Shown here: positions 1 to 43,980 of the stretch, in pieces
How positions within the stretch are numbered: position 1 is the first letter of the stretch
Layout of the letters: each line of letters begins with the position of its first letter
Assembly (NCBI GenBank): GCA_013153865.1
Contig: JAADDR010000054.1
Span: forward strand, 1 to 43,980
Source of the DNA: Chlorobiota bacterium
GTDB taxonomy: Bacteria > Bacteroidota > Bacteroidia > Bacteroidales > JAADGE01
Length of the DNA: 43,980 nt
Direction: 5' to 3'
The notes under the pieces: generated by a model
Databases searched by the model: none
What the model was told of the DNA's origin: nothing
The model's input: only the letters and a program-made list of their open reading frames with translations
Translations under genes and position numbers: made by a program

Positions 1-3000
1 AACAACTTATTTTCAGTTTTCAACACAAAAAAAAGTTATCCGGATTTCAACAACCGAGAAGATGCAATTCTTTTTTTTCTTAAAGAAAGCCGTAAACCGG
101 AATTTTTATTGCAACTGAAAACCGAAGAAGAAAAAAACAAATGGCTTAATATGGTTTTATGCGGAATAAAAGACACGCAATACGGTTTACTTTCCATGAT
201 AAAACAACGCGTTAAAGAACATCCGGATAAAATATTATTCAAAGGAAAACGCAAATCTCAAAATTTTGAATGGACATACGAACAAGTTTTTCATTCCGTA
301 AAAGAAACAGCGGCATTTATATACAAAATAAAACCCGAAAAACCGCGAGTAGCTTTGTTCATGAGCAACAGCGTAGAAACTGCCGTAACAGATTTGGCAT
401 GTTTGTCTTTTGATATTTTTAACACGCCTCTCAATATTCATTTTAACAAAGACACATTGTCTTACATAATCAAAAAAACAGATATAAACATTATTATTAC
501 GGATACTCCTCAAAGACTGAGAATTGCAGCATCCGCAATAAAAGACATTGATAAAGACATTAAAATCGCGGTAACCGACATAAACTCGTCAAAACTTAAA
601 GATGCTGATTTTTTTTTAGCGAGAGAACGTAAAAAAATAACTCTGAAAGAAGCCGAAAAAATACTTGCCGAAAGAAAAATAAAACCGATTAATCACGTTG
701 TTACGACCATGTTTACATCCGGAAGCACAGGCATGCCAAAAGGTGTTTCGTTTTCGATGTATAACATAATAAGCAAACGATTTGCAAGAGCATTAGCATT
801 ACCGAATGTAGGAAATAACGAAAAATTAATTTGTTACCTGCCTTTATTTCATACATTCGGCAGATATTTAGAACTTACGGGAAGTATTTTCTGGGGAGGC
901 ACATACGTATTTGCCGGAAATTCATCTTCGGATACTCTGCTGTCGTTATTTCCTAAAGAAAACCCCACCGGTTTTATAAGCGTTCCGGTAAGATGGATGC
1001 AACTTTATGAAGCCTGCATAAAAAAACTTGACGGAACGGAAAATAAAAAAGAACAAGAAGACGCGGTAAGGAGCATTGTCGGAAAAAATTTACACTGGGG
1101 ATTATCCGCCGCCGGTTATCTTGACCCGAAAATATTTCGTTTCTTCCATAAACACGGTATATCTCTGAACAGCGGCTTCGGAATGACCGAAGCAACCGGA
1201 GGGATAACAATGACACCCTCTTTCGAATACAAAGAAAACTCCACGGGAATTCCGCTTCCTGGTATCAAAACACAACTGAAAAAAAACGGAGAACTGCAAA
1301 TAAGCGGTCATTACGTCGCACGATATCTTGAAGATGCCGGACCGGACGATATTATCCCTTATCCTGAAGAAGAAGATTATAAACTGCCGACAGGCGATAT
1401 ATTCAGAATAGATAAAGACGGGCATCACGAAATAATAGACCGTGTTAAAGACATATATAAAAACAATAAAGGTCAAACGGTAGCACCTCTTAAAATAGAA
1501 AAGAAATTTACGGGTGTTCCGGGCATAAAAAAAACTTTTTTAGTCGGCGACGGTAAACCTTATAATGTTTTGCTTATTGTTCCGGACAAAAACGACCCCG
1601 TAATGAAAGCTTCATCTAAAGACGAAAATATAAACGAATATTTTCATCAAATAGTTATGACTGCCAATAAAGATCTTGCTCCTTACGAAAGAGTTATAAA
1701 TTTCAGTATCCTTGAAAGAGATTTCTCGAAAGAAAAAGGAGAACTTACGCCTAAAGGATCTTTTAAAAGAAAAATCATAGAAAAAAACTTTGCACCTCTA
1801 ATCAAAGACTTATACAAATCAAATCATATAACTTTTAATTTTAAAAGCTTTAAAGTATTAATACCGAGATGGTTTTACAGAGATATCGGAATATTGGAAA
1901 CCGACATAATAAAAACAAAAAAAGGACTTTATAATAAAACCGACAACAAATATCTTCGTATCGAAAAAACCGACAAAAAAAATATATTCACTATAGGAGA
2001 TTTAAATTATACACTCAATGATCCAACTATTGATTTAGGACGTTTAATAAGACAACCTAAATTATGGACAGGAAATCCGGAATTGATAAACTTTTCGCCG
2101 TGCAAAGCAAGTTACGATACACCGTTTAAAAATTTTGCTCCGCAAATAAGTCTGCCGGAAAACAATACTAAAACATACAAAACCGAAGACATAGAACATT
2201 TGCCTCCTCTCGGCGATTTTGATCTTATTGTACTAAACCGGTTAATTTCGCAAACATTACACGGCGAAACAAAAACGGTACTGAAAAGTCTTAAAGAAAT
2301 CGAAACCATATTCGGAGAATACGAAAAAAACAAAGCCGAAATTATTCGCCGGCGATTAGAAGCTTTAGCATATCACAAAAACGAAAACATACGCATAGAA
2401 GCATACAGAATTTTACTGACAAAAGACCCCGAACCGGATTTTGCGGAACTTCTTCCGGCATTTATAAACTCGGGAAAAACTTTCTTAAACGAATACAGCA
2501 TTAACCTTCTGGCAAAATCGTCTTTTTCTCTCAGACAATTAGATATACTGAGAAAACGAATGTTTATTTACCGAACAACCATTAACTGGCCTGCCGATAA
2601 AAACACGATAAAACAATTCGATAATATTTTTAAACTTTTACTTAAATTCGGCATCAATCACCCTAAATACTATAAATCGCTGAGAGCAGAATTTGCATCA
2701 TGGATTTTACTCAAAAAAGAACCTGTATTATCAAAAAAAGCAAAAAAATATTTCTTTGAACTTTACGAAGGATTCGAAAAATATATCACAAAAAAATCAG
2801 GAAAAATAACTGAAAACAAATTAGCGGAAAAACTCATATTCGATGACGGCATTACCGATAAAGACCAAAAAGAACTTATCTCGAAATTAGCCGCAAGCCA
2901 CACCCTTAAACAAGCAATATTTCTGATTTACGACGATTTCAACTTTAAATTCGAAAACGTTCCGGAAAAAGGAATATGGGTATCGCGAATTAAAAGCTAT

Positions 3001-4521
3001 CGCGACACGCGACATTACAGAATGAGCATAAATACTTTTAAAGGAAAACATTACAACCTTCATATAAGCATAGACAAAACACTGAAAACATCAAAAGGTT
3101 TGGAAACACTGTTCAGACAAATTGCTTTGGCGGGATACCCGTTCGATTTACCGGTAGTTCCGCGTTTCGGATGCAGCAATCACTCCGAAAAAATATCAAT
3201 ATCAAGTTATTTAAGCATGCTTACGGCATGGGATAAAATTCGAACTCTTGCCGAAGTTCAAGCATCCGGACATGTAGAACAGGCAAACACCTGGCGAAAA
3301 ATATATATCAGATCCGTAAGTGCATTTTACAAAGCATGGGATTACGGAGGCAGAGAAATATTACCCGGATTTATCTCACCCAACAATACCGCTCTCCCCG
3401 AAAACGACTTCTCCGACAATGCTCTTATTATTTCCCTTTCCGGATGGAGATATATCGAAAACAAAAGCAGCTTATTTTCGGCAATTTATCAAAATTACTA
3501 TCGGCAAGTTACGGCTCATTATCCGATACTGAAACGTTTTCTGAAAATAAGATGGATTTTTCACGCATGCATAGAAGCTTTCGGAAAAGAAAAAGGTTTA
3601 AAAATATTAAAAGAACTTTACGAAGAACTTAATAAAACAAAAACACATACCGAAAACGAAACAATTATTAAAAAAAATCTTAACGATTATCTTAAAACAT
3701 ACAAAAGCAAAGAATATCTGCCTCTGGCTCTATTTAACGCAATAGACAGATATACGGGATGGAAAAAGAAAAATCCGGCGGCAACCCCGGCTGCAAAACA
3801 TCAAACAATATCGGAATTGTACGATTTATACGCTTTAAAAAAATATCCGGAAATTGTAAGATACCGGTTTTACAGAGATACATATTTTAAAGAAGCCGAA
3901 GATGACGTAAAACATGCTTTCGATAAATTATTGGATAAAATGACCGAAAACATAAATATGCTTCCGGTTCAACTTACGGAATTATCCGGTTTACAAGAAG
4001 CTCTGAAAAATAAAACCGATAAAAAGATTTTTGAAAAAATGGTTTTTCCCGACATAAAAAGAAAACAAAAAATCGATATAATGACCGTAGGGAAAAAAGA
4101 CGAAGAACATGTTATAGTAAAATCAATTTTGAAAGACAAAGACAAAGTGGAATACATAATGAGAGAACCGCTCGAAGCAGCGGAAGTAGGAGAATTATAC
4201 AAACTGTTTTACAAAGAAAATTATCCGAAAGAAATATCCAAACCCGACAAACATTACATAGTTTTAGACTCCAACGAATTACTTATAGGAGGACTATGTT
4301 ACAAAGAACTTGAAGAAAACGTAGTATTAATAGACGGCATGGCAGTAACATCTACACTTCAAGGAAAAGGAATAGGTTCCGCCATGATGGAAGATTTCTT
4401 TACAAGAATGAAAATGAAAGGCAAAAAAATAATAAAAGCACACTTTCTGTTCGGCAATTATTATCTTAAACATAATTTCGTAATCGATAAAAAATGGGGA
4501 GCACTGGTTAAAGAATTATAA
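1..4521 (+). CDS. 5'-truncated multidomain protein: AMP-forming (long-chain type) acyl-CoA ligase + long unassigned region + C-terminal GNAT acetyltransferase
   Basis: Frame 1 is open to the left edge (NNLFSVFNTKKSYPDFNNREDAILFFLKESRKPEFLLQLK...), so the listed start at 109 (a TTG) is probably not the real start. AMP-binding motifs TSGSTGMPKG, GFGMTEATGG, DRVKDIYKNNKGQTVAPLKIE and LTPKGSFKRKI. GNAT motif A QGKGIGSAMM near the C-terminus. Stop TAA at 4519-4521. Confidence 0.9.
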   Translation, partial: NNLFSVFNTKKSYPDFNNREDAILFFLKESRKPEFLLQLKTEEEKNKWLNMVLCGIKDTQYGLLSMIKQRVKEHPDKILFKGKRKSQNFEWTYEQVFHSVKETAAFIYKIKPEKPRVALFMSNSVETAVTDLACLSFDIFNTPLNIHFNKDTLSYIIKKTDINIIITDTPQRLRIAASAIKDIDKDIKIAVTDINSSKLKDADFFLARERKKITLKEAEKILAERKIKPINHVVTTMFTSGSTGMPKGVSFSMYNIISKRFARALALPNVGNNEKLICYLPLFHTFGRYLELTGSIFWGGTYVFAGNSSSDTLLSLFPKENPTGFISVPVRWMQLYEACIKKLDGTENKKEQEDAVRSIVGKNLHWGLSAAGYLDPKIFRFFHKHGISLNSGFGMTEATGGITMTPSFEYKENSTGIPLPGIKTQLKKNGELQISGHYVARYLEDAGPDDIIPYPEEEDYKLPTGDIFRIDKDGHHEIIDRVKDIYKNNKGQTVAPLKIEKKFTGVPGIKKTFLVGDGKPYNVLLIVPDKNDPVMKASSKDENINEYFHQIVMTANKDLAPYERVINFSILERDFSKEKGELTPKGSFKRKIIEKNFAPLIKDLYKSNHITFNFKSFKVLIPRWFYRDIGILETDIIKTKKGLYNKTDNKYLRIEKTDKKNIFTIGDLNYTLNDPTIDLGRLIRQPKLWTGNPELINFSPCKASYDTPFKNFAPQISLPENNTKTYKTEDIEHLPPLGDFDLIVLNRLISQTLHGETKTVLKSLKEIETIFGEYEKNKAEIIRRRLEALAYHKNENIRIEAYRILLTKDPEPDFAELLPAFINSGKTFLNEYSINLLAKSSFSLRQLDILRKRMFIYRTTINWPADKNTIKQFDNIFKLLLKFGINHPKYYKSLRAEFASWILLKKEPVLSKKAKKYFFELYEGFEKYITKKSGKITENKLAEKLIFDDGITDKDQKELISKLAASHTLKQAIFLIYDDFNFKFENVPEKGIWVSRIKSYRDTRHYRMSINTFKGKHYNLHISIDKTLKTSKGLETLFRQIALAGYPFDLPVVPRFGCSNHSEKISISSYLSMLTAWDKIRTLAEVQASGHVEQANTWRKIYIRSVSAFYKAWDYGGREILPGFISPNNTALPENDFSDNALIISLSGWRYIENKSSLFSAIYQNYYRQVTAHYPILKRFLKIRWIFHACIEAFGKEKGLKILKELYEELNKTKTHTENETIIKKNLNDYLKTYKSKEYLPLALFNAIDRYTGWKKKNPAATPAAKHQTISELYDLYALKKYPEIVRYRFYRDTYFKEAEDDVKHAFDKLLDKMTENINMLPVQLTELSGLQEALKNKTDKKIFEKMVFPDIKRKQKIDIMTVGKKDEEHVIVKSILKDKDKVEYIMREPLEAAEVGELYKLFYKENYPKEISKPDKHYIVLDSNELLIGGLCYKELEENVVLIDGMAVTSTLQGKGIGSAMMEDFFTRMKMKGKKIIKAHFLFGNYYLKHNFVIDKKWGALVKEL

Positions 4522-4568
4522 ACCGTAGCATTCTGACATTGTTTTACCGAAATACCCTGAACTAAAAT

Positions 4569-4599
4569 AATAAAATCCGGCAAATTGCCGGATTTTATT
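4569..4599. terminator. Bidirectional intrinsic terminator between convergent genes
   Basis: Perfect inverted repeat AATAAAATCCGGCAA / TTGCCGGATTTTATT, A/T-rich on both flanks, between two convergent stop codons. Confidence 0.8.
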
Positions 4600-4622
4600 A
4601 TCTACAATCATTATAACCGGCT

Positions 4623-7600
4623 CTATCTCAACAGTGTAACACTTCCGTATTTCTTATCAGGACGACCGTTTTTGTAAATAACCGAAACTTTCCAGACATA
4701 AACGTCTTGCGGTGCCAATACGCCGTCCACATAACCGTCCCAACCTATGCAAATATCATTACTTGTAAATATTTTTTCTCCCCAACGGTTGTATATTTCA
4801 AGTTGATAATCTACTACACCGTATGCTTTTGGATAGAAAACATCATTCAAATTATCATTATCCACAATATATTTATCTCCGCAAGGATATACACCTCCGT
4901 TAGGACCGTTGGGATTAGGCGTAAATGCCGTCGGAAAAACAATCATACCGGAGTCTTGAACAATTACGGCATCGTGAATTGTTTTTGACTCAAAACAATC
5001 ATGGTCGCTCCAAACATTTAAAGTTATATCATACAATCCCGGAGACGAATACAGGTGCATCGGATTTTCTTCGGCAAGTTCGGGATTTGTATCTAAAGTA
5101 GAACCGTCGCCGAAATCCCAATAATATCTGCTTCCGTAATCGGAATAATTATAACATGATATTTGTTGATCCGGCAACATTACCAATCTGGGCGACACAT
5201 CAAAATCAACAACCGGTCTCGGATAAACAATAACGGTATCGGTTCTTGAATAATACGGATTCGATTGAGTTCCGCAAGCATCATTCCATGCAATTATTGT
5301 AGGATGATATACTCCCGGTTCGTCATAAACAAATACAGGATTGTTTTCTCTTGTAAATGTATCTGTATAATTCTGGTCGTTAATATCATAGAATCGCCAT
5401 AATACCGAATCGGCATAATAAACTCTGTCGTCAAACTCTACAAGTAAATCCTGACATCCTTGTGCTATCAAAGAACCGTCATCGTAAGAGAACGGACAAG
5501 GCGGCAATACCACAACCGTATCTCTGTAAACGCCGTCGCATTGTCCGGAACTTGTTCCGGTAAGAGTTATCACAAATGTTCCGGGTTCGTCGTATCGGAA
5601 ATCAAACGATCCTACAAACTCAGTATCATATCTGTTTTCGTTATTCCAACCGAAATCCCACAAATAAGAATCCAGATTAGTATCACTTCGGTTTTCGAAT
5701 GTAAATATCGCATTAGGTATTCTTCTTTCGTGAGAACCACCTATTTGGAATTCCACATCCGGAACGGCATAAGCCGTAACCGTTGATTGGAAAGTATCGG
5801 TACATTGTGTTTCGTAATCTATCGCAACAAGATAAATTGTATAAACGGAATCAGTACTTCCCGTATTAGTAAATACGTGAGTAATATCATCATTAACATC
5901 ATAAGTCGTTCCTACATAATTATCTTCCACTCTCCAACGGAATTCGTCGGGTTCGGTTAATCCGGGATAATAATCCGATGTGTTCGTAATAGTAACGGTA
6001 TCCGGAGCGCAGAATGTCGTCGGGTCTGTTTCGAATCTTGCAATAGGCGGTAAATTATATCTTATCATAACGGTATCCCTTGACTGACAATTTCCGTTAT
6101 CTACAAACCATTCGAAATAATTATCTCCGGGTTCGAGATCGTTTACAACGGTATTCCAAAGAGTATTGTCAACTATTGTTCCTCCTCCGAGGCCTACAAC
6201 AGTCCACACTTCATTAGCACCTTCCATATGCTGAGCATTCATTTGATGAGTTCTTTCGCACAATACTGCATCATCTCCGGCATCTACAAATATGGAATCG
6301 TTTGTTATAAGCACGTCGTCATATGCCGAGTAACCTACAAAACTTACAGTCCAACGATATACATTAGTTCCCTGATTAATGCCTCTTACTATTGTCTTCG
6401 GGTCGTGAATATCGTCAAATACTCCGCCTCCGCTTACAATAGACCAAGTTTGAGAACTTGCTCCTATTTCCGAACGTGCGTTAAGTTTAGCCGTATCGGT
6501 ACAAACTATTTGGTCGGCACCGGCATCCGGTATAAAGTTGGCAACTGTTATTGCTACATCGTCAGAAGACGAACAACCGTTTGTTTTGGTAACCGTCCAT
6601 GTAAACCGGTTTACACCTGTAGGCATATTATCAACATAAGAAGTCGGACTTGTAAGGTCTGCTATATTTCCGCTTCCGGAAAGTATAGACCATTGTCCGG
6701 TACCGTCTGCCGGCAATTCTGCTTCAAAATAAGTTGAAGTAGTAAGAGGCGGTAATGTTTGGTCTTCTCCCGCATAAGCATCAAAATCATTATTTATAAT
6801 TTGAACCAAATCGCCTCCGTTATCACATCCGTTTTCGTAAACGGTCCAGCGGAAAGTATTAACTCCTCTTTGTAAATTTGTTACAAGACTGTTAAATGCC
6901 GAAGGAGTTTGAACCACACCAGGTCCGCCTGCCGTTGTCCATATTCCGTAACCTCCGTTTTGAGGTTGGTCTCCGGAAAGATTTGTATAATCTTGACAAA
7001 CCGCCTGGTCAGCTCCCGCAGTAGCTGTTACCACATTATTAGTAATTACCACGTTATCGGCATCGGTACAAGTTAAGTTGGTAACAGTCCAAGTTAAAGT
7101 ATTTGTACCTTTTACCAATCCGGTAACGGTAGAGCCGTAATAAGTCGGGTCGGTAACCGTTCCCGCTCCCGCCGTTATAGTCCAAACACCCGTTCCGGCT
7201 ATCGGATTTTCGGCAGAAAGCGTAGCTTCCGAATGACATACAAATTGGTCGCCTCCGGCATGTGCATGAACTAAATTATTTGTTATAATAACTTCGTCCC
7301 AAGCCGAACATCCGTTTTTGTAAACAGTCCAACGGAAAGTATGCGGCGAATTATCCTGCAAACCGTTAACAACCGTTGTATTTGAGGTAGGTGTAACAAT
7401 TGTTACTCCGGGTCCGGAGAAACTCCAAATACCCCATCCGGGTGACGGGTCTTGTGCTTGCAATGTTACTGTTGTATCGCAAACTTCTTGGTTAAATCCC
7501 GCACTTGTGTAGAAAGAGTTTTCGGAAACTTGGACTTCATCTTGGTCGGTACATCCGTTACCGGAAACAGTCCACCTGAACACGTTAACTCCGGCACCTT

Positions 7601-7718
7601 GTCCGGTAACAACCGTTTCGTTGTTGCTCGGAGTTAATATCGTACCCGAACCGCTTACTAATGTCCATAATCCGCTTTCGCCGGGATATAATTCGTTGGC
7701 AACAAGATTAGCATCATT
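4623..7718 (-). CDS. C-terminal part of giant secreted repeat protein (Ig-like repeats, PKD-like domains, T9SS type B-like C-terminal sorting domain); no convincing start of its own
   Basis: Listed ORF 4623..7583 begins at a GTG in the middle of a repeat (..GVNVFRWTVSGNGC..). Same frame as the 7719..21911 ORF and continuous up to the TGA. C-terminus FPTAFTPNPNGPNGG...LNDVFYPKAYGVVDYQLEIYNRWGEKIFTSND...GWDG...APQDVYVWKV matches the gliding-motility-associated C-terminal domain pattern. Stop TAG. Confidence 0.85.
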   Translation of the reverse strand, partial: NDANLVANELYPGESGLWTLVSGSGTILTPSNNETVVTGQGAGVNVFRWTVSGNGCTDQDEVQVSENSFYTSAGFNQEVCDTTVTLQAQDPSPGWGIWSFSGPGVTIVTPTSNTTVVNGLQDNSPHTFRWTVYKNGCSAWDEVIITNNLVHAHAGGDQFVCHSEATLSAENPIAGTGVWTITAGAGTVTDPTYYGSTVTGLVKGTNTLTWTVTNLTCTDADNVVITNNVVTATAGADQAVCQDYTNLSGDQPQNGGYGIWTTAGGPGVVQTPSAFNSLVTNLQRGVNTFRWTVYENGCDNGGDLVQIINNDFDAYAGEDQTLPPLTTSTYFEAELPADGTGQWSILSGSGNIADLTSPTSYVDNMPTGVNRFTWTVTKTNGCSSSDDVAITVANFIPDAGADQIVCTDTAKLNARSEIGASSQTWSIVSGGGVFDDIHDPKTIVRGINQGTNVYRWTVSFVGYSAYDDVLITNDSIFVDAGDDAVLCERTHQMNAQHMEGANEVWTVVGLGGGTIVDNTLWNTVVNDLEPGDNYFEWFVDNGNCQSRDTVMIRYNLPPIARFETDPTTFCAPDTVTITNTSDYYPGLTEPDEFRWRVEDNYVGTTYDVNDDITHVFTNTGSTDSVYTIYLVAIDYETQCTDTFQSTVTAYAVPDVEFQIGGSHERRIPNAIFTFENRSDTNLDSYLWDFGWNNENRYDTEFVGSFDFRYDEPGTFVITLTGTSSGQCDGVYRDTVVVLPPCPFSYDDGSLIAQGCQDLLVEFDDRVYYADSVLWRFYDINDQNYTDTFTRENNPVFVYDEPGVYHPTIIAWNDACGTQSNPYYSRTDTVIVYPRPVVDFDVSPRLVMLPDQQISCYNYSDYGSRYYWDFGDGSTLDTNPELAEENPMHLYSSPGLYDITLNVWSDHDCFESKTIHDAVIVQDSGMIVFPTAFTPNPNGPNGGVYPCGDKYIVDNDNLNDVFYPKAYGVVDYQLEIYNRWGEKIFTSNDICIGWDGYVDGVLAPQDVYVWKVSVIYKNGRPDKKYGSVTLLR

Positions 7719-10700
7719 TCAGCAAGTTATAACATCCGCACCCGCCAATGCTTCAACCATATTATTTGTAATAACAACATCATCGTAATTAGAGCATCCT
7801 TCTTTTGTTATCGTCCATCTTAATGTATTGTCTCCTTTTAACAAGCCGTAAACTCTTGCCGTAGGACTTGTCGGGTCGTCAAACGAGCCGCCGCCAGCCC
7901 AAATACTCCAAGCACCGGTACATCCTTGTACAGGAATATTTCCGAGCAGGTCTGCAGAATCCGTACATATTACGTTCGGACCGGCAACACTTGCGCTTGC
8001 ATCATAAAGATTATTAGTTACAACCAAATCGGCATAATCAGAACAAGTTCCGTTACTGATTGTCCATCTGAATTTATTTTCGCCTTTATTCAAGTTTGTA
8101 ACTTCAGTATTATATAAAGCTGTATTTGTAATAATTCCGGTTCCTGCGGCAACGGTCCATACTCCGCTTTCGCCGGACTGAGGTTCATTACCGTTAAGAT
8201 AAGCTGTTGTACCGCAAACACTTATACTGTCACCAACAACAGCTGACACAGAATTATTAGTAACAGTAACTATTGCCGATGAAGTACATGTTCCGTTTGA
8301 AATAGTCCATCTGTATTGATTTATGTCAGGTCCTATATTTCTAACCGTAGTAGTATTTCCGGTTGAATTATCGAAAATACCGCTTCCTGCGGCAACGGTC
8401 CATACTCCGGAACCTGTAGTAGGCGGATTTCCGCTTATAACGGTATAATCCAAGCATATTTCCTGATCTGAACTTACCGTTGCCGGAGACGGAGTATTAT
8501 CATAAATACTTACATCATCGGAATTAGAACATGTTCCTCTGGTAACAGTCCATGTCAGTCTGTTTTCTCCTCCGGATAATCCCGAAACCGAAGTATTATA
8601 TAAAGTCGGGTCGGCAAATATTCCGCTTCCTCCGGTTACCGTCCACATACCTGTTTCTCCGGCACCGGGTTGGTTTCCGTTTAATGCGGGATAATCAGAA
8701 CCGCAAATTTCATCGTCCATACCCGCCGAAGCAAATACAAGTTCATTCATTATCAATACATCGTCATAAGATTCGCATATTCCTTCGGTAACTGTCCACC
8801 TGAAAGTATTGCCTCCCGAACCGAGACCTGTTACCAATGTATTGTAATTACTCGGGTTTGCAATTATTCCGGCACCTCCGAGTCTTGTCCATATACCTTC
8901 TCCTACGGAAGGATTATTTCCGGAAAGGACAACCGTTCCGTCGCAAACCGTTTGGTCGGCACCTGCATCGGCAGGAGTAGGTGTATCATTGGAGATTGTA
9001 ACTACATCCCATGCCGAGCATCCTCCTTTTGTTGCAGTCCATTTAAAGATATTAGAACCGGATGCAAGATTTCTTACAACCGTATTATATAAGGTTGCAT
9101 TATCAAATACCGGAGTTCCGGCAGAGTTAACGATAGTCCAAATTCCTGTTCCGGGAGCGGGATTATCGGCAGATAAAACGGCTGTATCCGTACAGAGCGA
9201 TGCATCTAATCCGGCATCAGTAGTTATGGTATTGTTATCTATAACGATATCATCATAAGTAGAACATACGGAGTTTGATATTGTCCATCTGAATGTATTA
9301 GATCCCGAACCTATATCATAAGCCGTAGTAATGTTAGAGGTAGGATCCGCAATAGTAGCGGTTGCCCCGAACTCTTTAGTCCAAATTCCGGTTTCTCCCG
9401 AACCGGGGGCATTACCTACAAGAGTGTAAACAGAACTGCATATTTCAACATCCGGAGAAACTAATGCTACCGTCGGAGAAAGATTTGTTATTACAACCGT
9501 ATCGGCAGCAGAACAGGTTCCGTTTGATAAAGTCCATACTAATCTGTTATCGCCTTGGACTAATCCGATAACATCGGTATTATATTGAGTGTCGTTAATA
9601 AATGAAGCTGTTCCTCCGGCTACGGTCCACAATCCTGATTCGCCGGTATGAGGAGCCAATGCTGCAAGGGTTGTTGATGTTCCGCATATCGAACGGTCAA
9701 CACCTGCATTTACATCGGTAATTTCATTATTGTTTATGATTACCTCATCGGAATTAGAACAAGCGCCTTCCGTAATAGTCCAAGTAAATATATTAACTCC
9801 TTTACTTAATCCCGTAACGGTTGAATTATAGAAAGTCGGATTTGTAATTACTCCGCTTCCGCCGGAACGAGTCCATATTCCGGAAGCAGAACCCGGATTA
9901 TTTCCTGCAAGTGTTGTATTATCCGAACATAAATCTTGGTCTAATCCGGCATTTACGAATACTTCGTTGTTTGTTACCACTACGTCGTCATAATCCGAGC
10001 AACCTGCGTAGCTTTGATGCCAACGCAAAGTATTCGGTCCGGGAGCCAATCCGGATACGGTAGTATTAAACATTGAAGCATTTGCAAAAGTTCCCGAACC
10101 TATTGCTTCCCAATATCCTGTTCCGGGATAAGGATCCGCCGCCATTAATGATGCTGTTCCGTCGCATGTTGACATATCGGTTCCGGCATCGGCAACGACA
10201 TCGTTAAATGTTATTGTTACTTGATCTTCCGCCGAACAAGATGCGTTTGTAACAGTCCAAGTAAATATTGCGGAACCGTTTGATAAGCCGGTAACCGTAG
10301 TGTTCGGCAAGGTACTGTTTGTAATTACTGCAGTAATACCTCCTGTTTGAGTCCAAGCACCTGTTTCTCCGGCTGCGGGACTGTTTCCTGATAATGTAAC
10401 GTTATCAACACAAGTTGATTGGTCGGGTCCGGCATTTACAACAGGCAGATTATTGTTTATTGTAACATCGTCATAATTGGTACATCCTGATTCCGTAACC
10501 GTCCATCTGTAAATATTTGTACCTTGTCCTATATCGGAGACGTAAGTTCCGTTGGAAGAAATATCGGTAAATGTTCCGCTGCCCGTAACAACCGACCAAA
10601 CACCCGATCCGGGAGCGGGATTATTTGCTCCCATATACGTAAAGTTATCACACAAGTCTTGCGTTGCTCCGGCATTTGCAACCGGATTTACATAGGTTAC

Positions 10701-13700
10701 CGTAATATTTGCATCATCTGAACAATCTCCGTTATCTATAGTCCAAACGAAAGTATTATTTCCTTCGGCAAGATTATGAGCATCCGTGTTGTATAAAGTA
10801 ACATCATCAAAAGTTACTCCGGGAGTAAATGTAGTCCAAATACCGTTTTCACCCGGAGCGGGATTATTTCCCGTTAAGGTTATATTTCCGTCGCAAGTTA
10901 AAGCATCGGCAGCTGTTGCACTTACCGATCTGTTAACTATAACAACATCGTCATATACCGAGCAACTTCCTTTTGTTACCGTCCAACGGAAGGTATTGTT
11001 TCCGTTAGGTAATCCGGAGATGCGCGTTGTTTCCGACAATGAATTGTCTATTACAACACCGCCGATTCCCATATATGTCCAATATCCTGTACCTTGGAAA
11101 GGATACATTGCCGTAACCGGCGTAGCATTTAAGGTTGTAGTATCCGCACAAAGTAATTGGTCAGGACCTGCTTCAGCCGCAACAATATTGTTAATAATGG
11201 TAACATCGGCCGAACTGCTGCAAGATCCGTTAGATATAGTCCATGTGAATATATTTACTCCGGGATCCAGTCCTGTAACTAATGTTTGATAATTTGTCGG
11301 ATTTGCAAATGTCCCGTTTCCCGTATTTAATGACCAGAGTCCTGTTCCGTATGAAGGAACATTACCTTGAAGGACGACCGAACTTGTGCAAACTTCTCTG
11401 TTTGCAGGTCCGGGAGCCGTAATAACGGCAATATCCGGATTTGTATTTTCTATTGTAATATCGTCGTAATTAGTACATATATCTCTTGTAACCGTCCAAC
11501 GGAAAACGTTATCGCCCTGTGCCAATCCTGTAACCGTTGCATTATATTGTGTTGAATTGGAAATAATACCGCTTCCTCCTATAAGAGTCCAATAACCTGT
11601 TCCGGGAGCCGGGTCGTCGGCATTAAACGTATAAGAATCTACACAATCCGATACGTCCGGTCCTGCACTTAAATCGAAATTATTATTAGTTACTGTTATT
11701 GTGGTATTATCGTTACAAGTTCCGTTATCAACAGTCCATTTCAATGTAGTGGTAGATCCGTTCGGCACACCGGTAATTGTCGTATTATATAATGTACTCG
11801 GTGCCGTAACGGTTCCTCCTCCGGCTATTATTTCCCAATATCCCGTACCTCCGAAAGAAGCAGGGTCATTACCGGTTAAAGTAAAGTCTCCGTCGCATTC
11901 GCTTAAATCGCTTGCAACCGCCGTAACGGAGTTGTTTATTATCTGAACCAAATCAGAAGCCGAACAGTTTCCTTTAGTTACGGTCCATTGGAATGTTGTT
12001 GTACCGCTTTGCAAAGCGGATACCTGAGTATTTGTCAATAAAGAATTTTGTATTATTGCCGAACTTCCGCTTAAATCGGTCCAATATCCCGTACCCTGTC
12101 CGGGATATATTACGGAAGGATCCGTGGCATTTAAAACGGTATTGTCGGTACATAATGTTTGGTCAGGACCGGCTACCGCCGCAACTTCATTATTTGTTAT
12201 AGTAATAATATCTTCGCTCGGAGCACAAGATCCTCTTTCTATAGTCCATTTAAATATATTATCTCCGGGAGTTAATCCGGTAACATTCATAATATAAGAA
12301 TCCGAAGCATCAACAAATGTACCTCCGCCGCTGATTACCGACCAAAAACGATTATCTCCGTAATACGGTACGGGTTGATTTGCCGTTAAAGTAATCGTAC
12401 CGTCGCAAGTTTCTGTATCTGCAGGACCGGTAATCAGTGCCGTACTCGGAGAATTATTAATAATATCGACATCAGCCGAGTTTTGGCATCCGTTTCTGTT
12501 TACCGTCCATGTATAAGTATTTGTTCCTTGCAATATTCCGGATACTACGGCAGTATTTGAAGATATGTCGCTGAAAGTTCCCGCACCTGCGGCAACAGTC
12601 CAATATCCGGTACCTGTCAAAGGATCATCGGCATTCATTGTTGCGGTATTTTGACAAATTGTTTGTGTAGTTCCGGCACTTAAATTAAAATTATTATTTG
12701 TAACGGTAATAGTAGTATTGTCGCTGCAAGTTCCGTTTGTAACGGTCCATCTTAAAGTTGTTACCGCTCCGTTCGGAACTCCTGTTACGGTAGTATTATA
12801 TAAAGTACTCGGAGCTGTTATTGTTCCGCTTCCGGCAACTATTTCCCAATATCCCGAACCTCCGGTATAAGTAGAAGGATCGTTACCGGTTAACGTAAAG
12901 TCGCCGTCGCATTCTTCCAAATCCGTTGCTACCGCTTCAACGGAATTATTTGTAATAAGAACATCATCGGATGCCGAACAAATACCTTGAGTAACAGTCC
13001 ATGTAAAAGTTGTTGTTCCGATAGGTAAACCGGTAACTTGAGTGGTCATTACCGAAGGATCAACTATTACGGCCGTATTTCCGGTAGTATTTGTCCATAT
13101 TCCGGTTCCTTGATTAGGATATATAACAGAAGGATCGGTAGCATTTAAATTAGTGTTATCCGCACAAAGCATTTGATCGGCTCCGGCAACTGCCGTTACT
13201 TCGTTATTAATAACGGTAATTTGATCTTGCGATGTACAAGTTCCGTTAGATATAGTCCAAGTTAAAACATTATTTCCGGGGTATAAATTATTAACGGTTG
13301 TTTGATAATTTAAACTGTTCGTAAAATATGCACCCGTCGGAGATGTTGAAATTGTCCACACACCGGTACCGAATACCGGGTTGGTTCCTTCAACGGCAAT
13401 CGAGTTTGTACAGACCTCTCTGTCGGAAGGAATGGGAGTAACAATTGTTGCAACGGTAGGCAAGTTATTTATTATTTTCACCGAATCAATTGCCGTACAA
13501 CCTCTTACAACATCAGTAACAGTCCAATAAAATACATTGTCTCCGGGGGTTAAACCCGTAACGGTTGAATTGTACAGAGTAGGAACGGTAACCGTTGCTC
13601 CTCCTGCAACTACCGACCATATTCCCGAGTATCCCGCACCGTGATCTTGAGCTCCGAGAGTTGCCGTTGATGAACATAAAGCTTGGTCGGGTCCGGCGGA

Positions 13701-16700
13701 AGTCGAAAATTCTCCGTTATCTATCGTAATATCTATGCTGTCTCTACATCCTGCCGTATTACTTACCAACCATCTGAAAGTATTAACTCCGGTTCCGAGA
13801 TTTGTTACGGAAGAAACGTTTAATGTCGGATCCGTAATTACGGGTGAGCCGGAAGACCCTATCAATGTCCATAACCCGTCTGCAGAACCGGGATTATTTC
13901 CGTCAAAAACAGCACTGTTCGTACAAACAACTTGGTCTGAAGCATTTGCATAGACCGCATTATTTGTAACATTAGCATCGTCAGAATCGGAACATCCTCC
14001 GAGAGACATAGTCCATCTGAACGTATTAAGTCCTTGTGTTAAGTTTGTAACTTTAGAATTATAAAAAGTCGGATTTACAACAGTACTTGTTCCCGTAATT
14101 ACTGACCATGTTCCCGTTCCTTGATACGGGAAATTCAGATTCGGGTCGGCAGCCAATAAATCGGTACTGTCGGCACAAACAAATTGCGGCAATCCGGCTT
14201 CAGCTATTACCATATTATTAGTCAATACGATATTATCGGATTTAGAACATCCGTTGTTAGTTACCGTCCATACAAATTCGTTATTTCCGGGTTGTAAACC
14301 TGTAACTGCTGTATTAATGTCGGTAGGATCAACAATTATTGTTGAAGCACCTCCGGCGTATATACTCCAAATTCCCGTACCTATCGGCGGAGCAGGGCTA
14401 ACCGATATAGTTGAATTTACACCGCAAACTTCTTTGTCTGCTTCCATGGTAAAGTCGTCCGGTTCGTTATTTATAATTTCAACTTCGTCGTCGGCAGAAC
14501 AATTTCCTTTTACAATATGCCATCTGAATCTGTTTTGTCCTTGTGCTAAATTTGTAACACCGGAATTATATAAAGTAGGAGTTGTAACAGTTCCTCCGCC
14601 AAAAGTAGTAAACCATTGTCCTGTTTCTCCGTTTGCCGGCACACCTCCGTTTAAAGTCGCTGTATTCGTACAAACACTGAAATCGGGGCCTGCATTGGAT
14701 GTTACGGTATTATTATCAACTTGAACCAAATCCGATGCATTACATCCGAAACGCGTAACATGCCATTCGAAGACGCTGTTAGGTTTCGGAATTCCCGTAA
14801 CGGCTGTATTGTATAAAGTAGGATCTTGAATTGTTCCTCCTCCGGAATATATAGTCCAATATCCTGAAGCACCTCCGACGGTTCCGGGCTGTTCTGCCGC
14901 AAGAATTATATCTCCGTCGCAAGTTTCGAGGAGGTTGGGATCAGTATTGACATCAGCATCTATCGTAAATTCATTATTCGTAATATCCAATGTACTTGAA
15001 GCATTACATCCTCCTTTTGTTATAGTCCACGTAAGATTGCTTATTTTAGAACCTACATTATTTAAGTTTCTGACAGTTGTATTATATAATGTGGGATTAT
15101 CAAATGTAACCGTTCCGGGAAATACCGACCATTGTCCCGTCGGGAAAGGAGCAGAACCGGTATTGTAAATATTCGGATCCGTAGCCGATAATACATACCA
15201 ATCTTGGCAAACAGCACTGTCGTTATCCGCAACACCGTGTAATATAGCATCTTGTCCTATTCGGTCATCGGCATCAGACATCACCATATTATTAAATACC
15301 GTAATTGTATCCGAAGACGTACATCCGTCATTATCTATAGTCCAAACAAAATATCTTGTCCCGAGACCTATGCCGGTAACATTAGTAACATTATCAGTCG
15401 GGGAAGCTATAGTTCCCGAAGGAACCGGGACTTCAGTCCAAAGACCTTGCCCCCATATCGGAACATTAGCTTGTAATGTCGTATAATCTTCGCATATTTC
15501 GTACGAATCGGGTAACGCGACTACCGAAGTTGTGGGTATTCTGACTTGAACAACAACTTGGTCGGAAGCTGAACACGTTTTTCCGTTATGTGTTGCGGAA
15601 ACATTCCAAGAATAAATATGGTCGCCGTTTTGCATTCCGGTAACAAGCGTATTATAAAGTGTAGGAGTTACAATAACGGACGGTCCGGGATTAATAACCG
15701 GAGACCAATATCCTGACATAGGCGGATTAACTTGTGTAGCGCCTAAATTATAAGTTGCTCCGGGTCCTTCGACACCGCAAACGAAGCCGTCGGAGCCGGC
15801 TTCGGCAACAACAGTGTTATTAAATACCGTCATGGTATCGGTTAATTCACATTGTCTGGTTATTCCTGCAACATAATCGCTGAAATCATGAACAGAATGC
15901 CATATGAAAGAAACTTCCGTTTGTTGGGGAATTCCGGTAACCGAAGTATTTGTAAGTGATGTATTTTCGAAAGTTACGATACCCGAAGGCCAAGCCGACC
16001 AATAACCTGAATAATATCCTTCTTGCCAGATATCGTTAGGCGGTACGGGGTCTTCAAAATACCAATGTCCCGTTACATTATTGGCATTTAAAGATGTAGA
16101 ATCATCACAAATTGTTTGGTCTAAATCGGCATTAGGAGCAGGCGGCAACAAATTCCAAACTACTATATCATCAGAGTTGCTGCATATTCCGTTAGTAAGA
16201 GTCCAAGTAAACGTATTTCGACCGGTAGACAGTCCTCTTACAATATCATTAGCCAAAGTAGAAGTATTTGTTCCTGAAGAAACGAAAGTTCCCGAACCTC
16301 CGAACCAAATACCCGTTGCACCGGCAGGAACATTAGCCGATAATTGTGCAGTATCGGCACACATATATATATCCGCGCCTGCATCCGCAACGATACCGCT
16401 GTATGTTACATTTAAAGTATCCGTTAAATCACAAACCAAAGGATTGGAATCTGTATATCCGGCATAAGGTCCTGTATATTCGTTAGTTACAGTCCACAGA
16501 AATGTATTTAAGCCGGAAGTTAAGTCTTGTGCCAAAGCATCGCAAGCAAAGAAAGTACAAGAATTTCCGACAATATGCGCACCTCCGGTAAGTACCGTCC
16601 AAGAAGCATCTGTATATCTTGCCGGAACATTTGCGGAAAGAACGGTATGGTCCACACAAACTTCCTGATCGGGACCGGCATCGGCATTAGAAGGACGCCC

Positions 16701-19145
16701 GCTGTATATATAAACATCATCAGACATCAAACAATTTAAATCATGGTTAATGATTGTCCACCTGTAAATATTAGTATATGCAGCCATATCCCTTACGGTA
16801 GTATTATGATCCGTAGGATCATCGAATACTCCGTTTCCGAAAATAGTAGTCCATTCTCCCGTTGTGTTATACACATGAGGCGGAGAGGAAAAAACAGTAT
16901 CGGGATCTGTTCCGTTTAAAGTATAATAATTTTCACAAACGGCATCATTTGTACCCGCTTGTACATCTTCAAAATCACCGAGAGAAGTTATTTCCACCGT
17001 ATCCGTAAGTTCGCAAACTATAGGATTCCCCTGAGAATCGGTAAAATTATTTCTTTTATGCCATACAAACTGTGTCATTCCGTCTTGTATAGGTTCCACA
17101 TGTGTATTAAAAGGCATATGAGTATCATTATCCGGTATTACATTGCCTGTTTCGGGGTCGTAGAAAGTTCCCACATCCGGTAATTGTTCCCACCAATGTT
17201 CTTGAGTACATGAAGCTTCGTCCAAAGCATCGAGGTTTACAACATTATCACAAACCGTTGTATCTATACCGGCATCCGGGGCCTCCGGTAAACCGTTAAG
17301 AACTCTGACTTGATCCGTAGATTCACAAGTACCTCTTCTGATAACCCATTCAAAAACATTAACGGCATTAACATTTGTCCACCAATCCGGGGTCCAAGGA
17401 GTACAGTTATAATCAAGATTTGATACTGAAGAATTTGCCAAAGTCGGGTCGGTAATAGTTGCTCCTCCCGCAATTACTCGCCAAAAACCGATTTCTCTGG
17501 TTGCATCATAATTACTTCCGTTTAAGTTGGGTAAATAAGTACTGCACACAATTGTATCATTCCCTGCATCGGCAGGTGTCGGAATGCTGTTTATTACTGT
17601 TATGGTATCCGAATCGGTACAAATTCCGTTAGAGATGGTCCAAATAATATTATTGGCTCCGGGATCCAAATTACTGACAGTTGTATTCCAAGATAAAGGA
17701 TTGTCAATATGAGAACCTCCCGATTGTACTGTCCAAAATCCGTTTGCAAAAACAGCAGGATTTGCTATATCTTGAGTTGAAGGATTATTTGCAGTAATTA
17801 AAGGAGAAGGATCCGTACATGATATTAAAGGATCTGTAGTTGAAATAACGGCATCAACCGACATATTATATATAGTAACAATATCGTCGGAAGAACAAAT
17901 ATCATGAGATACCGTCCATTGTAAAACATTTATTCCTCTCTGAAGATTTGTAACCAAAGTTGTATTTGAGTTAGGATTAACGATATTTCCGCTGCCGGTA
18001 GTAAAAGACCAAAGTCCTGTTTCTCCCGCCTCAAGCGGTGTAGCTGCAAGACTGTAATCATTTACGCATATAGTATCGTCAAGTCCGGCATCCACAACCG
18101 GAGGATAATAATAATTTACAGTAAGATCTGCCGTAGATTCCGGACAAGTTCCGTTTGTAATATGCCATGTAAATAAGTTAGCGCCTTCTTGTAAATTAGA
18201 TACACCTGTAGTAGCGTTATTAGCATCTGAAATAACCACACCTGCCGTAGAAGTTGTCCAATATCCTGATTCGTCAGGATCTGCGGCATCCGCCGGAGTA
18301 GCAATAATAGTATATGTACCGTCGCATGAAGTACTAGGGTTCGGAGTTGTTATTGTTGCCGTTGTAGGAATATTATTTTGAACATCAACACTTGCTTGTG
18401 CCGAACATCCGTTTACGGTTACTGTCCAAATATAGGTATTAACAACATCTTGATTGGAACCTGTAACTGTAGTGGTAGGAGCTGTAGCATCAGCGAAAAC
18501 TCCTCCCCCGGCTCCGACAGTCCAAACTCCCGTTCCTCCCAATGCCGCAGGGTCATTACCTTGAACAATAAAAGGTTCCGAACATATTTCAGCCGGAGCT
18601 CCGGCAGTTGCCCATACTTCTATAACGTCCACATTCATAATTGCATAATCCGAACATGTTTCTTTAGTAACAGTCCAACGGAATTGATTAGTATTGTAAT
18701 TTAAACCCGAAACGGCGGTTGTTCTGTTTGTAGGATTAGCAATAACCGGAACCGGTGAAGGAGAACCTTCGACGGTCCAAAGTCCTGTTTCTCCCGGATT
18801 TAAAGCATAATCGGCTTGCAGAGTCGCATTAGTTCCGCAAACATTTGTAATATCCGTTACCGAAGCAACAACGGTATTATTAACAATCACAACATCGTCC
18901 CAAACTTGGTAGCTTCCGTCCGAATTTGATAAAGTCCAACGGAAAGTATTACTGTTGTTCGGAGCAAGTCCGCTGTTAAGTCCGGTAACTAAAGTATTAT
19001 AAAGCGTAGGATCGGCAAAAACGCCTGCTCCGTCTATAACAGACCAAGTTCCGGTATATCCGCTCGGAGGTTGGTTTCCGTTAAGAACATATGAATTATC
19101 CACGCAGGTAGTGTCATCTACGCCTGCATTAGCCGTAACACCCGA
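6052..19145 (-). repeat. Tandem array of about 51 protein-coding repeats (about 80 aa / 240 nt each, Ig-like, two Cys each)
   Basis: Hand-segmented translation. Recurrent ..DAG.D...C.., ..G.W.., ..P...NT.VT.L..G.N.F.WTVT.G.CS..D.V.I.NN. Count is approximate. Confidence 0.9.
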
Positions 19146-21911
19146 AGTTATTACAAGATTCCATGATTGATTAACAGTTGAAGTTCCGTCCGAAACGGAT
19201 ATTGTAATCGAATTATTTAAAGCTGCTCCGCTCGGGGGTGTTCCGGATAATGTTGCGGTACCGTCGCCGTTATCCGTAAGTGTAAGCCAAGAAGGTATTG
19301 TTACGGCAGAAATTGTCAGAGGATCGCCGTCAGCATCGGTTGTTGTAATACTGTAAGTATAAAGTACGTTTTCAGAGCCTGTGGTAACAGGTGTTGAAGT
19401 AAATTCCGGGTCATCGTTAACCGCAGTAATGTTTATATTGAAATCGGTAGCGGATATAGAGCCTCCGCTGCCGTCCGAAACCTTAAAAGTAAAAGAATCA
19501 GTTGTTCCTTCAGAACCGTCATGCGAATATGTTAAAGCATTTGCGTCTATATCAGCTTGAGTGAACGTGCCGTTAAGAGCTAAAACAGTTCCGCTTACGG
19601 AGAGAGTTCCGTGAAGAGGTAAAGCCGTAACGGTAAAAACAATTTCGGAAGCAGTATTATCGACATCGGTAACTTGTAACAAAGCGTTGGAGATTATATT
19701 GTTTATATCTCCTTCATTAATATTCAAAGGGTTATTATTTACTAACACCGGCACATCATTTACGGCATTAATCGTAATCGTAAAAGTTTGTGTCGGGCTT
19801 GTATCATCGCCTCCGTTTGCCGTTCCGCCGTCGTCGGTAAGATATATATCAACATTTGCAACTCCGTAAGCATCTGCAAGCGGAGTATAAGTTAAATCGC
19901 CGGTAGCGGGGTCAACATCAGGTTGAGCGGTAAATAAGCCGGCATTATCATTGGATAAGTGAAAAGTGAGATTTTGCGTAAGTTCCGGGTCTCCGTCATC
20001 AATATTTGTTGCCCAAGCATTTACCGTTTGCGCTCCTGCATCTTCGTTTATTGTTTGGTCTGCACCTTTTGTGAAGGAAGGTTCGCTGTTTACGGCATTT
20101 ACATTAATAGTCATCGTATATGTAGTGCTGAAGTCCGTTCCGTCATATACTCTGAAATTGAAACTTGTATAAGGGTTACCGTTTTCATCCGGATTAGGTC
20201 TGTATCTTAAAATATTCGAAGATATATCGGAAACATTTACGATATTTCCTGCCGCGAGCGGCGATTCCGAACCGTTAATTGTTCCGTCGCCGTCGGTATC
20301 AAGCCATAAATCGCCGAGTCCGGGAACTGTTGTTGTTTCCAATTGAGAGAAAGCATCTCCTTCAACATCGGCATATCCGAAGTCTGCTTCGGCGAAAGTA
20401 TAGAAAAGATTTTCCGGTGCGGAAACGGTATTATCGGCACCCGTAGGCGGGTCGTTAACTGCCGTAACGGTAATTGTAAATGTTTGAGAAGGACTTGTAT
20501 CATCGCCTCCGTTTGCCGTTCCGCCGTCGTCGGTAAGATAAACGGTTACGTTTGCAACTCCGTTTGCATTTGCCGCCGTAGTAAAAGTTAAATCGCCGGT
20601 AGCGGGGTCAACATCGGGTTGAACCGAAAAAAGCCCGTTATTATCGTTTGATACGTGAAATGTTAAAGTTTGCCCGGATTCATCCGGAGCTCCGGCATCT
20701 ATGGATGATGCCCATGCACTGAAAGTATATGCTCCGACATCTTCATTTACTGTTATATTTCCTCCTGCCGTAAAATAGGGTTCGCTGTTTACCGCCAATA
20801 CATCAATTGTCATTGTATATGTTGCGGTGCTGTATTGAGTTCCGTCATTAACTCTGAATTGGAAATACGTATATCCTGCACCGTTTTCATCAGGCAACGG
20901 CATATATTTCAGATATCCGGAATTAATATCGAATGCAGATACTACGTCGCTTGAAGCTAATGCCGTTTCCGAACCGTTTACCGTGCCGCTTCCGTCTGTA
21001 TCAAGCCACAGCGTGCCTTTTCCGGGAGCCGTGGTAACTTCTATATGGTCGAAAGCATCGCCTTCTACGTCGTTATATCCGAAATGCCCGGTAGCAAAAG
21101 TAACCGAGGCATTTTCGTAGCAAGAAACCGTATTGTCGGCACCCGTAGGCGGGTCGTTAACTGCATTTACGGTAATAGTAAAATTATAATGGCTGCTTTC
21201 GTCGTCGCCTCCGTTTGCCGTTCCGCCGTCGTCGGTGAGATATACGGTAACTGTTGCGGAACCGTTTTGGTCTGCTGCCGGAGTGTATGTTAAATCTCCG
21301 GTAACGGGGTCAACATCGGGTTGGGCGGAGAAAAGCCCGTTATTATCATTTGACACATGAAATGTTAAAGTTTGCCCCGATTCGTCAGCGGGTCCGGGGC
21401 TCATTGCCGCAGCCCATCCGCTTACCGTTTGCGGTCCTGCATCTTCGTTTACTGTTTGATTTGCACCGCTTGTAAAAGAAGGTTCGTCATTAACCGGAGT
21501 AATATCGAAAGTCATTGTGTAAGAAGAAGAACTCCAGCCGTCGTCTCCGTCGTAAACCCAAAAGTCGAAATCGTTATAAGAGTTTCCGTTATCGTCGGGA
21601 TCCGGTCTGAATTTAATTCGCGGTATATCTCCTTCGGGAATGTCTGTTGTGGAGGTTATTTCTTCTCCCGAGTCAATATCATTATCTCCGTCGGAGTCGT
21701 AAAATAATGTCCCCGAACTTCCGGAGAGCGGAGTTACTCTTACGGTAGTAAACGGGTCTCCGTCGGAGTCGCTGTAATTAAAATCTCCCGAGACAAAAAC
21801 ATAGTCGTTGTCTTCGAGAGCGGTTACCGTATTATCGGCTGCCGTAGGCAATTGAGCTTCAGCCGATAATCCGACAAGGGTAAACAGGAATAGAACAAAA
21901 AACTTTTTCAT
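7719..21911 (-). CDS. N-terminal part of giant secreted cadherin-like / Ig-like repeat protein
   Basis: 4730-aa ORF. Signal peptide MKKFFVLFLFTLVGLSAEA|Q. Three cadherin-like units, then about 44 complete repeats with consensus AGxDxxxCxxxxxLxxNxPxxGxGxWTxxxGxGxxxxPTxxNTxVTGLxxGxNxFRWTVTxGxCSxxDDVxIxNN. Ends at TGA immediately after a conserved repeat Cys. Confidence 0.95.
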   Translation of the reverse strand: MKKFFVLFLFTLVGLSAEAQLPTAADNTVTALEDNDYVFVSGDFNYSDSDGDPFTTVRVTPLSGSSGTLFYDSDGDNDIDSGEEITSTTDIPEGDIPRIKFRPDPDDNGNSYNDFDFWVYDGDDGWSSSSYTMTFDITPVNDEPSFTSGANQTVNEDAGPQTVSGWAAAMSPGPADESGQTLTFHVSNDNNGLFSAQPDVDPVTGDLTYTPAADQNGSATVTVYLTDDGGTANGGDDESSHYNFTITVNAVNDPPTGADNTVSCYENASVTFATGHFGYNDVEGDAFDHIEVTTAPGKGTLWLDTDGSGTVNGSETALASSDVVSAFDINSGYLKYMPLPDENGAGYTYFQFRVNDGTQYSTATYTMTIDVLAVNSEPYFTAGGNITVNEDVGAYTFSAWASSIDAGAPDESGQTLTFHVSNDNNGLFSVQPDVDPATGDLTFTTAANANGVANVTVYLTDDGGTANGGDDTSPSQTFTITVTAVNDPPTGADNTVSAPENLFYTFAEADFGYADVEGDAFSQLETTTVPGLGDLWLDTDGDGTINGSESPLAAGNIVNVSDISSNILRYRPNPDENGNPYTSFNFRVYDGTDFSTTYTMTINVNAVNSEPSFTKGADQTINEDAGAQTVNAWATNIDDGDPELTQNLTFHLSNDNAGLFTAQPDVDPATGDLTYTPLADAYGVANVDIYLTDDGGTANGGDDTSPTQTFTITINAVNDVPVLVNNNPLNINEGDINNIISNALLQVTDVDNTASEIVFTVTALPLHGTLSVSGTVLALNGTFTQADIDANALTYSHDGSEGTTDSFTFKVSDGSGGSISATDFNINITAVNDDPEFTSTPVTTGSENVLYTYSITTTDADGDPLTISAVTIPSWLTLTDNGDGTATLSGTPPSGAALNNSITISVSDGTSTVNQSWNLVITSGVTANAGVDDTTCVDNSYVLNGNQPPSGYTGTWSVIDGAGVFADPTLYNTLVTGLNSGLAPNNSNTFRWTLSNSDGSYQVWDDVVIVNNTVVASVTDITNVCGTNATLQADYALNPGETGLWTVEGSPSPVPVIANPTNRTTAVSGLNYNTNQFRWTVTKETCSDYAIMNVDVIEVWATAGAPAEICSEPFIVQGNDPAALGGTGVWTVGAGGGVFADATAPTTTVTGSNQDVVNTYIWTVTVNGCSAQASVDVQNNIPTTATITTPNPSTSCDGTYTIIATPADAADPDESGYWTTSTAGVVISDANNATTGVSNLQEGANLFTWHITNGTCPESTADLTVNYYYPPVVDAGLDDTICVNDYSLAATPLEAGETGLWSFTTGSGNIVNPNSNTTLVTNLQRGINVLQWTVSHDICSSDDIVTIYNMSVDAVISTTDPLISCTDPSPLITANNPSTQDIANPAVFANGFWTVQSGGSHIDNPLSWNTTVSNLDPGANNIIWTISNGICTDSDTITVINSIPTPADAGNDTIVCSTYLPNLNGSNYDATREIGFWRVIAGGATITDPTLANSSVSNLDYNCTPWTPDWWTNVNAVNVFEWVIRRGTCESTDQVRVLNGLPEAPDAGIDTTVCDNVVNLDALDEASCTQEHWWEQLPDVGTFYDPETGNVIPDNDTHMPFNTHVEPIQDGMTQFVWHKRNNFTDSQGNPIVCELTDTVEITSLGDFEDVQAGTNDAVCENYYTLNGTDPDTVFSSPPHVYNTTGEWTTIFGNGVFDDPTDHNTTVRDMAAYTNIYRWTIINHDLNCLMSDDVYIYSGRPSNADAGPDQEVCVDHTVLSANVPARYTDASWTVLTGGAHIVGNSCTFFACDALAQDLTSGLNTFLWTVTNEYTGPYAGYTDSNPLVCDLTDTLNVTYSGIVADAGADIYMCADTAQLSANVPAGATGIWFGGSGTFVSSGTNTSTLANDIVRGLSTGRNTFTWTLTNGICSNSDDIVVWNLLPPAPNADLDQTICDDSTSLNANNVTGHWYFEDPVPPNDIWQEGYYSGYWSAWPSGIVTFENTSLTNTSVTGIPQQTEVSFIWHSVHDFSDYVAGITRQCELTDTMTVFNNTVVAEAGSDGFVCGVEGPGATYNLGATQVNPPMSGYWSPVINPGPSVIVTPTLYNTLVTGMQNGDHIYSWNVSATHNGKTCSASDQVVVQVRIPTTSVVALPDSYEICEDYTTLQANVPIWGQGLWTEVPVPSGTIASPTDNVTNVTGIGLGTRYFVWTIDNDGCTSSDTITVFNNMVMSDADDRIGQDAILHGVADNDSAVCQDWYVLSATDPNIYNTGSAPFPTGQWSVFPGTVTFDNPTLYNTTVRNLNNVGSKISNLTWTITKGGCNASSTLDITNNEFTIDADVNTDPNLLETCDGDIILAAEQPGTVGGASGYWTIYSGGGTIQDPTLYNTAVTGIPKPNSVFEWHVTRFGCNASDLVQVDNNTVTSNAGPDFSVCTNTATLNGGVPANGETGQWFTTFGGGTVTTPTLYNSGVTNLAQGQNRFRWHIVKGNCSADDEVEIINNEPDDFTMEADKEVCGVNSTISVSPAPPIGTGIWSIYAGGASTIIVDPTDINTAVTGLQPGNNEFVWTVTNNGCSKSDNIVLTNNMVIAEAGLPQFVCADSTDLLAADPNLNFPYQGTGTWSVITGTSTVVNPTFYNSKVTNLTQGLNTFRWTMSLGGCSDSDDANVTNNAVYANASDQVVCTNSAVFDGNNPGSADGLWTLIGSSGSPVITDPTLNVSSVTNLGTGVNTFRWLVSNTAGCRDSIDITIDNGEFSTSAGPDQALCSSTATLGAQDHGAGYSGIWSVVAGGATVTVPTLYNSTVTGLTPGDNVFYWTVTDVVRGCTAIDSVKIINNLPTVATIVTPIPSDREVCTNSIAVEGTNPVFGTGVWTISTSPTGAYFTNSLNYQTTVNNLYPGNNVLTWTISNGTCTSQDQITVINNEVTAVAGADQMLCADNTNLNATDPSVIYPNQGTGIWTNTTGNTAVIVDPSVMTTQVTGLPIGTTTFTWTVTQGICSASDDVLITNNSVEAVATDLEECDGDFTLTGNDPSTYTGGSGYWEIVAGSGTITAPSTLYNTTVTGVPNGAVTTLRWTVTNGTCSDNTTITVTNNNFNLSAGTTQTICQNTATMNADDPLTGTGYWTVAAGAGTFSDISSNTAVVSGILQGTNTYTWTVNRNGCQNSADVDIINNSPSTALITGPADTETCDGTITLTANQPVPYYGDNRFWSVISGGGTFVDASDSYIMNVTGLTPGDNIFKWTIERGSCAPSEDIITITNNEVAAVAGPDQTLCTDNTVLNATDPSVIYPGQGTGYWTDLSGSSAIIQNSLLTNTQVSALQSGTTTFQWTVTKGNCSASDLVQIINNSVTAVASDLSECDGDFTLTGNDPASFGGTGYWEIIAGGGTVTAPSTLYNTTITGVPNGSTTTLKWTVDNGTCNDNTTITVTNNNFDLSAGPDVSDCVDSYTFNADDPAPGTGYWTLIGGSGIISNSTQYNATVTGLAQGDNVFRWTVTRDICTNYDDITIENTNPDIAVITAPGPANREVCTSSVVLQGNVPSYGTGLWSLNTGNGTFANPTNYQTLVTGLDPGVNIFTWTISNGSCSSSADVTIINNIVAAEAGPDQLLCADTTTLNATPVTAMYPFQGTGYWTYMGIGGVVIDNSLSETTRISGLPNGNNTFRWTVTKGSCSVYDDVVIVNRSVSATAADALTCDGNITLTGNNPAPGENGIWTTFTPGVTFDDVTLYNTDAHNLAEGNNTFVWTIDNGDCSDDANITVTYVNPVANAGATQDLCDNFTYMGANNPAPGSGVWSVVTGSGTFTDISSNGTYVSDIGQGTNIYRWTVTESGCTNYDDVTINNNLPVVNAGPDQSTCVDNVTLSGNSPAAGETGAWTQTGGITAVITNSTLPNTTVTGLSNGSAIFTWTVTNASCSAEDQVTITFNDVVADAGTDMSTCDGTASLMAADPYPGTGYWEAIGSGTFANASMFNTTVSGLAPGPNTLRWHQSYAGCSDYDDVVVTNNEVFVNAGLDQDLCSDNTTLAGNNPGSASGIWTRSGGSGVITNPTFYNSTVTGLSKGVNIFTWTITEGACSNSDEVIINNNEITDVNAGVDRSICGTSTTLAALAPHTGESGLWTVAGGTASFINDTQYNTDVIGLVQGDNRLVWTLSNGTCSAADTVVITNLSPTVALVSPDVEICSSVYTLVGNAPGSGETGIWTKEFGATATIADPTSNITTAYDIGSGSNTFRWTISNSVCSTYDDIVIDNNTITTDAGLDASLCTDTAVLSADNPAPGTGIWTIVNSAGTPVFDNATLYNTVVRNLASGSNIFKWTATKGGCSAWDVVTISNDTPTPADAGADQTVCDGTVVLSGNNPSVGEGIWTRLGGAGIIANPSNYNTLVTGLGSGGNTFRWTVTEGICESYDDVLIMNELVFASAGMDDEICGSDYPALNGNQPGAGETGMWTVTGGSGIFADPTLYNTSVSGLSGGENRLTWTVTRGTCSNSDDVSIYDNTPSPATVSSDQEICLDYTVISGNPPTTGSGVWTVAAGSGIFDNSTGNTTTVRNIGPDINQYRWTISNGTCTSSAIVTVTNNSVSAVVGDSISVCGTTAYLNGNEPQSGESGVWTVAAGTGIITNTALYNTEVTNLNKGENKFRWTISNGTCSDYADLVVTNNLYDASASVAGPNVICTDSADLLGNIPVQGCTGAWSIWAGGGSFDDPTSPTARVYGLLKGDNTLRWTITKEGCSNYDDVVITNNMVEALAGADVITC
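19757..21850 (-). repeat. Three tandem about 700-bp cadherin-like units
   Basis: Repeated protein blocks GADNTVS..EN..F...FGY.DVEGDAF, SEPSFT.G..QTVNEDAG, ESGQTLTFHVSNDNNGLFS.QPDVDP.TGDLT, VTVYLTDDGGTANGGDD. A 47-nt block is identical at 19798..19844 and 20494..20540, with 32 nt of it again near 21205..21236. Confidence 0.9.
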
Positions 21912-21955
21912 GTGTCTGTTTTTATAATTTTATTTAAAATTTTATCTTAAAATAA

Positions 21956-21975
21956 GGTTAAATTAATATTTAACC
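21956..21975. promoter_or_regulatory. Dyad-symmetric element GGTTAAAT-TAAT-ATTTAACC upstream of giant gene
   Basis: Perfect 8-bp arms around a 4-nt spacer, about 45 bp upstream of the giant ORF ATG on the minus strand. Function unknown. Confidence 0.35.
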
Positions 21976-22200
21976 GAGCATTAATATACACATACAATAC
22001 GCTCATAATCAATCAATTATCATAGAAACAGATTGAAATTCACGTATTTATCGCAAATCAATTACATTTACAAGACTTTATAAGAAGTCAAATAGTTGCA
22101 TTAACTTGCAGAATATCATAATTTTTTTTAAAGCAAAAAGTATTCCTTTTATTTTACTTTATTTTGCTTAAAAATTAATTCCGAAATATATATCTTTTTT

Positions 22201-22208
22201 TACATTTG
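22201..22208 (+). promoter_or_regulatory. Possible Bacteroidota -7 element (TACATTTG, matches TAnnTTTG)
   Basis: Matches TAnnTTTG 14 nt before the ATG of the GNAT gene. No well-spaced -33 TTG identified. Confidence 0.35.
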
Positions 22209-22222
22209 TAAAAACTTTTTTC

Positions 22223-22744
22223 ATGAAAATGCTTGAAAATTCGGTTGTTAAACTAAGAGGTTTAGAGCAAAGCGATATTGATTTTCTTTATGAAACGGAA
22301 AATGATATCAGCTTATGGGAAGTAAGTAATACGGTTAAGCCTTACTCGAAATATGTTTTAGAACATTATTTAAAAAATTCACATCTTGATATTTTTACGG
22401 TAAAGCAGGTTCGTCTTGCCGTAGAGAGTGTAAACGACGGCAGTTTTGCAGGTTTTGCGGAGTTGTTTGATTACGAACCTGTTCATATGCGCGCAGGTAT
22501 CGGAATAGTTATAAAAGAATCGGAAAGGAGGAAAAGATATGCCGAAAATACTTTAGATCTTATAAAAGTATATTGTAAGGATATTTTGCGGCTTAATCAG
22601 ATATACTGCAATATAGGCGCCGATAATCATATAAGCATCAGATTATTCGAGAAGTCGGGATTTGAATATTCGGGAATAAAAAAACAATGGCTTAATACTT
22701 CCGAAGGGTTTAAAGATGTTTTATTTTATCAGTATTTTTTTTAA
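22223..22744 (+). CDS. GNAT family N-acetyltransferase (RimJ/RimL-like, Acetyltransf_3 type)
   Basis: 173 aa; VKLRGLEQSDIDFLYETENDISLW, GIGIVIKESERRKRYAENTL, IYCNIGADNHISIRLFEKSGFEYSG typical of the family. Confidence 0.85.
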   Translation: MKMLENSVVKLRGLEQSDIDFLYETENDISLWEVSNTVKPYSKYVLEHYLKNSHLDIFTVKQVRLAVESVNDGSFAGFAELFDYEPVHMRAGIGIVIKESERRKRYAENTLDLIKVYCKDILRLNQIYCNIGADNHISIRLFEKSGFEYSGIKKQWLNTSEGFKDVLFYQYFF

Positions 22745-23312
22745 ATATTATGTTGTCATAATCTTTTTCGGTAATTGATTTATCCAATCTTTTGCCGAAA
22801 ATTACCGTTAAAATCAAAGTAATGTCGTTTATATAAGGTTTACCGCAATATTCAAGTTTTACGAACTGTTTTAGTTCAGAATAATTAGAATAATAAAATT
22901 CCGAGAATCGTAATATTAGTTTGTCTTTTTTAATCAGCCATACAGCTTCGAATTTTCGACTGTCGGACTTTTCGTCAACGGTTATAAAGCAGGTAAAATA
23001 ATTCCATTTAAATTTTTTACGTTTTGATTTAAAAAGAATATTTATGACTTCAATACCTTCTTCGTCAATATTTATTATTTTGATTTGCGTAAAAATTATA
23101 AATAAGAATAAGGTAAAAACTGCCGCAAATATTAAAAACATCAAAAAATTTTCATTGCCGAAATAAAAATCCCCGCCGGAAAAGAATTTATAAGCAAAAT
23201 ATACTGCCGCCGCAAAGTATAATATTGTCGAAGCATATATTAAAATAATATTAAACGAGAATTTAAATTTTGATTTAATTGTATAATTTGCTATTCTGTT
23301 AAAGTGTTCCAT
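22710..23312 (-). CDS. Hypothetical membrane protein (two predicted TM segments)
   Basis: 200 aa; hydrophobic ILIYASTILYFAAAVYFAYKFF and FLMFLIFAAVFTLFLFIIF. Start overlaps the upstream gene's end. Confidence 0.7.
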   Translation of the reverse strand: MEHFNRIANYTIKSKFKFSFNIILIYASTILYFAAAVYFAYKFFSGGDFYFGNENFLMFLIFAAVFTLFLFIIFTQIKIINIDEEGIEVINILFKSKRKKFKWNYFTCFITVDEKSDSRKFEAVWLIKKDKLILRFSEFYYSNYSELKQFVKLEYCGKPYINDITLILTVIFGKRLDKSITEKDYDNIIFKKNTDKIKHL

Positions 23313-24166
23313 ATTTCGATATCGTCAATCCATTGATGTTTAGGATTAGAGTTTCCGTATATTTGTCCTAACATTATAAATTCGAGCGGTTTGTCATTAC
23401 CCGTAAATGATCCCGTATATCGTGCCACAGTTTTTCCGTTAACTCTCCATAATGCCGTACCGTCTTCATCTTCGCTCCAATGCCAGTAAAATTCGTTTAC
23501 GAACCATTTGTTTACCGGCACCGGGATATTTCTGTTATCCTTTTCCCAAACCGGTGTATCCGGATTTTTATCGCCCTGAAAATGCCAATACGGAATACCG
23601 TCATCATCGGTATATATAAAAGAAATCAGTCTGAAACCTTTACCTTCGGCATAATCTTTCGATTTCCACTCGAAATAAGTTCTCCACATATTCGGTTTAA
23701 ATAAACTTGCACTGTCTAACTTTATTCTGAATTTCACATATAAATCTGCGGTTCCGTCTTTTATGTTCAATATTTCGTAAGGGCATTGAGTTACTCCGGA
23801 ATTATAATTTTCTTGTTGATAAAGAGCTTTAGTCTGTTTGCCGTCATATCCTGTTACCGTTTGCAATTCGGCAAAGACAGCATTATGATTATCATCGTCG
23901 ATATAATGCAAAGCGCTGCTTTCGGCTCCGAGAATGCTTAGAGGCCAATAGAATCCGGTTACCGTATCTTTGCCTCTTATAAATCGGTAATCTTCATTGC
24001 CGGCATAAGCAACGGTATCAATATAAACATTGCCTTCAAAACCGGATTTAAACAGTAATACCGGTTCGGGAGTAACATAAGAATCGTCTTTATCGCAAGC
24101 CGGTATCATTAAAATCGAGTATAAAACAAAAAAACAACCTGCCGCCTTCCTCATAAAAACAATCAA
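23291..24166 (-). CDS. Putative lipoprotein, possible polysaccharide lyase-like / concanavalin-like fold
   Basis: Lipobox-like SILMIPAC after a hydrophobic N-terminus (start may be MRKAAG at 24154). W/Y/D-rich body with WRTYFEWKSKD, WRVNGKTVARYTG and WIDDIEIW reminiscent of lyase-type jelly rolls. Fold assignment tentative. Confidence 0.65.
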   Translation of the reverse strand: MIVFMRKAAGCFFVLYSILMIPACDKDDSYVTPEPVLLFKSGFEGNVYIDTVAYAGNEDYRFIRGKDTVTGFYWPLSILGAESSALHYIDDDNHNAVFAELQTVTGYDGKQTKALYQQENYNSGVTQCPYEILNIKDGTADLYVKFRIKLDSASLFKPNMWRTYFEWKSKDYAEGKGFRLISFIYTDDDGIPYWHFQGDKNPDTPVWEKDNRNIPVPVNKWFVNEFYWHWSEDEDGTALWRVNGKTVARYTGSFTGNDKPLEFIMLGQIYGNSNPKHQWIDDIEIWNTLTE

Positions 24167-24308
24167 TTTTAGTAAATTATTATCTTAATAACTTCAAAAT
24201 AATAACATATATTGTTATCAAACATTTTTATTTATTTGGCATAATCATCTAAAAAATATAATTTCGGCTTTTGTTAAAAACAGAATAAATCATTAAACTA
24301 ATTTATAA

Positions 24309-25178
24309 ATGAGCGTATTAGTAAATAAAAATTCAAAAGTTATAGTTCAGGGATTTACCGGAAGCGAAGGAACTTTTCATGCACAGCAGATGATTGAATA
24401 CGGCACAAACGTTGTCGGAGGGGTAACTCCCGGAAAAGGCGGACAGTTCAGATTAGACAAACCTATTTTCAATACGGTTGAAGAAGCCGTAAAAGAAACC
24501 GGAGCAGACGTATCTATTATTTTCGTACCGCCTGCATTTGCCGCCGATGCGATTATGGAAGCCGCAAATGCGGGAATAAAAGTAATTGTTGCAATTACCG
24601 AAGGTATTCCTACCGCCGACATGGTAAAAGTGAAAGAATATTTAAAAGACAAAGATACTACATTAATAGGTCCGAACTGCCCGGGGATTATTACTGCCGA
24701 AGAAGCAAAAATAGGCATTATGCCGGGCTTCATATTTAAAAAAGGGAGCGTAGGGATTGTATCAAAATCCGGAACATTAACTTACGAAGCCGTTGACCAA
24801 ATAACAAAAGCCGGATTAGGACAAACAACGGCAATAGGTATAGGCGGCGACCCCATAATAGGAACTTCCACACTCGATGCAATAAAACTTTTTGAAGCCG
24901 ACCCTGAAACCAAAGGCATAGTAATGATAGGCGAAATAGGCGGAAACATGGAAGCCGAAGCCGCAGAATGGATAAAAGAACACGGCACAAAACCCGTAGT
25001 AGGATTTATTGCCGGCGAAACGGCACCCAAAGGGAAACGAATGGGGCATGCAGGTGCAATTATCGGCGGAAAAGCAGATACCGCACAAGCAAAAAAACAA
25101 ATATTAAGAGAGTGCGGAGTGCATGTTGTAGATTCGCCCGCCGATATAGGAAGCAAAATGGCGGAACTTTTAAAGTAA
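24309..25178 (+). CDS. sucD: Succinyl-CoA ligase (ADP-forming) subunit alpha
   Basis: 289 aa; [102 protein letters not shown]. Confidence 0.97.
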
Positions 25179-25202
25179 TTTTAACTCAAAATAAATCGAA
25201 TA

Positions 25203-25235
25203 TTCCCTGCGTAATATTTGCGCGGGGATTTTTTT
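25203..25235 (+). terminator. Intrinsic terminator after sucD
   Basis: TCCCTGCG-loop-CGCGGGGA (8-bp stem with one G-U in RNA) followed by a T run. Confidence 0.7.
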
Positions 25236-25322
25236 GCATTCTCGATGAGTTCGTTTTCAGGTTTATTCCGTAAAACATAATCGAATATGTTTTATGACAT
25301 ATGTAAATACTTTTATAATTCT

Positions 25323-25330
25323 TAAGTTTG
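25323..25330 (+). promoter_or_regulatory. Possible Bacteroidota -7 element (TAAGTTTG)
   Basis: Matches TAnnTTTG about 40 nt upstream of the fumC ATG. Spacing to a -33 box not established. Confidence 0.3.
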
Positions 25331-25369
25331 AAGTTAATTTGATTCTTTAAAATCTTTAATTCTAAAGTT

Positions 25370-26767
25370 ATGGAATACAGAACAGAACACGACACGATGG
25401 GAGAAGTAAAAGTTCCCGCCGATAAATATTGGGGAGCCCAAACCCAACGCTCCAGAGAGAATTTTAAAATAGGCGAGCCCGCCTCAATGCCCAAAGAAAT
25501 AATTAATGCTTTCGGATATTTAAAAAAAGCCGCCGCTCAGGCAAATTTTGAGCTCGGAGTGCTTCCTGAAGAAAAGAAAAATTTAATAGAAAAAGTTTGC
25601 GACGAAATAATCGAAGGAAAATTAGACGACCAATTTCCGCTTGTAATATGGCAAACAGGTTCGGGAACTCAATCCAACATGAACGTAAACGAAGTTATAT
25701 CCAACAGAGCGCAAGTTTTGAACGGAGGTAAACTTACCGATAAAGAAAAATTTATACACCCCAACGACGACGTAAACAAATCGCAATCGTCCAACGATAC
25801 ATTTCCTACGGCTATGCACATTGCCGCATATAAAATGCTTATAGAAAAAACAATACCCGGAATAACAAAACTTCGGGATACTCTCGAAGATAAATCGGAA
25901 GCATTTAAAAAAATAGTAAAAAACGGCAGAACTCACTGGATGGATGCCACACCATTGACACTCGGACAAGAATTTTCCGGATACGTATCGCAACTCGACC
26001 ACGGTCTTAAAGCACTTAAAAATACAATGGAACATCTTACCGAGCTTGCTTTGGGAGGAACAGCGGTAGGAACAGGCATTAACACCCCGAAAGGATACGA
26101 CAAACTCGTGGCACAAAAAATAGCTCATCTTACCGGCTTGCCTTTCGTAACCGGAACGAATAAATTCGAAGGTTTGGCGGCGCACGATGCAATTGTGGAA
26201 TCTTCCGGAGCATTAAAACAACTTGCGGTAAGTTTAATGAAAATAGCAAACGACATTAGAGTTATGGCATCAGGTCCGAGAGGCGGAATAGGCGAATTGA
26301 TAATTCCGGCAAACGAACCCGGTTCGTCCATAATGCCGGGAAAAGTTAATCCTACGCAAGTAGAAGCTCTTACGATGGTATGCACGCAAGTTATAGGAAA
26401 CGATGCCGCAATTACCGTAGGCGGAATGCAAGGACATTTCGAGCTTAACGTATTTAAACCGGTTATGATTCATAACTTCTTGGAGTCGGCAAAACTTCTC
26501 GGCGATGCATGCGTATCGTTTAACGATAAACTTGCCGAAGGCATAGAACCTAATTACAAAGAAATTAAACATAAACTCGAAAATACGCTGATGCTCGTAA
26601 CGGCATTGAACACAAAAATAGGTTACGAAAAAGCGGCAAAAATAGCCAAAAAAGCTCATGCCGAAGGCATTACTCTAAGACAAGCGGCAATAGAACTCGG
26701 TTTTGTAACCGACGAGCAATTTACCGAATGGGTAGATCCGGCAAAAATGGTTGGTTCGTTAGAATAA
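25370..26767 (+). CDS. fumC: Class II fumarate hydratase
   Basis: 465 aa; [47 protein letters not shown], signature [13 protein letters not shown]. Confidence 0.97.
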
Positions 26768-26793
26768 ATAAATTATGAAAATATATAAATGAT

Positions 26794-26823
26794 AAAACCG
26801 GGTTAATAATCCGGTTTTTTTAT
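26794..26823 (+). terminator. Intrinsic terminator after fumC
   Basis: AAACCGG-GTTAATAAT-CCGGTTT followed by T run. Confidence 0.75.
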
Positions 26824-26946
26824 TTACCGGAAAAGTCGGTTTTGTTTTCAAAACTTTTTTTGCCGAATATTGTAATACTATCTTCCGTATTGTTGAAATT
26901 TGAAAAGTTTTTCAATCGGCAGAATTAAGTTTTTTATATCTTTGAT

Positions 26947-28245
26947 TTATTTTTTGCTTGTAAAGCGTAAAATAAAATATCCGGAAAAACCGGCAATTAA
27001 AGACCCGATAATGATTCCGAGTTTTACCGAATTTATACTCGAAAAATCTCCGGGAAAAGCTAAATTATTAATAAACATCGACATCGTAAACCCTACACCG
27101 GCAACGGCGGCAATACCGATAATTTGTTTAAAATAAACACCCGAAGGCAGTTCAATGATTTTTAATTTTATCCCGAGATACGAAAATAATGCCACTCCGA
27201 TAAATTTTCCGACAAGTAAACTGAAAGCAATATTGAACATTAAAGAAAAATCAAATTCAGTATTGCCGCTTACGATAACACCTGCATTTGCAAATGCAAA
27301 AACGGGAAGAATAAAATAGGCAATCCAATTATGCAACTTATGCTCCAAATGCTGCAAAGGCGACCTCACGTTACAAGACAATGCATCCAGCTTATCAATT
27401 GTTTCCGCTTCTTCTTTCGTCAAAAGTATATTTTCATTATTTTTTTCTGATGATTTCAATATCGTATCCGCAATCATCTTTAAGCGTTTTGAAAAAGATT
27501 TTACATCGGTTTTTCGTCTTATCGGCACGGTAAAAGCTAAAAGAACTCCGGCAATGGTAGGATGAATACCGGATTTTAAGAATAAGAACCAAATAACAAT
27601 TGAAAAAATAATTCCGATTTCGCGCGAATATTTCTTTTTGTAAATCAGAGCCAAAACAATAATTAAAACGAGGGCATAAAGCAACAACATCCATTTAATA
27701 CCGGTACTGTAAAAAACCGCAATAACAATAACTGCCGCAATATCGTCAATAATTGCAAAAGCCGTTAAAAAAATTTTAAGACTCAAAGGAACGCGTTTCC
27801 CGAGAATAGCGAGAATTGCCAAAGCAAAAGCAATATCTGTTGCCATCGGTACTCCCCACCCTTTTACGGTTTCGGGATTTTGATTTAATGTTAAAAAAAA
27901 TATTACGGGAATAATCACTCCGCCCAGAGCGGCAATAAGCGGAAAAGCAGCTTTCTTTATCGTATTTATTTCTCCGATTAAAAGTTCTCGTTTCAGTTCC
28001 AAACCGATAAAGAAAAAGAATATCGCCATTAAACCGTCGTTTATCCATAAAATTAACGGCTTTCTGATTTCAAAATCCTTAAAGCTTATCCCGATTTTAT
28101 AATTTAATAAAGATTGATAGCTTGCAGCGAAGCCGGAATTTGCCCATATTAAGGCAACAATTGTTGCTCCGAAAAGCAAAATACCCGCAAAACTTTCAAG
28201 TTTTACGAATTTCTGAACAGGTGAAAGAAAGACGTTATCCGGCAT
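26947..28245 (-). CDS. nhaA: Na+/H+ antiporter NhaA
   Basis: 432 aa; INDGLMAIFFFFIGLELKRELLIGE, GVPMATDIAFALAILAILGKRVP, FVNAGV-like FANAGVIVSG, multiple TM segments. Confidence 0.97.
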   Translation of the reverse strand: MPDNVFLSPVQKFVKLESFAGILLFGATIVALIWANSGFAASYQSLLNYKIGISFKDFEIRKPLILWINDGLMAIFFFFIGLELKRELLIGEINTIKKAAFPLIAALGGVIIPVIFFLTLNQNPETVKGWGVPMATDIAFALAILAILGKRVPLSLKIFLTAFAIIDDIAAVIVIAVFYSTGIKWMLLLYALVLIIVLALIYKKKYSREIGIIFSIVIWFLFLKSGIHPTIAGVLLAFTVPIRRKTDVKSFSKRLKMIADTILKSSEKNNENILLTKEEAETIDKLDALSCNVRSPLQHLEHKLHNWIAYFILPVFAFANAGVIVSGNTEFDFSLMFNIAFSLLVGKFIGVALFSYLGIKLKIIELPSGVYFKQIIGIAAVAGVGFTMSMFINNLAFPGDFSSINSVKLGIIIGSLIAGFSGYFILRFTSKK

Positions 28246-28353
28246 CTTACATTTTTTTACAGATTAAAAAATACTCTATATTCATCATTCCGCCTCAGGC
28301 ATCTTATTTTAACGACTTTATCAGCCTTACGGCAGAATATTAAAAATCTTCGA

Positions 28354-29493
28354 TTATATTTTTATTTTATTGATAAGCGGATTGGCATATATTCCGTAAT
28401 ATATTTTTTCCAATAAATTTTGATTGCCTTTTAAAGACGATACGGTTTTCTCGCACAATAAAATCATTTTTGTTTCTTCGGCTTTTGTGTATTTACCTTC
28501 TTTCATAAATTTTTTTGAACCGGTAAGAATATCAAAAGCAATGTAATTGGGTTTTGTAAGTTTATAATTTTCGTAAATCTGCTCGTCGATACGCCTTGCA
28601 AGTTCGGCAAATTTTTCGTTTTTCTTTTTAATTTTACCTATACTCTGCAACTTACCGTTTACGGGTTTTCCGAAAACAATGTTTATTTCTCCTTTCATTC
28701 CGTAAAGTCCTCGTCCCATATCCGCCAAATCTTCTTCCGGAGTTTTAGTGTATTTTTCGCCCGATATTTTAGCGTAAGTTGCGGCAACTTTCGATTCTAT
28801 CGCCGGTTCGTTTTCGTAGGATATGCTTACGGGTATTATATTCAGTTCTCTAAAATCGTCAATAAAATTTCCGGTTCCGCTCATACCGAACATTTTTAAT
28901 ATTGCCGGGTCTGTTTTATCATTGCCGTCTTTTGTTCTGCCCTCGCGTTGTGCTATCCAAACGGAATTTTTTCTGTTTATAATAGTATCTCTGATGTAAG
29001 CCGACAGTTTGTGCGAGCCCTCAAACATAGCTTTACCTTTTAAATCTCTGCGAACTATAAAAGATTTGTTTAGTCTTATAAGAATCTCTATCCACCTATA
29101 TATAAGCAAGTTATTTCCTACACCCGATTCGCAGGTATCATATCCGTTTTGCAAAAACAAGTAGTTAATTAAAGCCGGGTCGGAAATAATATCTCTGTGA
29201 TTAGAAATGAACAAGTAAGGTTTATTTTTTTCAATATTTTCGAAGCCCTCAACCTTTAAAGAACTTACGGTAAGTTGTAATAATGCCGTTATATACTCCG
29301 AGATATATTTTTTTTGAAAATCGTAAACCGAATTAACGCGCGACAATTCTCTGCTCAGTCTCTCAATTCGCTCGTCGGGATATATTTTTTTCAGTATGTA
29401 TATAAATTCTTCGTCTTTTAAAAGTTCGAGTAATTTATGATGAACTTCGTTATCTCGATATGAGCGAATATCTTCAAAATTGAATTTTTGCAT
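28354..29493 (-). CDS. 1-acyl-sn-glycerol-3-phosphate acyltransferase-like (PlsC/GPAT family) protein
   Basis: 379 aa; acyltransferase motif I as FISNHRDIISDPAL, motif with VWIAQREGRTKDG, NIIPVSISYE. Confidence 0.88.
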   Translation of the reverse strand: MQKFNFEDIRSYRDNEVHHKLLELLKDEEFIYILKKIYPDERIERLSRELSRVNSVYDFQKKYISEYITALLQLTVSSLKVEGFENIEKNKPYLFISNHRDIISDPALINYLFLQNGYDTCESGVGNNLLIYRWIEILIRLNKSFIVRRDLKGKAMFEGSHKLSAYIRDTIINRKNSVWIAQREGRTKDGNDKTDPAILKMFGMSGTGNFIDDFRELNIIPVSISYENEPAIESKVAATYAKISGEKYTKTPEEDLADMGRGLYGMKGEINIVFGKPVNGKLQSIGKIKKKNEKFAELARRIDEQIYENYKLTKPNYIAFDILTGSKKFMKEGKYTKAEETKMILLCEKTVSSLKGNQNLLEKIYYGIYANPLINKIKI

Positions 29494-29503
29494 GGTTAAA
29501 ATA

Positions 29504-29869
29504 TTAATGTTCGCAGTTATGGTCGTGATTATGGTCGTGGTTGCAAAGATTTGCGGTTGTTTTTAAAGTTCCGGCAATAAATTTCCGTATAATTTCAGCA
29601 GGATTATCAGCCGGGGCTCCGGTAAAAACATTAATATTACGATTGTTCAGAATATCTACGGCTTTAGGTCCTATTCCTCCGGTAATTAAGTCGGTAACTT
29701 CGTTTTCGGCAAGCCAGTTCGGAATTACTCCGAATTCGTGAGGCGGAGGCATCTCCATTTGTTCTTTAATTATTTTTCCGTCTTCTACATAATAAAAGTA
29801 AAAATACGGTGCATGACCGAAATGAGCGGAAAGTATTCCTTCCGATACGGGTATTGCTATTTTCTTCAT
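29504..29869 (-). CDS. NifX/NifB-associated dinitrogenase iron-molybdenum cofactor-binding family protein, His-rich C-terminus
   Basis: 121 aa; MKKIAIPVSEGILSAHFGHAPYFYFY, LITGGIGPKAVDILNNRNINVFTGA, tail HDHNHDHNCEH. Confidence 0.88.
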   Translation of the reverse strand: MKKIAIPVSEGILSAHFGHAPYFYFYYVEDGKIIKEQMEMPPPHEFGVIPNWLAENEVTDLITGGIGPKAVDILNNRNINVFTGAPADNPAEIIRKFIAGTLKTTANLCNHDHNHDHNCEH

Positions 29870-29941
29870 TTTACGGAGTTTTGTATTTTTTTATATCGAA
29901 CGGTATGTATATTTTCTACATCGCCCGGTTATTAATTGTGT

Positions 29942-30700
29942 TTATAATTCTTTAATTAGTTTAAGAAACAGTTGCATTCCTTTTCGTTTTTCCGAATCTA
30001 AATAATAACTTATATTTTCGGTAAGATATTTTTTAATGTTTATTTCTCCGGAATTGTTTTTTTTATTGTAATTACCGGTAATTTTATCAATATTTTCAAG
30101 TCCGTTTTTAAGAGCATCGTTAAATTGTTTGATAAATTCGTCGTCAAGTTCTATATTCGACACCCATGCCGCAAAAACGAAAGGGTATGAAGAATATTTC
30201 ATCCAGATTTCGGACAAATCGTAAACAAATTCGAACTTGTTTTTGTATTTAAAAGCTCTGTCGCCTATGATTAAAGCAGCTGTTTTTCCGCCAATATCAT
30301 TTTCGTATCCTTCTTTTGCGTATATAAAATCCGGATTTTTTTTAAAATAATTTTTAATCAAAATTTTTGTAAGATTTACCGATGTTCTGGACTGATAATC
30401 CAACAATACGGTATTTATTTCGGATACCGGTCGTTCGCCGAGCAGTAAGACCGTACCTACTTTTCCGTTTGCACCTATGCAATAGTCCGATATTATGCGA
30501 GGTTTTTTCAGTTTTGATATTTCCGCAACCGGAATTAATCCTAAATCAACTTTACCGGTAATGAGTTTATCGGCGCATATTGCCGGGATGTCTTTAGAGA
30601 GTTCTATCCGCCGCATCAGATTATTGTTTTTTTCGATGCCGTAAATAAACGGCAATGTATTAAGATATGAGACGGCTGATATTTTTATTTTTTTGTGCAA
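29942..30700 (-). CDS. mqnA: Menaquinone biosynthesis protein MqnA (chorismate dehydratase, futalosine pathway)
   Basis: 252 aa; KISAVSYLNTLPFIYGIE, DLGLIPVAEISKL, CIGANGKVGTVLLLGERPVSEINTVLLDYQSRTSV, IIGDRAF, DLSEIWMKYSSYPFVFAAWVSN. Confidence 0.9.
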   Translation of the reverse strand: MHKKIKISAVSYLNTLPFIYGIEKNNNLMRRIELSKDIPAICADKLITGKVDLGLIPVAEISKLKKPRIISDYCIGANGKVGTVLLLGERPVSEINTVLLDYQSRTSVNLTKILIKNYFKKNPDFIYAKEGYENDIGGKTAALIIGDRAFKYKNKFEFVYDLSEIWMKYSSYPFVFAAWVSNIELDDEFIKQFNDALKNGLENIDKITGNYNKKNNSGEINIKKYLTENISYYLDSEKRKGMQLFLKLIKEL

Positions 30701-30721
30701 GTTATATAAGTTTTATCTTTA

Positions 30722-31537
30722 TTAAGATGTCAGATATTTATTTTTTTCCGGATTTTCGGTTTTGTTAATTTCGACCATGGAGACCGTTCCGGCAATAACC
30801 GATACAACTGCCGCAAAAGCCGATAAAGCCACTCCGATATACGGAATGAGCAAAACAATTGCAAATAAAGTTCCGTTTATAACGGCAAGCCATTTGTGAG
30901 CACGCATAAATGTTATGCTTTCTTTTATGCTTCGCCTGTATCTTTCGTTTGAATAATCCATATACGAAAATCCGTAGAAATATGCACTTACGAGAAACAT
31001 GAATATTACGGTAAGCCAGCTTAGGGGAGGAAATATTAATCCGGTAACGAATACGGCAAACATTATAATTGCTTCTAACAAAAGATTTCGCAAAGCAATA
31101 CCCGCACCTCTGAGTATGTCTTTAAAGAAGCGTGCAGGTTCGAAAGGGTAATCGAGTGACTGCCCCGTGAGGACTTTTTCGGTTTTTTGAGATATTACCG
31201 AGAATAAAGGAGAAAGTAATATTATTACGATATATGCTCCGAGATATACAAATCCGGCAAAAAACAAAACGTAAATAATTACCGTAATAACTCCGGAGAG
31301 AGCATCTTTTAAATATTCGGCACCCCAAAAGTTCGCATCATTCAGCATAATCCAATCCGAAAAAGATTGTCTTGCTTGTGCCGCCAAATCGGCAATTTGG
31401 TTTATTCCGAGCCAAAATATCAAGACATTAAGCAATAAAGGAAAAATCATGTATTTTATAAATCCTTTGGAAAGGAGCAGTTCTATTGCTTTAAAATGAG
31501 CTTTAACGCCTAATGATATTTGTTTTGCGAAAGTCAT
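30722..31537 (-). CDS. EI24 domain / CysZ-like membrane protein
   Basis: 271 aa; GVKAHFKAIELLLSKGFIKYMIFPLLLNV, LGAYIVIILLSPLFSVISQKTEKVLTG, FSYMDYSNERYRRSIKESITFMRAHKWLAVINGTLFAIVLLIPYIG. Confidence 0.8.
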   Translation of the reverse strand: MTFAKQISLGVKAHFKAIELLLSKGFIKYMIFPLLLNVLIFWLGINQIADLAAQARQSFSDWIMLNDANFWGAEYLKDALSGVITVIIYVLFFAGFVYLGAYIVIILLSPLFSVISQKTEKVLTGQSLDYPFEPARFFKDILRGAGIALRNLLLEAIIMFAVFVTGLIFPPLSWLTVIFMFLVSAYFYGFSYMDYSNERYRRSIKESITFMRAHKWLAVINGTLFAIVLLIPYIGVALSAFAAVVSVIAGTVSMVEINKTENPEKNKYLTS

Positions 31538-31543
31538 TAAAAA

Positions 31544-33991
31544 TTATTGTTTTAATTTGAATTTAAGGGGGTTTTTAACTTTTTGCTTAAGTAATGCCGC
31601 TTGTAATACTTCGGAAACGGTTTTTACGAAAGTGAATTTAAGTCCTTTTATGTATAAATCGTTAATTTCGTCTATATCTTTTTTATTGTCTTCCGAGAGC
31701 ACTATTTCTTTTATTCCGGCACGTTTTGCCGCAAGTATTTTTTCTTTGATACCTCCTACCGGCAGCACTTTTCCTCTCAGGGTCATTTCGCCGGTCATTG
31801 CAAGTCTGTTTTTTACTTTTCGTTGCGTAAATATCGAAGCCATTGAGGTAACCATTGTAATTCCGGCCGACGGTCCGTCTTTCGGTATTGCTCCTTCCGG
31901 GACATGAATGTGGATATTGTATTTTTCGAATATGTCTTCGTTAATTTTTAAATCTTGTGCATGAGCTTTAATATATTCGTATGCTATAAGTGCGGATTCT
32001 TTCATAACTTGTCCGAGGTTGCCCGTTATGTTAAGTTTTCCGCTTCCTTTGCTTACGCTTGATTCTATGAACAGGATTTTGCCGCCTGCTTGGGTCCAAG
32101 CTAATCCGGTAACTACTCCGGCAAATTCGTTTCCTTCGTATTTGCCTTTAATGTATTTAGGCACGCCGAGGTATTTTTCGACTTTTTCGGGTGTAATGAT
32201 TTTGTCGTAAGGTTCTTCGGCAGCTATTGATTTTGCGACTTTGCGTATAAGTTCGGCAATTTTCTTTTCTAAGTTTCTGACTCCCGATTCTACCGTATAA
32301 TCGGTAATTATTTTTTCTATTGCTTCTTTGGTAAATTTAAGTTGAGAAGGTTTAAGACCGTGTTCTTTAAGTTGACGCGGTATTAAATGTCTTTTTGATA
32401 TTTCTGTTTTTTCTTCTGTTATGTATCCCGAAACTTCTATGAGTTCCATACGGTCGCGCAATGCGGGTTTTATTGTGTTAAGTGAGTTTGCCGTGGCAAT
32501 GAACAGGATTTTCGATAAGTCGAACTCCAGTTCCAGATAGTTATCGTAAAAAGTATTGTTTTGTTCGGGGTCGAGAACTTCGAGTAAAGCCGACGAAGGG
32601 TCTCCTCTGAAATCGTTTCCGATTTTATCTATTTCGTCGAGTATGAATACCGGATTTGATGATTTTACTTTTTTAAGGTTTTGTATAATTCTTCCGGGCA
32701 TTGCTCCTATATATGTTTTACGATGTCCTCTTATTTCCGATTCGTCGTGTAATCCTCCGAGTGACATTCTGGCATATTTTCTTTCCAAAGCCCGAGCTAC
32801 TGATTTGCCGAGCGAAGTTTTGCCTACTCCGGGAGGTCCGTAAAGGCATAGTATGGGAGCTTTTAAATCGCCTTTGAGTTTTAAAACCGCAAGATGTTCG
32901 AGGATACGGTCTTTAACGTTATCGAGTCCGTAATGATCTTCGTTAAGGATTTTTTCCGCTCTTTTTAAGTCGAAATTATCCGGAGTGTATTCGTTCCAAG
33001 GTAAATCTACAAGTGTTTGTGCATAAGCAATTTGATATGAATAATCCGGCGACATCGGGTTAATTTGTTTAAGCCGGTTAATTTGTTTTCGGAATGCTTC
33101 TTTTACCTCGTCGTTCCATTTTTTATTTTTTGCTTTTTTTTCGAGTTCTTCAATTTCGAGTTTAGGAGATTCAAGCCCTAATTCGTCTTGTATGGCTTTC
33201 ATTTGCTGGTGCAGAAAGTATTCTTTCTGCTGTTGTGTCATCTCCGATTTTGCTTTGTTTTGTATGTTGTCTTTGAGTTCCAGTTTTTGAACTTCTTCGG
33301 AAAGGTGTTTGATAAGTAAAGTTGCTCTTTTTGATAAGTTGCGTTGTTCCAGCAGTTCTTGTTTATATTTTGTTTCTATATCGGTGTTTGAAGAAACAAA
33401 GTTTATGAGGAACTCCGGAGAGTCTATGTTTTTAACGGCGAAAGCTGCTTCTTTGGGTATAATTGACGACAGATGTATTATTCTTACCGACAGTTCTTTA
33501 ACGGAATAAATTTGGGCTTCGAATTCGGCTTTGTTTTTTGGTTTGTTTATTGTTTTTCTTATTTTGTATTTTACTTTCAGGTTTGGTTTTTCAGTAATTT
33601 GTTCCGTTATTTCAAAAGTTGTTATTCCTTGCAGCACGGCTGTTTTTTCGCCGTCGGGCATATCGAATAATTTAATTACGCGCGCCAAAGTTCCTATTTG
33701 ATATACATCGTCGAATCCGGGGTCTTCGGTTTTTTCGTCTTTTTGGCTTACGATTCCTATAAGCATCGCTTTTTTGTGTGCTTCTTTAACGAGTTTAAGC
33801 GATTTTTTTCTTCCTACCGATATGGGTATTACGATTTGCGGAAATAAAACGGTGTTTCTGAGTGTAAGAAGTTGTAATTCTTCGGGTAAGTCAAAATCGT
33901 CAACGGAAATGTTTTCCATACCCGCCGCAAGCGGTATCATTTCGGCATTTGCCGATTCGTCTTTATTTCCGAAAATAATATCTTTAAACAT
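31544..33991 (-). CDS. lon: ATP-dependent endopeptidase La
   Basis: 815 aa; Walker A GPPGVGKTSLGKSVARAL, protease PKDGPSAGITM catalytic Ser motif, GEMTLRGKVLPVGGIKEKILAAKRAGI. Confidence 0.98.
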   Translation of the reverse strand: MFKDIIFGNKDESANAEMIPLAAGMENISVDDFDLPEELQLLTLRNTVLFPQIVIPISVGRKKSLKLVKEAHKKAMLIGIVSQKDEKTEDPGFDDVYQIGTLARVIKLFDMPDGEKTAVLQGITTFEITEQITEKPNLKVKYKIRKTINKPKNKAEFEAQIYSVKELSVRIIHLSSIIPKEAAFAVKNIDSPEFLINFVSSNTDIETKYKQELLEQRNLSKRATLLIKHLSEEVQKLELKDNIQNKAKSEMTQQQKEYFLHQQMKAIQDELGLESPKLEIEELEKKAKNKKWNDEVKEAFRKQINRLKQINPMSPDYSYQIAYAQTLVDLPWNEYTPDNFDLKRAEKILNEDHYGLDNVKDRILEHLAVLKLKGDLKAPILCLYGPPGVGKTSLGKSVARALERKYARMSLGGLHDESEIRGHRKTYIGAMPGRIIQNLKKVKSSNPVFILDEIDKIGNDFRGDPSSALLEVLDPEQNNTFYDNYLELEFDLSKILFIATANSLNTIKPALRDRMELIEVSGYITEEKTEISKRHLIPRQLKEHGLKPSQLKFTKEAIEKIITDYTVESGVRNLEKKIAELIRKVAKSIAAEEPYDKIITPEKVEKYLGVPKYIKGKYEGNEFAGVVTGLAWTQAGGKILFIESSVSKGSGKLNITGNLGQVMKESALIAYEYIKAHAQDLKINEDIFEKYNIHIHVPEGAIPKDGPSAGITMVTSMASIFTQRKVKNRLAMTGEMTLRGKVLPVGGIKEKILAAKRAGIKEIVLSEDNKKDIDEINDLYIKGLKFTFVKTVSEVLQAALLKQKVKNPLKFKLKQ

Positions 33992-34084
33992 AGGTCTTTT
34001 CCTTTATTTTTTTTCAGAATATTTTTTCAAGTGTTATGCCAAAGGGAAAAACAGGAAATTCCGGCAGAATAAGTGTTAAAAGTT

Positions 34085-34750
34085 TTAAGTATTTTTCAGT
34101 TTTGCAACAGTTGAAACGCTTCCTTTAACTTTGTCTCCGATGTTTACTTTTATTTCCGAGTCAAGCGGTAAAAATATATCTACTCTGGAGCCGAATTTGA
34201 TAAATCCGCATTCTTCGGATTGTTCGACTTTTTTGCCTTCTTCGGCATATGAGACGATTCTTCTTGCAACAATTCCGGCTATTTGCCTGTATAGTATTTC
34301 GGTTCCTCCGGGGGTTTGTATTACAACCGTAGTGCGTTCGTTTTCTTCGGATGATTTAGGGTTTCTGGCGAGTAAATATTTTCCTTCGGCGTATTTGAAA
34401 TATTTTATTATTCCGCTTACGGGATAGTAGTTTATGTGCACATTCCAAACCGACATAAATATCGAGACTTGAATACGTTTGTCTTTAAAGTATTCGTTTT
34501 CGGTTGTTTCTTCAATAACTACTATTGTTCCGTCTGCCGGAGCAATAATTTCGCCGGGTGCTTTTACTGTTTGTCTGTCGGGTTTTCTGAAAAATGCCGT
34601 AATAACGTAAAAAGCAAAACCGGATGCTGCCGCAGTAATAATTTTTATCATTTTGCAATTACCCGCTAAAGTAAAAACGGCAATATTTAAAGCTGCCAAT
34701 ATTACTGCAGCGATAATAATTGTTTTTGTTCCTTCTCGGTGTATGGTCAT
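34085..34750 (-). CDS. psd: Phosphatidylserine decarboxylase family protein
   Basis: Body GEIIAPADGTIVVIEE, SVWNVHINYYPVSG, IVARRIVSYAEEG, pyruvoyl GS site in FIKFGSRVD. Track start 34825 adds an unlikely 25-aa leader overlapping cdsA; MTIHREGTKT at 34750 looks more natural. Confidence 0.92.
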   Translation of the reverse strand: MTIHREGTKTIIIAAVILAALNIAVFTLAGNCKMIKIITAAASGFAFYVITAFFRKPDRQTVKAPGEIIAPADGTIVVIEETTENEYFKDKRIQVSIFMSVWNVHINYYPVSGIIKYFKYAEGKYLLARNPKSSEENERTTVVIQTPGGTEILYRQIAGIVARRIVSYAEEGKKVEQSEECGFIKFGSRVDIFLPLDSEIKVNIGDKVKGSVSTVAKLKNT

Positions 34751-34814
34751 AATGTTTGTTTTTAACTTCGGGGTAAAGTTACAAATTTTAAGGTAATAAA
34801 CATAATTGCTTCGG

Positions 34815-35648
34815 TTATGCCGCAAAAAAATATTCGATTATTTTAAGATACAGGAAAATTACGGGTGCGGCAAACAGTGTGCTGTCGAATCTGTCGAGCA
34901 GACCTCCGTGTCCGGGCATTATATTTCCGGAGTCTTTTATTCCTGCTTTTCGTTTAAGCCATGATTCCGAGAGGTCTCCGTATGTGCCGAAGAATACTGC
35001 AATCAGTGCGAATATTATCCATTGTGAAGTTGTGAGTTCCGCATTAAAAAGTGATATAACATATCCGGCAATTAATGCGAAAAGCGCTCCTCCGATTGTT
35101 CCTTCCCATGTTTTGCCGGGTGATATTCTTTCGAAGAGTTTTGTTTTGCCGAAACGGCTTCCGATAAGATATGCTCCGGTGTCGTTTATCCATATTATAA
35201 CGAACAGAGCCAAAAGGTATTTTGCGGAAAAGGAATTGCCCGATGTTTCAGGGAATGCCAAAAAGTTTAATACAGACATAGGCACGGCAACGTAAATAAC
35301 TCCGAACAGTGTAAATGCAATGCTTAAAAAGTGGTCTTCGTTATCTTGATATATTTCGAATACGAATAAAGATATTACTAAAAATATGAGAATAAAATAT
35401 ACTGAGGGGGGTATGCTTCCTCTTGCTACAAAGAAACTAAGCATATAAATAACAGTTCCGGTAAATAAGCCGAAGTATTTTTGCGGTTTGTTTCCCGTTT
35501 TTTCAAACAATTTGTATGCTTCGGAGAGCATTATTACGGTAACGGTAACGAAAACAAGAAGATACAGATATTCGTTTATTAAAATTCCGCTTAGCAGAAT
35601 TATTAAAAATATAACTGCGGAAGATAGTCTTATTAATAGATTTTTCAT
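34815..35648 (-). CDS. cdsA: Phosphatidate cytidylyltransferase
   Basis: 277 aa polytopic; KTWEGTIGGALFALIAGY, FFGTYGDLSESWLKRKAGIKDSGNIMPGHGGLLDRFDS signature. Confidence 0.96.
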   Translation of the reverse strand: MKNLLIRLSSAVIFLIILLSGILINEYLYLLVFVTVTVIMLSEAYKLFEKTGNKPQKYFGLFTGTVIYMLSFFVARGSIPPSVYFILIFLVISLFVFEIYQDNEDHFLSIAFTLFGVIYVAVPMSVLNFLAFPETSGNSFSAKYLLALFVIIWINDTGAYLIGSRFGKTKLFERISPGKTWEGTIGGALFALIAGYVISLFNAELTTSQWIIFALIAVFFGTYGDLSESWLKRKAGIKDSGNIMPGHGGLLDRFDSTLFAAPVIFLYLKIIEYFFAA

Positions 35649-35657
35649 AATCCGGGG

Positions 35658-36596
35658 TCAGATATTTTTAATTATTTCTTCGGCTTTTTCGAGCATATTT
35701 TTTTCGACAAAAAGTTCTATGTCTCCGAGCAGGAATGTTGTGTCTTTGTCGTTAATGATTACCGAGGGTATTTCCGCCGCTTCCAGAATACTTTTTTCGA
35801 ACATTGCATTAGTAATATCGGAATATGTTTTGAAAAGTGTCCATTCTTTTTCGTTTTCTATAATTCCGGATGCTTCTTTAAAGTCTGCCTGTTCTACAAA
35901 CAGTTTTATTTTTCCTGATTCTTTTTTGATAATTGCTTTTATTCGATGCGAGAATAATATTTCTTCGAGTTTTTCTATATCCGTAAGATTGTCCGACTCC
36001 GCAACAACTTCATATCCTTTAAGTTCTTTAATTATTCTTTCGGCTCTTGCATAATCTTCGTCTTTTACGTAAACGTAAAGAGCTTCGAGGTGATAATCGG
36101 AGTCTTTTTTCTTTATTACTATCGAATTAATCAAGTTTTCGGAGAGTAAATCGACAAAATATTTTGTTTGTCTTACTTTGCTGCTTATGAGCAGTTTTCT
36201 CCAACCGTTAAGTTTTTTGCCCGTTAAATAGGGTATTGTTTTTTCGACATCTTTATTTTCGACATACAGTTCGTAGTTATCAAGTATATATTTGCTGCTT
36301 TCTTTTCGTTTCAGTATTGCATTTATTCCTGCTTCACTCAATATTTTTTGAAATAATAAAACGGGCTTAAGGTCAATATAGGAATTTATTTTTGTAAGTC
36401 CTTCGAACTCGTCTATTAATGCTCTTGCTTTTTTTTCGTTAAATTCTTCGACGTATAAATCTATGTTACCGAACAAAAAAAGACTGTCTTTTTCGTCGAG
36501 TATAACTGCCGGAATACCGTTTGACTGCAAAATTGTTTTACGCAACTCGGCTTGGTGATACCTGTCAAACGATTGTATTTTTACCCAATTTTTCAT
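35658..36596 (-). CDS. Protein of about five tandem DUF2007-like (putative signal-transducing) modules
   Basis: 312 aa; recurrent pattern of about 60 aa (..KI.S..D...A.....IL...GI.A.I..K......L.....LYV.......A..II..). First and last modules clearest: AVILDEKDSLFLFGNIDLYVEE vs SVIINDKDTTFLLGDIELFVEK. Stop TGA. Confidence 0.7.
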   Translation of the reverse strand: MKNWVKIQSFDRYHQAELRKTILQSNGIPAVILDEKDSLFLFGNIDLYVEEFNEKKARALIDEFEGLTKINSYIDLKPVLLFQKILSEAGINAILKRKESSKYILDNYELYVENKDVEKTIPYLTGKKLNGWRKLLISSKVRQTKYFVDLLSENLINSIVIKKKDSDYHLEALYVYVKDEDYARAERIIKELKGYEVVAESDNLTDIEKLEEILFSHRIKAIIKKESGKIKLFVEQADFKEASGIIENEKEWTLFKTYSDITNAMFEKSILEAAEIPSVIINDKDTTFLLGDIELFVEKNMLEKAEEIIKNI

Positions 36597-36607
36597 GGTT
36601 ATATGTT

Positions 36608-38719
36608 TTAGTTTTTATTTTCGTCTTTTTGCTCGTTTTGATTTTCCCGCTCTTTTTGTTCTTTTTCGGCTTTTTCTTCGAGTTGTTTTTGCAGACGTTC
36701 TTTGTTTTTTTGTCTTATTTTTTGAATTTCTTCTTCGTATTCGTCGTTAAATTTTCGTTTTCCGAGTATTTTTTCGGCATCTTCGTAGTATATGACTTCT
36801 TTTTCGAGCAGTAATTCGGCAAGTTGTTTTAATTCTTCGATATTTTCTTTTAATATTTTTTTTGCTCTTTCGTATTGTTCTTCTACCAATCTTTTAACTT
36901 CTTCGTCTATAAGTTCTCCTGTTTTTTCGCTGTAAGGTTTTTGGAACTGAAATTCGGTTTTACCGGAATCGTAATAGCTTAAGTTGCCTATTTTTTCGCT
37001 CATTCCGAGGAAAGCCGTCATTGAGAATGCTTGTTTTGTAACTCTTTCGAGGTCGTTTAAAGCTCCGGTTGAGACTTTTCCGAAGTTTATTTCTTCCGAA
37101 GCTCTTCCTCCGAGAGTAGCACACATTTCGTCGAGTAATTGTTCTTTTGTGGTAATTTGGCGTTCTTGCGGTTGATACCATGCGGCGCCCAGTGCTTGTC
37201 CGCGCGGCACGATTGTTACTTTTACAAGCGGATGTGCGTATTCGAGCATCCAGCTTACCGCGGCATGCCCTGCTTCGTGATATGCAATTGTTCTTTTTTC
37301 TGTTTTCGTAATAATTTTGCTTTTCTTTTCGAGTCCTCCGATGATACGGTCTATTGCATCGTGAAAATCTTGATGAGAAACGCTGTTTTTGTTTTTTCTT
37401 GCCGCAATAAGTGCCGCTTCGTTACATACGTTGGCAATGTCGGCTCCCGAGAATCCGGGTGTTTGCTTGGCTAATTTTTGTATGTCGACGTCGGGAGCTG
37501 TTTTTATCGGTTTTACATGCACCCTGAATATTGCTTCTCTCTCGGTTAAGTCAGGCAGTTCGACGTGTATTTGCCTGTCGAATCTTCCGGCGCGCAATAA
37601 AGCCGGGTCGAGAACATCGGCTCTGTTTGTGGCGGCAAGTATAATTACTCCGGTATTTGTATCGAAACCGTCCATTTCCGTAAGGAGCTGATTTAGTGTA
37701 TTTTCTCTTTCGTCATTTCCTCCGAGACTTGCGCCTCTGCTTCTGGTTCGTCCTATTGCGTCTATTTCGTCGATAAAAACGATGCACGGAGATTTTTGTT
37801 TGGCTTGTGCGAATAAGTCTCTTACTCTTGATGCGCCTACTCCCACAAACATTTCGACAAAGTCTGAGCCCGAAAGGGAAAAAAACGGGACGTTAGCTTC
37901 TCCCGCAACGGCTTTAGCCAATAAAGTTTTACCTGTTCCGGGAGGTCCTACAAGCAATGCTCCTTTGGGTATTTTACCTCCGAGTTTGGTGTATTTGTCA
38001 GGGTTTTTAAGAAAATCGACAATTTCCTGTACTTCTACTTTTGCTTCTTCCATTCCCGCAACATTCGTAAAATCGACTTTTACTTTTCTGTCGTTATCGA
38101 ACAGTTTTGCTTTTGAGCGTCCTACATTAAAAATGCCTCCGCCCGAGCCGCCCATTCCGCTTCCCATTTTTCTGAAAATAAAAATCCATATTGCAACGAT
38201 TATCAGTAACGGAAGCAGCCAGCCGAGAAGTTCTCCGACGACATCGGTTCTGAGTTCGTAGTCAATCGGAATGCGTTCTTTGGGAGGAACGTTTTTTTGA
38301 AGTTCTTCCATTTTTTTTTCAAAAACTTCGACAGATCCTATATTGAAATAGTAATCCGGAAATTTATCCGCCGCAAAAACATTTTTTCTTTGTTTTATGT
38401 CTTTAAATTCGGGGTCGTTTAAAGCTGATTCTTTAATATAGACTTCGACTTTTCGGTGATTTACCACCACAAGTTTTTCTACGGCATGTTTCGGCATTAT
38501 TTCCGTTTCGAATCTAACTTGCGTAATTTTTACGGCTGTTTCTTGATTCGACATATAGTTTAGAATAAAAAAACCTGCCGCTACGGCAATAAAAATAAAA
38601 ATTGTATTTTTGTTTTTACCGTCCGGTACACCGAATATGTTATTTTCGGGTTGTTTTCCTTTTTCCGTTTTTTTATCGGTATTTTTCTTTTTTGTTTCTT
38701 TTTTATTATTATTCGACAT
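36608..38719 (-). CDS. ftsH: ATP-dependent zinc metalloprotease FtsH
   Basis: 703 aa; Walker [49 protein letters not shown] zinc motif, two N-terminal TM regions. Confidence 0.98.
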
Positions 38720-38733
38720 AATTGTTTACCTCC

Positions 38734-39108
38734 TTAATTCTCGATACTTGAATATTTTACATCAATTTTTGATATTTTTGCGTCAGCCCACAGATCTTCC
38801 AAACCGTATGCGTTTCTGAACTCCGAGCGAAAGACATGAACTACTACATCAAAATAATCCAAAATAATCCATTCCGCATTTTCGTATCCTTCTTTATGAA
38901 AAACATGTTCGCCCGTTTGTTTTCTCACGAATCTTTCGACGGAATCGGCTATTGCTTCAACTTGTTTATCTATAGCGGCTTCGCAAATCATAAAATAATC
39001 GGTTACGGTATTTCGCGTATCTTTGAAATCTATTTTTACAATATTTTGAGCTTTTTTTTCAATCATTCCGTCTAAAACGGCATTAATAAGTTCTTGAGTT
39101 TTTGCCAT
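38734..39108 (-). CDS. rsfS: Ribosome silencing factor RsfS
   Basis: 124 aa; LINAVLDGMIEKKAQNIVKIDFKD...TDYFMICEA...QVEAIADSVERFVRKQTGE...GYENAEWIILDYFDVVVHVFRSEFRNAYGLEDLWADA. Confidence 0.95.
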   Translation of the reverse strand: MAKTQELINAVLDGMIEKKAQNIVKIDFKDTRNTVTDYFMICEAAIDKQVEAIADSVERFVRKQTGEHVFHKEGYENAEWIILDYFDVVVHVFRSEFRNAYGLEDLWADAKISKIDVKYSSIEN

Positions 39109-39137
39109 ACAAGTTTTTTATGTTTTAAATAACCGGG

Positions 39138-39145
39138 CAAATTTA
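39138..39145 (-). promoter_or_regulatory. Possible -7 element (TAAATTTG) for rsfS-ftsH gene string
   Basis: Minus-strand match to TAnnTTTG about 30 nt upstream of rsfS. No obvious -33 partner. Confidence 0.3.
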
Positions 39146-39453
39146 ATCAATTTTATGCTATTACCTGCACATTATTTTATTTTTATACCTATATCTGATA
39201 ACTAAGTTAAAATATTAAAAGTCATGTTATCGCTATTTTAATTTAAAGAGCTAATGATTTTTCGTAAAATCCGATAATTAAGTTAATGATACAACAATTA
39301 TTTGCAGTTTCAGTTTTATAAATGAAGTTTATGTTTTTGCGGATAAAATTAAAAAACTAAAGTTTTTTTGTTGTTAATTGTTTTTAAGTAACGAATATAT
39401 TATCAAAATTTTGCTTTACCGTTTTGTAAGTTTTAAATAACGGAATTTTAATG

Positions 39454-39461
39454 TATTTTTG
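39454..39461 (+). promoter_or_regulatory. Possible -7 element (TATTTTTG) for DUF4301 gene
   Basis: Matches TAnnTTTG about 40 nt upstream of the ATG. -33 spacing not convincing. Confidence 0.35.
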
Positions 39462-39501
39462 CATTTAAAGATTTACGCCGGAAACTTAAAATAATCAAAA
39501 A

Positions 39502-40998
39502 ATGTTTGATAAAAAAGATTTGAAGTTATTGAAAAAAAAAGGAATAAGCGTTGAAACCGCAAAAGAACAGCTCGAACGGTTTAAAACCGGTTTTCCTTAT
39601 GTTAATATAGTTGCCCCTGCTTCACCGGGCAATGGAATTGTTAATTTATCGGAGAAATCGGTTATAAAATTCGGTTTGTCGTATGACGAGTTTTCCGGAA
39701 ACATTAAAACGGTAAAGTTTGTTCCGGCTTCGGGTGCTGCTACTCGTATGTTTAAAGATCTTCTTGAATTTAAGAACGATAAAACCGCCGATATAAAAGC
39801 AGATCATTATCGTCCGGTAAGGGTGTTTTTTGATAACATAAAGGAGTTTGCTTTTTTTGACGATTTGAAAAGAAGTTGCAGCCAGGGTGTTGATTTTGAG
39901 AGAGATCATAAACTTGTTTTGACTTGCCTGCTTGATAAAAGAAGCATGAATTACGGCAATTTGCCCAAAGGGTTGATAAAATTTCATAAATATGATAAGG
40001 AACAACGCACGGCTTTTGCCGAGCATCTTTCGGAAGGTGCTTTATATGCGGCATCGGGCAGTAATGCTTATCTTCATTTTACAGTTCCGGATGCATACGT
40101 AAAAAAGTTCGAAAAGCATTTTAAGAAAATAAAATCAGAATACGAAAAAAGATACGGTTTAAAATTTTATGTTGATTTTTCTGTTCAGAAACCGTCAACC
40201 GATACTATTGCCGTTGATATGCAAAATCGTCCGTTCAGAGACGATAAAGGGCGTATATTGTTCAGACCGGGCGGACACGGAGCTTTAATAGAAAATTTAA
40301 ATGATATTGATGCCGATATTATTTTTGTAAAGAACATAGATAATGTTGTGCCCGACAGGTTGAAAGAAGATACGGTAAGATACAAAAAAGCATTAGCCGG
40401 AATGCTTAAGGAATTGCAGGATAAGATTTTCGAATACATAAAAAAACTCGAGGACGGCGAAGATAAAGATCTTATAGCGGAAGTTGTCAGTTTTACTGAA
40501 ACGCGCCTTTTTCAGAAACATGATAATGGTTTTGATAAAAAGTCGCCGAACGAAAAGAGATTGTATTTGATAAGCAAATTAAACCGCCCTCTAAGGGTTT
40601 GCGGTATGGTAAAGAATGAAGGAGAGCCGGGCGGAGGACCTTTTTTCGTTAAGGATAAAAACGGTTTTGTGTCTCTTCAGATTGTGGAAAGTGCGCAAAT
40701 AAATCCGGAGCAAAGGGATATTATGAAAAAATCAACACATTTTAATCCTGTTGATTTAGTTCTTGGGGTAAAAGATTATAGAGGTAATAAATTCGACCTT
40801 ACAAAGTATGTTGATGCCGAAGCGGGTTTTATTACGGAAAAGTCTAAAGACGGCAAACCTTTGAAGGCATTGGAACTTCCGGGTTTATGGAACGGCGGCA
40901 TGGCTTACTGGAATACCGTATTTGCGGAAGTTCCGGTTTCGACTTTTAATCCGGTAAAAACGGTAAACGATTTGTTGAGAGAGTCTCACAAGGCATAA
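39502..40998 (+). CDS. DUF4301 family protein (nucleotidyltransferase-like)
   Basis: 498 aa; FDKKDLKLLKKKGISVETAKEQLERFKTGFPYVNIVAPASPGNGI, KFVPASGAATRMFKDL, LGVKDYRGNKFDLTKYVDAEAGFITEKSKDGKPLKALELPGLWNGGMAYWNTVFAEVP. Confidence 0.88.
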   Translation: MFDKKDLKLLKKKGISVETAKEQLERFKTGFPYVNIVAPASPGNGIVNLSEKSVIKFGLSYDEFSGNIKTVKFVPASGAATRMFKDLLEFKNDKTADIKADHYRPVRVFFDNIKEFAFFDDLKRSCSQGVDFERDHKLVLTCLLDKRSMNYGNLPKGLIKFHKYDKEQRTAFAEHLSEGALYAASGSNAYLHFTVPDAYVKKFEKHFKKIKSEYEKRYGLKFYVDFSVQKPSTDTIAVDMQNRPFRDDKGRILFRPGGHGALIENLNDIDADIIFVKNIDNVVPDRLKEDTVRYKKALAGMLKELQDKIFEYIKKLEDGEDKDLIAEVVSFTETRLFQKHDNGFDKKSPNEKRLYLISKLNRPLRVCGMVKNEGEPGGGPFFVKDKNGFVSLQIVESAQINPEQRDIMKKSTHFNPVDLVLGVKDYRGNKFDLTKYVDAEAGFITEKSKDGKPLKALELPGLWNGGMAYWNTVFAEVPVSTFNPVKTVNDLLRESHKA

Positions 40999-41000
40999 GA

Positions 41001-41033
41001 AAAGCCGCCCGATATAAAATCAGGGCGACTTAA
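41001..41033. terminator. Imperfect hairpin between convergent DUF4301 and Spy-like genes
   Basis: AAGCCGCCC-GAT ... ATC-A-GGGCGACTT: one mismatch (G-U on minus RNA) and one bulge. Confidence 0.5.
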
Positions 41034-41060
41034 AAAGGAAAGGAAAAGACATTATTTTTT

Positions 41061-41546
41061 TCAGCGATACATACCTGCACATCTGCCGTATCCTCGACCG
41101 AAGCCGTATCCTCGTCCGCCTCCTCTTCCGAATCCGTATCCTCTGCCTCCTCCGAAGTTATCGAAATATACTCTTTGGTCTTCGGTAAGTATTTTTCGTA
41201 TGTCTTGAAAATGTTGTTCTCTGCTTTTACGCATTTCAGTCATTATTTTTCCGGTTTCGTCTATGAGTTTATTAATTTCGTTCATATCCGGATTGTTTGA
41301 AGAACGTAAAGTTTGCAGACGCAATCTTTTTTCGGCAAGCAGGTTTCTGTTGTTCGTAACTTTTTTCCAATGAGCGGTTCTCATTTCGGTAATTTTTTTT
41401 TGTTGTTCGGCGGTAAGATTCGGAATATTGTTGCAGAAATATCCGGGTCCGTATCCGTAAAATCTTTGAGCATTCGCATTATTGCCGATAATAATTAAGG
41501 CGAAAAATATCATCGCCGCTGTTGTAATTTTTTTAATGTTTCTCAT
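41061..41546 (-). CDS. Spy/CpxP-like periplasmic protein with Gly/Arg/Tyr-rich tail
   Basis: 161 aa; signal peptide ..NNANA|Q, NLTAEQQKKITEMRTAHWKK, LTEDQRVYFDNF, tail GGGRGYGFGRGGGRGYGFGRGYGRCAGMYR. Stop TGA. Confidence 0.8.
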   Translation of the reverse strand: MRNIKKITTAAMIFFALIIIGNNANAQRFYGYGPGYFCNNIPNLTAEQQKKITEMRTAHWKKVTNNRNLLAEKRLRLQTLRSSNNPDMNEINKLIDETGKIMTEMRKSREQHFQDIRKILTEDQRVYFDNFGGGRGYGFGRGGGRGYGFGRGYGRCAGMYR

Positions 41547-41588
41547 TTTTGTTAATTTTTTAAAGGGTTTGTTAAACAGAGTGAATTA

Positions 41589-42419
41589 TTATTTGATAAG
41601 TTCGTATATGTCGTAAGGAGTTTTGTCGTTTTCGGCGGCTATTTCTCTTAAAGTTTGGTCTTCGGATGCTTTAATGCCGTTTTCTTCCAAGATTTTCAGA
41701 AGTTCGTTTACGTCTTTATCGTATTCCGAAGCAAATTTTTCGAGAGATTTTCGTCCGAGTCCCGATCCTTGCATAGGCGAATATCCGGTTTTCTTTTCAG
41801 CTATTATATCGTAAATCTCCATAGGAGTTTTATTGTTTTCTTCGGCTATTTCTTTTAAAGTTTGCTTGTCGGTGTCGTTAAATTTTATTCCTGCATTATC
41901 AAGTTTTTGAATAATACGGTTAACCGGAACGGAGTCGAGTTCTTGAGCAAGTTCTGTTAAAGTAAGCAACTCGGCATGCGGAACGGGAGGTGCGGTTTCG
42001 TCGGTTTCCCACGAGTCCGTAAGATAATCTCCGAAATCCATAATATAATTAAAAGGAGGTACATAATATATAACGCCTATATACAGCACGACCGTGAGAA
42101 TTGTCGAATAAAGCAATTCGCGTTTTTTCATTCCGCTTTTTGTTTTTTGTTTCAGATAAGAAAGAAACAATCTCCAATTAAAAGTAAAAAGGTGAAAAAC
42201 GGAAAATATCAGAAAAACGATTGAAAATATGGTATGAACAGCCTGCCAGTCGGTTTTTGTAAGTCCGAGGAGTTTCCAATTTATCCAGTATGCCACTCGT
42301 CCGGTCGGCGTCAGGTAAAGGACTATTCCGGTAACGGTAATTATGAACCCGGAGTAGAACAGTCCTATACTTGTAAATGATTTCCAGCTGAATTTCTTTT
42401 TTACGTCGGGATTATTCAT
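41589..42419 (-). CDS. DUF4405-type membrane protein with two C-terminal repeats
   Basis: 276 aa; TM region GLFYSGFIITVTGIVLYLTPTGR, WQAVHTIFSIVFLIFSVFHLFTFNWRLFLSYL. Duplicated segment ..NAGIKFNDTDKQTLKEIAEENNKTPMEIYDII / ..ENGIKASEDQTLREIAAENDKTPYDIYELI. Confidence 0.8.
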   Translation of the reverse strand: MNNPDVKKKFSWKSFTSIGLFYSGFIITVTGIVLYLTPTGRVAYWINWKLLGLTKTDWQAVHTIFSIVFLIFSVFHLFTFNWRLFLSYLKQKTKSGMKKRELLYSTILTVVLYIGVIYYVPPFNYIMDFGDYLTDSWETDETAPPVPHAELLTLTELAQELDSVPVNRIIQKLDNAGIKFNDTDKQTLKEIAEENNKTPMEIYDIIAEKKTGYSPMQGSGLGRKSLEKFASEYDKDVNELLKILEENGIKASEDQTLREIAAENDKTPYDIYELIK

Positions 42420-42422
42420 TTT

Positions 42423-43103
42423 TTAATAGTTATTGTTTTTGTCAAAGAAACATCTTTCGTGTTCGTGAGCGATAATTGCATCAAAATCCGATTGTGATAT
42501 GTATTGCGGAGTATATCCGTTATTTCTTAATTTAAGTTGTGCGTTAAAAGCACGCATATGATTGCGCGAGCCGCAAACAATTCGTTTATACATGTCTATA
42601 ACTTCGGGATTTTCGGCTCTTGAGATAAATGTTTTTATGTCGTGAATATCCAGGTCTTCTATTATTGCTCCCGTAATAAGTGCATCGAGCAAAGAGTTAT
42701 CGACTTTTGCCGTAAGGTTATCGTATATTTCTTGTAATTCTTTATTGTTAAATACGCCTCTTGATTCGGAAGCCGGGTCGTTTAATCCGTATGCCGTAAG
42801 GATATTAAGCACTTGAGTCATGTGTTGCTGCTCGCTTTTGCTTATATTATTAAATGTAAAGAAGTTGTATTTATCGGCGGCATACAGGTAGACATCTCTT
42901 GCCAGTTTTTCTTCTTCTCGGAGTCTAAGTAAGTCGTTTTTTTCGGTTTCGGTTAGACCGGTATTTGTTATTTGAGCTTCAACTGTTGAATTTTCGGCTG
43001 TTTTGTCCGTATTATTTTCGTTGTCGGGATTATTTCCGCAAGCCGTAAAGGCAAATATTCCGGATATTACGATACTTGTAATGATATAAAATTGTTTTTT
43101 CAT
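42423..43103 (-). CDS. DUF2202 domain (ferritin-like) lipoprotein
   Basis: 226 aa; lipobox FAFTAC; LREEEKLARDVYLYAADKYNFFTFNNISKSEQQHMTQVLNILTAYGL. Confidence 0.88.
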   Translation of the reverse strand: MKKQFYIITSIVISGIFAFTACGNNPDNENNTDKTAENSTVEAQITNTGLTETEKNDLLRLREEEKLARDVYLYAADKYNFFTFNNISKSEQQHMTQVLNILTAYGLNDPASESRGVFNNKELQEIYDNLTAKVDNSLLDALITGAIIEDLDIHDIKTFISRAENPEVIDMYKRIVCGSRNHMRAFNAQLKLRNNGYTPQYISQSDFDAIIAHEHERCFFDKNNNY

Positions 43104-43651
43104 CGGTTTATTTTTTTAGGGTTATTATTTATTTTTTGAAATGAGTTTTGTCTTTGAGCCGGCATATTAATTTCTCCGGCACCGTTTGTCATTGATTTAA
43201 ATATTTCGAATAATTTTTCTTTTTGTTCTGCATTGCAAATGCTTTTCATATTAAGGTAATATTCGAAAGTGAGATGTTTGAGGTCTTCGTGTAAGTCGCC
43301 GAGTTCTTCGGCAAGTTTGTGAAGATGTGCCGTGTCTGAGTTTTCTTCAGCCAATTCGTTAAGCATTTCGTTTCGTTTTTTTTGCATTTCGGCTGTTATT
43401 ATATTTGCTTTAGCGTGAAATTCTTGTCTGAATTGTCTGAATTTACGATGTTGTTCGATGTTCAGGTTCAGTTCGTTTCTGAAAAATCTTCCGAGCCTGC
43501 TTTGCGGTATTTTAATTGTTTGCGAGTAATTAATTTCCGGTTTTGTTTTTTCGAAATAAGCACGGTATAAGATTGTTCCGACCGTAGAAATATTCGTAAT
43601 CGCAAGAATAACTACAATCCAGATAAGAGTATTTTTATTTAAAGATTTCAT
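43100..43651 (-). CDS. Spy/CpxP-like periplasmic metal/stress sensor
   Basis: 183 aa; N-terminal TM, FFRNELNLNIEQHRKFRQFRQEFHAKANIITAEMQKKRNEMLNEL. ATGA overlap with downstream DUF2202 gene. Confidence 0.75.
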   Translation of the reverse strand: MKSLNKNTLIWIVVILAITNISTVGTILYRAYFEKTKPEINYSQTIKIPQSRLGRFFRNELNLNIEQHRKFRQFRQEFHAKANIITAEMQKKRNEMLNELAEENSDTAHLHKLAEELGDLHEDLKHLTFEYYLNMKSICNAEQKEKLFEIFKSMTNGAGEINMPAQRQNSFQKINNNPKKINR

Positions 43652-43663
43652 GGTATTTCCGGC

Positions 43664-43980
43664 TTAGTCGTTTAGTAATAATACTTCGGCGTTTTCTTGA
43701 GCCAAATCGTTAAAATAATATTCGGTTGTATGCGATACGTAAAGAGATTTGTCGGAATTTATTTTATCCAGACTTCCGAGTTTTATTCCGGATAATACTG
43801 CAATAATAAGCATTAACGAAATAAATACCGGTTGTAATATTCCGGGATAAGTGCGGTATTTGTTTTTTTGTTTTTCGTATTCTTCCAGTTTGCTTTTAAT
43901 GCGCGTATATAAAAACGGATTGGGTTCTAAACGAGGAATTTTATCCGAGAGTTCGTAAGTATTTTTAAGATTTTCGTATA
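43664..43980 (-). CDS. C-terminal part of a single-TM protein (right-edge truncated), possible anti-sigma-like partner of the Spy gene
   Basis: Open to the right edge, absent from the ORF track: YENLKNTYELSDKIPRLEPNPFLYTRIKSKLEEYEKQKNKYRTYPGILQPVFISLMLIIAVLSGIKLGSLDKINSDKSLYVSHTTEYYFNDLAQENAEVLLLND*. Stop TAA at 43664-43666. Confidence 0.7.
   Translation of the reverse strand, partial: YENLKNTYELSDKIPRLEPNPFLYTRIKSKLEEYEKQKNKYRTYPGILQPVFISLMLIIAVLSGIKLGSLDKINSDKSLYVSHTTEYYFNDLAQENAEVLLLND

Follow-up and report, generated by a model that had tools for sequence, protein, structure and literature searches.

A minus-strand reading frame in the window, the whole 43,980-nucleotide stretch of DNA analysed here, encodes a giant T9SS surface protein that resembles SprB and GhpA and is interrupted by a nonsense codon in the source assembly. 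We think it very probable that this is the gene of a T9SS-exported surface filament, in which a long stalk projects an N-terminal head, and that the gene carries here one recent nonsense codon or a base-call error. Although other giant surface proteins of the T9SS have been described, a structural anchor exists for few of them. A new finding is that, by sequence search and predicted fold, the stalk repeat has its closest solved relative in the base of GhpA, a T9SS protein that forms heptameric grappling hooks in Aureispira.

A giant frame interrupted by one TGA

The first-pass annotation had described one protein of about 5,760 codons at 4623-21911. Both the coordinates and the size are right: a single minus-strand frame runs from an ATG at 21911 to a TAG at 4623, 5,763 codons counting the final stop (Table 1). 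It is not open as one protein, however, as a TGA that had been missed cuts the export tag off from the signal peptide. Because this TGA breaks the frame once, an ORF finder lists an ATG ORF of 4,730 amino acids (7719-21911) and a separate downstream ORF, the latter without a signal peptide. Signal peptide and sorting tail thereby fall on separate products, the sequence as written encodes no exportable cargo, and the deposited gene should be treated with caution as other than an intact cargo. The two ends are not joined on a continuous protein in the window sequence, where the TGA lies between them; they are joined in the complete open orthologs of four congeners (G001, 5,778 amino acids; G004, 5,616; G005, 5,614; and G009, 5,612).

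Table 1. Features of the giant gene, in window coordinates.
Feature	Position	Strand	Details
Interrupted giant frame	4623..21911	minus	5,762 codons, the internal TGA counted among them, followed by the closing TAG
Signal-peptide-like N-terminus MKKFFVLFLFTLVGLSAEAQ	21852..21911	minus	Residues 1-20; read from sequence
Cadherin-like head	19140..21851	minus	About 900 aa, residues 21-924; Pfam matches
Stalk of 51 tandem Ig/PKD-like repeats	6051..19139	minus	Residues 925-5287; mean repeat length 82.6 aa
PKD-type domains between stalk and tail	4890..6050	minus	PF18911, PF00801
CHU_C / type B T9SS sorting tail	4626..4859	minus	PF13585, TIGR04131 matches
Upstream open part	7722..21911	minus	4,730 aa: signal peptide, head, repeats 1-44
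In-frame TGA	7719..7721	minus	Codon 4,731; glycine codon in 8/8 relatives readable there
Downstream open part	4626..7718	minus	1,031 codons, covering the greater part of repeat 45, all of repeats 46-51, the PKD domains and the tail

The TGA falls just after the first cysteine of repeat 45, and the eight relatives with glycine at this site include two from other genera. Compared with the near relative G012, dN/dS was 0.107/1.303 upstream of the TGA and 0.115/1.346 downstream, about 0.08 in both parts. Using G001 as the outgroup, we counted 28 lineage-specific amino-acid changes downstream of the TGA in the window protein and 59 in G012. The equal ratios on both sides and the smaller number of window-specific changes give no sign of an old pseudogene, an explanation that we ruled out because selection downstream of the TGA is unchanged. 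TGA also terminates three of the 23 genes in the window, and the genome encodes prfB (release factor 2), indicating that TGA is a normal stop and that the genetic code is standard; together with the glycine codons in relatives, this rules out a recoded TGA. As selection downstream is not relaxed, the TGA must have arisen very recently as a nonsense mutation, or else it is an error of the draft genome.

We put at about even the chance that the TGA arose in base calling or assembly, in which case the organism itself has an intact gene. It is a single substitution among 5,762 codons, every readable relative is intact at the site, the gene shows no decay, and the source genome (labelled G000, its contigs C19, C94 and so on) is a draft assembly of 202 contigs. 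Yet among the other T9SS-tail frames matched in this genome, not one is broken by a stop inside the matched stretch, so errors are not frequent. Programmed read-through or recoding that yields a small fraction of full-length protein would fit the undiminished purifying selection on the downstream part, but it is highly improbable given that the stop is absent at this site from every relative, with glycine codons throughout, that RF2 is encoded and other genes end in TGA, and that a recent mutation or an error accounts for the same data.

Interruptions similar to this TGA were found in other draft genomes of the genus, with an in-frame TAA in a T9SS-tail gene of G003 (C123:999-2390) and in SprA of G009 (C89). 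A contig break in G003 beside the stop site was examined as a coincidence, and no meaning was found in it.

A conserved stalk under two versions of the head

Using an HMM built from the giant protein's own repeats, we identified all repeats at i-E < 0.01 and found exactly 51 members of one family of about 83 residues, where the first-pass annotation had counted about 51 Ig-like two-Cys repeats. Two cysteines are present exactly in 44 of the 51, and two tryptophan columns are filled in every repeat. Based on their positions, the two cysteines of a repeat would form one disulfide within it. An AlphaFold2 model of three repeats revealed a chain of Ig-like beta-sandwich domains (mean pLDDT 97.8), in agreement with the Ig-like label. 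The stalk matches Pfam PF22352 (K319L-like_PKD) above the cut-off; this family, like PF16184 and PF17803 in the head, is a general domain family that implies no function for stalk or head. Between the stalk and the tail, the PKD-like domains noted at first reading match two Pfam PKD families, and the alignment of relatives contains three PKD-like stretches in this region. The model of the tail region, including the PKD domains, reached a pLDDT of 87.8.

The signal peptide had been recognised from the sequence, and we likewise read a signal-peptide-like N-terminus there; its pattern of MKK followed by a hydrophobic stretch also occurs in six relatives. A Pfam search of the body confirmed the cadherin-like units, with matches above the cut-off in the head to Cadherin_3 (PF16184), Cadherin_4 (PF17803, five times) and Big_9 (PF17963), and a match to Cadherin_5 slightly under the cut-off. 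DxDxDG loops at residues 304 and 538 suggest that the head may bind calcium. The domains recognised in the head include none that is known to bind a particular ligand.

The stalk is conserved repeat by repeat within the genus. Nearly every repeat of the window protein finds its best match in the equally numbered repeat of G001, making the two arrays one-to-one orthologous. The orthologs in G004, G005 and G009 contain 49 repeats; their numbering is shifted by two from repeat 38 or 39 onward, as would fit a difference of two repeats located between repeats 34 and 38. Among the paralogous repeats of the window protein, mean identity is 35%, which indicates an old and fixed stalk. A recently expanded or phase-variable array was ruled out by this low identity and the same-place best matches in G001, and TRF finds no tandem array in the gene.

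The head, in turn, comes in two versions. The window protein, G001, G003, G004 and G005 carry version 1 (62-85% identity), and G009 and G013 carry version 2, which is 93% identical between them and 37-43% identical to version 1. The two are nearly equal in length (920 residues in version 2, 924 in version 1), and the stalks beneath them are 71-75% identical over repeats 1-8. Such an exchange of heads on a constant stalk would fit a distal binding module, and a one-to-one conserved stalk under two heads of equal length offers a natural design to test which part binds. As a separate observation, G001 and G004 are 86-92% identical at residues about 1401-2200 and 41-82% identical elsewhere, a block that suggests intragenic recombination between lineages.

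The stalk family also occurs in a smaller paralog in the source genome. This protein of 1,482 amino acids, encoded on C19 (294-4742 of the extracted locus), contains 17 repeats of the family and is about 46% identical to the giant protein, colinear over 670 amino acids. It ends in a type A tail and is thus predicted to be sorted by PorV rather than by a PorP/SprF barrel. Copies of similar size are found in most congeners. A second giant frame in the source genome, on C94, encodes 4,827 amino acids with a type A T9SS tail. Beside the giant gene, window positions 1-4521 encode an unusual fusion protein in which a long middle region joins an AMP-binding ligase to a GNAT acetyltransferase at the C-terminus; this gene lies downstream of and convergent with the giant gene in the window and in G001, G003, G009, G012 and G013. 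We also noted that contig JAUVIG010000104.1 of a congeneric MAG deposited as 'Chlorobiota bacterium CSMAG_422' is identical to G013:C382, and its next-best matches are Bacteroidales, so the deposited label is possibly wrong.

Predicted export and surface retention

The first-pass annotation had assigned the C-terminus to T9SS type B sorting from its motif pattern. The family assignment is supported by the CHU_C model PF13585 (33.5 bits, above the cut-off of 27) and by the blocks NRWGE..F, GWDGY, QDVYVWKV and GxVTLLR, which are common to 34 aligned relatives with invariant W, G and motif columns. The match to the type B model TIGR04131 itself is sub-threshold, at 25-31 bits against a curated cut-off of 35, and all 34 aligned relatives match this model at E <= 0.001. 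A solved-structure search with the tail alone returned weak PKD matches only. Searching the source genome, we found SprA, PorV, GldM and five PorP/SprF-family proteins. The type B proposal is therefore contradicted neither by a lack of sorting-model matches nor by a lack of T9SS genes, even with TIGR04131 below its threshold.

Both secretion and anchoring of type B cargo involve binding of the tail to a PorP/SprF barrel (PMC9143113, PMC12618676), and it is such barrels that anchor the cargo (PMC9143113). In F. johnsoniae, type B tails require a cognate PorP/SprF-like shuttle, usually encoded by the next gene, although three orphans share one distant shuttle (PMC12618676). The source genome encodes nine type B and 56 type A sorting tails, and a PorP-family gene directly follows just one of the nine type B genes, that on C128. 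No PorP/SprF gene lies beside the giant gene in the window, or downstream of it in G001, G004 or G009; the window gene is an orphan type B gene, like the F. johnsoniae orphans.

Together with the predicted fold of the repeats, these matches support the assignment of the protein as a type B cargo of the T9SS, with predicted export and a long body resembling a filament. Of the earlier proposal of a very long extracellular filament or adhesin, the filament-like T9SS body is supported, and adhesion is a plausible role. For the genus as a whole, we expect the protein to enter the periplasm via its signal peptide (Sec export), to fold and form its intrarepeat disulfides there, and to cross the outer membrane through SprA; we base these first steps on the known T9SS pathway. 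Its type B tail would then be held by a PorP/SprF-family barrel, keeping the protein at the surface, and the cadherin-like head at the N-terminus would stand roughly 200 nm away from the cell on the stalk of 51 repeats, a length that we scale from a filament of 49 domains measuring about 180 nm (PMC13319060). There the head may have a binding partner, most likely a glycan, a surface or another cell. If the TGA is read literally, a 4,730-residue fragment without the sorting tail would instead be trapped in the periplasm.

Comparison with SprB and GhpA

Like the adhesin SprB of Flavobacterium johnsoniae (6,497 amino acids; PMC9870892), the window protein combines giant size and a filamentous surface character with a type B T9SS tail. 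It is unlikely, in our estimate, that the protein is a functional analogue of SprB moved along a helical track as a gliding adhesin. The type B tail and giant size would fit such a role, as some type B tails in F. johnsoniae ride the gliding machinery (PMC12618676), but other type B cargo of that species is static. The source genome does contain a PorP/SprF-family gene followed directly by a GldJ-like gene (C136:11196-13748), although the GldJ match is under the cut-off (434.7 against 458.2 bits). The expression of SprB is coupled to that of sprF (PMC9143113), whereas the giant gene is adjoined by no such gene.

GhpA (grappling hook protein A) of Aureispira sp. CCB-QB1 is secreted by the T9SS and assembles into heptameric grappling hooks, with which the flagella of prey are caught during ixotrophy (PMC11205867, PMC13319060). 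Searching the repeat profile against solved structures yielded GhpA (PDB 9flp, 9fls, 9flu-9fly, 9g8b) as the one strong relative, with an E-value of 3.6e-249. Consistent with this, a Foldseek search placed the GhpA base first (E 4e-17, 35% identity), followed by titin (5e-11). Both are giant T9SS proteins (5,898 amino acids in GhpA, 5,762 here), and GhpA residues about 4686-5754, which lie partly inside the solved base (4151-5009), are built of the same repeat family as the window stalk. The matching repeats are tail-proximal in both proteins, and the tails are weakly similar. In GhpA, however, the neck and shaft (about 1127-4686) consist of other Ig-like domains, where the window protein has a cadherin-like head instead, and residues 1-4600 gave no alignment to the window protein at i-E < 1.

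These results raise the prospect that several copies of the window protein bundle laterally, in the way that seven GhpA chains do, and form a stiff filament that would catch prey or neighbours with its ends. The near-equal length, the shared repeat family in the same tail-proximal position and the rank of the GhpA base as best PDB match by sequence and fold all speak for such a hook, which we nonetheless consider doubtful. The good match is confined to the tail-proximal region of GhpA, the neck and shaft align without significance, and the T6SS sheath gene VipB was not found in the source genome. In two controls, the same GhpA region was also matched by the type A paralog on C19, and the repeat family proved widespread, occurring in 88 of 247 genomes of the class at E <= 1e-20, some of them in frames of 3,000-5,000 amino acids. 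The paralog match and the class-wide spread indicate that the shared repeat is evidence for common descent of the stalk domain and not for a hook; we did not accept the window protein as a GhpA ortholog, given the unaligned shaft and neck and the paralog match.

A more general conjecture, to which we likewise give little weight, is that surface filaments of several chains, similar to GhpA and carrying interchangeable cadherin heads on a fixed stalk of 49-51 repeats, are a product of this genus, in bacteria where no T6SS sheath gene was found. If so, hook-type filaments would be a device for cell capture or attachment broader than the predatory ixotrophy in which they were discovered. The link between this widespread repeat family and the solved GhpA base provides an experimental template for many unannotated giant proteins of the class.

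Follow-up and report, generated by a model that had tools for sequence, protein, structure and literature searches.

The minus strand of the window (the whole 43,980-nucleotide stretch of DNA that was analysed) carries a giant reading frame of 5,762 codons. It starts with an ATG at position 21911, ends with a TAG at 4623-4625 and is split into 4,730 and 1,031 codons by an in-frame TGA at 7719-7721 (codon 4731), which is flanked by ...NNMVEALAGADVITC before and NDANLVANELYPGESGLWTL... after. The 5' part (7719-21911, minus strand) encodes 4,730 amino acids, comprising a signal-peptide-like start, cadherin-like domains and Cys-containing repeats. The 3' part (4623-7718, minus strand) consists of 1,031 codons plus the TAG, encodes the last repeats, a PKD domain and a type-B sorting domain of the type IX secretion system (T9SS), and bears the signature of purifying selection. 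The original prediction held that a single in-frame TGA splits one giant gene, and our analysis agrees: both parts share a frame and no other lesion was found. An additional frameshift, which would mean that the two parts are not one reading frame, was looked for and not found; throughout the 17.3-kb gene there is no frameshift, no second stop and no indel, and a frameshift pair or second lesion is rejected as an explanation. The downstream ORF had been given as 986 amino acids. Its frame was correctly assigned, but the true open frame runs for 1,031 codons from position 7718, the 986 residues being the portion after the first GTG.

By a simple pattern applied to the whole frame, the TGA falls in repeat signature 36 of 40. 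One codon is missing from an otherwise intact repeat, as had been noted. The residue lost is the one that follows the conserved Cys, a position occupied by D, G, T, S, V and others in the sister repeats.

What kind of protein does this gene encode? The N terminus, MKKFFVLFLFTLVGLSAEAQ, has the appearance of a Sec-type signal peptide when judged by eye. The upstream part contains Cadherin_3/4/5 and Big_9 domains followed by the Cys-containing repeats, each of ~82 amino acids. Near the C terminus lie a PKD_4 domain (PF18911; 4968-5132, minus strand; E 4.5e-15) and a CHU_C type IX secretion sorting domain (PF13585; 4635-4865, minus strand), which scores 33.5 bits against a cut-off of 27; the NCBIfam model Bac_Flav_CTERM (TIGR04131) reaches 25.2 bits, under its cut-off of 35. 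The last repeats, the PKD domain and the sorting domain all lie beyond the TGA, and the original prediction was right that truncation would cost the protein all three. Elsewhere the genome encodes SprA, a T9SS component (1,996.9 bits), and ten CHU_C domains above cut-off, so the T9SS secretion route is in place. Taken together, the signal-peptide-like start, the repeats, the CHU_C domain and the presence of SprA place the split gene, as judged from its sequence, among the giant T9SS cargos of type B, broadly like SprB.

Without their C-terminal domain type-B cargos are not secreted, and they also rely on PorP/SprF-like partners (PMC12618676, PMC9143113). The protein resembles the SprB-like giant adhesins of Flavobacterium johnsoniae (PMC9143113, PMC12618676) in its very large size, its repeats, its apparent Sec signal peptide and its CHU_C domain, and in coming from a genome that has SprA. 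The likeness is one of general kind, not of homology to SprB. Unlike those adhesins, this protein has repeats that belong to a Cys-containing set common to this bacterial family, its gene is interrupted, and a scan of the flanking genes identified no member of the PorP/SprF-like family beside it.

Results

We searched for the gene in 60 genomes (this genome and its relatives) and found it to be widespread in both the genus and the family. Of its orthologues, nine cover the site, six from the same genus (G012, G001, G009, G004, G005 and G013) and three from the same family (G020, G015 and G016). In every one of them the frame is open at the position of the stop and the codon specifies Gly (six have GGA, three GGT). 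The whole gene is one frame of 5,612-5,778 codons in four species of the genus (G001, G009, G004 and G005). The codon is not covered in two further species (G003 and G008), whose contigs break within the gene, nor in the same-genus record Dive96_bin10.164, whose contig starts just past the site. Because all nine spanning orthologues are open with Gly, the stop is a private feature of this draft genome. This comparison with sister genomes, proposed with the original prediction as a check, is stricter than the comparison of sister repeats made there: the residue after the Cys does vary from repeat to repeat, as had been said, but at the orthologous repeat it is an invariant Gly.

Further features were seen among the related genomes. 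In one related species a contig opens inside the codon that follows the position homologous to the stop (L028:1-3; JAJRUH010000005.1, which is G003:C98) and so lacks the upstream part; this is probably a coincidence, the assembly having broken within a repeat gene. On another contig of that genome (G003:C123:999-2390), a match to the protein's C-terminal part contains one in-frame TAA, another lone stop in a gene of this kind. Relatives of the giant repeat protein in one genome from another family of the same order (G055:C168, part of which is covered by L020, and G055:C131) have open frames of 8,359 and 7,914 codons.

We next consider selection on either side of the stop. Against G012, the nearest spanning relative, dN/dS is 0.080 upstream of the TGA (1,382 codons) and 0.084 downstream (1,031 codons). 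Derived amino-acid changes, polarised with G001, number 69 on the window branch and 69 on the G012 branch in the upstream part, and 28 versus 59 in the downstream part. We therefore see no relaxation of selection downstream of the TGA and no excess of amino-acid change on the window lineage. With equal dN/dS on both sides and no downstream excess of changes, these comparisons imply that the stop would be very young, polymorphic or not real. The branch is long, since dS against G012 is ~1.36 and near saturation. If all downstream changes on the window branch postdate the stop, the neutral period would occupy at most about 2-4% of that branch, a bound that is rough because dS is near saturation.

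Absence of the stop from the orthologues is what a pseudogene would show, and is what we observe; the relaxed selection or further lesions that mark an established pseudogene are not found. The lack of both points to a recent nonsense allele rather than an established pseudogene, and the degrading locus suggested in the original prediction finds no counterpart in the data. The explanation that we consider probable is one very recent nonsense substitution, either already fixed in the strain that was sampled or still segregating within its population, in an otherwise intact giant adhesin gene. A recent nonsense mutation had been among the explanations first offered, and it fits a stop that is private in a gene that is otherwise intact and under selection.

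The main rival, which we regard as unlikely, is that a sequencing or consensus error introduced a single wrong base and that the actual gene is intact. Such a base-call error, also offered originally, fits in that the rest of the gene looks functional, with purifying selection upstream and downstream of the TGA and no further lesion along its 17.3 kb. One base suffices to turn the Gly codon of most relatives into the stop. In addition, the assembly is a draft: its 2.55 Mb lie in 202 contigs, and its completeness is 92.5%. It is probably a MAG, and a MAG consensus may mix strains. Against an error, only ~4% of random substitutions in this gene create a stop, and no similar interruption was seen in a census of 605 kb (stretches of 40 contigs, the window and contig C19; 24% of the assembly). 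That no such interruption turned up there, and no indel within the gene, indicates that the assembly is not generally error-prone, although a single wrong base is still compatible with these observations.

The assembly's own sequence for the split-gene stretch is identical to that of the window. The stretch is single-copy: a search of the assembly found no second copy of it, nor any alternative strain contig with another codon at the site. In a codon-usage scan of the 605 kb the TGA site was the top match, and it was the only stop that has a strong coding signal both before and after it but no start codon for 45 codons. At the other sites with good scores on either side, a start codon lies within ~20 codons, as in neighbouring genes. 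As the sole top match that lacks a nearby start, the site reflects more than a chance adjacency of ORFs. A literature search on stop codons that interrupt giant genes in MAGs returned nothing to the point.

Could the stop be leaky? Readthrough of UGA would then be frequent enough for selection to go on acting on the full-length adhesin, and unsecreted and secreted forms would both be made. Selection downstream of the TGA is intact, as this requires, and some bacterial genes with in-frame stops do keep dN/dS below 1 (PMC7918605). But the youth of the stop explains the downstream selection equally well, so that selection is not usable as evidence of readthrough. Nor does the sequence after the stop form structure beyond chance: the 61 nucleotides from the stop onward fold no better than shuffles (z 0.13). 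We judge a leaky stop of this kind very unlikely. As an evolved device, the leaky readthrough of the original prediction is at odds with the relatives, none of which has a stop there, and programmed or conserved readthrough is rejected because the stop is not conserved and all nine orthologues have Gly. Were the stop real and leaky, a few ribosomes would go on to make the full-length surface adhesin and most would produce a periplasmic, unsecreted form; we give this outcome only a slim chance.

Phase variation often targets giant surface adhesins, and a phase-variable locus that toggles the adhesin on and off had also been suggested. Here it is extremely unlikely. The lesion is a substitution and is not accompanied by a slippage tract; no inverted repeats lie near the site, only diverged long direct repeats (70-72%); and no donor or alternative copy was found elsewhere in the assembly.

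Alternative decoding of UGA, as selenocysteine or through reassignment of TGA to an amino acid, is scarcely credible, the sole point in its favour being that the codon is TGA. The selenoprotein reading is rejected on all three counts: we found no tRNA-Sec above cut-off (the highest-scoring matches are ordinary tRNAs, among them those for Ser, Leu and Tyr), no SelB above cut-off (the best match is an elongation-factor-sized frame of 398 codons that aligns to the first 276 positions only) and no SECIS-like fold in the 61 nucleotides. A UGA-recoding genome is rejected as well, because TGA serves as a normal stop, terminating 33 of the 199 long ORFs in the 605-kb sample, and RF2 is retained (485.7 bits). 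No other gene in that sample is interrupted by TGA, and in the sampled contigs tRNA-Trp(CCA) is the only Trp-type tRNA seen, with no tRNA bearing a UCA anticodon.

Discussion

If, as we favour, the TGA is a very recent nonsense substitution, translation would end at codon 4731 and release a product of 4,730 amino acids. This product would enter the periplasm via Sec. Since type-B cargos need their C-terminal domain, a protein that ends at the TGA and lacks the C-terminal signal should not be exported by the T9SS and would probably be degraded. The 3' part would yield no secreted protein because it has no signal peptide. The adhesin would be effectively off, save for trace basal readthrough.

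A lone nonsense stop of this sort is an ordinary and already known phenomenon. It resembles the in-frame stops that Belinky et al. 2021 (PMC7918605) describe at the scale of population polymorphism, which are lone and short-lived and have flanks at low dN/dS; the main set of that study, in contrast, required a stop to be present in at least two genomes, and here it is present in one. If real, it would mean that a single lineage has naturally lost one giant adhesin and was sampled before any decay set in. Caution is in order: in a draft genome, a gene of 17 kb can occasionally be expected to show a single in-frame stop, whether through mutation, variation among strains or an incorrect base. If the locus were annotated as two genes, with no signal peptide on the second, a complete type-B T9SS adhesin would go unnoticed.

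A last observation concerns another frame. Positions 1-4521 of the window hold an open 5' frame with an AMP-binding acyl-CoA ligase-like part and a C-terminal GNAT acetyltransferase domain, between which lie ~790 residues that have no Pfam match.
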